Assembly (NCBI GenBank): GCA_002256345.1
Contig: NKIY01000005.1
Coordinates: 4,485-68,484, forward strand
Reading direction: 5' to 3'
DNA: 64,000 nt
Origin: Bradyrhizobiaceae bacterium PARB1
GTDB taxonomy: Bacteria > Pseudomonadota > Alphaproteobacteria > Rhizobiales > Xanthobacteraceae
This document shows, piece by piece, positions 1-64,000 of this stretch; the first letter of the stretch is position 1; each line of letters opens with the position of its first letter. The position numbers were made by a program, and so were the translations under genes. The notes under the pieces are model-generated. The model made no database searches, was not told the DNA's origin, and saw nothing but the letters and a program-made list of their open reading frames with translations.

Positions 1-2
1 GG

Positions 3-251
3 GTGGTGGTCTTGGTCGGCTGTAAGGACAGCCTTGAAGATCAGGTCGCCGCTTGGGAGAAGTTTGTCAGCAAGAACCGCTACGGGTCAGATGCCGATGT
101 CTGGCTGGTGAAACACAATGCTTTTGGCGATTGGGAGCGGGTGGCGCTGATCTTCGGTTTCACCGATGACCGATCATTTTGCGACGATGTCGCCACGCTT
201 TATATGAAGAAATATCCGGCAGATCGGCATCGCTGCGACAAGGCAAATTAG
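3..251 (+). CDS. C-terminal part of a small lipoprotein-like protein (5' end may lie outside window)
   Basis: An open frame enters from the left edge and ends at a TAG at 249-251. The first visible residues, VVLVGCKD, look like the end of a signal peptide with a lipobox-like VGC, which would make the Cys the lipidated residue of a small periplasmic lipoprotein. The rest, about 75 residues, is hydrophilic with several aromatic residues and two further Cys. The GTG at 3 could be a start codon, but a signal peptide would normally need more upstream sequence, so I treat the gene as 5'-truncated. I do not recognise the family. Confidence 0.4.
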   Translation: MVVLVGCKDSLEDQVAAWEKFVSKNRYGSDADVWLVKHNAFGDWERVALIFGFTDDRSFCDDVATLYMKKYPADRHRCDKAN

Positions 252-254
252 TAC

Positions 255-329
255 GTGACCCGGCGCGCCCTCCAGACGCAGATCTGCATGAGCGCGATTC
301 TGGTGATGACGCTGGTGATAAAGGCTTAG
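255..329 (+). CDS. possible membrane microprotein, 24 aa
   Basis: A GTG-started frame three bases after the preceding stop encodes a short basic N-terminus (TRRAL) followed by one hydrophobic helix (ICMSAILVMTLVI). A related frame without a start codon occurs at 2122-2202, sharing TRRA, Q, IC and ILV. The repetition is the only reason to consider it real. No family is recognised. Confidence 0.2.
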   Translation: MTRRALQTQICMSAILVMTLVIKA

Positions 330-372
330 TACCCGCGATCATCCTCTATATGGATACGAGGGAGATCAATGC

Positions 373-684
373 ATGATAACGAATCCAGAAAGTCTTCAAC
401 GCCCTACACTGCGGACTTTCTTTATAAAACTAGTGAGCATATTTGCTGCGGTGTTTCTGTTTTTTGTCGCGTCATTTGAATACGCAAGATATCAACTAGA
501 AGCATCTCCTATCTTCAAGGGTGGTTCCCAATTCTGGTCTTCGATAGAGAACGGACTTCATAAGTTCGCAAACAGCAAAGACATTCCTGAAGAAAAGAAA
601 GCCAAGATAATCGCTAGCCTCCGCGCTATTTCGGCCAAGTATGGACCATTGATAGAAGCCATGGATCCCGGGGCAAAGAAATGA
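373..684 (+). CDS. hypothetical single-pass membrane protein, 103 aa
   Basis: The ATG at 373 follows a purine-rich ribosome site (AGGGAGA at about 360-366). The protein has a short cytoplasmic N-terminus, one membrane helix at about residues 18-38 (rich in Phe, Val and Ala), and a helical, lysine-rich tail of about 60 residues. It overlaps the next gene by four bases (ATGA at 681-684), so the two are probably translationally coupled and may form a complex. Base composition is lower in GC than most of the window. No family is recognised. Confidence 0.6.
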   Translation: MITNPESLQRPTLRTFFIKLVSIFAAVFLFFVASFEYARYQLEASPIFKGGSQFWSSIENGLHKFANSKDIPEEKKAKIIASLRAISAKYGPLIEAMDPGAKK

Positions 685-2114
685 CCACGCTAACTGCCGT
701 TGCAATAGCGCCAGTTAGAGCAAAGATGATTTCCTATTTTGTGTTCTGGCCTTTTGCCTTGCTGATAGCCGGCGTTCCTGCCGTCTATCTTTTAGCAACA
801 TGCATGAGTTCGGAATCGGTGGACATTGCACTCCACTATTCTCTTGCCGAATTATGGGCGACAAGATGGGGCACGTTTGACCAATTTGCCTCGATACATC
901 CAATGATGGCCAACTATCCTCCATTTTCTCATGCAATCGCAGGTGGCTTGGGATCGTTATTTGGCTCCCCATTTTGGGGAATGAACACTGTTGCGGTTTT
1001 ATCGATAGCCCTTTGTTATGCTCTTTTGTTTGCAGGAATCGCCTCGCGCGATCTCGCAGCAACCCTAATTGCGGCATTTATAGTCGTGCTGGCCATCATC
1101 TGCCTGAGGCGGACACATGGCTTTATTGGGTATGAGCTGGTGGGGAATTACTTCTTCGCACACGTCGTTAGCAATGCTGCCGTGTTCCTAGTCTTGTTTA
1201 TACTCTCAACCAACCAACGGCGCCGAAGCGAAGTAGTGGCTATTCCGCTCCTCGTCTTTGTTTTCGGCTGGCTTTATCCGCTTGGCCAGATTCAACTTGC
1301 GTTTGGGGCCGCAGCGCTATGGGTTATGAAAGCAACAAAGCACTCATGGCGTGAGGTAGGCATCGGTGTCGCAATTCTCCTCTTGAGCGCGTTAGCAGTT
1401 CGCTTTCATCCCTCCTACAGTACTATGAGAACGATATCGGACAACAACGGGGAAATTCTAACACGAGTAAGTGTGTCTTGGCTTTTTGTTACTGCCCTAG
1501 CGCTTCTTGCAATGTCCGCCTGGATTTCCTTGCAATCTAGAAAAGATCTGTCCGGACTGATCCGACCTAGCTTCTTAGCTTCATTAGGCTTCGCCGTTAC
1601 AGCAGCTTTTTTTGTTCATTACACCGTCTACATGCTTTCTGGAGCAGGTTCAGACTACGCTCTGCGTAAACACACTTATGTTGTGGTGACGGTTGCTACC
1701 GCGCAAGGCAGCTATCTATTCGCTCGTCTTATTTTAGGCGAAAGCCCCCAGAGCCAAAATGAGGCCATCAACCTATCATCCTTCTTTGCTTTAGTTGTTG
1801 GCACATGGCTAGCTACATGGCTCATTCTCGCCCCGCACTCCAAGAACGCCACCGCACTCCTTTCTTCATTGAGCCTCGCTCGCTCGTTTGTCGCGGAAAA
1901 TCAACACGCAATATCGAAAACAATCGCTCGTATAGATGGACTGGAGCCTTGGCAGAATATGATGATATCGTCTGTTGAGTTGCGAATACCTGACGACATG
2001 ATCGATCAGCTTCGCCAGAATGGAGCCCTCCCGTTTACATCAATCAAGTGCTTGGTCGGAGCGGCACCGCATCTCAAGATTTCGGATTGTCCGGTTGCCC
2101 ATCAAGAACGGTGA
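681..2114 (+). CDS. polytopic membrane protein, 477 aa, possibly GT-C-like
   Basis: About 10-11 predicted membrane helices run through residues 10-385, followed by a soluble tail of roughly 90 residues containing two Cys. An acidic and aromatic stretch in the first external loop (VDIALHY) and a YPPFSH motif around residue 75 recall the first loop of GT-C glycosyltransferases that use lipid-linked sugars. This is a weak resemblance and I see no decisive signature. The gene is coupled by an ATGA overlap to the single-pass protein upstream. The pair is lower in GC than its surroundings, which suggests acquisition as a unit. An O-antigen polymerase-like or other export function is equally possible. 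Confidence 0.6.
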   Translation: MTTLTAVAIAPVRAKMISYFVFWPFALLIAGVPAVYLLATCMSSESVDIALHYSLAELWATRWGTFDQFASIHPMMANYPPFSHAIAGGLGSLFGSPFWGMNTVAVLSIALCYALLFAGIASRDLAATLIAAFIVVLAIICLRRTHGFIGYELVGNYFFAHVVSNAAVFLVLFILSTNQRRRSEVVAIPLLVFVFGWLYPLGQIQLAFGAAALWVMKATKHSWREVGIGVAILLLSALAVRFHPSYSTMRTISDNNGEILTRVSVSWLFVTALALLAMSAWISLQSRKDLSGLIRPSFLASLGFAVTAAFFVHYTVYMLSGAGSDYALRKHTYVVVTVATAQGSYLFARLILGESPQSQNEAINLSSFFALVVGTWLATWLILAPHSKNATALLSSLSLARSFVAENQHAISKTIARIDGLEPWQNMMISSVELRIPDDMIDQLRQNGALPFTSIKCLVGAAPHLKISDCPVAHQER

Positions 2115-2121
2115 CATCTAA

Positions 2122-2202
2122 ACCACCCGCCGCGCCCGCCAGGTGCTGATCTGCATAGCGTTAATCCTGGTGGTGGCGCTGACTATCGAGTTGTTGAAAT
2201 AG
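2122..2202 (+). pseudogene. start-less copy of the microprotein frame at 255-329
   Basis: A frame running directly from a TAA (2119-2121) to a TAG (2200-2202) would encode TTRRARQVLICIALILVV and a short tail. It resembles the peptide at 255-329 but has no start codon. It lies just after the low-GC two-gene unit, as if that unit had been inserted between, or had cut into, a repeated small membrane gene. Confidence 0.25.
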
Positions 2203-2205
2203 AAA

Positions 2206-2223
2206 AGCCCGCCGAAGCGGGCT
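2206..2223 (-). terminator. intrinsic terminator, minus strand
   Basis: A perfect 7-bp stem, AGCCCGC (2206-2212) and GCGGGCT (2217-2223), encloses a 4-base loop. On the minus strand it is followed directly by TTTTCT, the arrangement of a Rho-independent terminator. The only minus-strand gene relic upstream of it is the tRNA-Tyr 3' fragment at 2524-2588, so this is plausibly the original tRNA terminator. It has no T-run on the plus strand. Confidence 0.65.
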
Positions 2224-2454
2224 CAGCTCAGATGCAACCTTCGTGAGCAACGAGCTGGCACGCCGACTACAGGGACTCCCATGGCATTTTCTAGCGCCCT
2301 GCCGGCCACGATGGCCTTGCCCCTCCAGATGAATGTTTGTTCATCTACTTTACCAAGGGACCATCGTAACAATTCTTTGGGCAATTGGACCAAAGCCACA
2401 AATCGTTCTGCCCCCCAAAAAAACTTCGCTGACACGAACAAAGACCGAAAATCT

Positions 2455-2487
2455 GATTGCTTACAGAATTGCTTACGGATTGTTTAC
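2455..2487. repeat. three 10-bp direct repeats near the att core
   Basis: GATTGCTTAC (2455-2464), AATTGCTTAC (2467-2476) and GATTGTTTAC (2478-2487) recur with 12- and 11-bp spacing, about one helical turn, and end 37 bp before the tRNA-derived core. The spacing resembles integrase arm-type sites. They lie outside the element as I define it, so they may instead belong to the host or to an older element to the left. Confidence 0.4.
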
Positions 2488-2523
2488 AAGCCGTATCGCG
2501 TCAGAGCTAATTGCTGAGTGAAA

Positions 2524-2588
2524 TCAAAATGGTGGGGGAGGCAGGACTCGAACCTGCGAAGCCATAAGGCGGCTGATTTACAGTCAGC
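2524..2588 (-). repeat. left att core: 3' part of tRNA-Tyr(GTA)
   Basis: On the minus strand this is the anticodon arm (loop CTGTAAA, anticodon GTA), long variable arm, T arm (GCAGG/CCTGC around TTCGAGT), 3' acceptor strand CTCCCCC, discriminator A and encoded CCA of a tRNA-Tyr. No complementary 5' acceptor strand (GGGGGAG) is found upstream on the minus strand, so the gene is incomplete. The 65 bp are identical to 26694-26758. An integrase is adjacent, and tyrosine integrases commonly recombine at tRNA anticodon loops, so I read this as an attachment site. Confidence 0.9.
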
Positions 2589-2717
2589 TCCCGCCGCATA
2601 ACCATCCGATACGATCCAAGACTTTACTGGATCGGAATTGGATATAAACCCAATACTTTCAGTTGCTTATATGGAATTGTTGTGGCTTGTTATGGACATG
2701 CCATAACGCAGCGAGAC

Positions 2718-2736
2718 GGGGTGCGCCCCGCACCCC
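2718..2736. other. GC-rich hairpin upstream of the integrase
   Basis: GGGGTGCG (2718-2725) and CGCACCCC (2729-2736) form a perfect 8-bp stem with a CCC loop, 24 bp before the integrase start. No T-run follows, so it is a weak terminator candidate at most. It could insulate the integrase from read-through or structure its leader. Confidence 0.35.
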
Positions 2737-2760
2737 AGCCCATACCCTGAGATCAATATT

Positions 2761-4041
2761 TTGCCAGTTAAATTAACAACATCAGCCGTCTCTGAGGCAG
2801 CCGTAAAGGCGTCCAGATACGAAGTCGCCGATTCGATGCAGCCGGGGCTTAGGCTGGTTGTCTATCCATCCGGCAAGAAATCCTGGGTGTATCGGTACGA
2901 GCGATCTGGCGGGCAAGCCGTGAAGGTCACGATCGGACCGGCCACCGGGAGCGGCGCCGTATCGTTGAAGGATGCCCGTCTCGAAGCGAACAGCGCCGCG
3001 CGGCTGCGCCACGCCGGGACTGATCCGGCCATGAAGAAATCGTCCGATCGAAGGCAGGAGGCGGAGCGGATCGCAGTTGAACGCCTTGAGGCTGAACGCA
3101 GCGCAGACAATGTTGAACGCGTTCTGGCACGGTATTTCGCCGACCACTCCGACAAGCTGAAGTCAGGAGCCGAAGTCCGGCGCGTCCTCAATCGTGAGCT
3201 GGAGAGCTGGGCAAAGCGCCGCGTTGACGAGATCCAGCGGCGTGATGCCATTAAGGTGCTAGATGCCGTGGCCGCTCGCGCGCCGGTGCAGTCAAAACGT
3301 CTGAGGGCGTACGGTCGTCACTTCTTCGGTTGGTGCATCTCGAAGGAGATCGCCACAATCAATCCGTTCGACGGGACGCGCGCGGTCAAAGAAATTTCGC
3401 GAGATCGCGTCTTGAGCGAAGATGAGCTTCGCCTCCTGCTTCGCGCCATCGCGACGCTGGACCAACCGAGAGGGCAATACGTCGAGTTATTGCTGCTCAC
3501 TGCGCAACGCTTTTCCGAAGTCGCGAACATGTTGGAGTCGGAGTTAGAGCTGTCCGGCCCTGCCCCGATTTGGACGCTACCCAGCGCGCGCATGAAAAGC
3601 GGCAAAGCGCACACGGTTCCCCTCACACCTCGCGCGATTGAGATCATCAACGGCTTGCCGCGCCGCGCCGGAACCGCGCGCATTTTCGAGACGTTCTCGG
3701 CAACCCATCTCAAAGCCGCTATAGACGCTGCTTTACTCAAAGCCGCCCTTGAGCACGCTGAAGAGCGCGGTGTTGCTCCAAGCGACGTAAAGATTGCACA
3801 CTGGACTTTGCACGACCTACGCCGCTCAGCTGCCACCCATATGTCGCGAATGGGGATCGATGTAATCGTTATCGAACGCGTGCTGGGACACACTATGCGC
3901 GGCGTGATGGCGACTTATCAGCGAAACACCTTCGACAATGAAAAACGTGCCGCGCTTACTGTTTGGTCTGATTACCTAGACGGCTTGCTGAGACCGCCGG
4001 CCTCGAATGTGGTTCCTCTGCGCCATGGAGTTGCGGAATGA
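2761..4041 (+). CDS. tyrosine recombinase / site-specific integrase, 426 aa
   Basis: This protein catalyses excision and integration of the element at tRNA-Tyr. The N-terminal ~90 residues, with GLRLVVYPSGKKSWVYRY, match the DUF4102 arm-binding domain of P4-type integrases. A SAM-like core-binding domain follows. The catalytic domain shows the first Arg in TAQRFSEV, the HDLRRSAATHM box, the GH of VLGHTMRGV and the nucleophile in MATYQRNTF. The start is a TTG at 2761; no nearer ATG preserves the arm domain. It lies 172 bp inside the left att core and overlaps the next gene by four bases. Length and motif order are normal for an active enzyme. Confidence 0.92.
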   Translation: MPVKLTTSAVSEAAVKASRYEVADSMQPGLRLVVYPSGKKSWVYRYERSGGQAVKVTIGPATGSGAVSLKDARLEANSAARLRHAGTDPAMKKSSDRRQEAERIAVERLEAERSADNVERVLARYFADHSDKLKSGAEVRRVLNRELESWAKRRVDEIQRRDAIKVLDAVAARAPVQSKRLRAYGRHFFGWCISKEIATINPFDGTRAVKEISRDRVLSEDELRLLLRAIATLDQPRGQYVELLLLTAQRFSEVANMLESELELSGPAPIWTLPSARMKSGKAHTVPLTPRAIEIINGLPRRAGTARIFETFSATHLKAAIDAALLKAALEHAEERGVAPSDVKIAHWTLHDLRRSAATHMSRMGIDVIVIERVLGHTMRGVMATYQRNTFDNEKRAALTVWSDYLDGLLRPPASNVVPLRHGVAE

Positions 4042-4610
4042 AGGCACGCAAACCGGCGCGTAAGCGAGCAAAGAAAACTACTGGCCACACATGGAGAGAA
4101 AAGGTCGCACAGCCGAGCACCGGAAATCTACGCCGTGCCAAGCTTCAAGGCGATCTCCGCCAGTTGTCCGACTTTTTTGTGGAGTCTCGCAATCCAGCCG
4201 CCGCGTGGTTGTGTTGGTCGCTCGGCCAGCAATGGGGGCTGCCGGTGTCAGAACCGATCACTGCAGAGATCAATCGCTTTGCAGCGGCCATCGCGGAGAA
4301 GGCCATTTCTGCCCTAGACGGCAATCAGGATGTCGTTATCACGGGCGATTTGGTAGGCGCACTATGGGACACCAAGACAAGGCGGCAAGGTTCAACGCCC
4401 ATCGCAGAGGAACTGCGCCTTTGGGATCGTAACATCGAAATCGCGTGGCGTGTCCATGAGCTTCGGAAAGTTACCAGCTCAAAAGACGAAGCTTTTGAGA
4501 TCGCTGCAAGAGAGTTCGGGATCAGCGAGTCTAGTGCCGACCACATATCCCGCCGCTATCGCGCGCGCTTAAAAGCTGAAGAAGCTGAGATCGACGATGC
4601 TGGGCATTGA
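4038..4610 (+). CDS. hypothetical protein coupled to the integrase, 190 aa
   Basis: The start ATG overlaps the integrase stop (ATGA), so the two are co-translated. The N-terminus is strongly basic (about 10 Lys/Arg in the first 20 residues), suggesting nucleic-acid contact. The C-terminal ~50 residues, with SSKDEAFEIAAREFGISES, look like a helix-turn-helix. An accessory DNA-binding protein for recombination, or a regulator of it, would fit the position, but the family is not recognised. Confidence 0.6.
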   Translation: MKARKPARKRAKKTTGHTWREKVAQPSTGNLRRAKLQGDLRQLSDFFVESRNPAAAWLCWSLGQQWGLPVSEPITAEINRFAAAIAEKAISALDGNQDVVITGDLVGALWDTKTRRQGSTPIAEELRLWDRNIEIAWRVHELRKVTSSKDEAFEIAAREFGISESSADHISRRYRARLKAEEAEIDDAGH

Positions 4611-4693
4611 GAAGAGCGTTCTTGCTGCCCAGACAACCGCGCATCGCATTGTTACGTCATAAACATCGAAAACAAGTTCAAGAAGGTTACAAC

Positions 4694-4900
4694 ATGACCG
4701 AACAGATGATGACCGCAAAAGATGTGTGCGCCCGCTTTGGAGGCGTCACCACGATGTCTCTCTATCGCTGGCTCAAGGATGAAACGCTCGACTTCCCCCG
4801 ACCGATTGAAATTCGGAAGCGCCGCTATTGGCGGACGGAGGATATCGTAGCGTTCCAAAGACGCATGGCGACCGAAGGCCTCCGCAAGCGCGCCGCCTAA
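4694..4900 (+). CDS. AlpA-family regulator / excisionase-like, 68 aa
   Basis: This is a small MerR-like winged-helix protein of the AlpA type: TAKDVCARFGGVTTMSLYRW is the HTH, followed by the typical FPRPIEIRKRRYW wing and EDIVAFQRRM tail. AlpA proteins activate integrase expression or assist excision of P4-type elements. Length is normal. A terminator-like hairpin follows at once, so the integrase group (2761-4900) probably forms one transcription unit. Confidence 0.85.
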   Translation: MTEQMMTAKDVCARFGGVTTMSLYRWLKDETLDFPRPIEIRKRRYWRTEDIVAFQRRMATEGLRKRAA

Positions 4901-4905
4901 TCATC

Positions 4906-4937
4906 GAAAGCCCTGTTCGGTTCGGCACGGGGCTTTC
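4906..4937 (+). terminator. terminator-like hairpin after the AlpA gene
   Basis: GAAAGCCC (4906-4913) pairs perfectly with GGGCTTTC (4930-4937) across a 16-base loop, starting 6 bases after the AlpA stop. The 3' arm ends in TTTC followed by AATCTT, so it can act as an intrinsic terminator of moderate strength. Confidence 0.55.
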
Positions 4938-4974
4938 AATCTTCCACAGCCGCACCAAGACAAGAGAACCTGCC

Positions 4975-5193
4975 GTGACTCGCATCACCACCGATATTCA
5001 CCTCTACCTGCGCGACCTCGCACAAGCTATTTCCGAACCGGACAGTGAAATTGTGCTGGGACCGACAGACGCCTCCGTCGTTGCCGCCGCGCTGCAGTTT
5101 TGCGCCAACGCGGCTGCAATTGCACCTGAAGTCGTAAATGCTGCGCGCGAGTACTGCGCCCGCAATTACGCGCCGATTGCATCGGCTCGATAA
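4975..5193 (+). CDS. small hypothetical protein, 72 aa
   Basis: A GTG start at 4975 is preceded by a purine-rich stretch (AAGAGAA). The product is helical and Ala-rich with two Cys (LQFCANAAAI, REYCARNYA) and no recognised domain. Small proteins of this kind are common next to AlpA genes in integrative elements. The frame is open further upstream, but that part overlaps the terminator-like hairpin and the AlpA gene, so the GTG is preferred. Confidence 0.5.
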   Translation: MTRITTDIHLYLRDLAQAISEPDSEIVLGPTDASVVAAALQFCANAAAIAPEVVNAAREYCARNYAPIASAR

Positions 5194-5211
5194 CTCTTCT
5201 CAACAAACTCT

Positions 5212-5245
5212 CAGCACGGCGTCACGCGGCATTTGCCGTGTGCTG
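5212..5245 (+). other. imperfect hairpin between small genes
   Basis: CAGCACGGC (5212-5220) pairs with GCCGTG-T-GCTG (5235-5245), leaving one bulged T and a 14-base loop. There is no T-run after it. It may be a weak terminator after the gene ending at 5193. Confidence 0.3.
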
Positions 5246-5330
5246 CCGGCTGCGCAGTCAGATAGCAGACCGATCGCCCGCTATCTTGATAGACGGATTA
5301 TAATATCGCAACAAATGGCTGAACTACGAG

Positions 5331-6203
5331 ATGAAGAAATCTGAATACGAAGGATGGTTGCACGCCATCGGCCAGATCGAAATCCCTGCAGACGGCTTGT
5401 CGCTGGATAGGTTTGCAAGAGCGATGAACATTTTGTCGATGAAGGCTGATCACGCTGCAATCTATCTGCACCGCGGCAAGCACCTTTTCCGGTCGCAGCA
5501 GAACGGCCATATCCGCGTCTTTCCCTTTTCCCACTCAACGGGCCGAGGCCGGCCGCGCAAACATCGGGCGCATGCCTCATCGCTAATGCCGGCGCAGATT
5601 ATCGCGCTCTTGGTGGATATTACCCCGGTCGCGGGATCGGTAGCAGTCCTATTGGCGAGGATGCCCAAGGGCGGTTGGCAGGACGAGCCGACGCGTCAGG
5701 CCGAGATCAGGCGCTCGATTGAAGTCGAGGCGCGGTCGATGGCGAGCATGTTCCGTGGTTTCGTCGAGCGAGCTGGCTTTCCGGTGAAGATGGTCCGCTC
5801 ATATCTCTGGATGACGTTCTCGGCCAATGTGATGTCGGCAGTGGCAGAGATCGAGCCCGATCTGGCCAATGGCGATGCGCCCCTCACGGAAACTGCCCCC
5901 GTCACGCCAAAGAAGATCAAAGCAAACCTTCCGCCGCATGAGTGCATTCACACTTATGTCGAAGCAGCAGGTCCCTTCGGGATTGGAGCCTACGAGATCG
6001 CAAGCGCAACTCGCGGGCGCATCAAACGCGAAGAGGTTATTCAGATCGCTGAGGAGCTCGCCAGCTCCGGCTTCCTTTACATTGCCGAAGCTCGCGCATC
6101 CTCTCGCGGCCCCAAGGGCATCCGCCTGTATGCGATGAAGCATGGCAAGCCGGAAATTGGCTCCGACGGTCGCCGGCTGCCTCAATACACCACAGCTCTC
6201 TGA
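5331..6203 (+). CDS. hypothetical protein with C-terminal winged-helix-like region, 290 aa
   Basis: The ATG at 5331 begins a hydrophilic protein without signal or membrane segments. Residues 60-90 are basic (GRGRPRKHRAH, an AT-hook-like GRPRK core). The last ~80 residues, with PFGIGAYEIASATRGRIKRE and a following ASSGFLYIAEAR, have the pattern of a winged helix. Replication initiation or regulation of the element is possible. It sits directly before an AT-rich palindromic region (6594-6655), a common arrangement for an initiator or repressor and its site. The family is not recognised. Confidence 0.6.
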   Translation: MKKSEYEGWLHAIGQIEIPADGLSLDRFARAMNILSMKADHAAIYLHRGKHLFRSQQNGHIRVFPFSHSTGRGRPRKHRAHASSLMPAQIIALLVDITPVAGSVAVLLARMPKGGWQDEPTRQAEIRRSIEVEARSMASMFRGFVERAGFPVKMVRSYLWMTFSANVMSAVAEIEPDLANGDAPLTETAPVTPKKIKANLPPHECIHTYVEAAGPFGIGAYEIASATRGRIKREEVIQIAEELASSGFLYIAEARASSRGPKGIRLYAMKHGKPEIGSDGRRLPQYTTAL

Positions 6204-7089
6204 CCAGATACTTCCGGCCATAACGCAAACGCGTGCGGCTTATCGTTAGGACCAGCGCCAGACAACGCGCAGAATCCTCTCAGGAGCCTCACTGCGCGCT
6301 ATCTTCATTGGGCGGAACCAGGTCTAGCGCGCACTGAAATAACGCGCCCACGGGGCTCCCTATCGGTTCTGAGCCGGCACTGGCATCCGATCGCTGTATA
6401 ACACAAGAGCCCCACACTGCGGCGACCTCGACAACTGGCGCTGGATGGCTCGCCTATCATCTTGCAAGCGCCACCATCAGCCATGCTTGGAAGGTGAGCA
6501 GCGACCTCGATCACCAACGCGGTAGGGTGATGGTACGACCTGCCCATTTCGCACAGTTTCACGAAACGCTAGCGAGACCGGTATTGGGGGTATCGTCCCT
6601 ATACGTATAGAATAGGACGTAATAGACGAGTGTGATCATAAATAACCTATTACGTATAATACTATTATATATATAGGCTAACCCCTCTTACCTGCCCAAG
6701 CGCTTGGAGTTTCGTGCAAAATGACCTCCGAAACTGCAACATCAAAACGCCCTTTCCTAATTATGTGAGATACGACTTTCTGATGCATAAGCGTTAGCGG
6801 GACCGGCAACGTTTGCCCGTGGCGCCCATAGAAGCTTGAACACGAGGATCTACCGTTTGCCCGTGCCGGCGATTCGGACCACGAGATGCTTGGTTGCCTC
6901 GGGAGAACGTGAAAGGTACTGGCTGGCGAGGCGCACATCGTGCTTGCGTCGAAATTAGCGTCCTGCTCATGATCGCCAAGGCGGGAAACGCTCTGCCTCG
7001 TGGTGAAGCCAAAGCTATACGCAAGTTACTCGCCAGGGCGCGGCGCACAGCGAGATTGATTTCAGGAAACTGAGCGAGCGACAGTCGGT
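6204..7089. other. 886-bp stretch without a convincing gene
   Basis: Short open frames on both strands here lack ribosome sites and recognisable composition. The notable content is the AT-rich palindromic cluster around 6594-6655, annotated separately. Confidence 0.5.
6594..6655. promoter_or_regulatory. AT-rich nested palindromes, possible origin or regulatory site
   Basis: A 12-bp perfect palindrome, CTATACGTATAG (6599-6610), sits inside a larger near-palindrome from CGTCC (6594) to GGACG (6615-6619). It is followed by 9-bp inverted repeats ACGTAATAG (6617-6625) and CTATTACGT (6647-6655). The surrounding ~80 bp, continuing into a TATATATATA run at about 6664-6675, is far more AT-rich than the flanks. 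This could be a replication origin, a cruciform recognised by an element protein, or a promoter with operators. Confidence 0.45.
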
Positions 7090-7137
7090 TTGATCGATGT
7101 AGACGCAACGGTGACGAACAAGATTGGGCAGGCTACA

Positions 7138-7323
7138 ATGAACCTGGCAGACGAGAACGCTCGCATTGAACGAGCCCAACAAGACGTTCGCAAGTATGTC
7201 GCGGTAACGCGAGAAGCTTCCGAACAAAACAATGCTGTTACAGCGACATTCGCCATTAGCGGGATGATTGCAGGCGCCGCGCTTTTCGGCGCTGGCATGG
7301 CCTTCGTGGGGCTGATGGGATAG
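7138..7323 (+). CDS. small membrane protein, 61 aa, possibly holin-like
   Basis: The ATG at 7138 is preceded by AGG at a suitable distance; a TTG at 7090 would add 16 residues. The N-terminal ~35 residues form a charged amphipathic helix, and the C-terminus is one Gly/Ala-rich hydrophobic helix (TFAISGMIAGAALFGAGMAF). Such short one-helix proteins in phage-derived modules are sometimes holins, but no specific signature is present. Confidence 0.4.
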   Translation: MNLADENARIERAQQDVRKYVAVTREASEQNNAVTATFAISGMIAGAALFGAGMAFVGLMG

Positions 7324-7625
7324 CCGGTCGGCGGCTCAATTCCCCCCAAAAACAGCAACGTAGAATGCGATGCTTCTAGCAATCGCAGAACAATCTTCTC
7401 TTAAGCGATCTGCCGCAGGGTAAAAAGGTACTTTGGAAGGGGGTGGCACGCGGGTGACGCGCGACTGCCCGTCTCTGGTAGATACGAATTTTTAAAAGGT
7501 ACTTTTTGTTCTAGGGACGCCTAGCTAGCGGCGAAGTTAGTGTTCTCGGGAGACTACTTCAGACTGTGAACAGGTATCGGTTCGTCCAAATTTGAGATGA
7601 CAGAAATAATCTCAGGACAACCTAG
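7324..7625. other. 302-bp intergenic region upstream of the tail-module regulators
   Basis: No gene is seen. The region contains two copies of a 12-bp direct repeat (7423-7505, annotated separately) and lies immediately upstream of the HTH gene at 7626, so it is the likely promoter and operator region of the phage-like module. Confidence 0.5.
7423..7505. promoter_or_regulatory. paired AAAAGGTACTTT sites, candidate operators
   Basis: The identical 12-mer occurs at 7423-7434 and 7494-7505, 71 bp apart, in the leader of the HTH gene that starts at 7626. It is partly dyad-symmetric around GTAC, as expected for a dimeric repressor. Autoregulation by the product of the gene at 7626 is a plausible but unproven reading. 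Confidence 0.4.
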
Positions 7626-8129
7626 ATGACCACCCCGCTCTACCCCGCCGACTTCGGCGCAGCAAAGCCCCCTGCAAAGCGCCCCCGGAAGAACCGACGC
7701 ATGGTGACTGTGCCCGAGCGCGTCGGGCCGCGCGTCAAGTTGGTATTTTCCGAGATGGCCCGACAGGGCTTCACTTATGACCAGACCGAGGAAGGAAGTG
7801 GGGTCAGGCGCGCGACCATCAAGGCGTGGCGCAAGAAGAATGCCCCCGGCCTCGAGTCAATCGAGGCTGTGCTAGGGTTTCTTGGATGGGGCTTCGTGCC
7901 CGTCCCCTCTTTGCAAGCCCTTCCGCCCGCTTTTGCCGGCGATCTGACCGCGCTGGCACTCCGAGCGAATAGCGACATTCCCACCACTTTCGCCGCTCTG
8001 GTCGCGGTCGGCGTGGAGCAAGCGCTGGTCAACATGACCATTGCCGAAAAACGCGCTGTAGTTGAAGCGCGCGCGGCCGGCTATGCCGCCAACGATAACA
8101 TCAAGCGTCGGCGAGCCAGCGGCCTGTAA
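7626..8129 (+). CDS. HTH-domain regulator of phage-like module, 167 aa
   Basis: The ATG follows an AGGAC ribosome site by eight bases. After a basic N-terminus (KPPAKRPRKNRR), residues 35-80 form a Cro/XRE-like HTH: MARQGFTYDQTEEGSGVRRATIKAW, then IEAVLGFLGWGFVPVP, as in phage-type regulators whose C-terminal half tracks a small-helix repeat. The C-terminal part is Ala-rich and helical and may dimerise. It is the first gene of the phage-like block and lies downstream of the paired 12-bp sites. Confidence 0.65.
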   Translation: MTTPLYPADFGAAKPPAKRPRKNRRMVTVPERVGPRVKLVFSEMARQGFTYDQTEEGSGVRRATIKAWRKKNAPGLESIEAVLGFLGWGFVPVPSLQALPPAFAGDLTALALRANSDIPTTFAALVAVGVEQALVNMTIAEKRAVVEARAAGYAANDNIKRRRASGL

Positions 8130-8282
8130 GACACTTAGCGACTACTCAAACAGTCCCGACAACCGCGACCATCTTGAGCATATTGGTCGGGTCATCACCG
8201 GTCTGACAAACCAACAACGACAAGTGCGGCGGGACGATTTCAGGGTCGAAACCCGCCGTACCTGACTTCCGTAGGATGAAGA

Positions 8283-8468
8283 ATGTCGCAAATCTATCTC
8301 TCTCGCCGACGAGCTGCCAAACGCGCAGGCGTGGCGGCGAACACGCTGGCTAACTACGCAGAGGCAGGTCGCGGACCGGCATTTATTCGCCTGCATGGCA
8401 AATGTCTGTATCGGCCCGAAGACATCGACAGCTGGCTTGCCCGGCACCGAGTGGGGTCCGTTTCATGA
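8283..8468 (+). CDS. excisionase-family / MerR-like HTH protein, 61 aa
   Basis: A short winged-helix protein: YLSRRRAAKRAGVAANTLAN is the HTH, YAEAGRGPAFIRL the turn and GKCLYRPEDIDSWLARH the wing-helix tail typical of excisionase (helix-turn-helix 17) proteins. Such proteins bend DNA for excision or act as small regulators. The ribosome site AGGATGAAGA is close upstream. The stop overlaps the next start (ATGA at 8465-8468). Confidence 0.75.
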   Translation: MSQIYLSRRRAAKRAGVAANTLANYAEAGRGPAFIRLHGKCLYRPEDIDSWLARHRVGSVS

Positions 8469-8665
8469 GCCGCGCACGCCTTCTCGAAGACCTTCAAAAA
8501 GCGAACGACGCTTACGCAATGGCTAAGCGATCTTTTGCCGACGCCAAATTCCTCGCTCGCAATGGCATGGCTAGCAATGTCACTTTCGCGGCACACGTCG
8601 AGCACGTCGCATTTCACCGATGGGTCCGCGCTCATGCCGCCATCGACGCGCACAAAGGACACTGA
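8465..8665 (+). CDS. small helical hypothetical protein, 66 aa
   Basis: The ATG at 8465 overlaps the preceding stop, indicating coupling, and the stop at 8665 is two bases before the next start. The product is a helical, Ala-rich protein with several His residues (HVEHVAFHRWVRAHAA). No domain is recognised. The tight packing places it in one operon with the coiled-coil and tail genes that follow. Confidence 0.55.
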   Translation: MSRARLLEDLQKANDAYAMAKRSFADAKFLARNGMASNVTFAAHVEHVAFHRWVRAHAAIDAHKGH

Positions 8666-8667
8666 AA

Positions 8668-9510
8668 ATGATTCTTGAACGTTTCTTCACCAGCAAGACT
8701 ACCGCCATCACGGCAGAAATGATCCGCGCCGACATCACGCGCTGCGAAGGCGAAATTAGCGCGCATCATGACCAGATGGCTGGCGTGATGGCCAACATTG
8801 CCACCATGACCGACAGCGACCACGTGACTGCGGAAGCCAAGATCGCTGCAACCAAGCGCGCGATTGCCCGCCTCGACGCCCGCGTAGGGCACCTGGCCGC
8901 CGAGCTTCCGAAAGTTGTCGCCGCCGAGCAGGCATCGGCAAAAATCGCTGCTGACGAATTACTGCGTCAGCGTGCGGAAGCTGCTCGCAAGGCAAACACG
9001 AAAGAAGCAGCAAAGCTCTTGAGTGAGTATGAAAAGCTGGCCGGGCCGATGGCGGATATTTTCGCGCGCCTCGCCGAAATTCGCACAGAGACGGATGTAG
9101 TCAACGCGCAGCTCAGCAAGAATAAGGTTGCAGAAACCGTTTCCTCATTCGAGACGATCCACCGCAAGACCCCCGATCGGCTGGCCAGCGAGCGCCGTGA
9201 AACGCGGCTGTGCTATGTATACCGTTATCCCGCGAGCCCTCGCGATACCGAAACTGTAAAGTACGTTCAGATTCCTGCTTCTGAAGAAGTACGCGAGGCG
9301 ACTATCGGTCGTGACGGCAATCCGTTGCCGGTTGGCGCTGTGCATTACGACCAGTTCGGTCGGAACATTATCATTCATCCGAAGCTCGAAGATCGCGAGA
9401 TCGTTGTGGAGAGGAAGCCGGCGAAGCGCGGTCTCTACGAAGAGTCGCTTGATGAGATCCGCCTCCCGCCGGCCTTCGCTGGCGGCGAACAACATTGGCC
9501 GCGAAAGTGA
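8668..9510 (+). CDS. coiled-coil hypothetical protein of the tail module, 280 aa
   Basis: I start at the ATG at 8668, preceded by an AAAGGAC ribosome site; a longer frame exists but lies inside the upstream gene. Residues 15-170 are a long Ala/Glu/Lys-rich coiled coil. The C-terminal ~110 residues are a compact region with several aromatic residues. It may be a structural or chaperone protein linked to the tail genes. I do not recognise the family. Its operon position directly before the tail assembly chaperone and tape measure genes supports a morphogenetic role. Confidence 0.6.
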   Translation: MILERFFTSKTTAITAEMIRADITRCEGEISAHHDQMAGVMANIATMTDSDHVTAEAKIAATKRAIARLDARVGHLAAELPKVVAAEQASAKIAADELLRQRAEAARKANTKEAAKLLSEYEKLAGPMADIFARLAEIRTETDVVNAQLSKNKVAETVSSFETIHRKTPDRLASERRETRLCYVYRYPASPRDTETVKYVQIPASEEVREATIGRDGNPLPVGAVHYDQFGRNIIIHPKLEDREIVVERKPAKRGLYEESLDEIRLPPAFAGGEQHWPRK

Positions 9511-9521
9511 CGCGTCCGATC

Positions 9522-9776
9522 ATGCAGATGAATCTCAATCACCCCGTCGAACTTGATGGGGTGACTTACGAAAAGCTGGCGATTACCCATCTTGAAGCGC
9601 TTGCGAGCTTTCGCGCAAACTCTCCTGAGCAGGTGATCCGGTCGATGGCCTTGGTCTTCGCAGTGCCACGCCGTGTCGTTCGCCATCTGGACAACAGCGA
9701 TGCCGAACAGGCTGGCGAACTTTTAGTTAATTTTCTTGATGCGGCTGCGCGCGCGTCCCTCCCCCTTGAGATTTAA
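9522..9776 (+). CDS. phage tail assembly chaperone-like protein, 84 aa
   Basis: The fragment LNHPVELDGVTYEKLAI followed by a short helical region matches the Mu gp41 / P2 gpE-type tail assembly proteins, which keep the tape measure protein soluble during tail assembly. It lies two bases before the tape measure gene, the standard position. The ATG at 9522 gives 84 residues; an in-frame TTG at 9495 would extend it. No frameshift-extended second reading frame is possible here because the tape measure gene starts at once, unlike in lambda or P2. Confidence 0.7.
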   Translation: MQMNLNHPVELDGVTYEKLAITHLEALASFRANSPEQVIRSMALVFAVPRRVVRHLDNSDAEQAGELLVNFLDAAARASLPLEI

Positions 9777-9778
9777 CA

Positions 9779-12358
9779 ATGGCCTCGCAGTTTTCCGTAC
9801 TCGTAGACATCGGCGGGAAGGTCAACCCTTCGCTTGGTGGAGCGGTTGCGCAGGCCAAAGCGCAGGTCAATTCGCTCGCGACTTCCGTCGCCGCTGCTGG
9901 GCGTGCGTTCGCCACCCCGTTTCAGAGCATCAATAAGCAACTCGCTGCGACCTCAAAGCGCATGGAGAAGATTCAGAGCATTGGTGGGCGTGCAACTATG
10001 GGCGTCACTGCACCGGCCGGCCTCTTTGCATCGAGCCTCATCCGCAATGCTGTGGAGCGCGACAAGGCCGGCAATTTCACCGAGGCACTTGGTGGCGTAA
10101 GTCGCGACGAACGCCTTGATGTGGAGCGTTATGCCGACACCATCGCCACCAAATACGGTAACGCCACCGGCATCCTCAAAACGTTCAACGAAATGTTGAA
10201 GGCGGGCTTCGACGTAAAGGCGGCGAAAGGCTCGATTGCTTCGATTCTCGAAAGTTCGGTTGTCGGCGACATGCCTGCGGAAGAGGTTGCCGGCGCGGTC
10301 AGCAAGATCGTCACCCAATACAGTCTTGGAATGAAGACCGTTGAGGCGGCATCTGCTAGTAGCCGCCGTATCTCTGACAATCTTGCATTTGGCGCAAATG
10401 CCACGAGCGCATCTATGCGCGATATGGTTGAGGCTTATAAGTTTGTCGGCTCCGCGGCGTCCGCTGCGGGCGAGACTATCGAGTCCACCAACGCGTTGAT
10501 CATCGCCTTGAATAAGGCAGGCCAAACCGGCAGCGAGGCCGGCGTCGCTCTGCGTTCAGCATATGTGAAGCTGCTCAAGCCGACAAAGGGCGGTCGCGCA
10601 ACTATGGCGCGACTGGGCCTTGATTACGGAGATTATATTACGGGCGGTAGGCGCACCGACGCCGGTGTTGCATCCGGTCTGAGCGCGTTCGGTTTCGATA
10701 TGTCGGGCAGCATCAAGACGATCGACGCAGCTCTGGCGCGGAACTCCGGCAATACCGAGAAGCAGCGTAAGGCAATCTACGATGCCGTCGTGGCAAAGTT
10801 CAGCGCTGAGGCCGCGCAAGACCGCGAGAAGGTCTTGGCCGCAGTTGATGGCGCGTTCAACATGGCCGGCAGTAAAATTGATCTGACTAAGCTGCTTATC
10901 GACCTTAAAAAGAAGGGCGCCAACCAAGGCGACCTGGCTAACATCTTCGAGGGTCGGCAGTCTGTTCGCATGCTCGCGCTGCTCACATCCGACCTCGAAG
11001 GAATTTTGGCAGAGATCAATGAGAAAGCCCCCGGATACGGGGGAAAGACGTTCAGGCTGGCAAATCAGGGCCTGACGAAGGCTGAACGTGAGCTGAGCGC
11101 AGCGTGGTCCTCTTTTGGCGACACGCTCGTAAAAGCCGTACTGCCCGAGGTCACCGCAGTTTTTTCGCGGGTGACGAAAGGGCTGAAGACCCTTGCCTTA
11201 TCTAATCCTACGCTTCTCAAGACCAGCATCTATCTCGCCACGGCTGCCGCTGCTGCCGGACCGCTGATGTTTGCGCTAGGTGCGGCAGGCCGCGCCGCTG
11301 TGCTGATGTCTAAGCTCGTCATCGGCGCTGCAATGGCGATCCTCGCGCCGTTCAAATGGGCGTTGCTCGGCATCGCTGCGTTGTCGCGTGGCCTCGTTGC
11401 AGCCGGCGCTTCGGCGTTGCTGCTCGGTGGACGCCTGCGCACGGTCGCTACGGCAATGGCCCTGCTCGCCGTTCCCGGCGGCGCTAAGATGGTTCTCGGC
11501 GCGATGGCTGCTGGGCTGCTAGCATTCGGCAAATCCGTCCTGCGCTTCCCTGTGGTCGCCCTGCGCGCCATTGGATCGGCAATGATGTTCCTCGTTGCCA
11601 ACCCGGTTGGCCTGCTGATCGCTGCCGTCGTCACGGCGCTGGTCGCACTTGGTGCGTGGGTGGCAAACAATTGGAGCGGCCTGAAATCTTTCTTCGAGGG
11701 CTTCGGCGACGGCTTCATGAAGGGTCTTGGCCCCGCGTCCGGCTTTGTGAAGACGATGGCCGATGGCCTTGGCTCTATGGTCAACTGGATCACGAAGCTT
11801 GTTGGTCCGGTCGGTGCAAATGCCGGGGAATGGCGTTCGTGGGGCGAGGTCGTTGGCGGCGCTGCTGCACGCGGCGTCAATGCTGTCGCCCAAGCCATCG
11901 AGAAGGTGATTGGGCTCTTCAAGAGCGCCATCGACATGGCGAAGAGCTTTGGCACCGCCGTTTCCAACATGGGGTCGGGCGTCGGCACTGCGACGCCGAA
12001 GGGGCCGAACAACGCGTTCATCCAGAACTCGATCAAGGGCGCTCGCGCGCTCGGTGGCCCCGTGACCGCCGGATCGCCGTATCTCGTTGGCGAGCGAGGC
12101 CCCGAACTGTTCGTTCCCGGCGCGACCGGCCGCGTCGAGACCAACAACCGCCTTCGCTCGCTGACTGCCAGCGGTGCAGGCGCTGTGGCCGCGCGCGACA
12201 AGAGCCCGGCGGCCTCGAAGGGCGGACCCGTCAGCTTCAACCCGACGTTCAACATTAGCGGAGGCGACCCTCGCGAGACGGCAGCGCAAGTGCGCTCAGA
12301 GATGCACCGGTTTTTGGCGCAGCTCGAGTCGGAACAGCGAGGGCTGTTGAGCGACTAG
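9779..12358 (+). CDS. phage tail tape measure protein, TP901 family, 859 aa
   Basis: This protein would set tail-tube length and be ejected with DNA. Residues ~95-330 match the TP901 core: the stretch around residue 118 (LDVERYADTIATKYGN), TGILKTFNEMLKAGFD and AEEVAGAVSKIVTQY are characteristic. Residues ~480-640 hold several hydrophobic segments, as in tape measure proteins that insert in membranes. The C-terminal SPYLVGERGPELFVPG motif is a common tape measure ending. The gene is full length and uninterrupted. What is odd is the context: no sheath, tube, baseplate, head or terminase gene lies in the 24-kb element, so any tail it measures must be encoded elsewhere. Confidence 0.9.
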   Translation: MASQFSVLVDIGGKVNPSLGGAVAQAKAQVNSLATSVAAAGRAFATPFQSINKQLAATSKRMEKIQSIGGRATMGVTAPAGLFASSLIRNAVERDKAGNFTEALGGVSRDERLDVERYADTIATKYGNATGILKTFNEMLKAGFDVKAAKGSIASILESSVVGDMPAEEVAGAVSKIVTQYSLGMKTVEAASASSRRISDNLAFGANATSASMRDMVEAYKFVGSAASAAGETIESTNALIIALNKAGQTGSEAGVALRSAYVKLLKPTKGGRATMARLGLDYGDYITGGRRTDAGVASGLSAFGFDMSGSIKTIDAALARNSGNTEKQRKAIYDAVVAKFSAEAAQDREKVLAAVDGAFNMAGSKIDLTKLLIDLKKKGANQGDLANIFEGRQSVRMLALLTSDLEGILAEINEKAPGYGGKTFRLANQGLTKAERELSAAWSSFGDTLVKAVLPEVTAVFSRVTKGLKTLALSNPTLLKTSIYLATAAAAAGPLMFALGAAGRAAVLMSKLVIGAAMAILAPFKWALLGIAALSRGLVAAGASALLLGGRLRTVATAMALLAVPGGAKMVLGAMAAGLLAFGKSVLRFPVVALRAIGSAMMFLVANPVGLLIAAVVTALVALGAWVANNWSGLKSFFEGFGDGFMKGLGPASGFVKTMADGLGSMVNWITKLVGPVGANAGEWRSWGEVVGGAAARGVNAVAQAIEKVIGLFKSAIDMAKSFGTAVSNMGSGVGTATPKGPNNAFIQNSIKGARALGGPVTAGSPYLVGERGPELFVPGATGRVETNNRLRSLTASGAGAVAARDKSPAASKGGPVSFNPTFNISGGDPRETAAQVRSEMHRFLAQLESEQRGLLSD

Positions 12359-12375
12359 TTTCTGCGCGGTTGGAT

Positions 12376-12409
12376 CACGGCGAGCTGGGTTCCATGTTGA
12401 CTCGCCGTG
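12376..12409 (+). terminator. hairpin terminator after the tape measure gene
   Basis: CACGGCGAG (12376-12384) pairs perfectly with CTCGCCGTG (12401-12409) across a 16-base loop, 17 bases after the tape measure stop. There is no clean T-run, so strength is uncertain, but position and symmetry suggest the end of the tail-module transcript. Confidence 0.5.
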
Positions 12410-12449
12410 CTAATGTTCTCTATCTGTTCTTTACGATGGAGGGCTGATC

Positions 12450-12866
12450 ATGGCGAGCCGACGGTGTGCTGAATGGCGCTTTCCAACCGATAAGCAGGCG
12501 AAAGCTGAAGATACCGCCCGGCGGATGCAGAAACAAACGGCTCCCCCACCCTCACCCGCAGTCGGTCCAGCAGATTGTATGCCGGATGACTATTGGGACG
12601 CGGTCCTCTCGGACCCGCGCGCCCGTGCAGGGTCGGGCATCCCAATACAAAACCGCCGTCTTTCTGAAATCCCTCGCCAGACACTTCGGGTGACCTGCCG
12701 CCGTTGCGAGCGCATTGTCGAGATACAGACCGCAGACGCGGTGCGTCTCTATGGCGACCACGCAATCTGGAAGGATGTCGGCCGACGCCTACTCGACAAC
12801 GTGTGCCAGCAACGGACAGGCATCCACGAAGATGATGGTTGCTGGCCATCTTACGGCCCACCGTAA
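12450..12866 (+). CDS. hypothetical protein with CxxC motif, 138 aa
   Basis: The ATG has a strong ribosome site (GGAGGG, five bases upstream). The N-terminal third is basic and proline-rich. A VTCRRCERIVEIQTADAVRLYG segment around residues 80-100 with CxxC recalls half of a zinc ribbon followed by a small fold, and two more Cys follow at the end (NVCQQ, DGCWP). Similar CxxC proteins occur near integrase or phage-derived genes, but no family name can be given. Confidence 0.55.
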   Translation: MASRRCAEWRFPTDKQAKAEDTARRMQKQTAPPPSPAVGPADCMPDDYWDAVLSDPRARAGSGIPIQNRRLSEIPRQTLRVTCRRCERIVEIQTADAVRLYGDHAIWKDVGRRLLDNVCQQRTGIHEDDGCWPSYGPP

Positions 12867-13069
12867 GGTGTGGCCGATTCTTCAAGCAAGACTCGTGTCT
12901 GAAGATGCGCATGTTGCAACGTCAGCCATATGCGAAGTTGCCCGACTGCTTTCAAACCTCGTTTAAGCTATACGCTTCTCAGATTTGATTGTTTCAACAG
13001 CAACACCGCTGTTGATGTAGAGTCCCCAAAGGAGCACTTCGGGTCAACATCACCTATCGAGGATCGCAG

Positions 13070-14296
13070 ATGAACGATCGACGAGAACTCACGCGCCAAG
13101 AACTATACGATCTCGTATGGTCAACAGCCATGACAACTCTCGCGAAGAGTTTTGGGATATCCGATGTCGGCTTGCGTAAGATATGCGTCAAGCACTCGAT
13201 CCCGACGCCGCCCCCTGGCTATTGGGCAAAATTACAACATGGCAAGAAAGTCGAAAAACTCGCATTACCGACACCGAAGCCTGGCTTGCAAGATCGTATA
13301 ATTATATCGATTTATGCGCCTCAGAAGTTACCCGATATCGTCGTCACCGCTCGACAGGACGCCGAGAAGCGCCTTCCGACTCCGATTGAAGTTCCAGACG
13401 ACTTACCTGCTCGCCTGCACAGACTGGCAAGCACGACCAGAACGGCTTTGAGATCAGCCAAAACTGATTACGAAGGATTTCTTGAGCCTGAACCTGCGTC
13501 CGGCGTGATCTTTGCGCAGATCGGGAAGTCCAATGTCACGCGCGTGACTTTGATCCTGAACAGTATCGCACATACTCTCGAAAAGCTTGGTAATGAAGTT
13601 GTATACGCCGAAAATGGCGCAGACTTTTTGGTTGAGGGTGAGAAATTACGACTGTTATTTCACGAAACGAAAACAAAGAACGAGCATCATCCCACGGCGG
13701 CAGAACTTGCTGAAAAGGCAAGATGGGACAACAATAGCAAGCAGTGGCCCACTCTTTACAGGTCAGATAGGAAGCACTGGAGATCCTGGGACTATTCGCC
13801 CTCAGGTCGGCTTTCACTAACGCTCCAAGCTTCATCGTGGACCAGTTGGTCGTCAGACCGGCAGCTCGGTCGCTGGTACGATCGGAAATCAACCACGGTT
13901 GAGCAGCAAATCAATGAAGTAATAATTGCGATGTACGCAGGATCCGCTCTGCTTCGGCACAATCGAGCCGTCATCGAAGAACGCGAGAAACAACGGCAGG
14001 AAGCGGCAGAACGTAGGCAGAAAGAACGCGAACGGCAAGATCGCATCCTCAAACGTGAATCGTTCGTTCGACAGAAATCAAAAGAGTATATGGAGCTTCG
14101 CGAACTTCAGGCATTCAGTGAGTATTTTTCCCAACAATCCCATTCAGGGTTAACCTATTCGTCTGCCATTGCAGCCCTCGCAACAGAGATGACGGAGCGA
14201 TTGAGAAGCTCCTTTTTGCCCTCCAATATTAACGACGAGGTTGTTGAGCTTGCTCTATTCACAGATGATGATTTTCTGCTCGAAGCCATAAGATGA
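13070..14296 (+). CDS. HTH and coiled-coil hypothetical protein, 408 aa
   Basis: The ATG follows GAGGA at good distance. Residues 7-50 are an unusual HTH-like segment, LTRQELYDLVWSTAMTTLAK then FGISDVGLRKICVKHSIPTP and PPGYWAKLQHGK; this beginning is shared by a widespread group of uncharacterised proteins in mobile regions. Residues 130-280 are a mixed alpha/beta region, and residues ~300-350 a highly charged coiled coil (REKQRQEAAERRQKERERQD). No catalytic signature is visible. Lower GC than the tail module suggests a separate origin within the element. It lies at the edge of the cargo block, next to two GIY-YIG genes. Confidence 0.65.
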   Translation: MNDRRELTRQELYDLVWSTAMTTLAKSFGISDVGLRKICVKHSIPTPPPGYWAKLQHGKKVEKLALPTPKPGLQDRIIISIYAPQKLPDIVVTARQDAEKRLPTPIEVPDDLPARLHRLASTTRTALRSAKTDYEGFLEPEPASGVIFAQIGKSNVTRVTLILNSIAHTLEKLGNEVVYAENGADFLVEGEKLRLLFHETKTKNEHHPTAAELAEKARWDNNSKQWPTLYRSDRKHWRSWDYSPSGRLSLTLQASSWTSWSSDRQLGRWYDRKSTTVEQQINEVIIAMYAGSALLRHNRAVIEEREKQRQEAAERRQKERERQDRILKRESFVRQKSKEYMELRELQAFSEYFSQQSHSGLTYSSAIAALATEMTERLRSSFLPSNINDEVVELALFTDDDFLLEAIR

Positions 14297-14433
14297 GCCC
14301 CGTTACCTGCAACAGAAACTTTCGGACAATCAATTGACACTGGTTACGCGCGGCCCAAATATGACGCTGTCAAGATCACCGGGCTTGAGCAAAAATGACC
14401 ATGACGCCAGCGGATTGCGAGAAAACGGGCAAG

Positions 14434-14937
14434 ATGTCATCGACATCACTTAGAGCATGGAAAGGATCACGCTGCCCTTCAACTTTGACCGCGCGTAGCA
14501 CCTTGACCTCCTACGGATTCAATAAGGTTGCGCGCTTTCATCGTAATGAAAATCGCTTCCAAGTCTTTGATCGAGATCTAACGGCGACAGCTTGGTGCAA
14601 TTGCGTGTACGCATTCGTTATCAACGACGAGATTGTCAGAATTGGTTCCAGCAAAGACCGGCTTGGCGCGCGTTTCAATGCATATCAGAATGACCTATCT
14701 TACGCCTTCGCTGGCGACTTCTATCGATCCTCGGGAAAGCCTCGCTCCACTAAAGTCGATGAAGCTACAATCTGGAGCATCGAACTTGCCACACACGGCC
14801 ACGGCGACATTTGGGCACGTGAAGGAACTCAGTTTTTCTCACCTATTACGCAAGGCACCATTTCAGGATACCAAGACGAAGAAAGTTTCTTAATCGCCAA
14901 GCATCAACCTCGTCTCAATCGAGGAAGCCATCGATAA
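14434..14937 (+). CDS. GIY-YIG-like nuclease domain protein, 167 aa
   Basis: The segment CVYAFVINDEIVRIGSS (GIY replaced by CVY, YIG by RIG), then KDRLGARFNAYQ, and a C-terminal EESFLIAKHQPRLNRG with the acidic residue and the terminal Pro-x-x-Asn, follows the GIY-YIG endonuclease pattern. The start is uncertain: an ATG at 14395 adds 13 residues. It is convergent with the second GIY-YIG gene at 15019-15954. Substrate and role are unknown; defence or mobile-element cutting are typical roles of the superfamily. Confidence 0.6.
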   Translation: MSSTSLRAWKGSRCPSTLTARSTLTSYGFNKVARFHRNENRFQVFDRDLTATAWCNCVYAFVINDEIVRIGSSKDRLGARFNAYQNDLSYAFAGDFYRSSGKPRSTKVDEATIWSIELATHGHGDIWAREGTQFFSPITQGTISGYQDEESFLIAKHQPRLNRGSHR

Positions 14938-15018
14938 CCATTGAGCACGGAGTTAGCTATCGGGAGCTCTCAGTTCACCTAAGCCTTTGCGTTGGCTATA
15001 CGCCCGCCTTAGTTGGCC

Positions 15019-15954
15019 TCAATCGGAGCGCATTACGGCTGAGCGCCTGACTTTGATCGTTGGGCGATGGCACTCAGAAACCTCGCTCAACCTCTCTAAG
15101 ACATCGATTACTTCTGACTGGGTGCAGCTAAACACCTCGCGGGCGTTCTGCATCTTTCCATCCCAAAAGTACGTTAGCCCTCGCACAGCGGACTTCGCAA
15201 ATGCCTTCTGAGCATCGATCTCTAGCCGCGCCGCTCGCTCTGATTCTTTCTGATAGAATATCTGCCAATCAGACGCGCCGGCATATCCACGGCTGACGAG
15301 CGCCTTATGCCGACTTCCAACGTCTGTCGCGAAGCCAATTTTCACCAACTTCTTCGACATACTGAATGCTGCATAGACAAAGCCCGACTTCACAGCTCGC
15401 TGGTTGAACCCAAGCTGTCGAGGATCACAAGCTACACACTTTCCGTAGCGATTTCTGGTTGAATGACCCGCTTTCGCGCATGGCGAAACGTTGTAAGCAA
15501 TGATCGACCCCATCGCTTCCATTTTCGGCCCGTATTCGGCCAGGCTCATCCCATGTGCGTCGAAGAAAAGATCAATCGGGATATTGTGCCTATTTGAGAA
15601 CTCCACGAGAAATCGGGATACCCCACTTTGCTGCGGGAGTCCGTCCGGTTCGGACGAACGCAATCCGACGGCCGCTTCGAGGCTTCCACTCGCGCTCAAA
15701 GAACCGGCTCCTGCGCTTACTGGAGTCCGACGACCTTGGGTTATGTAAGGGCCTCGCTCGATCCGCGGTCTGATCGCATGCGGATCTCGCCGAACGATCG
15801 ATACGCTAGGCATGCGCGCTTCAACTACCGCCACCGGATCTAACCTATAGCGTATTGCGTAAGAAGCGTGTTGGCGGATCAGTCGTTCCTGAACCGTGAG
15901 TTCCCTAGCCGTCCCCGCAACCAACTCTCGAAAACGATCTTCAGAAATCTTCAT
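15019..15954 (-). CDS. GIY-YIG nuclease, T5orf172 / MUG113-like, with zinc-knuckle, 311 aa
   Basis: Residues ~191-275 carry the domain: SGFVYAAFSMSKKLVKIGFA has VY and KIG in place of GIY and YIG, followed by DVGSRHKAL with the conserved Arg and a helix with Glu (RAARLEIDAQKAF) as the metal ligand. Just before it, C159, H164, C173 and C176 form a C-x4-H-x8-C-x2-C zinc-knuckle, as often paired with these nucleases. The N-terminal 120 residues are variable and basic. It lies 47 bp after the zinc-ribbon membrane gene on the same strand, so it may be the last gene of the kinase-phosphatase-vWA operon and its nuclease effector; that coupling is inference. Confidence 0.75.
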   Translation of the reverse strand: MKISEDRFRELVAGTARELTVQERLIRQHASYAIRYRLDPVAVVEARMPSVSIVRRDPHAIRPRIERGPYITQGRRTPVSAGAGSLSASGSLEAAVGLRSSEPDGLPQQSGVSRFLVEFSNRHNIPIDLFFDAHGMSLAEYGPKMEAMGSIIAYNVSPCAKAGHSTRNRYGKCVACDPRQLGFNQRAVKSGFVYAAFSMSKKLVKIGFATDVGSRHKALVSRGYAGASDWQIFYQKESERAARLEIDAQKAFAKSAVRGLTYFWDGKMQNAREVFSCTQSEVIDVLERLSEVSECHRPTIKVRRSAVMRSD

Positions 15955-16001
15955 GACGCATTATCAGACTTTCAGAAAACTGAATCTGCGGAGAAACAGC
16001 T

Positions 16002-16307
16002 TTAACCTCGCCCGGCAAAAATGAAAGCGAAGAACAATATCACAGCTACAGCGACGCCGATCCCAATCTGTTTAAAACGACGGATCTGCTTCTCTTCGAG
16101 TTCGCGGTCACAGGATTGGCATACGGTCCGCATCGAGTAGTAACTTCTTGCCGACGGCGACTTCCCGCTAGATAGCGCGCTGAATAAGAGCGTAACGATA
16201 TAGCTATTCGAGTGAAAAAGTCCGCCAATACTATACCCAGTGAAGACCAATCGACGCTTACTTGCGCCTCGCATAATGGCCGATCCACAGACATGACAAT
16301 TCGCCAT
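16002..16307 (-). CDS. small zinc-ribbon membrane protein, 101 aa
   Basis: Two CxxC pairs (CHVC at residues 4-7 and CQSC near residue 72) form a probable treble-clef or zinc ribbon split by a hydrophobic Ser-rich segment. A C-terminal helix (IGVAVAVILFFAFIF) anchors the protein in the membrane. It starts 24 bp after the kinase stop on the same strand, so it is probably the fourth gene of the vWA-PP2C-kinase operon. The kinase has its own zinc-binding segment, which may be relevant to interaction. The family is not recognised. Confidence 0.6.
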   Translation of the reverse strand: MANCHVCGSAIMRGASKRRLVFTGYSIGGLFHSNSYIVTLLFSALSSGKSPSARSYYSMRTVCQSCDRELEEKQIRRFKQIGIGVAVAVILFFAFIFAGRG

Positions 16308-16331
16308 CGCTCTGCCCTAAATTGAGACTAT

Positions 16332-19103
16332 TTAACTAACACACCGAGCGTAGCGGGTCGTTGAACCATCACGTCCACGCCAGAATAGATATTCCCCACT
16401 AATGCTAAACTGAATAGTTGCATTCCATTGCTCTCCTCTATTGGAGCAACTTGTCCGAATATCCCAACCAGAGCGCGTTACGCTCACAGACAGAAACTGG
16501 CATGCGCCGCCAGCTGACGATCGAGCAGCCCTTGCCCCAATTACGACGTCCGGTTCAGCCCGATTGCGACACACGGCTCCCTCAGACCACGCTCCGACGA
16601 AGCTATCTCTATACTTCACAGCGGTCTTTGCCGACAACGCTTGCTGCGTCGAAGCATCCCAATTGTCGTCCATTCTCCCAGACGATGTAACCTTGAAATC
16701 ACGAAGCGCGCCGAGCGTATTTCCGTCGTAAACTCCGGATAAAATCCCCTTGTAGAAACCCAGTTCTTGGAGCTGCCCCTGAATCCATCGCACCGTATCA
16801 CGGTTGCGAATATCATTGAGTTGAGACGGAAGAGCATTCACTGCCTGCTGAGGATCAACTGCAGCAACCACCGGGCTCTTAAGTTCGATGGGCGCAGCCA
16901 AAGGCGGCAATTCAACACGTTGGGGACCGGCCAATGCTCTCGTTTGATCTACGACCGCCCCATCTGCTGGCTTGGCCACGCTCGCCGGAGCTGTCGCCGA
17001 AGAGTTACTTTGGGCAACGATCAATGGCTGTTCGACAGAGCTCGATGTTTTCGAAGGCAGTTTGGGCGCAGTCGGTTTCGAATTACCCGAGAAATTCAGA
17101 CTGCTCAGTACGTAGAAGGCCACTCCGACAACTATAGCAAACATATACTTTTGTAACTCAGACGGTAGTTTCGCCTTTGCCTCCAGAATATTCGCTTCAG
17201 CAATCCTTAGATTATTCCACACTGGTTCAGCGGCCGACTTAAGCTGATCCCGAGCCTGTGTGATCCTCTGAGATTGTTCTCTCAGTAACATAAGTTGCTT
17301 GTTGAGATTTGCTTGGCACTCCGCTCGCTGACGAGAGATATCGCCCTTAACGAGCAAAATATCCTTCGGATCCACACCTAGACTTGGATTGAACCGGAAC
17401 TTTGCTTCGACAGAATGCCGCCACGCGAGAATGGCATCGACAGTCGCCGGGCCAAAGCCGGAAATTTGCAATATTCTATTTGGATCGACGTCAGCAGCAG
17501 TTTCGATGCCATATGACTCGAGCGTGAGCTTTCGCGATTGGCCGACACCTTTGATCTTTGCCTTCTCGATGTAGAAATTTTCGAGAAACTTGCGACGTTG
17601 CACATCTTGCATCCGGCTCTTGAGATCGGCCAAACGGCGCGTCTCTTCCGACCCCAGACCTTGAAAACGCTGAATTAGCTCGTTTGCTTTTGCCTTGATC
17701 AGCCCGAATGCCTGATTGTCACGAACTCTCGACCAACTTGTCTCGATATTGGCGACAGCTTTCTCGATCTCTTCCTTCGCCTTGGTCGGCTCATCGAGCA
17801 CGCCTCGTGCGCGAAACGCGTGCCACACTCCAAAGCCGAATAAAGCCGCGCCCAACAGCCACGAGGGCCAGGGCCAGAAGAACAACTGAATAGAAGCTAC
17901 ACAGGATAGCAGCCCCCATCCGTATTCGCGCGTCAGACCATCAAATATTCCTCGTCTCGGCTGAGGCCCTGCCACAAACATAGGCAACAGCTCTCTCAAC
18001 GCTGGCACGTTACCTGGATCGCGGACCGCATTGATTGCCGAGATCAGTTGACCGATATCGATGGGCGCTGAAGTATCAATGTTCAGAGGCAGCGAGAAAG
18101 CCAAAAAGCCCGGATAGGCTTTCTCCATGGCGCACCAAGGGCAGCTCTTCGCACTTGAAAAATGCTCATGCGCGGGGCTTTTAGCACACTGGATGACATC
18201 TCTTTCCGCGTCGCTGATGAGGGTTACCCACTCAGCTGACGTTGGCCTTCGACCATTCGAGCCGGCAGGTCCAAAAGACAACTCAAACGCATCCGCCAAT
18301 TTTTTCGGAAGATCTGCAAGCGTTGGCACGTTGGGCGGCGGACTCATCCGCGTTTCGGAGGTTCGCGCAGAATAGGCGAACCGAAACTCCGCTATGGCTT
18401 TCTCCATCGGCATGTCGTCGCGTCCCGCGTAACGACCTGCGAAAGGATGCCTCCCCATGAAGAGCAAGTTAAAGAGGAGAATAGCAAGGCCGAAGGCGTC
18501 GTGATTCGCAGATCGCGTTACGTCCGAAAGTCGCTTTCCTTGAAGCTCGGGAGGAGTGAACTCAGGTACCCCCACCTTGCAGTGAAACACCTTATTTGAC
18601 GCAGCGACCTGAAAAGAGTCGCAGTCGATAAGTGTGACGGTGGCATCTTCTGCAACCAGAATGCCGGAGTGATTGATATCTCCAATTACACACCCAGTAC
18701 TGTGTACGTTGGCAACCGATCGAGCAATGTTGAGGGCTACACGAACGAGGAACCGGAAACTGGCTTTAGGAAACTCAGTCTTTCTGCTCGTCGGCGAATA
18801 CAGACTATGAATCGGCTTCTGTCCCCCGATGCGCCGCATCGTGAAACCAACGAACTTATTAGAAGCGTCAAAGAGAGCGTCTATCGGGAAGGCGACGTTC
18901 GGCGATTTCTCTGACCATCGCCCCGCAACCATGGCGAGGATCTTCTCGCGTCTTTCATCTGCGCGACCGCCTAAGTATATTTTAGCAGCTGCGCTAGAGT
19001 CGCCATCCAGAGCAAAGACGGCCCCCTCACCGCCACGCCCAAGTTCGGTCGCCAAAAGAACGCGTTCACGTTTTGAGTTAACTAGATTGCGTGGGAGAGA
19101 CAT
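16332..19103 (-). CDS. transmembrane Ser/Thr protein kinase (YegI-like) with HhH and peptidoglycan-binding domains, 923 aa
   Basis: The kinase domain (1-300) has the G-loop LGRGGEGAVF (21-30), Lys41, catalytic Asp142 in GDINHSGILV and the DFG-equivalent Asp160. The position that normally holds the metal-binding Asn, five after Asp142, is Gly147. A zinc-binding segment follows (C306, C321, C324), then a hydrophobic hairpin (~395-430), a coiled coil, a helix-hairpin-helix (515-562, IKGVGQSR and ISGFGPAT), another coiled coil, a membrane helix (653-671), a Pro/Ala-rich linker and a peptidoglycan-binding-1-like domain (768-806). The C-terminal ~100 residues hold four Cys. The first parts match E. 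coli YegI and TerY-P kinases; the wall-binding end is an addition. The ATG follows the phosphatase stop directly. Confidence 0.85.
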   Translation of the reverse strand: MSLPRNLVNSKRERVLLATELGRGGEGAVFALDGDSSAAAKIYLGGRADERREKILAMVAGRWSEKSPNVAFPIDALFDASNKFVGFTMRRIGGQKPIHSLYSPTSRKTEFPKASFRFLVRVALNIARSVANVHSTGCVIGDINHSGILVAEDATVTLIDCDSFQVAASNKVFHCKVGVPEFTPPELQGKRLSDVTRSANHDAFGLAILLFNLLFMGRHPFAGRYAGRDDMPMEKAIAEFRFAYSARTSETRMSPPPNVPTLADLPKKLADAFELSFGPAGSNGRRPTSAEWVTLISDAERDVIQCAKSPAHEHFSSAKSCPWCAMEKAYPGFLAFSLPLNIDTSAPIDIGQLISAINAVRDPGNVPALRELLPMFVAGPQPRRGIFDGLTREYGWGLLSCVASIQLFFWPWPSWLLGAALFGFGVWHAFRARGVLDEPTKAKEEIEKAVANIETSWSRVRDNQAFGLIKAKANELIQRFQGLGSEETRRLADLKSRMQDVQRRKFLENFYIEKAKIKGVGQSRKLTLESYGIETAADVDPNRILQISGFGPATVDAILAWRHSVEAKFRFNPSLGVDPKDILLVKGDISRQRAECQANLNKQLMLLREQSQRITQARDQLKSAAEPVWNNLRIAEANILEAKAKLPSELQKYMFAIVVGVAFYVLSSLNFSGNSKPTAPKLPSKTSSSVEQPLIVAQSNSSATAPASVAKPADGAVVDQTRALAGPQRVELPPLAAPIELKSPVVAAVDPQQAVNALPSQLNDIRNRDTVRWIQGQLQELGFYKGILSGVYDGNTLGALRDFKVTSSGRMDDNWDASTQQALSAKTAVKYRDSFVGAWSEGAVCRNRAEPDVVIGARAARSSAGGACQFLSVSVTRSGWDIRTSCSNRGEQWNATIQFSISGEYLFWRGRDGSTTRYARCVS

Positions 19104-19883
19104 TTAAGAGCCGGCGCGACTTGCGAGTATTAGTGTTTTATCGTCGTCTGTTTTCTCACAAACAGACTTGCCATCTAGAAACTGGTTTAATTGTCGGGAG
19201 AGATCGCGATTTCGACCGGGCGCCTTTCCGACGAGAGGCGTCATCATTTTTTTGAAAAACGGAGAAAATGCCTCATGCTTTGCAAAATCGAGAACTAGCC
19301 GCTCTATGCCATCTGTAAACAATGCGAGATGGCCCACTGTGTAGTCAATTGCGGTTACTCTGCAGACTGGCTCGGGATCGTCCGTCACAAAGTATGTCGT
19401 TGAAGCGAACTGCCCTTGAGCCGGCCAGCTTGCAATGATCCATTCGTCCTGATCGATCGCGCGGAAAGCGGCAGCTCCGTCCCCTACATGGAAAAAGACG
19501 GCGGTCCGCTCACCCACGATTGCTCCCACCGCAGTTGCAGCAAAATCTCTACGCGTGGCGCCTCGTGGATCTGCGATTAGCGAGATCCTATCTCTCACTT
19601 CGTCAAGCCAATCTTTGACGACCTCGAGGGAAATGTCGATGATCGGCTTCCCATCAGCAATGTGTCGCGAGGCATTAGCGACGCAAACCCTTGAGACGAT
19701 CCGCGAACCGATAGAGGAGTACTTTGCTGAACCCGCGCCGTCTGACACAACTACGATCAAGGCACGATCCGACGGACCGACGACTTCGACGCACGCGCCG
19801 AAGTCGTCACAGCCAGTGCCGGATCTTATGTGCGATGTGCCGATGCGCTTTGAGCCGGCCCAAATCCAATCTTTCTTGGTCAC
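19104..19883 (-). CDS. PP2C-family serine/threonine phosphatase (YegK-like), 259 aa
   Basis: Metal-dependent phosphatase expected to reverse phosphorylation by the kinase encoded next to it. Motifs: [13 protein letters not shown] (residues 46-57) with the metal Asp, HVGDGA (132-137), FTDGIERL with Asp191, and TDDDKTL near residue 246. All metal-binding acidic residues appear present, so activity is likely. I choose the GTG at 19883, which overlaps the vWA stop (GTGA); a GTG at 19898 adds five residues. It sits between vWA and kinase genes, the order known from TerY-P triads and E. coli yegL-yegK-yegI. Confidence 0.85.
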
Positions 19884-20554
19884 CCGGCAATAGCCCACCC
19901 GCTTGGATTGGCGAGCGGCACTGCGTCACCCGGCTGTGATTTCGATACTGACGACAGAGAAGCAGAAAGCCACTGAAATAGCTCTCGGAACGCCAACCCC
20001 TTCAGCTTTAGCGGTTCCCGAACCGACAGGCTCCGCAGTTGCTGAAAATCCGCAGAATCAACTCCAACTGAAAAGAACATGAAGGATTTCTTCTCTTCAC
20101 CATCCCGGATCATCTGCGCAGCAGACGAGATTGAGTCGGTAGGCGCACCGTCAGTTATCAGGAATACCCAAGGCCTGTAGAACTGGACGCCATTCTCCCG
20201 ATAAACGTCCTTCCGCTGCCGCAGAATCTCTAACCCCTTTGCAATCGCTTCACCCATTGGAGTTGCGCCGGCCGGCTCAAGCGTGGGCGGGTAGAAATGC
20301 TGTATGCCCGTGAAGTCAGTTTCAACTTTGACCGGACCAAACGTCACAATCGCTACTTCAACCCGCTTAGCGGCTAATGAGTCGGCAAGCAGCTCATCTC
20401 TGAAAACTTGTAGCCCCTCGTTTAATTGGGCTATCGGCTGCCCGCCCATCGATCCAGAATTATCGAGGATCAAAACGACAGGGCAACGATTCTCAGGGTT
20501 TTCAGCGAATGTCGCGTCACCAAATGCCTGTTGCTCAAAAACGTTTTCGCTCAT
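19880..20554 (-). CDS. vWA-domain protein (TerY / YegL-like), 224 aa
   Basis: A single von Willebrand A domain with a complete MIDAS: DNSGS (residues 31-35), Thr98 in GATPMG and Asp135 in ITDGAPTD. No signal peptide, so it is cytoplasmic. The ATG at 20554 has a strong GAGGAA ribosome site; an upstream frame of 16 residues does not. In TerY-P systems the vWA protein is the scaffold or target of the kinase-phosphatase pair. It is the first gene of the operon, and the 20555-20778 region, divergent from the HEPN-like gene, must hold the promoter. Confidence 0.85.
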
Positions 20555-20778
20555 AATTTCCTCAACTGCTGGTTTACCAAAGCAATCACACAAACGCCTC
20601 ATTTGCGGAAGTAGCGATTAGTCTAACTATTCGTGTTGTATGCGCTCCAGCGCCAGACGATGGCGGCCGCTATCGCCGCACCCACTACATCTAGAGGGCT
20701 GGTTCGGAACTGTGAGCCTCTTGTTGGCAGTCCGTTAGGCCGCTTTCGCTGCCGTCGCGGATACAAAGGATACTGGTT

Positions 20779-21630
20779 TTGGCTGACAAGGCGTCGAAAC
20801 CCTTCGTTATTCAGAAGCGGTCAAATCATGGAGCGCGCAATCCCATTGTCGCGAGGCTATGCGTTCAAACTGGCGAAGTGATCAAGCTGGCCGACCTTGC
20901 AAAAACGGAGTCGGATGAGGTCGGGAAACTATACTACACAATCCTCCCTCGCAGCCTCTTGCGATGTCATGACGCGCTCACCCGCTTGAAGGAAGCGCGC
21001 ACCGCTACCGTGAACGAAGTCGCGGCTATTATCGATCAGGGCGCGAGGTCGGCACCTTTCGTCGTTGGCCTTGAAGACGAAGTGAACACCTTCCTGTACG
21101 AAGCAAAGCTTTATCTGCGAGACTGCTTGCGCGTGCTCAACGCGTTCTTCGGCACAGACTTCAAAGATGCGAGCAGGTTACTCCCTTATAAGGGCAAAGA
21201 CGGTGCGGTCATAAAATGGGCGATGGCGAAGTTTGGCGCCGATGCCCACTTCACGCAAATGCTGCGGTCAGAGGCGCCATGGGTCTCGGACCTCATTAAG
21301 TTTCGCAATGCCGTCGAACATTTAGATGCAGCAGGCGAAATCGTGATCGAGAATTACCGCACGGTTCCGCAAGGATTTATTGAGCCGACATGGCGTCGAG
21401 AGGGCAATGAGCCCAGGCAAGAGTCGGCGATATACCCCGACCTAGCCGTATTTCTCGACAATCTGCTGACATTCGGCGAAGATTTATTGATCAACTGCGT
21501 CCGTGCGCGCCGGCTTTCGCCATATGTCGAGTTCACGCTGATCCCAGAGGAAGACCGCGATCCCGAGTGCCCCGTGCGGGTACAGGCTGTTCTTGTCGGC
21601 CTGCCGAACCTTCCGCTGTCGCATTCCTAA
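20779..21630 (+). CDS. HEPN-like hypothetical protein, 283 aa
   Basis: The TTG start at 20779 has a good AAAGGA ribosome site eight bases upstream. The protein is soluble and mostly helical. Residues 176-181, RNAVEH, fit the R-[N/D/H]-x3-H motif of HEPN ribonucleases and sit in a helix after LIKF, as in that superfamily. A preceding long helix (FLYEAKLYLRDCLRVLNAFF) would be the partner helix. The rest (~200-283) is unrecognised. It is divergent from the kinase operon and convergent with the KAP pair, in a defence-like neighbourhood. HEPN membership rests on one motif plus helical context, so it is moderate at best. Confidence 0.55.
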   Translation: MADKASKPFVIQKRSNHGARNPIVARLCVQTGEVIKLADLAKTESDEVGKLYYTILPRSLLRCHDALTRLKEARTATVNEVAAIIDQGARSAPFVVGLEDEVNTFLYEAKLYLRDCLRVLNAFFGTDFKDASRLLPYKGKDGAVIKWAMAKFGADAHFTQMLRSEAPWVSDLIKFRNAVEHLDAAGEIVIENYRTVPQGFIEPTWRREGNEPRQESAIYPDLAVFLDNLLTFGEDLLINCVRARRLSPYVEFTLIPEEDRDPECPVRVQAVLVGLPNLPLSHS

Positions 21631-21808
21631 CCAAGCCGCAAAGCCTCACTTGAAACTTTTCCCTGACAGACACATTGCCAAGGCAGCACACGCCGGGTGT
21701 CAACCGGCCATAACGGGGATGATGGACGCGGCGGTTTTGCCGGTTTCTCGTCGCGACAGCAACGCATAGGTACGCGTGGCAATCTAACCCGTTCTCGGCG
21801 TGTGCGCT

Positions 21809-22651
21809 TTACCTTCCTTCGCTAGGATTGAAGCCAAACAGCTCGACGATCCGCTTGTCTTGTCCGCCAGTGTCTCGATAAGTGTCGAGATAGACTGCTG
21901 CCTCCTTGGTCAGACCTGCTCTGACCTCAGATTCCTTATAGAGCCTCAATAGCTGTCCCTTGAATATCTCGATGCCCTTCTTGTCAGCTTCATTCAGCTG
22001 CTTTGCGGGCGTTGCAAGCGCTAACTCCTCTTCAAGGGAGAAGGTATCGAGCTTGGAAAACAGATTGTAGTTTGGCTTCCAACTCTGCTTGATCTCTTCG
22101 TAGCGAGCAGCCTCCGCTTTCATGTAGTCATTGTTCTCACGGTTACCTTGCATCCGAAGAGCGTTAGCTTTGAAGCCGAAATAACGGTCCAACGTCTGTA
22201 CGTAGTGCATGTACATGTCGAAGCCCATTAGCCGGACGTATTTCTTCGCGAGTGAACGTCGCTCTGCCTCCGGCACTCCAAAATCGACGAGCTGGATATT
22301 GATTTCATCCAAGCGGGCTTGATTTTCAACAGCACTGCTTGCATCCCAACGCTGACCGATGCCGACCGCCTCGTAGGTGGATTTTGCGTTGATGACGGCT
22401 AACCGACGTAATTTTTCGAGAATCTCCTTGGCCTCATCGAGAGTTTTGACCAACCTCGCCTCAAAGCCCCAAACCTTGAAGACCTCTAGCTTCGGCATGA
22501 AGAGCATGAAGGTGCAGGCGACACCTAGTGCTCCGAGAAAAGCAGCGGAAGTAACGCGCTGGTTGAAACCCTCGTATGCAGCCAGGATCAAAGCGCCTAC
22601 GGCGATGATGCCCGCGACAAACAGGACGATGTCTCTCAATCGATCAAGCAT
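21809..22651 (-). CDS. two-TM hypothetical protein next to the KAP NTPase, 280 aa
   Basis: The ATG at 22651 has GGAAG five bases upstream; an upstream ATG adds four residues. Two membrane helices at about residues 5-28 and 33-52 are followed by a long cytoplasmic helical domain with coiled-coil character (VKTLDEAKEILEKLRRLAV). No enzymatic motif is visible. It follows the KAP gene by 174 bp on the same strand, and both are membrane-associated, so it may be a partner. The family is not recognised. Confidence 0.6.
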   Translation of the reverse strand: MLDRLRDIVLFVAGIIAVGALILAAYEGFNQRVTSAAFLGALGVACTFMLFMPKLEVFKVWGFEARLVKTLDEAKEILEKLRRLAVINAKSTYEAVGIGQRWDASSAVENQARLDEINIQLVDFGVPEAERRSLAKKYVRLMGFDMYMHYVQTLDRYFGFKANALRMQGNRENNDYMKAEAARYEEIKQSWKPNYNLFSKLDTFSLEEELALATPAKQLNEADKKGIEIFKGQLLRLYKESEVRAGLTKEAAVYLDTYRDTGGQDKRIVELFGFNPSEGR

Positions 22652-22825
22652 GACGACTTCCAAACGTGGCTCCCGCAGATCAACTCACGGCGATAATTCG
22701 AACCTAATCGCGACAGAGACGCACCGGCAACGTCGCAATTTCAAGCCTTTACATACCCCAAGCTATAGGCGGGCAGGCCAACCGCCCGGAGCGCAGAAAG
22801 GATCGGGCGATGCGGCCGGCACAGC

Positions 22826-25800
22826 TCAATCCGGACTGCCGGGTTCATCACTTTCTTTAATTCGCATCCTAAGCGCTTGCGCAATCCGCTTTAATTCGTC
22901 GCTGCGATCTGTGTCTTTGAGCGCATCGACAATCGATGTTCGGAGGTAAGTCTTCGTCGCCGGTGCCGCGCCTTCCTTCCACTTCCTGAGCTCAACGGTG
23001 TGCTCTTCAGCGAAGACGGCAAATTCCGCTGACTTTTCCAGCATTGGGATAACGAGATGCCTAACGCTTTCGTCAGATCTCTCTTTAAATTGACCGAGAG
23101 ACAAAAGCTGACCGCCCCCATGCTTTAGCACATGCCACGCACCCGGCTGATGGACGCCGTTGAGTAGCAGGTCGCGAATGCCTCTAAATAGAAACTCGCG
23201 TCGAACGTCGTCCAGCATTTGAGCCGCAAAAAACGCTCTTGCAAGGGAATCATCCGGTTCGGAATCTTGAATTTTTGTCTCTATGATTTCTTGGATAGAT
23301 TTCTGTAGCGCGTCGCCGAACACGAACCGTTTTGGATCAACTCTCACGCTGCTCTCAAGCGCCAGGTACGCGTAATCGTATTCTTCTATGGTCTCTTTCC
23401 AATCTTCTGCGGTCCGCGCCTCGGATAATTCATAGACCATGGCACGAGCTTTCGTGCCGGCGTCACCCTCTAATTCAACAAGGTGACTGAGAATGATCTC
23501 TGCCTGCCGACTGTTCTTATAGTCTTCAAATTTCGACCAGAAGCCTTCGTAGCCCTGCAGCTCCCGCGCAAACGGCTGTTTCAACTCTTCCGGCAGGAAT
23601 GAAGCATGTCCCGAGAACTTCGGTATGACCTCTTCGAGATGGAGAGGACCGAGATCGCGCGCTATAAGCCGGTTCTCAAAGATCTTACGGAAGATTTTGC
23701 CGATCTCGCCATTCGCTTGCGCAGAAGCAAACAGATCGCGGAAACGCCCGTAACGCCGCAATTTAGTGTCCAGAAGGGTCAGGAGCTCGGAGCCTTGTGG
23801 AAGCTCGCCGTCGATCTGATGCAGTCGCTGCCGTCCCGCCTCACCATTGCCAACCTGGGTCACAATGGAGAACTTCGGGTTGATGAGTATCGTGAGAGCG
23901 AGCATTGAAGCCAGCGCCTCATTCTGCTTCGCGTCTTGTGCTTGGTAAATCCTGTCGAGCAAATGTGATGTTGTGAGTGGCTCGATGTGCTGCTTTGAGT
24001 TCGCAGAAGCTGCTCGTGAGTTCGCAAGACCAACCCAATCAACGGCATTTGCGAAACCGTCATCAGAAACATTGTGAGATTCCACGAACGACTTGGCTGT
24101 CTGCAGCGGTTTAGACCAATCAAATGACACAGATGACACGATGAGCTTCTCTAAACGGGCTGAGAATCTCGCTTCGAAATTTGATGCTTCGGCGTTAGCC
24201 GCCACTGTAAGTCCAATGTCTGAGGACTCGCTTGCGGACGTTAACCACTTCAGCGATGGATCAGACGTGCTGTAGTTGTCTAACAACTCCATCAGAAAAG
24301 CAGGATCATCGGGTGATGCGATACGGCTCTGCTTCTGACCAAATTTCTTCGTCAAACTGACGATTGTGTCGAAGCAAGCCTTCCAACGTTTTACCGGCAC
24401 TTCCGTGGCATTCCCGAGGTCATCCTCAGCTAAGCTCTCGATTATCGACGACAGCAAGGGTGGCCTGTCTTTGCCGGGGCAGTTTGTGACCAATGCTTCA
24501 ATGCCCGATGAGGAAAGTTCACTGAGTTCGCCCCACGCGCTCGTTCGATCGGTAAAAATGTGGCGTAAGCTGGCGTGAATTTCTTCCTTTACAGGGACTT
24601 TTTCTTTCGTTGTTCGCTCGAGTAGCGACGCGATCGTTGATGCGAAGCGCAATCGGGAGGCACCGTTCGACGAGGAGGTTGACTCGATATGGCGCAACAA
24701 GACCGTTTCAAAGCCTCTGACTTTAGCGAGCTGAGCGAACGCGCTTGCGTCTTCGCTGGTGATCGCGGCGCTGATCCGTGGCGCAATAAGAACTTGCAGC
24801 GCGTCCTCGCGGCGTACGCCATAATGTATTGCGGCAATGCTCTCCGCGTAAGCAGGATCGATGCGCTTTAGCGATCGCTGATCAGTTGCTAGATAGCCCG
24901 AAGGATCTGCTGCAATGTTAGCCCTATATAAGGCATAGTGAGCGAGTGTCGCCACAGCTATCTCGCCTTTCCATTGCATGTACAGCACGGCCAAACCGTT
25001 CGTAAACGAGTTGATGTTCCTTGGCGTGACACCTTCGTTTTTTGCTTCTACGTGAAGCCGATAAACATTGATGACCGAGAAAACTTCTTCGGGCTTTATT
25101 TCTGGGATGGTGCTCTTAAGCCGCGACTCCATGTAGTCATGCCAACCGGATTGCGTCGGCGGATTAACATGGAAGACGAGATCAAACGTCTTTTCGATAA
25201 AGGCTTCCGCTAGAGAGTGGCTTTGCGTTTCCTCTTTGCCATAAATTCTGCGGATTGCGCTCAGATCGAGCGGCAGCACAACTGTTAATGCGCTATCGGC
25301 GCCAGGATTATCAATCGCTCCGCTGTCTCCCATGAAGAAACTTCGAATTGTCGCCCATATAGCGATTGCCTCCGTTTCAGGGATGCGGTCCAGGTTATCA
25401 ATGATAAATACGAAAGATCGATTCGATGCCGAAACAGACGATATGATCTTTTTAAAAACTTTCTGAAATTCGAGAGCTGTTGGCTCAGGCGTACGCATTG
25501 TGCGCGTTTTCACCTGCTGCACTGCCTTGTTCACGAAGATCGAGAAGACTGTCGAACTATCCGGGCTTCTATTCGTCGTGAAGTTTGATTTTTTATAGAA
25601 CGCACCTTTGAGCACGCTCCGTTCGGGCCGCTCGTATAGGTACGCGCCAAGAGCGGCGAATGCCGGCAGAGATATGAGACCAAAGCCAACATACTGCAGG
25701 GGCCAGCACGTCCCCCACACGTAGGCATTGGTTTTGTCGGCGAGCTTCCATCCCAACGCGGCAGGCAAGAGGGAAAGCGCAATGAGTTTTCCGGGCAGAC

Positions 25801-26224
25801 TGAGTGTCGGGGTTGTCGTAACCTCACTATCATCGCGACGTTTGCTCAGACGGTCCAGATCTTCGCGCCATTGTTCTGTCGTCGTTAAGTTGATTGAAAC
25901 AAGATATGCGATGAAACTTTCCAAGAAAGATCGCCTTGGACCATCGCTTTGATGGAGCCATGCGTCATAATTGAAAAAGCAAAATGACTTCGTTGCGTCA
26001 GACTTTGTCAGTTGCTGCTCAAGCAGCCGAACGATGGTCGACTTGCCGCTGCCCCACGATCCTATCAATCCAATGATGTTGGATTTTGCGGACGAGGTTA
26101 TGACCTGCGAGAGGGCGGACGCGACCCTCTCGTGAGACCCGAAAAAGTCTACGCTGGCTGCCTCGTCGTTGCGGAAATTTGGTACCCCTGAAACCGTAGT
26201 CGTCTCAATCGCTTCCTGCGCCAT
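22826..26224 (-). CDS. KAP-family P-loop NTPase, 1132 aa
   Basis: Walker A is GLIGSWGSGKST (residues ~52-63), Walker B FVFIIDNLDR (271-280), and between them, inserted in the NTPase fold, lie hydrophobic helices (~143-197). This is the signature of KAP NTPases, which include the F-plasmid phage-exclusion protein PifA and animal Kidins220/ARMS. The following ~200 residues complete the NTPase; the last ~650 are helical and Leu/Glu/Ser-rich with no recognised domain, perhaps a sensor or scaffold. Position at the right end of the element, before the att core, is typical of cargo. A role in phage defence is inference from the family and context. The ribosome site is weak. Confidence 0.85.
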   Translation of the reverse strand: MAQEAIETTTVSGVPNFRNDEAASVDFFGSHERVASALSQVITSSAKSNIIGLIGSWGSGKSTIVRLLEQQLTKSDATKSFCFFNYDAWLHQSDGPRRSFLESFIAYLVSINLTTTEQWREDLDRLSKRRDDSEVTTTPTLSLPGKLIALSLLPAALGWKLADKTNAYVWGTCWPLQYVGFGLISLPAFAALGAYLYERPERSVLKGAFYKKSNFTTNRSPDSSTVFSIFVNKAVQQVKTRTMRTPEPTALEFQKVFKKIISSVSASNRSFVFIIDNLDRIPETEAIAIWATIRSFFMGDSGAIDNPGADSALTVVLPLDLSAIRRIYGKEETQSHSLAEAFIEKTFDLVFHVNPPTQSGWHDYMESRLKSTIPEIKPEEVFSVINVYRLHVEAKNEGVTPRNINSFTNGLAVLYMQWKGEIAVATLAHYALYRANIAADPSGYLATDQRSLKRIDPAYAESIAAIHYGVRREDALQVLIAPRISAAITSEDASAFAQLAKVRGFETVLLRHIESTSSSNGASRLRFASTIASLLERTTKEKVPVKEEIHASLRHIFTDRTSAWGELSELSSSGIEALVTNCPGKDRPPLLSSIIESLAEDDLGNATEVPVKRWKACFDTIVSLTKKFGQKQSRIASPDDPAFLMELLDNYSTSDPSLKWLTSASESSDIGLTVAANAEASNFEARFSARLEKLIVSSVSFDWSKPLQTAKSFVESHNVSDDGFANAVDWVGLANSRAASANSKQHIEPLTTSHLLDRIYQAQDAKQNEALASMLALTILINPKFSIVTQVGNGEAGRQRLHQIDGELPQGSELLTLLDTKLRRYGRFRDLFASAQANGEIGKIFRKIFENRLIARDLGPLHLEEVIPKFSGHASFLPEELKQPFARELQGYEGFWSKFEDYKNSRQAEIILSHLVELEGDAGTKARAMVYELSEARTAEDWKETIEEYDYAYLALESSVRVDPKRFVFGDALQKSIQEIIETKIQDSEPDDSLARAFFAAQMLDDVRREFLFRGIRDLLLNGVHQPGAWHVLKHGGGQLLSLGQFKERSDESVRHLVIPMLEKSAEFAVFAEEHTVELRKWKEGAAPATKTYLRTSIVDALKDTDRSDELKRIAQALRMRIKESDEPGSPD

Positions 26225-26693
26225 TATTATCGCCGTTGCCCGATCGTTAAAGTAATCGGCTAGGCTTCCGTCAGCCAGCGCAGCGCCCGACCAATGTCGC
26301 GCTTAGACCGGCAAATTTATCGGATCATCCCCAACCACAACTAATGAACCGCAACCTTACCTTGAGAACAAGGCCGCTGACGTTAGACCTTCGAAGCGCG
26401 CAGAGTCGGCGAAGATCGAGGTGAGATTTTCGTCTATGTCTACGCGGGCGGTGCAGTACATAGGCATGGCTAAATCGGCCATTCGATTTGCGGGCCGAAA
26501 AGCCACGCTTAAAAAACTGAAATTTTATGGGAGTTAACGGAAGCGTCCGGCGACACTACGTACCCGCGCCGCTTCGCAACTCGACGGGGACGTGCAGGTG
26601 CGCGGGCCACACCCCCGCCCACACCCCAGCCACGCAAATGCAGTGAAATGCACTTTCTTCAAATCGGAAGTCGCGGCGATTTTTGCAATGAAG
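26225..26693. other. 469-bp non-coding right end of the element
   Basis: No convincing gene. A short plus-strand frame ending near 26534 (residues like KSAIRFAGRKATLKKLKFYG) could be a relic but has no start I trust. The region ends at the right att core and contains a small GTGCATTTCAC-type dyad near 26640-26652. Confidence 0.45.
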
Positions 26694-26758
26694 TCAAAAT
26701 GGTGGGGGAGGCAGGACTCGAACCTGCGAAGCCATAAGGCGGCTGATTTACAGTCAGC
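26694..26758 (-). repeat. right att core: second copy of the tRNA-Tyr 3' part
   Basis: All 65 bp are identical to 2524-2588, including anticodon loop, variable arm, T arm, acceptor 3' strand and CCA. The sequence 5' of the anticodon arm on the minus strand is a palindrome, not a D arm or acceptor, so this too is a fragment. Since neither copy is a whole tRNA gene, an intact tRNA-Tyr should exist elsewhere, probably further to the right if a second element lies there. Confidence 0.9.
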
Positions 26759-26776
26759 CTGATTTTCAAAAATCAG
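26759..26776. repeat. palindrome abutting the right att core
   Basis: CTGATTTT (26759-26766) and AAAATCAG (26769-26776) form an 8-bp inverted repeat with a 2-base spacer, directly against the core. The arm CTGATTT also echoes the anticodon-stem side of the core. It may be a core-type integrase site of the second element. Confidence 0.4.
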
Positions 26777-26907
26777 CTTCGTCAAGCAGTATTGTTGGGA
26801 AGCTAAGGGCATTTAACTTCCCAAGCAAATTCAGTATTTTAATCGGTTCTAGAACATTGGGTCCATGGCGATTGCTCTCGGCTTGCCTCGGCGTTATTTT
26901 CGACGAG

Positions 26908-26946
26908 TGTGACCCAGTTGTGACCCAGCCAGATCGTGTGACCCAG
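26908..26946 (+). promoter_or_regulatory. three TGTGACCCAG repeats in front of integrase 2
   Basis: The 10-mer TGTGACCCAG occurs exactly at 26908-26917, 26919-26928 and 26937-26946, one base before the integrase ATG. The first two are one helical turn apart. They could be operators for autoregulation by the integrase or a regulator, or arm-type recombination sites. No clear Shine-Dalgarno sequence is visible, so they occupy the leader. Confidence 0.55.
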
Positions 26947-26947
26947 C

Positions 26948-28513
26948 ATGCCAACGACAATCACTGCCGCAGTTCTCAAGGCTGCATTCCGCGATCACCG
27001 GGATGGCGATCGCAAGGATATTGGTGACAGCAAGGTCACCGGCCTGGAGCTACGCGTCAAACCCCAGTCGGTCAGATGGTCCGTTCGCTGTCGCCTCGCC
27101 GGGCGGCAGATTCGCTACGATCTCGGTCCCGCGGTGGAGGGTGACGAGGATCTGGAAGGGGTCTCTCTACGGACGGCCCGAGAGCGCGCGATGCGTGTGG
27201 TCGAGATGGCCCGAAAGGGACACGATCCCCAATCCTTTGTGCGGGCCCTTGCCACAGGCTTGACGCCGGCAGCGCAGGAGAAAGCCGACCGTGAGAAGCC
27301 TAAAAAGTCGTGGACTTGGGCCGAAGCGAAAGTGAAATTCCTCGCCGAGGTTCAGCGGACCAATCGCGAGGATACGCTTCGCGACTATCGGGGCAAATTG
27401 CAGCCGGCCGAGTTGAAACGATTTGACGACCGGATGGTCGCAACCATCACGCGAAATGAAATGGCCGAGGCCATCAAGGCTATCCACGATCGTGGAAAGG
27501 AGACGATGGCTGCGGGTGTCGCCCGCGTCGTCAAAAGGCTGTTCGCCTGGCTGGCTGAGCCAGCGCAGCAGAATCAGAGCAACGTCGCCGACGATGCCAT
27601 GGTCAGATTGAAGGCGCCCGCTGCAACGCTGAATGAGGTAGGCAAACCGGCAAAGAGAGGCTCCGCCCCTGACGAGGAAGACGATAGTGGTGACGCTCCG
27701 CCAGAGATCGAGATCGGCCGCGCCCTTGCCATCGCGAGACTAGGTTACTTGCCTGAAAGGATCGGTCTTGGAATCCAGCTTCTCATCGGCACGGCGCAAC
27801 GTCGGCGTACGATAACCGGCGCACACGACGAGAAATTTAGGTCGATGCCGATGTCCAAATCCGAGCACGCTTGGATGATCCCCCCTTACTTTAGGAAAAG
27901 CGGAACCAAGCGCGGCCGCAGATCGCATCTCGTACCAGTCGTCGGATTCGCGGCCGACGCCGTGACGCGTCTTGAACAACTGGTCAAGATTGATGGCGGT
28001 GACGGCTGGCTCTTCCCTGTTGGCAAGACTGCGCGAGCCGATCGACCGCATGCAGCATCCGATCTCTTCAACGACTACTTCGATGCTATGCCTGGCGTAA
28101 CCTGGACGCCCCACGGCGTGCGGTACGCATTCGCAACCTACGGCGAGCGCGACCTTGGCTTTGCCAAATCGGAAGCAAAGTTGATTTTGGACCACATGGA
28201 AGGCACCGAAATGAAAGATGTGACCGGCGCCTTCTATTCCAGCGACCCTGCCGTCGCCCGGAAACGCACAATGATGAGGGCGTGGATAGATTGGTGCGAG
28301 AGATGGGCAGCCCAAGCGCTTGCTGAAGACCCGAGCCTACAGGACCGCGACCGCATGATGACCACGTTGTTCGTGGCGCGTTACGGCAAAAACCAACTCG
28401 AACGTCGCATCGCTTTTCGCGAGCGTAGAGGTTGGCCGCTTTGGGGCCTCGGTCAGAGTATGCCTATGGCCAACGAGCTCCCATCCGGAATAAATTCTTG
28501 TATTTGCGATTAG
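26948..28513 (+). CDS. tyrosine recombinase / integrase 2, 521 aa
   Basis: N-terminal DUF4102-like arm-binding domain (SKVTGLELRVKPQSVRWSVR), a core-binding domain (~115-205), a charged insertion (~225-260, EEDDSGD) and a catalytic domain with Arg in GTAQRRRTITG, H-x-x-R in TPHGVRYAFAT, LDHMEG and the nucleophile Tyr in GAFYSS. The enzyme looks complete, with an unusual ~90-residue tail after the catalytic Tyr. It is not closely similar to the integrase at 2761, so the two elements are independent arrivals at one tRNA. It starts 190 bp from the att core. Confidence 0.88.
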   Translation: MPTTITAAVLKAAFRDHRDGDRKDIGDSKVTGLELRVKPQSVRWSVRCRLAGRQIRYDLGPAVEGDEDLEGVSLRTARERAMRVVEMARKGHDPQSFVRALATGLTPAAQEKADREKPKKSWTWAEAKVKFLAEVQRTNREDTLRDYRGKLQPAELKRFDDRMVATITRNEMAEAIKAIHDRGKETMAAGVARVVKRLFAWLAEPAQQNQSNVADDAMVRLKAPAATLNEVGKPAKRGSAPDEEDDSGDAPPEIEIGRALAIARLGYLPERIGLGIQLLIGTAQRRRTITGAHDEKFRSMPMSKSEHAWMIPPYFRKSGTKRGRRSHLVPVVGFAADAVTRLEQLVKIDGGDGWLFPVGKTARADRPHAASDLFNDYFDAMPGVTWTPHGVRYAFATYGERDLGFAKSEAKLILDHMEGTEMKDVTGAFYSSDPAVARKRTMMRAWIDWCERWAAQALAEDPSLQDRDRMMTTLFVARYGKNQLERRIAFRERRGWPLWGLGQSMPMANELPSGINSCICD

Positions 28514-28556
28514 GAAGCTTGTCACCTCTGTTATTCATTTTAGGAGGTCACAAAGC

Positions 28557-28844
28557 GTCACCCGATCGGACGATTTCATCACTGTTCGCGCAGATGAGAA
28601 AGGACTCGATGAGGTGCTCGGTACCGCCATTACAACAGACATTGTGAACGTTTTCCTCGCAAAGCCTGGCCCCCATCTCCGACATGCCCTGTCTCACGGC
28701 TTGTTACACGATGGTGACCCATATGGGCACGACGCCATCTACGGCTGCTGGTTGACTTTCCGCCTCTGTCTTATTCCGCTGTTTCCATATCGTGACCAGC
28801 TAACTCTGCCGTTCGACGAACCAGCGCCTTCCCGTTCGGCTTGA
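28557..28844 (+). pseudogene. C-terminal remnant of a DUF4209-like (HEPN-type) protein
   Basis: A 96-codon frame without a proper start encodes a segment whose core PGPHLRHALSHGLLHDGDPY, then AIYGCWLTFRLCLIP, resembles the C-terminal end of DUF4209 proteins. RHALSH fits the R-[N/D/H]-x3-H HEPN motif. The N-terminal several hundred residues expected for that family are missing; integrase 2 ends only 43 bp upstream. I read it as a truncated defence-type gene. The assignment is from pattern memory and needs a profile search. Confidence 0.45.
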
Positions 28845-29389
28845 ATGACGCTTGGGCAAGATACGTCTGCGCTTCACAACGCAAAGAAAAAGACCGTTTT
28901 TATTACTTTGAATCGACAGGCTACGACCTTCAAAGAAACGCATGCTCAAGCAAATCCTGAAATTTGAAAGAAATCTCTGGATCAGAATTTTGGACGGCGA
29001 GATCCATTCCAAACTCGCTAGATTCTACATGGCTATTTCTCGTCGTCGAAGAAATTTGTTCACAGATCCATCGGGTTGTAGGTGCTTGTCGCCCAAAGAT
29101 TGAGCTTCCGTTGAGCGCGTGCAGCATCAGGACGACTTCGCGCTTACTGAGCCCAAGCTATTGATTTGCAAAATGAGTCAGTTTTGACTTCCCAAATAGT
29201 TGGTGTTGCGTTTGTGACTTTTCGATACGGCCAAGCCGTCGCGACTCCGTCTGCCCGATAGTCAAGCTCTCTCACACGAGTAACCCGAAGTCGCGGAAAG
29301 TTCAGGCTTTCGTCTCTGTTCCTCGTTCAAGCTGCTTGTCAATTTGGCTGTGCCGAAACGCATCAGAACTGCCGGTTCAATTTTCTTAG
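28845..29389. other. 545-bp intergenic region, nothing recognised
   Basis: Lies between the truncated HEPN-like gene and the stop of the first giant exoprotein gene. Only short frames with no ribosome site are present. No clear terminator for the exoprotein operon could be identified. Confidence 0.5.
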
Positions 29390-32300
29390 CTACGGCGCGT
29401 CGTAATTACGACGCTCGGTCGTTGTAAGCGTTTGCCGCTGAGCAACTGACAGTTCTCCTGCTCCTATAACGTGTACCGGGTTTTCTAAATCCTGACGACG
29501 TTTCGTATCTGCCCGCTTTTCGGAAGCTCCCTTTTTCTCTTCGTCTGAATTTCCACTATCTCCACCGCCATAACCGAGCACTTCGACGATAATCACCGAC
29601 GGCCGTTCGTTGGCAGTTTGCGCCGGAGCCGCTGTCTGCTGCGCCGCCGCCGTGGCATTCGACGTGGTGAGTGCTGCGCTGATGCTCGGCGCCTGCACTA
29701 CCGGGATGCCGGTCACCGTGCCCTGGCCTGAAATATTCGCGGCGTTGACGATCTGCAGCGCCGAGATATTCAGGTTGCCCGAGAAGCGGATGCCCGCTTC
29801 GCCAGCGTCGATGGTGCCCAGTGGCGCATGCAGGTCGATATCGCCAGCCTCGATCTCCTGGATCGGTTGTAATGTCGCGATGCCGGCGCCGGTCGCGGGC
29901 GCCTGCGGCGACAGCGTGACATTGCCGTATTCGTCATAGAGCCGGCGCGGCGCCGTATAGACGATCGTGGTTTTCGCACCGCGGCCGGCATTGATGTCGC
30001 CGGTCGCCGACCATGCTAGGATATTGCCCCCGAAAGTCGTCATAATACGCGACAGGCCGAGTAGCAGGCTGCCTTGCGAATAGAGCTGGATGTCGCCCTG
30101 CCCTTGGGTCACGAGGCCTGCATTGCCACCCGGCACTAGTCCTTCGACACCGATCACGATCTGTCCGGCCGGTGCCATCATCTGAATGCTGCCGCCGAAC
30201 AAGGTGCGGACCGAACTGTCCCGAATCTTGACGACCGGCTGTCCGGTCAACGGATCCGTTTCAGAATACTGCCCACTGAACAGGGTGATGTCGCCGCTAC
30301 GCGCGATCGCATTGCCGGCCGTGTCGCGATCCGGAAACAGCGCCGCAATGGCTTCGCGGCCACGCAGATAAGAACGGAAACGCGGGCTGCTGGCGTCGTT
30401 ATATTCGCGGCCGCCTGCGGTCAGTTCAGCGAAGTAGACTGTACGCAGGAAGATCGCCTGCTGCTCCACCGGAAGCGCGGCGAAGAAGGCCCGCGCCTCT
30501 TCGGTCGTACCAGTGAAGCCGTAACGCGACGTCAGCCAGACCGCAAGTTCCTGTTCATAGGTTTTCGCGACCTTGCCCGGCTGATCGACGAGCGGGATGC
30601 CCGCCGTCGCGAGATTGGCGGGATCGAGATAGCGCTGTGCGAGGCTCGCATAGTCTGGCCCGTTCGGCCCGGCGCCCGCAAGCATCGAGATCGACGCGCC
30701 AGGACGCAGGTCGCCCGCTGCGATGCCGCCCAACGAGACGATCGAACCCAGATCTTCCTGAAACACATTGCGGCCGGCGGTCACGTCAAGCAGGCCCGGG
30801 CCGCCGATCCGGATATTGGTATGGATGATGTCGCGCCCGGCGACGACACGCGAAACGTCGGTGACGTCATTGTTGAACAGGAAGGCCGAGACACCGGAGA
30901 TGTCGCGACCGGCCAAGATCCAGACCGGCTTGGCCGCGGCATATTCGGTGACGCGATCGGGGCTGAACGGATATTCCCGGATCTCGCCACCGGAGAATCC
31001 GACCACATCGCCCTTCGCGGCATAGATACGCGCGACGTTCTGACGGCCCGCATGCACATTGCCGGTAATCGTATCGAAGCCGAAACCGAAAATGGCGTTA
31101 TTGCCGTAGTCTCTAAAAGCGTTGGAGATCCATCCGTCCTCCCAGTCGATATTCCAGTCATTGATCAGGACCACCGGTCGCAACGGCGAGGTGAGCAGAG
31201 AGGGATCGGCGCCGGAGATATTGATCGGATAGCCGTTCGAATAGATCGAGCCGGCGGCGAGCATTTCGAGCTGTCCGAGCGGCGATGGGCGCAGCGTCGT
31301 CGTATCGACCGTGCCGCGGCGCAGCGTATAGATGCTACCGTCCAGCGCAGAGACTTTCAGGATGGGCGGTAGATAGCCATCGCCTCCCGACCCATCCGAG
31401 CGCCACAGAGGCAGCGGAGAGACATTGCCACCGGCGGCCATCAACGTCACGGCCGTGCTGTCCTGCCAGAGCGAGAACGAGGTCATGGCGCCGCCCGCAT
31501 AGTTCACGCCCTGCCACGTGAAGGGAGACGTATTTGCCCTTTGCGGCAGACGAGCGGGATCGGCGATGCCGCCGAGGACCAGATCTCGGCGTGACGCGAA
31601 CTGTGTGTTGGCATCGCCTGGGCGAATGACCACGCCACCATTTGCGATACCGATCGTGGCTTCAAAATTGTCCGGCGTGCGTGCGTCACGCGCGTTCTTG
31701 GCACCATAGACCAGATCGATCCGCCCGATCGATCCCGCGGACAGATCAATCATGCCGCGCAGATTGGTCAAGGTGCCGTTGAGATAGTCCTGCACACCGA
31801 CGCTATTCCCAAGGCCATTCGAAGCAGGGCCGGAGAATCCGCCCGTGAAACCGATATCGCCGAGCGTCGTCTGGTTGCGTGGATCGCGCCCTGCTTCGAG
31901 CGGATTGAGCGCGCCGCCGATCCGGACGGTCAGATCACCACCGCCGGTCAGAACCAGGCTGCCATCAGGCAACACACGCCCGGTGCCAGCCACCGCGAGA
32001 TTGAGCGCTTGTGTCCCGATTCTCCCGGTCTTGGCGGCGATGACGCCGGCATCACCATCGACTCGGACATTGACATTGCCACCACCAAGCGTGCCGATTT
32101 CGGAGAAGCCGACGAATTGCAGATAGGAATCGCTCTGCTGAGGCGCCGCATAGCTGCCGAAATTGATCCACCATGCAACGCGCAAATCCTGGATGGGGCC
32201 ACCCTGGCGCCAGAGCCAGTTATCGAGCGTATTGCTGGCGGTTGATGTCGAACCGAACCATTGCAGCGTGGAACTGCTGAGATTGCCGCGCACATCGAGC

Positions 32301-35300
32301 AGCAGGTTGCCGCCCTGCTCCGGATACCAGGCATTGTAGTTGCTGCCGGTAACGAGGGTCTCATAATCCGGATTGCCGACCACGGTCTTCGGATCGTCCC
32401 AGCCCACATAGGCGCCACGGCGAATATTGTAGGGATCGCTGCCATTGCCGTCGAGAATGCTCGCTGACGGCGTTCCCGCAGTGTAGATGCCGAATGAGGA
32501 CGCTTGAACAAAATCGCCGCCGGCGAGCAGATCAAGGTCCCCGGCACCGGTACGGATAACGCTAAGGATCGGCACATCGGCCACAGTTGGATTGGCCAGA
32601 AAGTGCGTATCCGACAGAACGAGCTTGCCTGACTCACGCAGGTCCCCGGGCTCACGCAATGCCCGCGTATCGGCGGCGCCCAGATCTGCGCCCGCCACGA
32701 ACCGCATATTCCAGGACTGCGAGCCGGCCGGCAGCATCGCGCCGAGCGCCCAGATGTTGCCTTGCGCGTCACCAGTTGGATCGCGAAGATTGACCTGACT
32801 CACTGTCGCCGTTCCACCAGCATTCGCGAATTGCAGGTTTGAACCGCCTGGAATGAAGGCACCCACCGGCAGGGTCACATTCTGCCGCAGGCTGAGCGAG
32901 GTCGAACTCAGGAAGATGCCCAACGAGGTGCCGGCCGGGATCGTGACTTCCCCGATCGTCACGGTCTGGATGCCGGTCGCCGTCGAGAGCGTCGGGATGA
33001 TCGTGCCAGCGGCGAAGCGCGTGCCGGCGGGGAAGACCGTGGTGGTGGCGATCAGCGATCCACGCGCGAAGAGGAGCGTTCCGTCGGCGGCGCGAATGTC
33101 GGCGGCGGCGACCGTCTGCTGCGGGAACGTGACGGCAGCGGTAACCGCGAAGTCCATCGGCACGACCACGCCGAGACGCAATCGCGCTCCGGCACGGACC
33201 GGCAGGTCGTAATTGAGCGACGCAGCCGAGCCGACCGGAATTGTCGTCGTGGTGCCGCTGGCGGTGCCCCACAAGGTGATGGCGCGCGGCAGGATCAGGT
33301 CGGTATTGTTCTGCGCCGTGCCCGATTGCAGCACCCAGCCATTGTCGTCATTGGCACTGCCGTTGCGCACTTCCGGCGGCGGCAAGAAGCCGTCCGTGAT
33401 GCTGCCGAAGATGTTGAGATTGCCGCCGGCGCGCAGCACCAGCGCGCCCGCGAGGCCAGCACCACGCGGCCCCGACACCGCATCCGGACCGTAGCGATAG
33501 CCGGACAGATCGAGATCGCCCTGCACGGTCAGGCTGCCATCCGCCGTCCTGCTAACAACCTCGACGCCCGGCCGCAGCGAATAGGCACCGAGGCCTGCCA
33601 GACGCGATGTCAGCGCGCCGTTACCCAAGGCATTGCTCATGAATTGCTGGCTGTCGGCATGGAGGCTGTCGAGGTAAGCCTGCGTAACGATCTGGGTCGG
33701 CTTGCCATCGGCCATCGGCTGAGTGCCGTCCGCCGCGTTGTCATAGGTCCAGAAGCCGTAGACGGCCACGGACTTGGCGCCGAAGATCGACGCAGGACCG
33801 GTCACATCCATGGCGATATCGTTAGCCGTCGCCGACCCACGACGTGGCGCGTTGAAGGTCACGCTGCCGCGCGCGACATTGTCCGCGGCGCGCACGTCGA
33901 TGCGGGCACCGCCCTGCACCTGCAATTCGCCGCTCTTGCTCGTCAGCTCGACAATCGCTCGGTTAGGTGCATCGATCGCAAGACCATAGCTATCGACACG
34001 CAGCAGCGTGCCATGGGCATCAAGCGACGCCCGCGAGGTCAGCGTCAGTCCGTCGCGTGCGGACAGACGGATGGTTCCAACATTCTCGCCGCTGGCATCG
34101 ATGCGGCCATCGACGGTGAGCCGGCCGCCATCGACGGAGACAGTCACCTGATTTGCCTTGACCTCGTCACCGATCGCAAGGTTCACGCCCTCGCGTTTGA
34201 TTGCAAAGTTGCGCGCACCGAACATATTGCCGTCATTGAGGCGCATGTTGAGCGCCGCGAAATCGGCGATCTCCTGCGCCCTGATCTCGATACGTCCCGA
34301 TTCAAACAGCACGTCGGTGCCGGTGGCCGCGTAGCGCCCGCTGCTACGACCTTCGATGCGACCACCGAGCGAAACCACACCACCGGCTCCGACTGCGCTG
34401 ACGCTCAGGCTGCCGGCACGATTGTTCTCGGCGGAGAGATCAATGCGAGATCCCGCCTGCTGCAGGATATTTCCCGCCGCGCTAGACATCACGACGTCGC
34501 CGCCCCAGCCATAACGGGTCTGATCGAAGAATTGCACCGCACGACCGGCGAGGTCGAGGGTCGCTTGATCGCGCAGCGTGATGTCGCCAGCCGCATTCAG
34601 GGTCAGCTTACCGCTCGGCAGCACGATGGCAGTGGCAAGATCGATGCTTGCCGCTTTCAGGGTCAGTTCTGCACCAAGCCCTTCCGGCATCGTCGTGGCA
34701 CCCGCGCCCTGCGGGCTGGAAACCGACAGCCGCCCACCCGAGGTGATCGACATCAACGACGCGGCGGCCCCGGTGATCACCGGTGTGACGATGTTGAGAT
34801 TGCCGCCGGCATAGGCATAGCCGGTGCTTGGCGCATAGGCGCCCTGGCTCTGATAGACCGACAACGTCCCCTTGCTGTTGCTGGAGAAGCCGCGCGCGGC
34901 GATAAAATTGACGTCCGAGAAGCCCAGCAACAGGCGATCGAGCGTCACCTGATTGTCTGGCCAGCTCCGCTCGGGATAGCCGAGGACAACGTCGTCAGCG
35001 AGGATATCGAGACGGCCGGCGCCGGTACCAGCACCGCCGGCAATGACGGCAGCGGGCGGCAAACTGCCGATAGTGGACAGATCCTGCGTCGAGCGGCCAG
35101 AGCCGGTGCGGATACCGTTCCAGATCAGGCGCCCGGTGCGGATGCTGGCGACGTCGCTTCCGTCTGCGCTGTAGCCATAGATGGCCGGTGTCGAAAGTAC
35201 GAGCTGTGCGAGGCTGGACTTGCCGGTAATGGGATCGATCGTATCGAGGCCCACCGTGCCGTAAAAGTTCATCGACTGGCTTGCCGCCAGAGTCAGTGTT

Positions 35301-38300
35301 TCCAGCTTAGGCGCGCCGATGCCGCGATTGCCGTTAAGCAGCGTGGTGAGAATGTTCTGATCGAGCGTCAACCCGTTCGGCAACAGACCGCGCGCCGCCA
35401 TGTCGGCCAGCACCGCCCGCTCGCCGACATTGATGCTCGTCATGCCGAGCGTGAGGTTGCGCGTCCCGTAGCTGACATTGTTGCGGAATGCGAGATCAGA
35501 CATGGTTGCGATGGCAATCGTGCCTTCGGAATAAAGCTGCGTGTCGAGATCGACGCGGCCGGCGCCGATATCCATCGACCCCCCGGTGCCGGTGGCGGCT
35601 GTCCGCGATGGCAATACGTCGATCCAGCCATTGGACAGCAGCAGCACGCTGCTCGACAGCGGATCGAAAATATATCCGTTCGAACTGTCAAACGGCACGG
35701 CTCCCTTGCCAAGGGTCGACAGGCGGGCACCGCCTTCGACTACAATTCCGCCCGCGCCCCGCGAGAGCAACACGATCTGCGCCGCAGACACATGGGCGCC
35801 GCTGCGCACGGCGACCTGTCCGGCCCCTGAGGTGATCTCGAGCCGGATGGCATTGAGCTTGTTCAATTCGGTGTCGCGGATCGACACGCTGCCGGTGGTG
35901 GCTATCACGCCGGCGGGAATGATCTCCACCAGGCTGTTGCCGGCACTGGTGCCACTGCCTGCGATGGTGACCATTCCGGAATAGCCGCCCTCGCCCGCGG
36001 CCTGCCTGATGACACCATCGAACACGAACGAGGTCTCGACGGACGACCGCGGCCGCAGCGAGAGCGCAAGCGCGCTTGCATCAGCCGCGATCCAGTCGCG
36101 CATCGGATTGCCGCGCCGGATCGCATCCGCGATGACGAAATCACTGTAGCTCGTCTCGTTATACTGCGAATGCGCGCGAACCGATGCGCCGGGCGTCAGC
36201 ACGATCTCGGTGGGCAAGGCATCGGCGAAACCGGTCCCATATACGCCGCGATAGGCCTGCGTGGTGTATGAGCCCTCGCCCCGTTGGACTGCGCCAGCGA
36301 AGGCCCTGTTCGACGTCTGGCCGATTTCGACGCGGAATGCGCCGGGCAGCATCGCATATTCCGCCGGCAGCAGCGTATACCACCCGGCCGGAATACCGGG
36401 AACGCCCGCGCCGATCCGGATCTGCTGGCCAGCCTCTGCATCCGCTGCTCCAGCGCTCGAACCCTGCTGACGCGACGGGACGATCGCGTAGACCTGACCA
36501 TCGCTTGAACTGAACTTATAGGCCGGATTGGCGGCAATGAGTGGATAGCGCAGCACATCGACCGAACCGCCACGACCCGACACGAAGCCGGCTCCCGCCA
36601 ATTCTCCGCCGCCGGCCAGATCGAGCACGGCCCCGCTCTGGATCACAACCTGCTCGCCGCTTAGACGAATGCCGACTGGATCGATCGCACGAGGCGCGAT
36701 GTCCACGCCATTATAGGAGTAAGACAGCCCGTCCACGGTGCCACCGAACGGCATCACAAGACCCGCACCGCTCGCCGATGTGACGCTGCCCGGCTGCAAA
36801 ATGATCCGCCACCCCGTTGGGCTCACGGACGACTGATTGTTGGTGGAGGCACTCAGTTCAATCGTGCCGAACGGCGCACGAAGAACACCGCCCTGATAGA
36901 TCGTGCCGCCGCGCAGCATCAATGAGCCGAAGGCCGAATACGGGACTTCGGGATCGACGCCGTCGTTCCGTCTCACCGTGATCGACCGCGCGGGATCGAT
37001 CGGTCCACCCGACGGCGTATTGATGACGCCTGCAACAACGGCGGCAGTGGCCTGGGTGACCGGATAAAGCTGGTCAGCAGTGAATATGATATCGCCTGCG
37101 GACAACAGACTGGTCGTGTAATTCGTCACGCCGGCCGCAGTATTGTTGCCCTTCAGAAAGCGAATATCGCCATTGCTATGCAGATCGACCGTTGAAAAGC
37201 CACGCCGGTCGATGGCTTGCGAAATTCCGTTCGTCGTCGCGGAGGCACGGGCGCCGAACGCGACACGACTGCGGATATCAATGAGATCAGCATCGACGCG
37301 AAAAACTGCCGACGTGTTCTGGCCAGAAATGCTCCACGCCCCGGCAAGCGTCGGATAGATGCGATTGGCTGCCTCGACGCCATTGGTGGTGCCGCTCAAG
37401 AGAACATAGGGCGCGTCGAGGACCACGCGCGCATTCGCGCTATTGGTGGCGATGATGCCCTGATACAGTCGGATGCTTTGCGCAAGGCTGAGCGTCGTAT
37501 CGCCGTCAAAGGTGATCAGGTCGCGCGCAAACAGCGAAAGATTGGCAAAGCCACCGGCCTTGATCTGATCGACGGAAATGCGGCCCTGCCCATAGACGAG
37601 TTTGGCGTCACGCTCGCCGGGCTGCAATGTGGCTGGCAAACCGCCGGTGCTCGAGGCCGCCGTGATAACGATTTCACGCGGCAAGCGCATCTCGTCCGTC
37701 GCTGTCTGATAGACGGTGGTTTCAAGTGCGAGCGACAAAGTGCCGCCAGCGGCACCGCCCCCGCCGGACGCGGCGATGAAGCTGCCGTCGAGGAACAAAC
37801 CGTTCTTGGACGCAACGGAGATCAGTCCCCCCTGGCTCGCAACCAATTGCGGCGTGCCGCTGGATCGGCTGATGCCGCCATTTGAGTCGAGATCGAGCAT
37901 CGCGATTGTGCCGGATGCGTTCAGAACTGCGCCGGGACGCACGATCACGAACGTCTCCGCAGCCTTGAGCGCGCCACTGCCGATGGCCAGATCGACGTCC
38001 CCGCCGATCAAGATCGAACCGCCAGCCATTACCTTGCCATAGGTTCGCCCCCGCACATCCGTAGCGGTCGCAGCCAGTCCCGACACATCCAGAACGGCAT
38101 GATCACCGATCCAGGTCGAGTCGGCGCTATAGTTCGACGTTGCTTCGACGGTGAGAGCGAGGATCGGACCGCCCGTGATCGCGATATGCCCGCCCCGCGC
38201 CGTCACGATGCCATCGACGGTCACCTGCCCTTTGCCGCTTAGATCGATCGACTGGCCGGGATCGACCGCCAGTCTTGCGCCGTTACCAACCTTCAAGCCG

Positions 38301-41300
38301 CCGATCGCCGACATGCTCAGGCTGGCGCCGCCGCGCTGGGTCAACAGGCCCTCGCGCGGGTCTTCCTGAAACAGCGGCGGCATCCAGATCGCCATCGCAT
38401 CGCCGGGAGCCGCACCGGTCGGCATCCTGAGGCCAGCCAGTGTCGGCCTCAGGATCGGCATGGTGACGTCGATCACCGCGCCCGGCGCCACCGACAGACC
38501 CGTGCCACTGCTGATCGCATAATGCGAGAAGCCGGTCTGCATCAGATCGGTGCCGATTTCGAGCATCGGCTTGACGGCGACAGGATTGGCAAATTGCGAA
38601 CCCGTCGGAATAACGGTCCCCGCAGCAACGGTTGCCGGCTTCGGCAATGGCGTGCCGGCTGTGACGGTAAAGGGCCTGATCGGCAAACCATCCGGGAGTT
38701 CGCCGGGATTGATCTGATAGCCGACCGTCAAAGTACCACTGCCGATACGCGTGATCGTTCGCCCGGCGGGAACGGTTGCGCTGGATGTACCGCGATAGAC
38801 GGTGGAGCCGACATAAACGACCATATTGGTGCCAGCCAGACTCCAGCCTTGTGGCCCGACAAGAATGCTCAAACCCGTCGTATTGGTGAACGTGACGCTC
38901 TGCGTCAGGCGCTCGCCTGCATCGAGACGAGAGAACACGACGTCCACCGGCGCGACCTGTCCTGTGCCGTACACCACCGCCTGATCGAGGATGAGATCGA
39001 CCGGCGCCTTCTCGCCCGCTGCCAGCACGCCATTGTTCTGCAGCGAATGACCGCCGATGGACATGGCCTGTCCCGATCCGATGGTGAGCGTTCCACCGCC
39101 CATCGCCCCGGCTGCTCTGATCTTGCCGTCAAGCACCAGCTTGCCGGTGTGTGTCGGAATGCCGTTGATCGTGGAATCCGCGAGCAGCGTCACGTTGCCG
39201 CCCTTGCCGCCGGTGAACTGGCCACCGCGCGCAACACGCGCTCCGGACGCCACATCGATAACGGTTCCGGCAGTGATCGTGACATCTCCCGACGACTCGA
39301 GCGTGACTGAACCACCATTGACGAATGCCTCGTCACCGCGATCCACAGCACCACCCGAATTGTTCACCCACAGGCCACGCAAATCCAATGTGGCGCCCTG
39401 GCCGAGCGTGATGCCCGATGCCTGGTCGTTGACGAACGTCGTCTCCGTAACGAGCCGATTGTCCGACTGGAAGTGATTTGTGGCAATGACAGCGCCCGAG
39501 CGCGCCGTGACATCGGCATTGATCTTGACGTCGGAGGCCACCAGCTTGATGGTGCCGCCGCTGGCGACCGCGAGCGGTGCATCGATCGTTATCGCGTCCT
39601 GCGTCGCGAGGTCGATCACACCCAGCCGCAGACGATTGAGGTGGCCCGCATCGAGCCACACCGTGCCACTGCGGTCCGCGATATCGCCGTCAAGGCTGAG
39701 CCCCATGGTGATATCGGCAACGGTGCCGATCCGCACATCGGACATATAGGCACCGGTACGGCCGAAGCCATCATATTGACCAAGCGCAAGCCCTCCCGCC
39801 TGGGCGACCGAGTTCTGCCCCGACTTGTAGCCATCCAGAATGTCCGACCGGCGCGCTTCAATCTGCCGCTTGCCCTGGATGAGATCGGCAATGATATCGG
39901 CCTCCAGAACCGCCGTCGGCGCCGATATCAGCAACCGGCCGGCATCGCGCCCGACGGAATAGCCGTCCTCCCAGCGCAGGGAATTGCGGCCGCGATCGAA
40001 CACCGTGGTCCAGATCTCCGTCAGCCGTTCATCCTCGCGCCCCTGAATGTTATGGGTGCGACGGAAGCCACCTGCGAAGCCGACGAAATCGAGATCGGCC
40101 GGCGCGTTGTCCACCGAGTAGCGCCGCCCGTCGCGACCGATCAGATTGGTCGAGCGGATCCAGCCTCCCGCATAATCGAGCGATCCGCCGGACAGATCGA
40201 TGTTGGCGCCCTTCTGCGTGATCACCTCCGGCGCCGCCAGCGTGACGCTGCCGCCGATGGCGGTCCATTCGCCGATAGTGTGTGCGATGGTGCCCACATA
40301 ACCGCCGACCTCGAGCAGGCCGCCGGATGTATAGTAGCGATCCGATGCATAGCCGCCGGTTCCCGCAGGAACCAGTGTGAGATTCCGGATGTCGATCCAG
40401 ACATCATTGTTCTTCAGAGTATCGGCATCGCGGTTCTGTGGGCTGTCGCGCAGTTCGTTGCCCTGCACATTGACCTTGACGTTATTGGATTCCATGGCCA
40501 GCGCGACATTGCGCACGCCGGACACATCCAGCGTGGCGCGATCTTCGACAAAGATGCGCTTGCCGGCTGATACCGCGATCTGACCGCCCTGTGCCGCGCT
40601 ATAGGACCCGCCTTTGAACAGGACGGTGCCGCCGCTGACGATCTCAATGCGCGATTGATCCGGGCGATCGGCGAGCAACGACAGATTATCGAACGCACCT
40701 ATCGCGGAGAGATTCTGGGCCGCCGCCGCGATCAACGCATTGCGCTGATCGTCAAGCGCGGTTTCGCGGCTGTCGAGTTCAGGGAGAACGGCCGTCAGAC
40801 TGCCATTGTCGAGCGTGACGTTGCCGAGGATGTCGGATGCGCTGTTGACGAGATGGATCGTGCCACGCGCATTCACAGATGTCGTCGCAAGCAACGTACC
40901 GGCCTGAGCCAATGTGCGCCCGGCGAGCGTAATGTCACCTTGCTGAGCGAAGATCAGCCCGGTATTGACCACGCGTCCGCTCGCACTGTCCGGCGCAAAC
41001 ACGGGCGCAATCTCGTTGCCACGCGTCGTCGATGCGACATTGGCAGCGGTACCAAATCCCGCGCGCAGAATGAAACTGTCGCCGGCCGCGAGCATTGCCT
41101 GTCCGCGCGGCGTCGAGATTGCGCCGGCATTGCGCACCTCCGCTCCCATCAGGAGAACATAGCCGCCGCCAGCCGTCACCGCCGACGGCGCGCGCGTGCT
41201 GATGGATGCGCCGGCCTCGACGAAAATCTTGCCGGCAATAGCGCCTGTGCCGCCCTCGCCTGCGCCCGCGAAACTCGGCTCATACACGCCACCGACCTGC

Positions 41301-42175
41301 GCGGAATAGATCGTCTTGGGATCGACCATTCTGGCGGTCGAGGCAATGAGCGAGCCGACATTGATTTGGCTATTTCCGCCAAAGATGATGCCGCTCTGGT
41401 TGATGACATAGACATGGCCGTCGGCTTTGATCTGGCCGAGGATATGGCTCGGACCGGTCGCGCTATCGACCCGGTTGAGGGCGACCCAATTGGCGTTGCC
41501 CTGTTGGTCAAAGGTCAGCGTCGTCCGCGCACCGACATTGAAACTCTTCCAGTCGAGAATGGCCTGCTGCGTGAGCTGACGCACATTCACCTGCGTCTGG
41601 CCATTGGCATCCACGCTTTGCGTCGGCCCGGTGGCGCCGCTTCCCCATCCGGTCGGCGTGTTCGCGCCTGCCAGCAGGCCGCCGAGGCCGAGACCGTTCG
41701 GAACGCCGAGCGGCGCGGTCGTGGAGACCTGCGCTGCTGCTGCGGCCGCCCGTGCGGCAGACTGCACCGCCTGCATGTCCTGCACGGCACGCGCCGCGCG
41801 AGCCAGAGACTGCTGCGACTGGGCCGCTGCGGCGGCCGCCTGCCGCGCCGCCTGTGACGCCGCATCCGCGGCAATATTTGGCGCAGACACGATGCCGCTG
41901 CTCCCGCCGCCATTGAGCGCACGCGCACAAGCTGCAGACGAAAACGCCATCAGAGCCGAGGCACTGACACCTGCCATCAAAAAGGCACCGTGACGAAATT
42001 TCTGGTTGCGCGGGCTCTTCTTGCGGTCGGCGGTCAGGCGACGAAACATCGGGCGAACTTTCTGGTGACTTGCTGGCGTCTTTTGAACATCGGCGCAGTC
42101 ACTCACCTCGCCAATCGGCACTTGCCGACGGCGAGGCTGTGAGACGCCCCTATATGGAGGACGTCGCGCAACCAT
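29390..42175 (-). CDS. filamentous-haemagglutinin-family exoprotein (TpsA, DUF3739 type), 4261 aa
   Basis: A giant secreted adhesin-like protein of a two-partner secretion pathway. An extended N-terminus (residues 1-65, basic) precedes the hydrophobic signal (FLMAGVSASALMAFSSAA) and an Ala/Gln-rich segment. The TPS domain (~190-300) shows QQAILDWKSFNVGARTTLTF and the haemagg_act element VYVINQSGIIFGGNSQINVG. Thousands of residues of Gly/Ala/Ser-rich beta-helix repeats follow. The C-terminal part carries DUF3739-like segments (DQPGKVAKTYEQELAVWL) and ends in RPSVIIVEVLGYGGGDSG plus a charged tail. The ATG at 42175 has GGAG four bases upstream. It lies 57 bp after fecR and is probably co-transcribed with the STN-fecI-fecR genes. 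A TpsB outer-membrane partner is not in the window. Confidence 0.88.
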   Translation of the reverse strand: MVARRPPYRGVSQPRRRQVPIGEVSDCADVQKTPASHQKVRPMFRRLTADRKKSPRNQKFRHGAFLMAGVSASALMAFSSAACARALNGGGSSGIVSAPNIAADAASQAARQAAAAAAQSQQSLARAARAVQDMQAVQSAARAAAAAAQVSTTAPLGVPNGLGLGGLLAGANTPTGWGSGATGPTQSVDANGQTQVNVRQLTQQAILDWKSFNVGARTTLTFDQQGNANWVALNRVDSATGPSHILGQIKADGHVYVINQSGIIFGGNSQINVGSLIASTARMVDPKTIYSAQVGGVYEPSFAGAGEGGTGAIAGKIFVEAGASISTRAPSAVTAGGGYVLLMGAEVRNAGAISTPRGQAMLAAGDSFILRAGFGTAANVASTTRGNEIAPVFAPDSASGRVVNTGLIFAQQGDITLAGRTLAQAGTLLATTSVNARGTIHLVNSASDILGNVTLDNGSLTAVLPELDSRETALDDQRNALIAAAAQNLSAIGAFDNLSLLADRPDQSRIEIVSGGTVLFKGGSYSAAQGGQIAVSAGKRIFVEDRATLDVSGVRNVALAMESNNVKVNVQGNELRDSPQNRDADTLKNNDVWIDIRNLTLVPAGTGGYASDRYYTSGGLLEVGGYVGTIAHTIGEWTAIGGSVTLAAPEVITQKGANIDLSGGSLDYAGGWIRSTNLIGRDGRRYSVDNAPADLDFVGFAGGFRRTHNIQGREDERLTEIWTTVFDRGRNSLRWEDGYSVGRDAGRLLISAPTAVLEADIIADLIQGKRQIEARRSDILDGYKSGQNSVAQAGGLALGQYDGFGRTGAYMSDVRIGTVADITMGLSLDGDIADRSGTVWLDAGHLNRLRLGVIDLATQDAITIDAPLAVASGGTIKLVASDVKINADVTARSGAVIATNHFQSDNRLVTETTFVNDQASGITLGQGATLDLRGLWVNNSGGAVDRGDEAFVNGGSVTLESSGDVTITAGTVIDVASGARVARGGQFTGGKGGNVTLLADSTINGIPTHTGKLVLDGKIRAAGAMGGGTLTIGSGQAMSIGGHSLQNNGVLAAGEKAPVDLILDQAVVYGTGQVAPVDVVFSRLDAGERLTQSVTFTNTTGLSILVGPQGWSLAGTNMVVYVGSTVYRGTSSATVPAGRTITRIGSGTLTVGYQINPGELPDGLPIRPFTVTAGTPLPKPATVAAGTVIPTGSQFANPVAVKPMLEIGTDLMQTGFSHYAISSGTGLSVAPGAVIDVTMPILRPTLAGLRMPTGAAPGDAMAIWMPPLFQEDPREGLLTQRGGASLSMSAIGGLKVGNGARLAVDPGQSIDLSGKGQVTVDGIVTARGGHIAITGGPILALTVEATSNYSADSTWIGDHAVLDVSGLAATATDVRGRTYGKVMAGGSILIGGDVDLAIGSGALKAAETFVIVRPGAVLNASGTIAMLDLDSNGGISRSSGTPQLVASQGGLISVASKNGLFLDGSFIAASGGGGAAGGTLSLALETTVYQTATDEMRLPREIVITAASSTGGLPATLQPGERDAKLVYGQGRISVDQIKAGGFANLSLFARDLITFDGDTTLSLAQSIRLYQGIIATNSANARVVLDAPYVLLSGTTNGVEAANRIYPTLAGAWSISGQNTSAVFRVDADLIDIRSRVAFGARASATTNGISQAIDRRGFSTVDLHSNGDIRFLKGNNTAAGVTNYTTSLLSAGDIIFTADQLYPVTQATAAVVAGVINTPSGGPIDPARSITVRRNDGVDPEVPYSAFGSLMLRGGTIYQGGVLRAPFGTIELSASTNNQSSVSPTGWRIILQPGSVTSASGAGLVMPFGGTVDGLSYSYNGVDIAPRAIDPVGIRLSGEQVVIQSGAVLDLAGGGELAGAGFVSGRGGSVDVLRYPLIAANPAYKFSSSDGQVYAIVPSRQQGSSAGAADAEAGQQIRIGAGVPGIPAGWYTLLPAEYAMLPGAFRVEIGQTSNRAFAGAVQRGEGSYTTQAYRGVYGTGFADALPTEIVLTPGASVRAHSQYNETSYSDFVIADAIRRGNPMRDWIAADASALALSLRPRSSVETSFVFDGVIRQAAGEGGYSGMVTIAGSGTSAGNSLVEIIPAGVIATTGSVSIRDTELNKLNAIRLEITSGAGQVAVRSGAHVSAAQIVLLSRGAGGIVVEGGARLSTLGKGAVPFDSSNGYIFDPLSSSVLLLSNGWIDVLPSRTAATGTGGSMDIGAGRVDLDTQLYSEGTIAIATMSDLAFRNNVSYGTRNLTLGMTSINVGERAVLADMAARGLLPNGLTLDQNILTTLLNGNRGIGAPKLETLTLAASQSMNFYGTVGLDTIDPITGKSSLAQLVLSTPAIYGYSADGSDVASIRTGRLIWNGIRTGSGRSTQDLSTIGSLPPAAVIAGGAGTGAGRLDILADDVVLGYPERSWPDNQVTLDRLLLGFSDVNFIAARGFSSNSKGTLSVYQSQGAYAPSTGYAYAGGNLNIVTPVITGAAASLMSITSGGRLSVSSPQGAGATTMPEGLGAELTLKAASIDLATAIVLPSGKLTLNAAGDITLRDQATLDLAGRAVQFFDQTRYGWGGDVVMSSAAGNILQQAGSRIDLSAENNRAGSLSVSAVGAGGVVSLGGRIEGRSSGRYAATGTDVLFESGRIEIRAQEIADFAALNMRLNDGNMFGARNFAIKREGVNLAIGDEVKANQVTVSVDGGRLTVDGRIDASGENVGTIRLSARDGLTLTSRASLDAHGTLLRVDSYGLAIDAPNRAIVELTSKSGELQVQGGARIDVRAADNVARGSVTFNAPRRGSATANDIAMDVTGPASIFGAKSVAVYGFWTYDNAADGTQPMADGKPTQIVTQAYLDSLHADSQQFMSNALGNGALTSRLAGLGAYSLRPGVEVVSRTADGSLTVQGDLDLSGYRYGPDAVSGPRGAGLAGALVLRAGGNLNIFGSITDGFLPPPEVRNGSANDDNGWVLQSGTAQNNTDLILPRAITLWGTASGTTTTIPVGSAASLNYDLPVRAGARLRLGVVVPMDFAVTAAVTFPQQTVAAADIRAADGTLLFARGSLIATTTVFPAGTRFAAGTIIPTLSTATGIQTVTIGEVTIPAGTSLGIFLSSTSLSLRQNVTLPVGAFIPGGSNLQFANAGGTATVSQVNLRDPTGDAQGNIWALGAMLPAGSQSWNMRFVAGADLGAADTRALREPGDLRESGKLVLSDTHFLANPTVADVPILSVIRTGAGDLDLLAGGDFVQASSFGIYTAGTPSASILDGNGSDPYNIRRGAYVGWDDPKTVVGNPDYETLVTGSNYNAWYPEQGGNLLLDVRGNLSSSTLQWFGSTSTASNTLDNWLWRQGGPIQDLRVAWWINFGSYAAPQQSDSYLQFVGFSEIGTLGGGNVNVRVDGDAGVIAAKTGRIGTQALNLAVAGTGRVLPDGSLVLTGGGDLTVRIGGALNPLEAGRDPRNQTTLGDIGFTGGFSGPASNGLGNSVGVQDYLNGTLTNLRGMIDLSAGSIGRIDLVYGAKNARDARTPDNFEATIGIANGGVVIRPGDANTQFASRRDLVLGGIADPARLPQRANTSPFTWQGVNYAGGAMTSFSLWQDSTAVTLMAAGGNVSPLPLWRSDGSGGDGYLPPILKVSALDGSIYTLRRGTVDTTTLRPSPLGQLEMLAAGSIYSNGYPINISGADPSLLTSPLRPVVLINDWNIDWEDGWISNAFRDYGNNAIFGFGFDTITGNVHAGRQNVARIYAAKGDVVGFSGGEIREYPFSPDRVTEYAAAKPVWILAGRDISGVSAFLFNNDVTDVSRVVAGRDIIHTNIRIGGPGLLDVTAGRNVFQEDLGSIVSLGGIAAGDLRPGASISMLAGAGPNGPDYASLAQRYLDPANLATAGIPLVDQPGKVAKTYEQELAVWLTSRYGFTGTTEEARAFFAALPVEQQAIFLRTVYFAELTAGGREYNDASSPRFRSYLRGREAIAALFPDRDTAGNAIARSGDITLFSGQYSETDPLTGQPVVKIRDSSVRTLFGGSIQMMAPAGQIVIGVEGLVPGGNAGLVTQGQGDIQLYSQGSLLLGLSRIMTTFGGNILAWSATGDINAGRGAKTTIVYTAPRRLYDEYGNVTLSPQAPATGAGIATLQPIQEIEAGDIDLHAPLGTIDAGEAGIRFSGNLNISALQIVNAANISGQGTVTGIPVVQAPSISAALTTSNATAAAQQTAAPAQTANERPSVIIVEVLGYGGGDSGNSDEEKKGASEKRADTKRRQDLENPVHVIGAGELSVAQRQTLTTTERRNYDAP

Positions 42176-42232
42176 CTGACTCCGACAAAAATTTTATGAA
42201 CGTTCTGCGACAGAGACCGGCGCCGCTGCCGC

Positions 42233-43228
42233 TCAACCGAGCAGAACGAGCCCGCCAGGCAGCGATCGCACGCGCAGATCGAACAATTCCGCGATTTTGG
42301 TCACCGCATCATCGATCCGATCGAGGCGAAATGTCGCGTCCATCGACAATTCGCCGATGCGATCATTCGCGAGCATGATGTATCCGCGCCGATAGCGATT
42401 GATTTCTGCGACAACCTGCGTCAGCGGTCTGTTCTCGAAAACGATCAGTCCTCGCCGCCACGCCGCAACGATCCGGTCATCCGCTGCCGCCACGCGACCA
42501 ATCACGTTGCCCGCATAATCCACGCGTTGCCGGGCCATGACGGTCAATGTCTTGCCACCACAGGCAAGTTCGACCGTTCCGTCCAGACACGCAACCGACA
42601 TGCCGTCCTGATCGGACCGCAGGTTGAAAGTCGCACGCGTGGCGCTCACACGGCCGGCTCCGGCCACGACGACAAGCGGACGCTCGCGCGGCACGGCCGT
42701 CTGCGCCATCGTCACCGCGATCTCGCCGTTGATCAGTTCCAACCGCCGAGCGCCGTCGGCCTGATTGAGTGAGGCAAGGCTCGTGCGCGTATTCATGTCG
42801 ATCGAAATGCCGGCATCGACGTCGATCTGACGGCGCTCGCCGACACCCGTGCGGTGATCCGCATTGAGTTCCGCCACCGAGGGCCACAGGCCGAGCGGCG
42901 GACGCACGGCAAAATAACCGACACCTCCGACCGAAGCGGCCAAGGCCCCACCGAGCCATGCACGGCGCGTAACGGCCATTTTCACCGCGTTGACGGACTG
43001 TTTCGCTTCGGCTTGTTCAAGAACCGTTGTGGCCGTTTTGAACAGATCCCATTGCATCTTGACCAGGGCAAATGCGCGCCTGTTGTGCTCGCTCGCCGCT
43101 CGCCATCGTGCCAGTTCGTCAAGCTCGCTTTGCGTGACTTCCTTCGATCGCAAACGAACGATCCAATCGCGTGCGATGTCCATCGCCTCGTTAGACGAGC
43201 CGGGAGTGCCTGAATCAGAGATCATCAT
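42233..43228 (-). CDS. fecR: FecR-family anti-sigma / sigma regulator, 331 aa
   Basis: Single-pass inner-membrane regulator. The N-terminal part (DUF4880-like, SSNEAMDIARDWIVRLRSK, WRAASEHNRRAFALV) binds the sigma factor. A TRRAWLGGALAASVGGVGYF segment gives the membrane helix, followed by the periplasmic FecR domain (ELNADHRTGVGERRQIDVDA, LINGEIAVTMAQT) and a C-terminal region (ENRPLTQVVAEINRYRR...ELSMDATFRLD) of the type that contacts the STN domain. Start at the ATG at 43228, which overlaps fecI by 14 bp; a second ATG follows directly. It transmits the periplasmic signal to the sigma factor upstream and lies just before the exoprotein gene. Confidence 0.88.
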   Translation of the reverse strand: MMISDSGTPGSSNEAMDIARDWIVRLRSKEVTQSELDELARWRAASEHNRRAFALVKMQWDLFKTATTVLEQAEAKQSVNAVKMAVTRRAWLGGALAASVGGVGYFAVRPPLGLWPSVAELNADHRTGVGERRQIDVDAGISIDMNTRTSLASLNQADGARRLELINGEIAVTMAQTAVPRERPLVVVAGAGRVSATRATFNLRSDQDGMSVACLDGTVELACGGKTLTVMARQRVDYAGNVIGRVAAADDRIVAAWRRGLIVFENRPLTQVVAEINRYRRGYIMLANDRIGELSMDATFRLDRIDDAVTKIAELFDLRVRSLPGGLVLLG

Positions 43229-43808
43229 CGATCCCCGTGGCGCGTTTCGCTTTTCTGTCGATCGAGATGACGTCACCCAAGGCTTTCAAGCGCTCCTTGA
43301 CGGGGAAATTTGGCAGGTTGCGGCTGCAAAAACGCAGCGCCAGTTTCATCTCGCGTTCGACAGAGCGCGTCGAAATTCCAAAACGCTCCGCGATCTCGCG
43401 ATAAGAAAGCTCCTCCATCAGCGCAGCCCTGAAGATTGCCCGCCGACGCTCGGGCAAAGCACTGATCAGCTTCAATATAGCAGCAAGTTCGGAGCGCATC
43501 GCCACGATATGTTCGGGGTCGATGAGGTCTTCCTCGGATGCCAGCGCTGCTTCGAGGTCGGCGCGGCTGGCCCAACGCGTATAGGAGCGATGGCGGTCAA
43601 CAGCCACGTTGATCGCAATCCGGTAGAGAAAACTTTCCGGCCGCCGCACGGCATCGCCTTCATCGAGACGGCCAAGACGAATCCAGGTCTCGTGCAGCGC
43701 TTCAGCAGCCACGTCCTGAGAACCGACTCGTCTTGCGAGACGGCGTTTGAAATCGTCGTATCGTGAAATCAGAAGATTTCGCAGTGTCGCACGCGCACTT
43801 TCAGCCAT
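43215..43808 (-). CDS. fecI: FecI-type ECF sigma factor, 197 aa
   Basis: ECF sigma-70 factor. Region 2 runs through residues ~15-90 (QDVAAEALHETWIRLGRLDE, SFLYRIAINVAVDRHR) and region 4 through ~115-170 (ISALPERRRAIFRAALMEEL, SYREIAERFGISTRSVERE), with the HTH at the end. The ATG at 43808 has a GAGAG ribosome site; a TTG nine bases earlier is less likely. It overlaps fecR and follows the STN gene by 12 bp. It should drive transcription of this operon or of the exoprotein, in place of the usual iron-transport genes. Confidence 0.9.
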   Translation of the reverse strand: MAESARATLRNLLISRYDDFKRRLARRVGSQDVAAEALHETWIRLGRLDEGDAVRRPESFLYRIAINVAVDRHRSYTRWASRADLEAALASEEDLIDPEHIVAMRSELAAILKLISALPERRRAIFRAALMEELSYREIAERFGISTRSVEREMKLALRFCSRNLPNFPVKERLKALGDVISIDRKAKRATGIDDDL

Positions 43809-43820
43809 CGAGATCAACTC

Positions 43821-44525
43821 TCACTGCGGCCGAAGCGAGGCGCCGATCGCGCACCCGCTTTCACCCCTGGTCTCTCCAGGAGAGATGACGAGCGCGACTG
43901 GTTGTGGGAAATCGGTTGGCGGCGCTTTCCCGATCTTGATCCGCGATATCGCGGAATCGAGCGCCTGATCCCGCATGTCGTCGCCTGTCGTGTCAAGGCG
44001 CCTTGCCCGGATGATATCGCCCGACGGCGCGACCCAAAATTTGAGGGCAACGCGATAGCGTCCGGGCGAGGTCAATCGGTCCTTGCAGAGCGCCGCGAGA
44101 ACGGCCCGCTGGACCTCCGTCAAATAAGGATGATCGTCCCCCGGCCAAGGCGTGGACGGCGGCTTGACGATGTTCAGCACAACGGCTCCGGCGGCGACTT
44201 TGTCCGCCGCAAGGTTGGATTGCTTCAACAGCACGACGAGCGCAGACCGCGGCGCCATGCTTCCCTTCAATACGGGAGCACCAACGCCGACCGTATGCTG
44301 CGCATCGACCAGCACTTCGATTCCGGTGACATCACTAAAATCTTGCAGAGACTTGGACAATGATTGTGCCGGCATATCGAACAGGAAGCTGCCTTCCGAG
44401 GCGAGCACCCAAGTCGAATGACTAGACACGGAAATAGCAATCACCATGAGCAGTCGCCGCGCCCTGGCGAACACTCCGCTTCGATCATTGCACTTACACG
44501 TCGGCTGTTGCCCCATGCGCTGCAT
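43821..44525 (-). CDS. STN-domain periplasmic protein with TonB-C-like domain, 234 aa
   Basis: After a long basic leader and signal helix (LLMVIAISVSSHSTWVLA), residues ~47-115 form a secretin/TonB short N-terminal (STN) domain: FLFDMPAQSLSKSLQDFSD, IEVLVDAQ, APVLKGSMAPRSALVVLL. The last ~110 residues resemble a TonB C-terminal domain (YRVALKFWVAPSGDIIRARR). STN domains normally sit on FecA-type receptors and touch FecR; here the domain is free of any barrel. It is the first gene of the fecI-fecR-exoprotein operon, so it is probably the signal-giving component of surface signalling. Start: ATG at 44525, with a second at residue 27 possible. Confidence 0.8.
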   Translation of the reverse strand: MQRMGQQPTCKCNDRSGVFARARRLLMVIAISVSSHSTWVLASEGSFLFDMPAQSLSKSLQDFSDVTGIEVLVDAQHTVGVGAPVLKGSMAPRSALVVLLKQSNLAADKVAAGAVVLNIVKPPSTPWPGDDHPYLTEVQRAVLAALCKDRLTSPGRYRVALKFWVAPSGDIIRARRLDTTGDDMRDQALDSAISRIKIGKAPPTDFPQPVALVISPGETRGESGCAIGASLRPQ

Positions 44526-45432
44526 CTAGGCCGACATCGTTACACTTAGATGTCATATATGGGACGCGCTGAATTAGCCTCCTGGCGCTGCGCGCTTGCA
44601 ACACAACACGACTGATTGTATCACAGCCACAAGACACAGTCGCATCTAAGGCATTCAGCTTCGTTGAAAACGCTGAAGAATTCAGGGTTTTGGTAGAGTG
44701 TCTCTCTCCCGCTACCAAATATCGCAGCTTCACCAAAGCCTTACCGTTGTTGGACTGCGATCCTTCTCTTAGTTGTGGCTAATACCACTGACCGTACCAC
44801 ATTTAACTGAGTTAAGTTTTCAAGTCGCGTAGAATTCGGCATCATTGCCCAGTATGCTGGGTGATCAACTCACCTGGGCAATTGGTGAATTACGTTACCT
44901 TGGGGCTCTATGAGCCAGCAACGGACTGGGACACCTGCGAGCTCAGGCCAAAATACTGCCAGGATAGCCAGTCGATGTGGTTTGCCCGCCTCTACGGCAG
45001 TGCCCAAGACTCACCTCGTGTGATCGTCAGACCAGTTAAAGGTGGCCGGCGAGACACGCCGCACTCAGCCTGTAAGGCAAGCCGCAAGCAACAAAAGAGT
45101 CATCAAGCGCAGCGGTCCAACCAAGCCTAGGTAAAGAGGCAATTGATATCGGGACATGCGCCTTCAGCATTCCAAACGGTGCGCGTCTACATAGGCAAGG
45201 CTGGCGACATCGCCGGTGGGCACAACAATGAAGTTGTCCGAGCCGGGCGGGCCACGACGAGACGAACAGTGAACTCAGTTGTCGTTCCGGTCTGCCGCGT
45301 ATCCGCGCGGCTAAAAGACACCGCTTAATTGGAGCAGTCGGCAAACCACATTTCTTGACGGGAGGGCACAGCAGATCATCTCTGAGTATGAAACCGAAAT
45401 CTCCTCCCAATTGAAACAGACAGAGCTCCGAC
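44526..45432. other. 907-bp intergenic region
   Basis: No convincing gene. It separates the exoprotein operon from the CoA-ligase operon, and the promoter of the STN gene should lie in its left part (44526-44850, lower GC). A plus-strand frame at 44861-45130 has no recognisable features and is not annotated. The region may contain relics, but I identify none. Confidence 0.5.
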
Positions 45433-46008
45433 CTATCTCAGTCTATGATCTTCTCGTTCATCGTCCCGCAGGAAATCCCGAAACCTGCCCGCGTTACGCA
45501 CATAATGCTCCGCATTGCGCTGCATTCCGTCACGTTCATCATCCCCGAGCAAACGCACAAATTTTGCCGGCGCTCCCGCCCACAACTCCCGCTCGCGAAT
45601 CCGTTTACCTGAAGTCAGCACTGCGCCCGCAGCCAACATGCCGCCAGCTTCAATCATCGCCCCATTCATGACAATGGCACCCATCCCGACAAAAGCCCGA
45701 TCGAGCAGCCTGCATCCATGAATGATGCTGCCATGACCGATCGTGACATCGTCTCCCACTACCGTACACATCTCGCCGGGATCCACATGAATGATCGTGC
45801 CATCCTGAATGTTGCAACCACGCCCGATGACGATGGAATTCGTATCTCCGCGCAAGACGCAGTTGAACCACACACTCGATTCATGGCCGATCGTGACGTC
45901 ACCGATGACCATCGCTCCGGGCGCGATCCACGCCGTAGCCTCGACATTCGGCCGCACCGCCCCCAGCGCAAACATCAGCGTCCTCGCTTTCTCCAGTTCA
46001 ACGTCCAT
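45433..46008 (-). CDS. gamma-carbonic-anhydrase-like (CaiE/PaaY-type) hexapeptide protein, 191 aa
   Basis: A left-handed beta-helix protein. Hexapeptide repeats span residues ~25-150 (WIAPGAMVIGDVTIGHESSV, LRGDTNSIVIG, IIHVD, TIGHGSIIHGCRL), with the His ligands of the metal site in HVD and in GHGSIIHG. Family members include gamma-carbonic anhydrases, CaiE and PaaY, often thioesterase-like or cofactor-related partners of CoA-ester pathways. The ATG at 46008 overlaps the upstream gene by 11 bp; a start at 46044 adds 12 residues. It is the last gene of the ligase operon, parallel to caiC-caiD-caiE order. Confidence 0.82.
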   Translation of the reverse strand: MDVELEKARTLMFALGAVRPNVEATAWIAPGAMVIGDVTIGHESSVWFNCVLRGDTNSIVIGRGCNIQDGTIIHVDPGEMCTVVGDDVTIGHGSIIHGCRLLDRAFVGMGAIVMNGAMIEAGGMLAAGAVLTSGKRIRERELWAGAPAKFVRLLGDDERDGMQRNAEHYVRNAGRFRDFLRDDEREDHRLR

Positions 46009-46795
46009 GGAACGCCCCCGGAGGTCGTTTTTCGAGATGCGCACGAACGGCTTCTTGAAAATCCTCAGTCAGATAGAGTCTAAGCGGATCGGTCTGCGCG
46101 CCTATATCGCGCTCGAACCTGTCCATGAAGAAGCGACGCGCGCGGACTGTCGCCGAGACGCTCAATGGCGGGTTGGCCGCGATCGACCGTGCGATCTGAT
46201 AAGCAGCGCGAAGATACTCGCCTTGATCACAGACCCGCGCAATCATCCCCGCGCGCTGCGCCTCTTCCGCCGAAAAAAAACGGCCGGTCAACGCGACCTC
46301 TGTCGCGAAAGCGGCTGCGCCACAGAAATGAGCGAGGCCCCAATAGCGTGCACCGCCGAGCCCGCGTGGGGTCTCCGTGATCTGGAATCTCGTTCCAGCT
46401 TCGGCGACGACGATATCGCACTCAAGCACAATGCCAACCGCGAGCCCCATCACAACGCCATGCGGCGCAGCGATGACCGGCTTCCACCGCACCGATCGCG
46501 TCAGCAGGTCGCCGGAATGGGCGTCCGGCTCTTGCGGTCCCCCGAGCCGCTCAAATTCCTCTCGCGTGCGACACTGCCGCGCAAGAACATCCGCGCCACT
46601 CGAAAACGCTCGACCTGCCCCTAGAAGCACCGCCGCACGGGCGTCGGAATCCTCGTCGAAACGGCGCAGCGCCGCCGACAACGAACGGACCAGATCGGCA
46701 TCGAAAGCATTCAGCTTGTCGGGCCTGTTCAGCCGGATCGTGGCAACATGATCCTCGACGGCATAGTCGACCAGCGCTTGCGCGGCGGCCATCAT
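45998..46795 (-). CDS. enoyl-CoA hydratase/isomerase-family protein (crotonase), 265 aa
   Basis: Crotonase fold acting on a CoA ester. Motifs: VATIRLNRPDKLNAFDADLV, the oxyanion segment AFSSGADVLA, and GVVMGLAVGIVLECDIVVAE. In classic hydratases the last has a catalytic Glu five residues before the Cys-Asp; here that position is Gly. The second Glu may be present in QITETPRGLGG. So the exact reaction cannot be assumed. The ATG at 46795 overlaps the SnoaL-like gene stop (ATGA). It acts downstream of the CoA ligase, on a substrate I cannot name. Confidence 0.85.
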   Translation of the reverse strand: MMAAAQALVDYAVEDHVATIRLNRPDKLNAFDADLVRSLSAALRRFDEDSDARAAVLLGAGRAFSSGADVLARQCRTREEFERLGGPQEPDAHSGDLLTRSVRWKPVIAAPHGVVMGLAVGIVLECDIVVAEAGTRFQITETPRGLGGARYWGLAHFCGAAAFATEVALTGRFFSAEEAQRAGMIARVCDQGEYLRAAYQIARSIAANPPLSVSATVRARRFFMDRFERDIGAQTDPLRLYLTEDFQEAVRAHLEKRPPGAFHGR

Positions 46796-47202
46796 AGATA
46801 ATAGCTCTTGTGAATAATGATCCACTGCCCCTTGCACAGCGCGAGATTGAAGATGTCCTCGCCCTCGAGCGTGTTCGGTCCCATCACAAAACCGAATGGC
46901 ACGCGCACGCTGGCCAACGGCCCGACAAAACGCACCTCGATGGCCTTGGCCTTTTCTTCCGCATTGTCGTATTTCGCGTGCAGCGATCGGATCACGCCGA
47001 TGAAGCCATCGACGTCATTGACGCGCACGCTATCTCCCTTGACATAGTAATGCGAGATATTTGCAGAGGGATCGAATGTCGATCGCAACGCGTCTTCATC
47101 GCATGTCCGCACCGCTTCAAGATATTTCCCGATCAGAGCCTCGACGTCTCGTGCATCTGATGCGCGCTCGGATGGAACGTCGGAGAATGCTGGGCTGGTC
47201 AT
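46792..47202 (-). CDS. SnoaL-like / NTF2-fold protein, 136 aa
   Basis: A cone-fold protein: an N-terminal helix with VEALIGKYLEAVRTCDEDAL followed by RSTFDPSANISHYY and a long beta sheet (VRFVGPLASVRVPFGFVMG, GQWIIIHKSYYL) are typical of SnoaL or lumazine-binding-like small proteins. Such proteins catalyse isomerisation, hydration or cyclisation of small substrates or only bind them. It lies 25 bp after the ligase and overlaps the crotonase, so it belongs to the same operon and probably acts on the same intermediate. Confidence 0.8.
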   Translation of the reverse strand: MTSPAFSDVPSERASDARDVEALIGKYLEAVRTCDEDALRSTFDPSANISHYYVKGDSVRVNDVDGFIGVIRSLHAKYDNAEEKAKAIEVRFVGPLASVRVPFGFVMGPNTLEGEDIFNLALCKGQWIIIHKSYYL

Positions 47203-47227
47203 TGGGTTTCCTTCCTTTTATTCCAGT

Positions 47228-49006
47228 TCAAGTATCGACCGCGACGACAATGTCGTGGTTGCGCGTCAGTATCGACGCCTGCTGCCGTACCGTCGGGTTG
47301 CGGATGATATCCTTCGCAATCAGCGAGCATTTCAATTTCTCCGCTATGGCGAGGCAGGCGCGTTGCGCACGGATGGGATCGGCGCCATGCACGAAGAGAT
47401 TGTCGGTTACGCCCAGCGTCGAACTCCCGACGATTTCCCGCCATATGCGAAGCAGAACCAGTTCTGTTTCCGTTTCGGCCAAGGCACCTTTCGTCGACAA
47501 TTCACTCGCGAATGCGTCACGCATGCTGCGTCTTGCCGTCTTGCCAGTTGCGCTCTTGGGAATCGCCGCGACACGGAGAACGGCTGCAGGAATTTTGTAG
47601 GTGCTGATTCTGTTCTTCAGAAACTGCCTCACATCGTCGCCGCTGAGGTCACTTCCGGCGCGGACAACGATTGCTGCGACCAGTTCCTCACCCAATGTCG
47701 GATGGGGGATCGAGAAACTGATCGCTTCTGCGACATCGGGGTGCGACAGCAACGAGCTATCGATTTCGAGCGGATAGACGGAATGCCCACCGCGTTTGAT
47801 GAGCTCTTTGGTCCTGCCCAGTATGAACAGGAAACCATCGTGATCGACATGACCAACATCGCCGGTGCGCAACCAGCCCTGAGCGAAAAACTCCGGCCCA
47901 TTTTCACCAGAAGCATAGCCGGTGATTACACTCGCCCCCCGCAAAAGGATCGCACCTTCGGTTCCCGCCAGCACATCCTCGCCCGCGTCATCCACGATCC
48001 TGACCTCTGCGCCGATCGGCACGCCCACAGACCCCGCCTTTCGCAGATGGGTCGGCAACAGGTTTGAACAGACGGTCGATGCCGTTTCGGTCATGCCGTA
48101 GTTTTCAAGCAACGGAACGCCGAACAGACTTTCGTAATCGCCAATCGCAGATGCCGGAAAGGGGGCTGAGGACGAGCGCATGAAACGCAGCGATCCCTGC
48201 GGCGGCGCCCGCTCCAATGTCTTGTAAAAATCGAGCAACCCCAGATGAAATGCCGGCGAGCCGGTGAACCATGTGGGCCTTAACCGATCAAACGCCTCAT
48301 CAAATGCTGCGGGCGTAAAGGAAGGCGCGCAAAACTGCGCGGCGCCCGCCAAGAGCGACGATATACCTGCGCTGATCAGCCCATGCACATGATGATGCGG
48401 CATCGGATTGATACAAATGTCGGAAGAACCGATCTCGTAGCTTTTCCCGATGGAAGCGGCCGCAGCGAGAACATTGGCATGCGTGAGCGCGACATGCTTC
48501 GGCTTCGATGTCGTTCCGGACGTCTGAAGCAGCAATGCGATATCACCATGCTGCAGATCATTGCCCAGCTGTAATTCGTGCTCGCTCCGGATTTTCAAAT
48601 CGGACACCGAGACAGATCGAACGTCCAGCCCATGCGCCAGCGCGATGCGCGAGATACGCTCCTCCCCCGTGAGGTCGACGATCAAAGCAATACCGAGATC
48701 ACTGATCGCGGCGGAAAGCTCTTCGTCCAGCAAACGAGGATCCAGCGGACAGCAAATGGCAAAGGTCGATACAGCAAGAAATGCAAGAACTCCGTCCTTG
48801 CCACGCGGCGTCAACAAGGCGATCCGGTCATCCGCTCCAGATTCATGCAGACGCGCTTCTAACGCGATCGAACAAACGATTCGTCGTGCATCCCGATAAG
48901 TCGTCCGCGCACCATCCATTTGGAGAAACGCGGTCGCGTCGGGATCGTTCTGGAATATTTCTGCTGCAATGCTCATGGTTTTAGTTAGTTCGACGATCGC
49001 GATCAT
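47228..49006 (-). CDS. AMP-forming acyl-CoA ligase with degenerate C-terminal carrier domain, 592 aa
   Basis: ANL-superfamily adenylating enzyme. Motifs: P-loop QTSGTTSKPKHVAL (161-174), NYGMTETAS (302-310), GWLRTGDVGHVDHDGF (377-392), GRTKELIKRGGHSVYP (397-412) and the adenylation Lys in PKSATGK (483-489). After residue ~510 comes a carrier-protein-like domain (ETELVLLRIWREIVG, DNLFVHGADPI), but where a phosphopantetheine Ser should stand (GGDSI) the sequence is GADPI. The domain therefore cannot be loaded in the usual way. Start may be the ATG at 49006 or at 48976; neither has a strong ribosome site. First gene of the operon, divergent from the LysR gene. Confidence 0.85.
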   Translation of the reverse strand: MIAIVELTKTMSIAAEIFQNDPDATAFLQMDGARTTYRDARRIVCSIALEARLHESGADDRIALLTPRGKDGVLAFLAVSTFAICCPLDPRLLDEELSAAISDLGIALIVDLTGEERISRIALAHGLDVRSVSVSDLKIRSEHELQLGNDLQHGDIALLLQTSGTTSKPKHVALTHANVLAAAASIGKSYEIGSSDICINPMPHHHVHGLISAGISSLLAGAAQFCAPSFTPAAFDEAFDRLRPTWFTGSPAFHLGLLDFYKTLERAPPQGSLRFMRSSSAPFPASAIGDYESLFGVPLLENYGMTETASTVCSNLLPTHLRKAGSVGVPIGAEVRIVDDAGEDVLAGTEGAILLRGASVITGYASGENGPEFFAQGWLRTGDVGHVDHDGFLFILGRTKELIKRGGHSVYPLEIDSSLLSHPDVAEAISFSIPHPTLGEELVAAIVVRAGSDLSGDDVRQFLKNRISTYKIPAAVLRVAAIPKSATGKTARRSMRDAFASELSTKGALAETETELVLLRIWREIVGSSTLGVTDNLFVHGADPIRAQRACLAIAEKLKCSLIAKDIIRNPTVRQQASILTRNHDIVVAVDT

Positions 49007-49155
49007 TGCAAACTGGAAGATTCAAACTCGCTCTTCGGATTTACCGAAACGTCAGGACATAGGCACTCACTGCCATCTATTTGAACTTTTAAAAATGCCT
49101 CGGCGCTGGAACACTTTCTGCAGGATTTCTCTCACTATCTGCGAGGTGTTTGGAA
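49007..49155. promoter_or_regulatory. divergent promoter region between ligase operon and LysR gene
   Basis: The 149 bp between the divergent ligase and LysR starts must carry both promoters. LysR proteins usually bind such shared regions and repress themselves while activating the divergent operon. I do not see a clear T-N11-A dyad that I would mark as the binding site. The right end carries the GAGGTG ribosome site of the LysR gene. Confidence 0.45.
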
Positions 49156-50088
49156 ATGCGTTTCGATCTGTCCGACCTTCGTCTGTTCGTAAACATTGTC
49201 GAACGCGCGAGCATCAGCCTCGGTGCGACTGCAACAAATATCAGCGCGGCATCGGCGAGCGAGCGGATACGGCACATGGAAGCCGATCTCGGCACCGCCT
49301 TGCTCATACGTGACAAGAAAGGCGTTCGCTCAACGCCAGCGGGGGGCGCACTACTGAGCCACGCACGGCTCATCATGGCGCAAAGCGATCGGATGAAAGG
49401 AGACCTCGCAGAGTATGCGCAAGGATTGCGGGGACGCATCCGCTTATTGTCGAACACCGCTGGTCTGTCGGAAGTCCTTCCGACTTTTATTGGAAAGTAT
49501 CTCATCGAGAATCCTGCGGTGGATATCGATGTCGAGGAGCGGCAGAGCCACGGGATCGTCGACGCGATCCGCAACGGTGAACGCGATGCTGGCATCGTGG
49601 CCGATTTCACCTCAGCAGGCGACCTGGAATTGCTCCCGCTGGCGCTGGATCAGCTGGTTTTGGTCGTTCCGAAAGGGCATGTCTTTGCAACAAGGCGATC
49701 CATCGAGTTTTCGCGCGCGATATCTGCAGAGCTCGTAGGGCTTCTCGGTTCGAGCGCTCTGACCGAACATCTGGAGATGCAGGCTGCCAAAGCCGGCAAC
49801 CGCATCAGATGGCGTGCGCGCGTGCCCGGCTTCCCCGCGATCTGCGGGATGGTTGCACAAGGCGTCGGCCCCGGGATCGTCTCGGAAAGCGCTGCGCGCC
49901 GTGCCAGCAAGACCATGCCCCTGAAGATCGTCAACATTACCGATACCTGGGCCCGGCGTCGCCTGAGCCTCTGCCTAAAGCGAGGTGAACAACGACCGCT
50001 TTATCTGGAGCGCTTCGTCGCCTTTGTGCGACGGGAGGGCAAGCGGGAGCAACCACGCTCCCGATCCAGCAACACCTCACACGATTGA
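49156..50088 (+). CDS. LysR-family transcriptional regulator, 310 aa
   Basis: The N-terminal winged HTH (DLSDLRLFVNIVERASISLG, ISAASASERIRHMEADLGT, RSTPAGGALLSHARLI) and the C-terminal effector-binding domain (RGRIRLLSNTAGLSEVLPTF, IVDAIRNGERDAGIVA) are complete. I choose the ATG at 49156, seven bases after GAGGTG. It is divergent from the CoA-ligase operon and overlaps or abuts the Bug-protein gene, so it probably controls both in response to the substrate or its CoA ester. Confidence 0.9.
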   Translation: MRFDLSDLRLFVNIVERASISLGATATNISAASASERIRHMEADLGTALLIRDKKGVRSTPAGGALLSHARLIMAQSDRMKGDLAEYAQGLRGRIRLLSNTAGLSEVLPTFIGKYLIENPAVDIDVEERQSHGIVDAIRNGERDAGIVADFTSAGDLELLPLALDQLVLVVPKGHVFATRRSIEFSRAISAELVGLLGSSALTEHLEMQAAKAGNRIRWRARVPGFPAICGMVAQGVGPGIVSESAARRASKTMPLKIVNITDTWARRRLSLCLKRGEQRPLYLERFVAFVRREGKREQPRSRSSNTSHD

Positions 50089-50117
50089 ACGTTCGTTACA
50101 CATCCGGAGCACATCTT

Positions 50118-51089
50118 ATGCGTAAGTTCTTTGCGGTCCTCGCTTCAGCGTGGCTGTCCAGCACGATTGCTGTTCAAGCGGACGCGTTTCCATCACGGCC
50201 GATCACCATTATCGTGCCCTATTCAGCTGGAGGCCCCACTGACATCGTCGGTCGACTGATCGCCGACTCGATGTCCGATACGCTCAAGACACGTGTTCTG
50301 ATCGAAAACATGGGTGGAGCGGGCGGCACACGCGGTGCAGGCCTCGTGGCCCGTGCTGCACCGGACGGCTACACGTTGCTGCTGCACAATATCGGCCACG
50401 CGACGAGTGCAAGCCTGTACCGGAAGCTGCCATACAGCCCTACAGGCGATTTCGAGGCCATCGGGCTGATTACCGACGTGCCGATGACGATCATCGGAAG
50501 ACAGTCGCTCGAAGCAAACTCGTTTGCAGAATTCGTCGCGTTGCTGAGGGCACAATCTTCCAAGATAAATTTCGGGCATGCTGGTGTCGGCTCCGCCGCA
50601 CATCTATGCAGCCTTCTCCTGATGGCATCAGGAGGCATTCAGGTCACCAGTATCCCCTATCAGGGCAGCTCGCAGTCGCTCCGGGATATTGTCGCGGGTC
50701 AGATCGATATCGGATGCGACCAGACGACAAACACGATGAACCAGATTCGATCAGGACAGGTGAAAGCATTCGCGGTCACCACCTTTTCGCGGCTGGGATC
50801 AATGCCGGACATACCGACTGCGCATGAAGCGGGCCTCAAGGATTTCGAGATCACTGTCTGGCATGGTCTTTACGCGCCCAAGGGGACAAGCGAGGCTATT
50901 CTTTTGAAGATGAACACAGCCCTTCGCATCGCGTTGCGTGACCCACGTGTCGTCGCACGTTTTGCAGAGCTTGGTACGGAGCCGGTCACCGAAGCCAGGA
51001 TGTCGCGGGACGTGCACAGCGCATTCGTGGCGTCGGAGGTTGGAAAATGGCGCACGGTCATTGAAGCAGCAGGCGCTTTCGTCGATTGA
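50118..51089 (+). CDS. Bug-family tripartite tricarboxylate transporter substrate-binding protein, 323 aa
   Basis: Periplasmic solute receptor. The signal peptide (MRKFFAVLASAWLSSTIAVQ, cut near ADA) is followed by the family signature FPSRPITIIVPYSAGGPTDI, then ENMGGAGGTRGAGLVARAA, LPYSPTGDFEAIGLI and SIPYQGSSQSLRDIVAGQID. The ATG at 50118 has GGAG nine bases upstream; a start at 50085 overlapping the LysR gene is less likely. No TctA/TctB membrane partners lie nearby, as is common for Bug proteins. It probably senses or delivers the carboxylate processed by the divergent ligase operon. Confidence 0.9.
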   Translation: MRKFFAVLASAWLSSTIAVQADAFPSRPITIIVPYSAGGPTDIVGRLIADSMSDTLKTRVLIENMGGAGGTRGAGLVARAAPDGYTLLLHNIGHATSASLYRKLPYSPTGDFEAIGLITDVPMTIIGRQSLEANSFAEFVALLRAQSSKINFGHAGVGSAAHLCSLLLMASGGIQVTSIPYQGSSQSLRDIVAGQIDIGCDQTTNTMNQIRSGQVKAFAVTTFSRLGSMPDIPTAHEAGLKDFEITVWHGLYAPKGTSEAILLKMNTALRIALRDPRVVARFAELGTEPVTEARMSRDVHSAFVASEVGKWRTVIEAAGAFVD

Positions 51090-51096
51090 CGCTGCA

Positions 51097-51124
51097 CGCG
51101 GGATGCTCAAGGCTCCATCCCGCG
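51097..51124. terminator. hairpin between convergent genes
   Basis: CGCGGGATG (51097-51105) pairs perfectly with CATCCCGCG (51116-51124) across a 10-base loop, in the 57-bp gap between the Bug gene stop and the stop of the second exoprotein gene. No T-run follows on either strand. The position suggests a bidirectional terminator. Confidence 0.55.
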
Positions 51125-51146
51125 CTCACTCTCCATGATTGGCGCC

Positions 51147-54100
51147 CTAACGAGCGACCAAGGTGTCGAGCTTTTCGCGTTCCTCGATCGTAAGTTTACG
51201 CCGCTGCTCATCGTCCAGATCGCCATTACCGAGCATCCGGACCGCGCTGTTCGGATCATAGCGATTGTCACCGGTCCGGCGCCGGCGACGCTCGTCCGGC
51301 GTTTCACCCTCGCTTCCGCTGTCGCCGCCGCCATAGCCCAGCACCTCGACGATGATCACCGACGGCCGCTCGTTAGCGGCTTGCGTCGGTGTCGCCGTCT
51401 GCTGCGTAGCTGCCGTCGCATTCGAGGTCGTGAGCGCCGCACTAATGCTCGGAGCCTGAACAGTGGGAATGCCTGCGGCCGTGCCCTGCACCTGGATATT
51501 CGCCGCGTTCAGCACCTGAAGCGCCGCGAGGTTGATGTTGCCCGACACACGGATGCCCGCTTCACCCGCATCGATCGTGCCGAGCGGCGCGATCAGGTCG
51601 ATGTCGCCCGCAGCCACGTCCGGGATCGGATTGAGCGTCGCAATGCCGGCACCGGATGACGGCACCGCCGGTGCCAGTGACACATTGCCATACATGTCCA
51701 TCGTTCGCCGCGGCGGGGTGTAGAGCACCGTCGTCTTGGCGCCGCGACCGGCATTGATGTCGCCCTGTTCGGACCAGGCAAAGATGTCGCCGCCGAAGGT
51801 GGTCATGATACGCGACAGGCCGAGCAGGATGCTGCCCTCGCTGAACATGCGGATATCGCCCTGACCCTGCGTGACGATGCCTGCCGTCGCCGGCGGCACC
51901 AGGCCTTCGACGCCGATCACGATCTGGCCGCCCGGCGCCATCATCTCGATATGGCCGCCGAAATCGGTACGAACGCCGGCCCCGCCGAACATGATGATAT
52001 CACCGTCACGCAGGATCTCGGCACCGTTAGCATCGCGATCCGGAAACAGCGTGGCGATCATCGCGCGGCCCCGCACATAAGAGCCGAAGCGCGCGCTTGT
52101 GGAATCGTTGTATTCGCGGCCACCCCCGCGGGTCTCGGCATAATAGACCTCGCGCAGGAAGATGCGCTGCTGCTCCGGCGCCAACGTATCGAAATAGGCC
52201 AAGCCTTCCTCGGCATTGCCGGCGAAGCCATAGCGCTGCTGCAGCCAGGCAAGCAGCTCCTTCTCATAGGTCTTGGCAACCTTGCCTGGCTGGTCGGCCA
52301 GTGGCTGGTTGGTCGCGGCGAGATTGGCGGGATCGAGATAGCGGGAGCGGATCGCGTCCCACTGGGCACCACCAGCCATGCCTGCCATCATCGCGATGGA
52401 AGCACCGGGCCTGATATCGCCGGCAATCACCGAGCCGATCGACGTGACGATCGCCCTATCGTCCTGGACAAGATTGCGCCCGGCCGACAGTTCCAGCGAG
52501 CCCGGACCCGCGATCTGGACATTTGCATACAGGATGTCACGCCCGGCGGAGATGACAGACACATCAGTCTCACGCTCATGCACGATGAGATTGCCACGCA
52601 ACTTCGCCGTCTCATAAGGGAAGTAATCGGGCTCGGGCTGCACGAACAATGGCGCATGTCCGGTGTTCACGATGTCCCGACCGGCCATCATGCGCAGCGG
52701 CGCACCCGCATTGTACCAAGTCAGCAGAGACCGTCGAGACGATGTCAAAGCGCTGAAGCTCAGAACTTCGCCAGACCTGACGCCGATGATATCACCAGCC
52801 CGCGCGTAAAAACGCACCGGCTCGGCATCATCCGCACGTCCGAGCGGTATGGCCGCCGAGTTCGGGCCGAAAGCAAACAATGTGTTGATGCGCGGCGCCG
52901 GAGTCGCGGGTTGATAGTTCAGTCCCATCCCCTCGGTCGCGAGATTGTGCACCGTCACGCCGCCGGATTGCCCCGCAAAAGCAGGATTGAATGGATCGGG
53001 CAGATCGGCGCCGGAGCCCGACAGGCTGATGGTATAGCCACCCGCATTGATATGCTCGGCCGCAAGGATTTGCAGTTCGCTGCGCGGTGACGGCGCAATC
53101 AGAAGGGACCCGGTCCGCGCTGACGGGCTGGTCGGCGCGCTGTAGCCCGTTGCTGTGCCGTAGAACACGCTGCCGCCGAGCGCTGCCGCGCGCAGGACCG
53201 AGGGATAGGTGAACCATCCGTCGGCCTGATTGCGATCGCTGGCGCGGTCCCTGCCCAGGATCAACGTCGTATCGATCTCAGCCGACATGACCGGCGTCAG
53301 GCTGCCGCCGGCCGACATCAGATTGATCGCCGTATGCGGCGTCCAGAGCGAGAACCAGCTTTGCCCCCCGCCAGTGAAGGACGAGCCACGTGCCGAGAAT
53401 GCCGAACTGTTGGCGAGGTAACTGCGGCCAGCATCGCCAGCGCCACCAAGCACGAGATCGCCCAGCGTATCGAGATAGACCGGCGAATCGCCGGGAACGA
53501 GCGTGATGCCGCCGCGAACGAGTGCCAGCGCCGGCGTGAACGGATCAATCGCCCTGGTATCGAAGGCATCCGAGCGACCGGTGCCGCCGGTCTTGTAGTA
53601 GAACTGGGTGGTGCCAGATGAACCGGCAGCGACATTGGTCAGGCCGCGCAGATTGACGATAGCACCATAGGCATCGTTGCGCTCATTGCCGGTCGTCCGC
53701 AAAGGGTTGAGACGTCCGCCAATGGTGACATCGATGTCGCCACCACCGGTGAGCACCAGCGAGCCATCGGATGTGACGCGCCCCGTGCTGCCGACCGCGA
53801 CAACGAGCCCTTGACTGCGTGCGGCGACATTGCTGTTGCCCGACGCAAACCCGCGCAATGTGACGGCGCCCGCATCGCCGGCGGCCCGGATATCGACATT
53901 GCCACCACCGAGGGCACCGAAGCCCAGGAAACCTGATATGACCGGATTCGTGGCCAGTTCCGGCAGAGTGTAGGTGCCGAAATTAACCCACCACGACGTG
54001 GGAATCGCCTGATCGACGGCAGCCGTGCCAGACCCCTGGCGCCATAGCCAGTTGCCCACGACGGCGCTGGATGTGCGGCCATCGGCAAAGCCCTGGAGAT

Positions 54101-57100
54101 CGCCGATCAGTGCCCCCCCGAGCGAGACGGCAAGGTTGCCGCCGCGGTCCGGATACCAGGCACGGTAGGCAGAAAGGGCTGCCGCATAGTCGGCGGACTG
54201 CGCGCCGATCAAGGTGTTGTCTGCCAGCGTCCCGCGTGCACGCTGGAAGGCCGGATCGACCGCGGTCGCGGTGCCTGCGGTGTAGACGCCGAAGAGCGAG
54301 TGCATGCGCAGATCGCCGGCAGCGACCAGATCAAGATCGCCGGTGCCCGTACGCAACACGCTATAGCCGGGCGCCCGCAGATCATAGGACGCGGCATCCG
54401 GAATGCGCACGCAATCATATACTCCTGAGGCGCACCGGGTGTTCTGGATTGTCGCCGTTACTCTATTGCCAGGAACCGCCGCGGAAGGGTTCTTGCCGTC
54501 TGGGTCCGCGCCCCATACCCAATAGCCGGGCGTGACGGATGAGCGCGCCAGATAGTGCGTATCAGCCAGAACGATGCTGGCACCGAGACCCGCGGCCGAG
54601 AGCGCACGATGATCCGACGACGACAGGTCCGCACCGGCGACAAAGCGCATGTCCCATGACAGCGTACCGTCGCTCAGCATCGGCGCGACCGCCCAATCGC
54701 GCCCCTGCGCGCCGCCGACTGATGGACGCAGACTGATCGGCAGATTGCCCGGCAGTTCGACATGGGTCATGGACGGAATGAGTGCGCCCTGCGCAAGCGC
54801 TGTCGGCCCCGTGGTCGTCATGGCGATCGGCAGCAACACGCCCTTCGGCCACGTCATTGCGGCCAACGGCGTGGCGGCAAGCAGGCGCGTACCGGCGCCA
54901 AGCCTCATACCCGCGGTAAAGGTCACTTGCTCAGGCGTGACCTTACCGGCGGCATAGGCCAGAGAGCCATCGGCGGCATAGACATTTGCGGCCAGTACAC
55001 TGCCGCCCGGCACGATCATATTGCCGGCGAGTACCGCATCCACCGGCAGCACCGTGCCAGCAGGCAGAGACATGGCAGCGACATCGATAGCGTAGTTCAG
55101 CTTCGCGCCCGCTGGAAATTGTGTGCCGGTATCGAGCGTGACGCCGTCAATCGGCACCACGATATCACCGCCAAACGGCGTCGAACCACTACCGATCGCG
55201 CTGCCTGGATTCTCCGTCAACACCCAGCCGCTATCGTCGAGCGTCGAGGCAGGAAGCGCGAAACCGTCCGTCACGCTGCCGCGCACATTCAGGTTTCCAG
55301 CCGCGCGCAGAACGAGAACACCGGGCTCGCCATAGCCGCGCCGCGCCGGGTCGGCCGGATTGGAATGTGGCCCGTAGCGATAGTTCGACAGATCGATATC
55401 GCCGGTAATGGTCAGATCGCCATCGGGATTGGCCACGCTCTTGACGGCCACGATCTCTACGCCGGGGCGCAGGCGGTAGCCTCCGAGGCCAGCCAGCCGC
55501 GCCGAGAGCGCACCATTGCCGAGCGCCGCATTGATGAAGCTACGGCTATGGCCATCGATCGTGTCGAGATAGGCTTGCGAGACGAGTTGCGGGCGATTGC
55601 CGGTGACGTCGGGCACAGTCGCATTCGGCGCATCGTCATAGCGCCTGAACGCATTGACGGCCACGGTCGCAGCGCCTCGGATCGTCGGTGCGCCATTGAT
55701 CGTCACAGCGACATCGTCCGAGCCCATTCGTGGCGCATTCAGGTCCAGCGTACCGCGTGCCACGCCATCGTTCCAGGCAGAGTCGGAGCCGCTGCGCAGA
55801 TCGATCACCGCCCCGGCACCGAGGGTCAGCGTTCCGGCACGGGTGGTCAGGTCGACGATGGCCCGGTTCGGACTATCGATGATCTTGCCATAACTATCGA
55901 CCCGCAGGCCCTTGCCATGCGCATCGAGCGCCCCGTTGACAGTGAGATCACCGCTCGCAGCGAGCCGGATCGAACCGACCTGGACGCCGCTGGCATCTAT
56001 GCGGCCGTTGACGGTCAGGCTGCCGTTGTCGAGAACGACCTCGACATGACGCGCCTTGACCTCGTCGCCGATGGTGAGGCTGCCCTGTTTGATCTGGAAG
56101 CGGCGTGCCCCGAAGGCGTCTCCCGCGTTGAGACGTGCATTCAGCCCGGCAAAGTCGGCAAGCCTCTGCACTCGCACGACCAGCTGGCCGCCGTCATAGG
56201 GCACGATGGTGCCGCCGGCATCGTAATAGCCACTGGCGGCGCCGAGGATCGTGCCGGACAGATCGACATAACCGGCGGTGTCCGCGAGTGCCATCACGGT
56301 CATCGTGCCGGCCCGGTTGTGCCGTGCCGACAGATCAACGATAGAGCCGGCCGTCGTGATGACATTGCCGTTCTTGCTGCTGAGCGCGAGATCGCCGCCC
56401 CAGCTGTATTTTGACACATCGAAGAACTTGACTTCGCGGCCCGACATGTCGATCCGCGCGCCGGCGCCGAGAGTGACATTGCCTTCGGCAGCGACGGTCA
56501 GCCGGCCCGACGGCAGAACGATGGCGGTATCGACGATCACCGATTGCGCAGCGAGTTCGATCTGCGCGCCCAGCGCGGCGATGCTGTCCGCGGTCGCGGT
56601 CGCCGTCCCTGCCACCGTCATCGTGCCGCCCGCGGCCAGGCGATGCACCGCGCCTGCCGTTCCGGTCAGAACTGGGGTCGAGACAATCAGGTTGCCGCCC
56701 GTTCGGCTGTAGCCGTTCACCGCATCATAGGCGCCCTGCCGATGGAAAACTGACAGCGAACCCTTTCCGCTTGCGACGACTTGCTCGGACGCGGTGAGTT
56801 TCACGTCGGTGAAGCCCAATGCCAGGCGATCACTGGCGGCGAGATTGTCCGGCTGGGTGTTGGGCCCGTAGCCGAACAGGATCGACCGCGCATCGATGGT
56901 GAGCTGGCCGTCGCCGAGCAGACCGGACATGGCGGCGCCGGGAGCGCCGATGCCGCCGGTCCAGACGAAGTCACCGGCACGGATAGCGGCGACGTCGCCT
57001 GCCCCACCATAGCCGTAGATCGCTGGCGCGCCGAGCACCAGCCGCTGCAACCGGGTGGCGTCGAAATCGACCGACCCGAACACATTCACCGCCTGCTGGG

Positions 57101-60100
57101 CATTCAGCACGAGCGACTGCAACGCCGGCGCACCAATCGCCGTATTGCCGGTCAACAGTGCCGAAAGACGCTGCTGGTTCATCACCAGGCCGTCCGGCAA
57201 ATTTCCGGCTGCTGCAGCAGCTGCAATCGCGCCGTCTTCGCCGAGATTGATCGACGACAGGCCGAGAACCAGATCGCGTGCGCCGTAAGCGAGATTGTTG
57301 CGGAAGTTGATCGCACCTGCCGCCGCGATGCCGAACGTGCCTTCGGTGACCATCCGGGTCTGTGTCGCACAGTTGGTCGTTACGCAGGCGCCAAGATCGA
57401 ACGAAACCGTGCCGAGCGTCGCACCCGCGCGCACGCTGTAGAACAGGTTCATCCAGCCATTGGACAGCGCCAGCACGCCATTGCCCGTGAAGACATATCC
57501 GTCGTCCGAATCGAAGCTGCCGCGTCCCTTGCCGACCGTGCTCAGGATCGCACCTTCCTCGACGGTGATCTTGCGATTGGTCGCATTCGTCGTCGTGCTG
57601 GCGAGAATGATGTCTGCCGCCGACAGCACGGCGCCAGAACGGATGATGAGATCACCGCTTCCGGTGACGGTGGCAAAGCGGCCGGCCTCGTCATTGGTCG
57701 AATAGATCGTCGCATTGACCACGAGGCGCGGCGCATTGAGCCTGCTCAGCGCATCGCCATGAACCGACGCACCCGTGAGGCTGGCGGCCGGCGTGCCCCC
57801 GGCGGCGAGGATCTCGCCGATACCACGTGCCTGTACCGAGCCGTTGTAACCATCGCTATCGGCCGCGTCGAACAGCACACTGCCGTTGACGATGAGCGCG
57901 GCCGGCGCCGTCGGCGCATTGTTGGCGGGCGTGAAGAGGAGATCGAGCAGCTTGCCGTCCGAGGTCAGCATGGCACGCGGGATGCCGATGCGCGCGGCTT
58001 CCTGCACCACGAAGCTGTTGTAGCTGGTCTCGTTATAGGTCGAATGGGTGCGCACCGATGCCCCTGGCGTGACGACGATGCGGTTTGGCAGCGCCTCGCG
58101 AATGCCGGTATTCGCCGTGCCGAGATAAGCCGATGCGACATAGGAGCCATTGCCGATATTGGCCACGACACCCTGTCCGGATAGATCGCGCGCGCCGATC
58201 TCCACGCGATAGGCACCGGGCAGAAGCGCATAGGTCGATGGCATCAGCGTATAGGTGCCGGCGCGAAGGCCCGGCACACCTTCCGGGATGCTGATCTGCC
58301 GACCGATTGCGGGCGTGCCATATCCCGCTTCCGGTGCGACCGGCGCATAGGCTCCGCCGATCGTCGGAACGATGGCGTAGACGGCGCTGTCCGCCGCGCT
58401 GAAGCGATAGCCCGGATTGCTGTTGGCCATCGCCGTTTGCAGCACGTCGACAGAGCCGCCGCGACCGGTGACGAAGGCGGCCCCCAGCAATTCGCCGCCG
58501 CCGCGCAGATCGAGCAGCGAACCCGGCTGGCTGTCGATATGCCGCGCGCGCATCCGCACGCCCTGGCCGATATTAGTCGTGCTGGACATGCCGCTGGCAC
58601 CGATCAGCGCGATCTCCTGCCCGTCATATGTGTAGGTCTGCCCATCCGTCGTGCCGCCATAGGGCATCACGAGACCGGCGCCGCTCACCGAGGTGATGCT
58701 GCCGGGCAGTAGATAGACCCGGTCGACGACACCGCTCGTGAGGCCGAAGGTCAGCGTCCCTAGCGGCGCACGGACGATGCCGCCTTGATCTACCGTACCC
58801 GCGCCGAGCGACAGGTTGCCAAAGGCGGACAGCGGCGTGGCCGGCGTGGCACCGCCATATCGCCGGATGGTCAGCACGCTGTCGGGGGCAAAAGTGGACA
58901 TGGACGTCCAGCCTGCAACGATTTGCGCCCCCGCACCTGTGACTGGATAGATCTGGGCGGCCGTCAACGTGACGTTACCGGTGCTGGCGAATTCGGTGGT
59001 GATGCCTGTGCTCAGTCCCTGCGATGCCTGCCCCTGTAGAAGACGCAGGTCGCCCCGGCTGACGAGATCGACCTGTGCGAAGCCGCGCCGGTCCACAGTG
59101 TAAATACCGGCCGCTGACGTAGCAGTGCCGTTGACGCCGAAGCCGACGCGATCGCGCAGGTCGATCAGGTCCGCCTCGACCCGGAACGCTCCGACGCCCG
59201 CGCGCTGCGAATTCTGCGATCCGCGATCCCACAGAAGACCGGGCAGCACGAACGAATCCCGCGCCAGCCGCGTCACGCCTGCCAGGCGCACATAGCGCGC
59301 AACGAGATCGATCGTCGCTGTCGTCGTCGCCGCATCGGTAAGGCCATAGACGCCGCCATAGAGGCGCAGGCTTTCACGCAGATTGAGCGCAACATCGCCG
59401 TCGAAGCTGATGGGACCGTGAGACAGCAGCGACAGATTGTCGAAGCCGCCCGCCGCGATCCGATCGACGCCGATCCGCGCCTTGCCCATCGTCACACCCG
59501 CGAGCACGGATTCTTGGTCATTCAAGCCCGCAAGTTCGCTGTCGCCTTGTATTTGCGCGATCTCGAATTCGCGGTGCCTGCGGATGTTGCCGGTGGATGC
59601 GACCGGATAGTTCGCCGATTGCAACGCCAGAGCCAGCGTGCCGCCGGCTGCAGTGGCGCCGCCGGCTTGCGCGCGCATGACGCCGTCGAGATAAAGCGCA
59701 TTGTTCGATTTGATGACGATGCTGCCGCCATTGCTTGCCACGAGCGTTGCCGCCGTGCCGAGATCGAACACGGCGCTGGTGCCGGAAGCATCCAGAACGG
59801 CGCCCTTGGCGATGACGACGTAAGCGTCGGGCGCATTGGCGGCTCCCGTCGCTTCCCAATCGAGCGCACCGCCGATCTCGATGCGGCCGCCGTCGGCAAC
59901 CAGGCCATAACGACGACCACGCAAGTCCTGCGCATGCACTGCACGCGCAGCGACATCGAGAACCGCCTCCTGGCCGATCCAAAACAGGCCGGTATTCGCG
60001 CTCCCTACCCCTTGTTCACGATCGAGCGCCGAGATAGCTCGATCGATGACGATCCTGCCACTGGCGGCCCTGAGCTTGCCATCCACATAGACGTTGCGGC

Positions 60101-63100
60101 CGAGCAGGCTGATCGTCTCGTCGGGATCGACCGTGATGCTCGCTCCGCGTCGGACATCCACGAGACCAATGCCGTTGTCGAGGCTCGGATCGAGCAAAGA
60201 GCGCGTGGATTGCAGCGACATGCTGGCACCGTCGCGCTGGATCAGGCGGCTGTTGCCGATATTCTCTCGCCACAGGGGCGGCATGAACAGGGTCAGCGCA
60301 TCGCCGGCATCGGCATTCGTCGCACGCCCGACGGCCATACTCGTCAACATCAATACAGGCATGATCGGCGTGATGGCTGTATCGGCCAGAACAATCACAC
60401 CCGTCCGACCATTCACCTTGTAGTCGGAGAATCCTGACTGGAACAGATCGGCACGCAGCGCGGAGGTCGGCACCACACGTAGATCGACACCGAACAGCGA
60501 TCCAGCGCGAATGGTCGATCCCGCGGCCAGCGTGAATGTCTTTGGCGCCACTGCACCAGCAGCCAGCGTCACATTCCGCGGGGCAATTGGAAAACCATTG
60601 GGAAAGACATTCGCATCGACCACATAATCCCGCGGAAAATAGGTGGCCGTGGTTGGATTGAGTCGAAGCACCGTTCCTGCGGGGATATGACTGATGGGCT
60701 GCGGAATGCTGCCAAGACCGGGCGGCACAAATGCTAAGGTGCCATCCTTGCCGATTCTAAAGATTCCGGGACCGTAAGGACTGCTGTCTGCATTGATACC
60801 GAAGTCGAGCGTGGCCACCGGCGGAATCCAATTGGCGGCTAACGAAACCGAGCCACTGGAAGCAGCGCCGGAGGATCCGATCTGCTCGCCAGGCTGTGCG
60901 CGTGTGACTGCATATGTATAATCAACCGGCAGCCGGTCGCCCTGATTGACAACAAACGCGTCTTTCAGCACGAGATCGGTCGGCGCGACCTCACCTGCTG
61001 ACAGATAGCCATTGTTCTTGAGCACCTCGCCGCCGATGGCGATCGTATTGCCGGATTCGATGATCAGCCTGCCGCTGCCGCTGACGCCGTAGGCCGCAAT
61101 GGTGCCGTTCAGGGTCAGAAGACCATCGGCCTGACGAACCGTGTTGTCCCGATCCGCGACGAGGGTCACGTCACCGCCGCGGCCGCCAACCAGTTCGCCC
61201 CGCGCAAGCCCCGCACCGGACGAAACATCGATATGACTGCCGCGCTCCAGCGTAACGTCATGCGTCGAGATCAGGCGCGCCCGGCCACCGTCGACGAAGC
61301 CAAGCTTGTCATAGTCATCCGGATTGGTCCCTGTATTCACCCACAGGCCGCGGAGATCGAGCTTGGCTCCCTCGCGCAGCACGATGCGTGCGCCCGCCGT
61401 ATCGAAGATCGGCCCTGCCGATCCCTGATTGGCACCACCCTCGAACATGTTGGTTGCGGTGAAAGTGCCGGAGCTCGCGGTGACATTCGCCGCAATCTCG
61501 ATGTCGGGCGAAACGAGTTTGACAGAGCCGCCATTGGCGAGCACCAGATCGCTTTCGATGGCGATCGAACCGCGCGTCTCGAGATCGAGACCACCGAGCT
61601 TCTGCCGGCCCAGATACGCCGCATCGAGCCATACGGTATTGGCACGGTCCGCGGCGAGCGGCGTGGTCGCCGACATCGCATTTGATATCGCCGTAATGTC
61701 ACCGACGCGAATGTCGGTCTCATGCAAACCCGTGCCGCTGACGATATCGTAGCGCCCCACGGCCAGCGTTCCGCCTTGCGCCACGCTGGTCTGGGTGACC
61801 TTGTAGCCGTCCGTCGCGCCCTCGGCGCGGCGCTTGGTCTGCCCGCGCCCCTGGATCACCTCCGCCAGGATGTCCGCCTCGACAATCGCCGTCGGTGCCG
61901 AGAGATTCAGCCGGCCGGCATCGCGGCCGACGCTGTAGCCGTCTTCCCAGCGCAGGCTGGTGCGGCCGCGGTCGAACACCGAGGTCCAGATCTCCGTCAG
62001 CCGCTCGTCCTCGCGGCCCTGGATATTATGCGAGCGGCGGAAGCCGCCGGCGAAATTGACAAAGTCCATGTCCGCCGGCGCGTTGTCCACGCTGTAGCGG
62101 CGCCCGTTGCGGCCGATCAGATTGGTGGAGCGGATCCAGCCGCCGGCATAATCCAGCGAGCCGCCGGTGAGATCGAACACCGATCCCATCTGGGCGACGA
62201 CTTCCGGCGCCGCCAGCGTGATGGTGCCGCCCACCGCCGCCCATTCACCGATGCCATGGCGCGTATTGGCGACATAGCCGCTGACTTCGAGCAGGCCGCC
62301 CGCGGTGTAGTAACGGTCGGTCTCGTAGCCGCCGGTCCCCGCCGGGACCAGCGTCAGACTGCGCACGTCGATCCAGACATCGCTGCTCTTGAGCACGTCG
62401 GCATCGCGGTTCTGCGGGCTATCGCGCAGCTCGTTGCCCTGCACATTGACCTGGATGTTGTTGCTCTCCATCGCCAGCGCGACATAGCGCAGGCCGGAGA
62501 CGTCCAGCCGCGCGCCATCTTCGGTGAAGATGCGCTTGCCGGCAGACACCGCGATCTGGCCGCCCTGGGCCGCCGTGTAGGAGCCGCCCTGGAACACGAC
62601 ATTGCCGCCGGTCACGATCTCGATGCGCGACTGGTCCTGGCGGTCGGCGAGGATCGACAGGTTGTTGAACACGCCGGCGACGCTGCCGGCGCGCGCGGCA
62701 TTGGCGGTCGCGGAGGCCGCGATCAGGGCATCGCGCTGGCCATCGAGTGCCGTCTCGCTGCTGTCGAGTTCGGGCAGGATGGCGGTCAGGCCGGTTTTGC
62801 CGAGCGTGATGCTACCAGCGGTGTCTGTCGCCGAATTCAGCAAATGAATGGTGCCGCGGGTATTCACCGACGTGGTGGCGATCACTGCGCCGTTCTGCGC
62901 CAGCATGCGGCCGGCCAGCGTGATGTCGCCCTGCTGGGCGAAGACAAGACCGCTATTCGTCACCGCGCCGCCGCCCGGCGTCCAGGCATTGTCGTTCCAG
63001 GTGCCGGTGGCGATCTCGATCCCACGCGTGGTCGAGGTCGCATTGCCGTCGGTGTTGAAGCCGCGGCGCAGCACGAAGTCGTTGCCGGCCGCAAGGATGG

Positions 63101-64000
63101 TCTGGCCCTTGGGCGTGCCGATCGTGCCGGCATTGCTGACTTCCGAGCCGATCATGAGCACGAAGCCGCCGCCCGACGTCACCGCGGACGGCGCGCGGGT
63201 GTTGATGGATGCGCCCGCTTCCACCACCACCTTGCCTACCGCCGCGGTGAAGCTCGGCGTAGAGGCGCCGCTCACCTGCGTGCTGAACAGGCCATTGTCC
63301 TTGAACTGCTGATCGGTGATGCCGGCCGTGGACGCGATCAGGGAGCCGACATTCACTTGGCTGTTGCCGCCGAAGATGATGCCGCTCTGGTTGATCACAT
63401 AGACATGGCCGTCGGCCTTGATGTTGCCGAGGATCTGGCTCGGGCCCATGGTCCGATCGACGCGGTTGAGTGCCACCCAGTCGCGATTGCCCTGCTGGTC
63501 GAAGGTGAGCGTGGTGCGTGCGCCGACATTGAACTCGCGCCAGTTCAGGATCGCCTGTTGTACGGTCTGCCGGATATTGACCTGGGTCTGGCCGTTGCCA
63601 TCGACGCTGGCCGTCGGCCCCGTGGCACCGGACCAATCGTTCACCAGCGTTCCATTCACGTCGGTCGTCTTCGGCACGAGGCCGCCTGGGGCGAGGCCGT
63701 TGGGCACAGCGACCGGTGCCGTCACCGAGACCTGTGCAGCAGCGGCGGCCGTTCGCGCCGCGGCCTGCACCGCCTGCATGTCCTGCACGGCCCTCGCCGC
63801 CCGCGCCAATGACTGCTGTGTCTGCTGGGCCGCTGCGGCAGCCTGCCGCGCCGCCTGCGATGCGGCGTCTGCCGCGATGTTCGGTGCGGAGACCGCGCCA
63901 CCCGCGCTGCCGCCATTGAGCGCGCGGGCAAGCACGGCTTTCGGCGCAACGATCAACAGCGCCGCCGAACACACGCCCGCCAGCAGGCCGACATGACGGC
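51147..64000 (-). CDS. second filamentous-haemagglutinin-family exoprotein (TpsA, DUF3739 type), 5' end beyond window
   Basis: A paralogue of the protein at 29390-42175 with the same order: signal segment, Ala/Gln-rich region, TPS domain (QTVQQAILNWREFNVGARTT, VYVINQSGIIFGGNSQVNVG), a long beta-helix region, DUF3739-like segments (DQPGKVAKTYEKELLAWLQQ) and the end RPSVIIVEVLGYGGGDSG with a charged tail. At the right edge the frame stays open past the apparent GTG at 63974 and reads RHVGLLAGVCSAALL, aligning with RHGAFLMAGVSASALM of the paralogue, so the true start lies outside. At least 4284 residues. Its own fecI/fecR-type genes may lie to the right. Confidence 0.88.
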   Translation of the reverse strand, partial: RHVGLLAGVCSAALLIVAPKAVLARALNGGSAGGAVSAPNIAADAASQAARQAAAAAQQTQQSLARAARAVQDMQAVQAAARTAAAAAQVSVTAPVAVPNGLAPGGLVPKTTDVNGTLVNDWSGATGPTASVDGNGQTQVNIRQTVQQAILNWREFNVGARTTLTFDQQGNRDWVALNRVDRTMGPSQILGNIKADGHVYVINQSGIIFGGNSQVNVGSLIASTAGITDQQFKDNGLFSTQVSGASTPSFTAAVGKVVVEAGASINTRAPSAVTSGGGFVLMIGSEVSNAGTIGTPKGQTILAAGNDFVLRRGFNTDGNATSTTRGIEIATGTWNDNAWTPGGGAVTNSGLVFAQQGDITLAGRMLAQNGAVIATTSVNTRGTIHLLNSATDTAGSITLGKTGLTAILPELDSSETALDGQRDALIAASATANAARAGSVAGVFNNLSILADRQDQSRIEIVTGGNVVFQGGSYTAAQGGQIAVSAGKRIFTEDGARLDVSGLRYVALAMESNNIQVNVQGNELRDSPQNRDADVLKSSDVWIDVRSLTLVPAGTGGYETDRYYTAGGLLEVSGYVANTRHGIGEWAAVGGTITLAAPEVVAQMGSVFDLTGGSLDYAGGWIRSTNLIGRNGRRYSVDNAPADMDFVNFAGGFRRSHNIQGREDERLTEIWTSVFDRGRTSLRWEDGYSVGRDAGRLNLSAPTAIVEADILAEVIQGRGQTKRRAEGATDGYKVTQTSVAQGGTLAVGRYDIVSGTGLHETDIRVGDITAISNAMSATTPLAADRANTVWLDAAYLGRQKLGGLDLETRGSIAIESDLVLANGGSVKLVSPDIEIAANVTASSGTFTATNMFEGGANQGSAGPIFDTAGARIVLREGAKLDLRGLWVNTGTNPDDYDKLGFVDGGRARLISTHDVTLERGSHIDVSSGAGLARGELVGGRGGDVTLVADRDNTVRQADGLLTLNGTIAAYGVSGSGRLIIESGNTIAIGGEVLKNNGYLSAGEVAPTDLVLKDAFVVNQGDRLPVDYTYAVTRAQPGEQIGSSGAASSGSVSLAANWIPPVATLDFGINADSSPYGPGIFRIGKDGTLAFVPPGLGSIPQPISHIPAGTVLRLNPTTATYFPRDYVVDANVFPNGFPIAPRNVTLAAGAVAPKTFTLAAGSTIRAGSLFGVDLRVVPTSALRADLFQSGFSDYKVNGRTGVIVLADTAITPIMPVLMLTSMAVGRATNADAGDALTLFMPPLWRENIGNSRLIQRDGASMSLQSTRSLLDPSLDNGIGLVDVRRGASITVDPDETISLLGRNVYVDGKLRAASGRIVIDRAISALDREQGVGSANTGLFWIGQEAVLDVAARAVHAQDLRGRRYGLVADGGRIEIGGALDWEATGAANAPDAYVVIAKGAVLDASGTSAVFDLGTAATLVASNGGSIVIKSNNALYLDGVMRAQAGGATAAGGTLALALQSANYPVASTGNIRRHREFEIAQIQGDSELAGLNDQESVLAGVTMGKARIGVDRIAAGGFDNLSLLSHGPISFDGDVALNLRESLRLYGGVYGLTDAATTTATIDLVARYVRLAGVTRLARDSFVLPGLLWDRGSQNSQRAGVGAFRVEADLIDLRDRVGFGVNGTATSAAGIYTVDRRGFAQVDLVSRGDLRLLQGQASQGLSTGITTEFASTGNVTLTAAQIYPVTGAGAQIVAGWTSMSTFAPDSVLTIRRYGGATPATPLSAFGNLSLGAGTVDQGGIVRAPLGTLTFGLTSGVVDRVYLLPGSITSVSGAGLVMPYGGTTDGQTYTYDGQEIALIGASGMSSTTNIGQGVRMRARHIDSQPGSLLDLRGGGELLGAAFVTGRGGSVDVLQTAMANSNPGYRFSAADSAVYAIVPTIGGAYAPVAPEAGYGTPAIGRQISIPEGVPGLRAGTYTLMPSTYALLPGAYRVEIGARDLSGQGVVANIGNGSYVASAYLGTANTGIREALPNRIVVTPGASVRTHSTYNETSYNSFVVQEAARIGIPRAMLTSDGKLLDLLFTPANNAPTAPAALIVNGSVLFDAADSDGYNGSVQARGIGEILAAGGTPAASLTGASVHGDALSRLNAPRLVVNATIYSTNDEAGRFATVTGSGDLIIRSGAVLSAADIILASTTTNATNRKITVEEGAILSTVGKGRGSFDSDDGYVFTGNGVLALSNGWMNLFYSVRAGATLGTVSFDLGACVTTNCATQTRMVTEGTFGIAAAGAINFRNNLAYGARDLVLGLSSINLGEDGAIAAAAAAGNLPDGLVMNQQRLSALLTGNTAIGAPALQSLVLNAQQAVNVFGSVDFDATRLQRLVLGAPAIYGYGGAGDVAAIRAGDFVWTGGIGAPGAAMSGLLGDGQLTIDARSILFGYGPNTQPDNLAASDRLALGFTDVKLTASEQVVASGKGSLSVFHRQGAYDAVNGYSRTGGNLIVSTPVLTGTAGAVHRLAAGGTMTVAGTATATADSIAALGAQIELAAQSVIVDTAIVLPSGRLTVAAEGNVTLGAGARIDMSGREVKFFDVSKYSWGGDLALSSKNGNVITTAGSIVDLSARHNRAGTMTVMALADTAGYVDLSGTILGAASGYYDAGGTIVPYDGGQLVVRVQRLADFAGLNARLNAGDAFGARRFQIKQGSLTIGDEVKARHVEVVLDNGSLTVNGRIDASGVQVGSIRLAASGDLTVNGALDAHGKGLRVDSYGKIIDSPNRAIVDLTTRAGTLTLGAGAVIDLRSGSDSAWNDGVARGTLDLNAPRMGSDDVAVTINGAPTIRGAATVAVNAFRRYDDAPNATVPDVTGNRPQLVSQAYLDTIDGHSRSFINAALGNGALSARLAGLGGYRLRPGVEIVAVKSVANPDGDLTITGDIDLSNYRYGPHSNPADPARRGYGEPGVLVLRAAGNLNVRGSVTDGFALPASTLDDSGWVLTENPGSAIGSGSTPFGGDIVVPIDGVTLDTGTQFPAGAKLNYAIDVAAMSLPAGTVLPVDAVLAGNMIVPGGSVLAANVYAADGSLAYAAGKVTPEQVTFTAGMRLGAGTRLLAATPLAAMTWPKGVLLPIAMTTTGPTALAQGALIPSMTHVELPGNLPISLRPSVGGAQGRDWAVAPMLSDGTLSWDMRFVAGADLSSSDHRALSAAGLGASIVLADTHYLARSSVTPGYWVWGADPDGKNPSAAVPGNRVTATIQNTRCASGVYDCVRIPDAASYDLRAPGYSVLRTGTGDLDLVAAGDLRMHSLFGVYTAGTATAVDPAFQRARGTLADNTLIGAQSADYAAALSAYRAWYPDRGGNLAVSLGGALIGDLQGFADGRTSSAVVGNWLWRQGSGTAAVDQAIPTSWWVNFGTYTLPELATNPVISGFLGFGALGGGNVDIRAAGDAGAVTLRGFASGNSNVAARSQGLVVAVGSTGRVTSDGSLVLTGGGDIDVTIGGRLNPLRTTGNERNDAYGAIVNLRGLTNVAAGSSGTTQFYYKTGGTGRSDAFDTRAIDPFTPALALVRGGITLVPGDSPVYLDTLGDLVLGGAGDAGRSYLANSSAFSARGSSFTGGGQSWFSLWTPHTAINLMSAGGSLTPVMSAEIDTTLILGRDRASDRNQADGWFTYPSVLRAAALGGSVFYGTATGYSAPTSPSARTGSLLIAPSPRSELQILAAEHINAGGYTISLSGSGADLPDPFNPAFAGQSGGVTVHNLATEGMGLNYQPATPAPRINTLFAFGPNSAAIPLGRADDAEPVRFYARAGDIIGVRSGEVLSFSALTSSRRSLLTWYNAGAPLRMMAGRDIVNTGHAPLFVQPEPDYFPYETAKLRGNLIVHERETDVSVISAGRDILYANVQIAGPGSLELSAGRNLVQDDRAIVTSIGSVIAGDIRPGASIAMMAGMAGGAQWDAIRSRYLDPANLAATNQPLADQPGKVAKTYEKELLAWLQQRYGFAGNAEEGLAYFDTLAPEQQRIFLREVYYAETRGGGREYNDSTSARFGSYVRGRAMIATLFPDRDANGAEILRDGDIIMFGGAGVRTDFGGHIEMMAPGGQIVIGVEGLVPPATAGIVTQGQGDIRMFSEGSILLGLSRIMTTFGGDIFAWSEQGDINAGRGAKTTVLYTPPRRTMDMYGNVSLAPAVPSSGAGIATLNPIPDVAAGDIDLIAPLGTIDAGEAGIRVSGNINLAALQVLNAANIQVQGTAAGIPTVQAPSISAALTTSNATAATQQTATPTQAANERPSVIIVEVLGYGGGDSGSEGETPDERRRRRTGDNRYDPNSAVRMLGNGDLDDEQRRKLTIEEREKLDTLVAR

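Follow-up and report, generated by a model that had tools for sequence, protein, structure and literature searches.

An element integrated at a tRNA gene of Bradyrhizobiaceae bacterium PARB1 is best explained as a ∼24.5-kb cos-type satellite whose tape measure protein (TMP) takes the place of the helper's own in borrowed tails, a reading to which we give a probability of roughly 0.58. The element occupies positions 2524–26758 of the window, the 64,000-nucleotide stretch of contig NKIY01000005.1 that was analyzed and to which all coordinates refer. From the sequences, its family is strongly supported as one of cos-type, PICI-like phage satellites because the members have a fixed length, a helper-type cos-like site and a common layout, and 21 structural queries detected no head or tail gene in 14 of 14 beside those for the TMP and a tail assembly chaperone (TAC). 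A satellite was also proposed in the preliminary description of this DNA, whose interpretation as a whole is partly supported. The elements are very probably packaged by phages of the type described below, and, given such packaging, the satellite TMP would probably be built into the tails.

The element is delimited by 65-bp att repeats spaced 24,170 bp apart (both unstranded). The attL repeat (2524–2588) is a direct repeat of the 3′ part of tRNA-Tyr, and attR (26694–26758) lies inside tRNA-Tyr (26700–26783, − strand), consistent with the 24-kb tRNA-integrated element described earlier. Together with a tyrosine integrase (426 aa; 2761–4041, + strand; PF00589, 2.7e-17), whose homologues adjoin attL in several relatives, the repeats define a discrete integrated element, a general feature of satellites. 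The integrase gene is followed by o190 (4038–4610, + strand), which has relatives in the family and no match in Pfam or PHROGs. An alpA-type regulator near the integrase gene, a PICI feature, is also present, with two HTH_17 genes. AlpA1 (4607–4900, + strand) is an AlpA/excisionase-like HTH protein with relatives in the family and a PF12728 match (1.3e-3) under the Pfam cut-off, and AlpA2 (8283–8468, + strand) is an HTH_17/excisionase-like protein (PF12728, 3.6e-7; phrog_66/597). The integrase and the AlpA-type regulators would excise the element. A further family gene, o87 (8402–8665, + strand), likewise has relatives in the family. A pri-rep replication gene, another PICI feature, was not found in the window element; its lack of the Prim-Pol relatives present in 12 of the 14 elements weighs against the satellite reading. 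A DUF3987-like gene is found in G116. The cargo region (13070–26224, unstranded) contains a T5orf172 nuclease-type protein (15019–15954), a kinase–PP2C–VWA cluster (16332–20602), a KAP NTPase (22826–26224) and ORFs without matches. The cargo resembles defence genes. The element has no match in the plasmid collection (near mode).

The search for elements of the same layout, suggested in the preliminary description, revealed a tRNA-integrated family in Bradyrhizobium, Nitrobacter, Afipia and their kin. The members occupy different tRNA genes, and 14 of them, alike in layout and length, were used in a length test. All 14 contain o296, which was not found in the phages. In the window, o296 (8668–9510, + strand) is located directly upstream of the TAC gene and encodes a long-helix protein of 280 aa from the conserved start. 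Fold searches of PDB and BFVD with o296 gave no match at E <= 0.001, and an order-wide search of 397 genomes was positive in four, with marginal matches in two of these. No o296 relative was found in viral contigs, a result that counts against the satellite reading. The o296 gene was not mentioned in the preliminary description.

The 14 elements are 24,483 ± 707 bp long. Their core and cargo/rest lengths differ widely and are anticorrelated (r = −0.983), and none of 1,000,000 permutations was as tight (n = 14). The test was run without G370, in which the att repeats are 17,169 bp apart (17.2 kb) and o296 is truncated; inclusion of G370 (n = 15) gives an SD of 2007 bp and an r value of −0.88, with 10 of 200,000 permutations as tight. 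Loci with only o296 fragments (G344, G080, G053 and L113) were dropped before the counts. No length value was obtained for L107 and L109 of B. iriomotense SZCCT0007, two elements with an intact TMP, because their far ends are missing, and the G863 contig stops ∼265 bases after o296.

The cos-like packaging site of the window element (7426–7513, + strand) consists of an AGGTACT box (7426–7432), a core (GCGGGTGACGCGCGACTGC, 7450–7468) and a second box (TTGTTCTA, 7506–7513), an architecture that resembles that of lambda cos. This site was not mentioned in the preliminary description. The core is found in 14 of 14 elements (+ strand, at most 4 mismatches) and lies directly upstream of o167 in 13. 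In phages, the exact core pattern is positioned upstream of terminase genes in all eight contigs that contain it. The phages with this site are lambda-headed and contractile-tailed, are ∼60 kb in size and encode Nu1, gpA and a lambda-type portal. A helper-type cos, a PICI feature, is therefore present by sequence and position. PICIs have roughly a third of the size of their helper's genome; the ratio of the 24.5-kb element to phages of 61.7 and 67.5 kb, which represent the inferred helper type, is 0.36–0.40. In addition, the G388 satellite and the phages have a common 18-bp att core. In the preferred reading, the element would be cut at its own cos site and packaged by a contractile-tailed helper whose head and terminase are of the lambda type. 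Two results weigh against this reading. The cos core alone is no better than shuffles in three elements (G121, 2/60; G196, 5/60; G388, 18/60), and PF10145 and cos-core searches found no helper of this type in the window's genome. Four matches to the core (at most 2 mismatches) were obtained in the whole genome, equal to the count for the reversed control pattern; one is the element's own, and the two inspected among the other three are located among ordinary chromosomal genes. Single-strand folding at the cos-like site gave no signal (z −1.15).

The small HTH-type protein o167 (7626–8129, + strand) is encoded directly after the cos-like site. It has no Pfam match, and its predicted structure is of low confidence (pLDDT 69.5). 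The phage homologue is located elsewhere, near the integrase end of the phage. One could speculate that o167 is a regulator or a packaging adaptor like Rpp, the protein by which Gram-negative PICIs redirect TerS.

The element could instead be a defence island that moves by conjugation in trans or natural transformation and keeps its phage-like genes for other reasons. The nature of the cargo, the lack of any observed transfer and the lack of a helper in the same genome are compatible with this explanation, but neither the fixed length nor the terminase-type cos-like site has a reason in it, and its probability is very slight.

No other virion gene was detected, in line with the preliminary description. 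A set of 21 capsid, portal, terminase, sheath, tube, baseplate and lysis queries gave no match (E <= 1e-3) in the window element and 13 relatives. Apart from the TMP and TAC genes, genes for making a virion alone, whose absence characterizes satellites, were thus not detected in 14 of 14 elements, and head or tail operons or their remains, as sought for a prophage, were found neither in the element nor in its relatives. When 90 ORFs from six relatives and the window (six ORFs from the latter; integrase, TMP and ORFs split between two stretches excluded) were compared with PHROGs, TAC is the only virion family among 25 listed of the 75 matched families. According to the preliminary description, the element would be just a decayed prophage if its relatives had complete operons for head and tail. 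The relatives of the element were found to lack such operons; of the 68 TMP gene relatives in viral contigs, 65 are accompanied by other virion genes. Decay of a prophage, with loss of the genes for head and tail, would account for the phage homologues of TMP, TAC, o290, o167 and part of the primase. For o290 (5331–6203, + strand; no Pfam match), these are proteins of phages G243 (288 aa) and G329 (302 aa), matched by phmmer at 2e-43 and 9e-44, respectively. However, independent decays at different tRNA genes would not yield the same length and layout in 14 elements, an o296 gene found in all of them and not in the phages, and no other virion gene. The decayed prophage, to which only a minute probability is given, was rejected on the basis of the 21 unmatched structural queries and the fixed length in 14 elements.

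The TMP gene (9779–12358, + strand) encodes 859 residues that match PF10145 (PhageMin_Tail, 2.5e-20) and the phrog_28 tape measure family (1.9e-39, residues 22–859), and it is the sole PF10145 gene found in the genome. The TAC-like gene (9495–9776, + strand) stops 2 bases short of the TMP start and matches the tail family phrog_166 (2.6e-4); it has no Pfam match and is weak on its own evidence. TAC relatives are found in phages and in G792, G886, L107, L109 and G094, and the G792 relative matches PF10109 (Phage_TAC_7) at 9.8e-4, under the family cut-off. These matches and coordinates bear out the intact full-length TMP and the adjacent chaperone of the preliminary description, with the TAC match being weak. 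The satellite thus encodes both TMP and TAC, a feature of PLE-like chimeric tails. The hairpin noted earlier downstream of TMP is present as well (12376–12409, + strand; 9-bp arms at 12376–12384 and 12401–12409, 16-nt loop) but is judged minor because a terminator scan found no terminator there.

Intact orphan TMPs are found in eight members, in one common slot, and six of the eight have a recognizable TAC beside them. None was recognized in G086 and G121, which speaks against the TMP replacement reading. The TMP relatives were found by a whole-genome search and a TMP alignment query; the TMP as a single query found no relative in genome contigs and viral contigs. The TMP tree rejects a single origin of the orphan TMPs (p-AU 3.8e-5), so that the slot has received a TMP at least three times, and the phage L151 TMP may sit inside the window group (p-AU 0.116). 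The dN/dS values are 0.13–0.20 among four close orphan copies and 0.09 in a phage pair. Selection on the TMP, suggested earlier together with a dN/dS check, is supported by these values, by the intact copies in eight elements and by the rejection of a single origin. The orphan TMPs keep both ends and their full length (829–859 aa), and in the same clade the full-length TMPs of phages have 844–859 aa. The change in helper tail length that was proposed earlier is therefore unsupported. The TMP is also dispensable, since 8 of 22 o296-bearing loci lack it and 5 of 22 contain only remnants, and both counts weigh against the TMP replacement reading.

The TMP could be a functionless passenger in a real satellite, left there as a by-product when satellite and helper phages recombine. 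Several similar stretches common to satellite and phage DNA could recombine, and the frequent losses and remnants fit a passenger. Such an origin is improbable in view of the low dN/dS values, the repeated captures into the same slot and the intactness of even long-diverged TMPs (the window and G086 copies, for instance, are 64% identical). In the main rival explanation, the TMP and TAC serve as a weapon against phages or helpers that jams or competes with the phage TMP to produce defective tails, as defence cargo rather than as a particle part. The slot of the TMP adjoins the defence cargo and is occupied by other genes in relatives, and the TMP is dispensable like cargo. Defence by interfering with tail assembly is well established from the published accounts of Tai (PMC11364771) and Rta (PMC12987554), but these systems, as described there, are not tape measure copies. 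Moreover, a poison would need neither full length nor both ends nor a chaperone, and the constraint covers the whole gene (dN/dS <= 0.31 in all blocks of 125 codons). The weapon explanation is thus considered unlikely.

In the preferred explanation, the satellite TMP is most likely substituted for that of the helper, which would generate chimeric tails of equal length; by analogy, this replacement is the likeliest function that we infer for the gene. Its own TMP would provide the satellite with a DNA-injection protein of its own and might allow escape from interference aimed at the helper TMP. Induction, packaging and incorporation into tails are likewise proposed from sequence.

A similar arrangement is described for PLE1, PLE4 and PLE11 of Vibrio cholerae, whose helper is ICP1. 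As described in PMC12987554, they likewise encode their own TMP and TAC without a full tail set and use a contractile-tailed helper, and some PLEs also encode a baseplate hub protein. In that account, PLE virions hold the PLE TMP and not the ICP1 TMP, and tmp deletion cuts transfer by 96–99.9%; PLEs are presented as the first satellites described as building chimeric tails (2026), with the benefit still to be worked out according to its authors (PMC12987554). The window element, compared with PLEs by description, is not filed under them. It differs in host class and helper type (lambda-type terminase, ∼60 kb), and its TMP is as long as phage TMPs, whereas the PLE11 TMP is reported to differ from that of ICP1 by 95 aa (PMC12987554). 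By description, Gram-negative cos-type PICIs such as EcCICFT073 (PMC6092414, PMC6739421) have in common with the family int, alpA, a helper-type cos, accessory genes and the lack of a structural operon. A primase-type gene, which 12 of the 14 elements have, and the small HTH protein beside cos, a candidate Rpp, add to this likeness. Compared with these descriptions, the present elements are larger (24.5 kb), contain the extra TMP–TAC module, integrate at tRNA genes and encode o296, o190 and o87 without a known counterpart. Putative tmp genes are likewise reported for cf-PICIs (PMC12987554, Extended Data Fig. 10), but cf-PICIs form their own capsids according to the same paper, and no capsid gene was found here. 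P4 satellites of P2, compared by description, have in common an AlpA/Vis-type regulator, a primase-type gene, a helper-shared cos and a contractile-tailed helper (PMC6092414). Unlike P2, the phages here have lambda-type head genes. P4 is not known to have a TMP.

A more specific model is tentative and somewhat less probable than its alternatives taken together. In this model, a satellite-specific capsid-size factor, for which o296 is a candidate, would impose a hard limit of 24.5 kb, and repeated capture of helper TMPs into one slot would allow particles built from helper parts to inject satellite DNA through a satellite-chosen tape measure, in a Bradyrhizobium-type family for which no printed description was found.

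The TMP has been taken up at least three times at unchanged length, is under purifying selection and is sometimes lost. These elements therefore provide natural replicates with and without TMP among relatives, in a bacterial class other than that of the PLE hosts, and make the satellite's gain from its own tape measure directly testable. If the more specific model is true, tape-measure swapping would be an evolved strategy that recurs among cos-type satellites rather than one peculiar to Vibrio. The near-constant length despite varied cargo is also a simple signature for finding satellites without a known helper, and it would make phage particles the vehicles of defence islands in nitrogen-cycling soil bacteria.

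The tape measure protein (TMP) gene at positions 9779-12358 of the window encodes 859 residues that match PF10145 (2.5e-20), and the tape measure family phrog_28 covers residues 22-859 (1.9e-39). No second PF10145 gene is found in this genome. An ORF at 9495-9776 with a weak phrog_166 match (2.6e-4) encodes the tail assembly chaperone-like protein (TAC) and is separated from the TMP gene by 2 bases. Both genes reside in an element (2524-26758) bounded by a 65-bp direct repeat, the copies of which are 24,170 bp apart, with the right copy inside a tRNA-Tyr gene. These results confirm the full-length TMP, adjoining chaperone and tRNA-integrated 24-kb element of the preliminary description. The remaining element genes with matches encode an integrase, AlpA-like regulators and cargo, including a KAP NTPase (profile match). 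The cargo also contains a minus-strand kinase, PP2C phosphatase and VWA cluster (16332-20602), which has only weak PADLOC matches and could be a phospho-signalling defence system, and a Rhizobiales sRNA between two ORFs (Atu_At1, RF02496; 21688-21799, plus strand, 88.8 bits). Outside the element, past the tRNA, the minus strand carries a 4261-aa ORF (29390-42175).

Relatives were sought in 391 genomes of the same family, of which 46 match the TMP, many distantly, and 20 match o296, a 280-residue protein encoded upstream of the TAC; gene neighbourhoods were then read. This search for relatives with an integrase-AlpA-chaperone-TMP arrangement, suggested earlier, yielded an element family with one layout: integrase, o190, AlpA, usually Prim-Pol, a cos-like site, o167, AlpA2, o87, o296, optionally TAC and TMP, cargo and tRNA. 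A decayed prophage was rejected as the origin: the 14 delimited elements, set in different tRNA genes, agree in length and layout, carry o296, which was not found in the phages, and gave no virion gene besides TMP and TAC with 21 structural queries. The Prim-Pol gene (PF09250) is present in 12 of 14 elements and absent from the window element. Exceptions to the layout are G094, with its cos-like site elsewhere, and G792 (L130:2500-3195 and L131:2645-3829), with its integrase at the opposite end and an ATP-dependent DNA ligase gene at the usual integrase place. Named members come from Bradyrhizobium iriomotense, B. rifense, B. diazoefficiens (a fragment), Nitrobacter winogradskyi and Afipia. 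The two copies in one B. iriomotense strain (L107 and L109) have TMPs that are 92% identical and different adjoining cargo. Matches to o296 occur in 15 of 265 genomes of the genus of element G388, taken as Bradyrhizobium. A 5.8-kb contig with a partial o296 gene (L113) is labelled as an Anaerolineales MAG, probably through a binning error, and an o296-based search of viral contigs found no satellite contig. PADLOC analysis of 90 ORFs (cargo and others) from TMP-bearing relatives gave restriction-modification types I and IIG, Pycsar, Dsr1, TIR and others among the matches listed (best 25 of 275 families).

The elements have a short non-coding stretch in common with two full phages (G243 and G329); in the phages, this stretch is located upstream of terminase. 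All 14 elements contain the core of the stretch, GCGGGTGACGCGCGACCGC, with up to 4 mismatches; the best copy is on the plus strand throughout and directly upstream of o167 in 13. Across 24 o296 loci, the core precedes the o167 ORF by 53-185 bp in 19 and lies elsewhere in G094; it was not found at that place in G008, G289, G370 and G344. In shuffled sequences (60 each), the core was matched equally well in 0/60 for 11 elements and in 2/60, 5/60 and 18/60 for G121, G196 and G388, respectively, for which the cos-like call rests on position and flanking boxes. A viral-contig scan using the core with two degenerate bases returned eight stretches, all upstream of TerS and/or TerL. Phage contig L222 encodes PF07471 Nu1, a gpA ATPase and nuclease, a lambda-family portal and capsid E. 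In the lambda sequence, GGGTCCT (cosQ) precedes GCGACC by 35 bp; at the present site, the corresponding box stands 35-37 bp ahead of the bases that match. The site is therefore read as a putative lambda-type cos. The window box is a variant, AGGTACT, common to G121, G116 and viral contig L225. Element G369 has two cos-like cores (element positions 8141 and 13604), resembling EcCICFT073, for which PMC6092414 reports two cos sites.

The att-to-att lengths of the 14 elements in which a full o296 and both att copies were found are 24170 (window), 24633, 23837, 24514, 25585, 24002, 24582, 24308, 26186, 23266, 24471, 24431, 24209 and 24569 bp (mean 24,483, SD 707 bp). The last value belongs to G094, whose examined stretches were picked according to this shared length and whose left end was found at 8998. 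The part from the start to the o296 end spans 7.0-21.1 kb and the rest 3.5-17.2 kb, with r = -0.983, and 0 of 1,000,000 re-pairings were as tight as the observed lengths. G370 (truncated o296, 17,169 bp) was left out; its inclusion gives r = -0.88, with 10 of 200,000 permutations as tight. The permutations are partly non-independent because members share ancestry, and pairwise megablast aligns at most 6.9 kb of any two elements. The elements occupy tRNA genes for Tyr (7), Lys, Leu, His (2), Val and Ala; the G086 repeat resembles a tRNA 3' end without a called tRNA.

Of the 22 loci that carry o296 as an intact or a split gene, eight have an intact TMP after it (window, G086, G121, G792, G886, L107, L109 and G094), remnants are found in five (G272, G303, G777, G196 and G289) and the TMP is absent from eight (G388, G284, G116, G369, G008, G330, G801 and G820); one locus, G863, is cut off after o296. 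The TMP is lost in 13 of 22 loci and is therefore non-essential. The TAC was recognised in six of the eight intact-TMP loci and not in G086 and G121. The remnants in G272, G303, G777 and G289 match the C-terminal end of the TMP, and in G303 and G289 the remnant is separated from o296 by other genes; cargo seems to enter the elements at this slot. In line with the preliminary description, no virion gene besides TMP and TAC was found in the 14 delimited elements when 5,107 stop-to-stop frames were searched with 21 structural queries. In viral contigs with TMP relatives, further virion genes adjoin the TMP in 65 of 68, and the other three are without a labelled gene.

The orphan TMPs are scattered among phage TMPs, as a six-member window group with phage L151 inside, G121 next to phage L163, and the distant G094. 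A single clade was rejected for all eight orphan TMPs (p-AU 3.8e-5) and for seven (p-AU 2.0e-4), and was not rejected for the window group of six (p-AU 0.116). The L151 TMP (3215-5782 of a 64-kb viral contig) is placed beside the window TMP, which hints at satellite-phage exchange in either direction. The proposal that an intact orphan copy reflects selection held up in the dN/dS analysis, with 0.13-0.20 among four close orphan TMPs (dS 0.30-0.53), 0.09 for a phage pair and at most 0.31 along the gene. The C-terminal 11 residues, LESEQRGLLSD, are identical in 10/10 proteins compared. Orphan TMPs have 829-859 residues versus 844-859 for the full-length phage TMPs that share their large clade, outside which G094 falls; this unchanged length does not bear out the suggested alteration of helper tail length.

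The relatives point to a candidate helper type, and the genome that contains the window yielded no helper phage. An 18-bp repeat, which is also the att repeat of satellite G388, bounds phages G243 and G329, with lengths of 61.7 and 67.5 kb, respectively. At its right end, G388 matches the phage end (87% over 1.5 kb), including a 451-aa phage ORF taken for a putative integrase. Homologues of o167, o290, TAC and TMP are all present in these phages. The satellite/phage size ratio is 24.5/61.7 = 0.40, and PICIs are described as about one third of the helper genome (PMC6092414). All 14 elements carry o296, and searches of the phages and of the 68 viral contigs that contain TMP relatives did not find it. 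Its predicted model contains a helix of about 100 residues; position, spread and shape invite the speculation that o296 is a capsid-size factor. Alternatively, multimers of the element would be packaged in full heads, as reported for EcCICFT073 (PMC6092414).

On evidence that is sequence-based throughout, the elements form a family of constant length with a cos-like site and, TMP and TAC apart, no virion genes found; the TMP is under selection and has been captured more than once. They resemble Gram-negative cos-type PICIs in packaging (PMC6092414, PMC6739421) and the PLE satellites of Vibrio cholerae in having TMP and TAC. The family was not found described in the phage-satellite literature, in a search short of most subscription journals and preprints. 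In the most likely reading, the element would excise and replicate upon helper infection or induction, the helper terminase would package it from cos, and its TMP would be built into tails of helper tube, sheath and baseplate. PLE offers a precedent: PMC12987554 reports PLE11 virions with the PLE TMP and without that of the helper ICP1, transfer lowered by tmp deletion (about 99.9% for PLE11, 96% for PLE1 and 99% for PLE4), and putative tmp genes both in cf-PICIs and in further Vibrio satellites. Poisoning of helper or phage tails by the TMP is kept as the chief rival because tail-directed defences are known (PMC11364771). Under incorporation of the TMP into helper-derived tails, tail length would be unchanged, and the element should therefore benefit through DNA injection, through a bias towards satellite particles or by evading interference aimed at the TMP.
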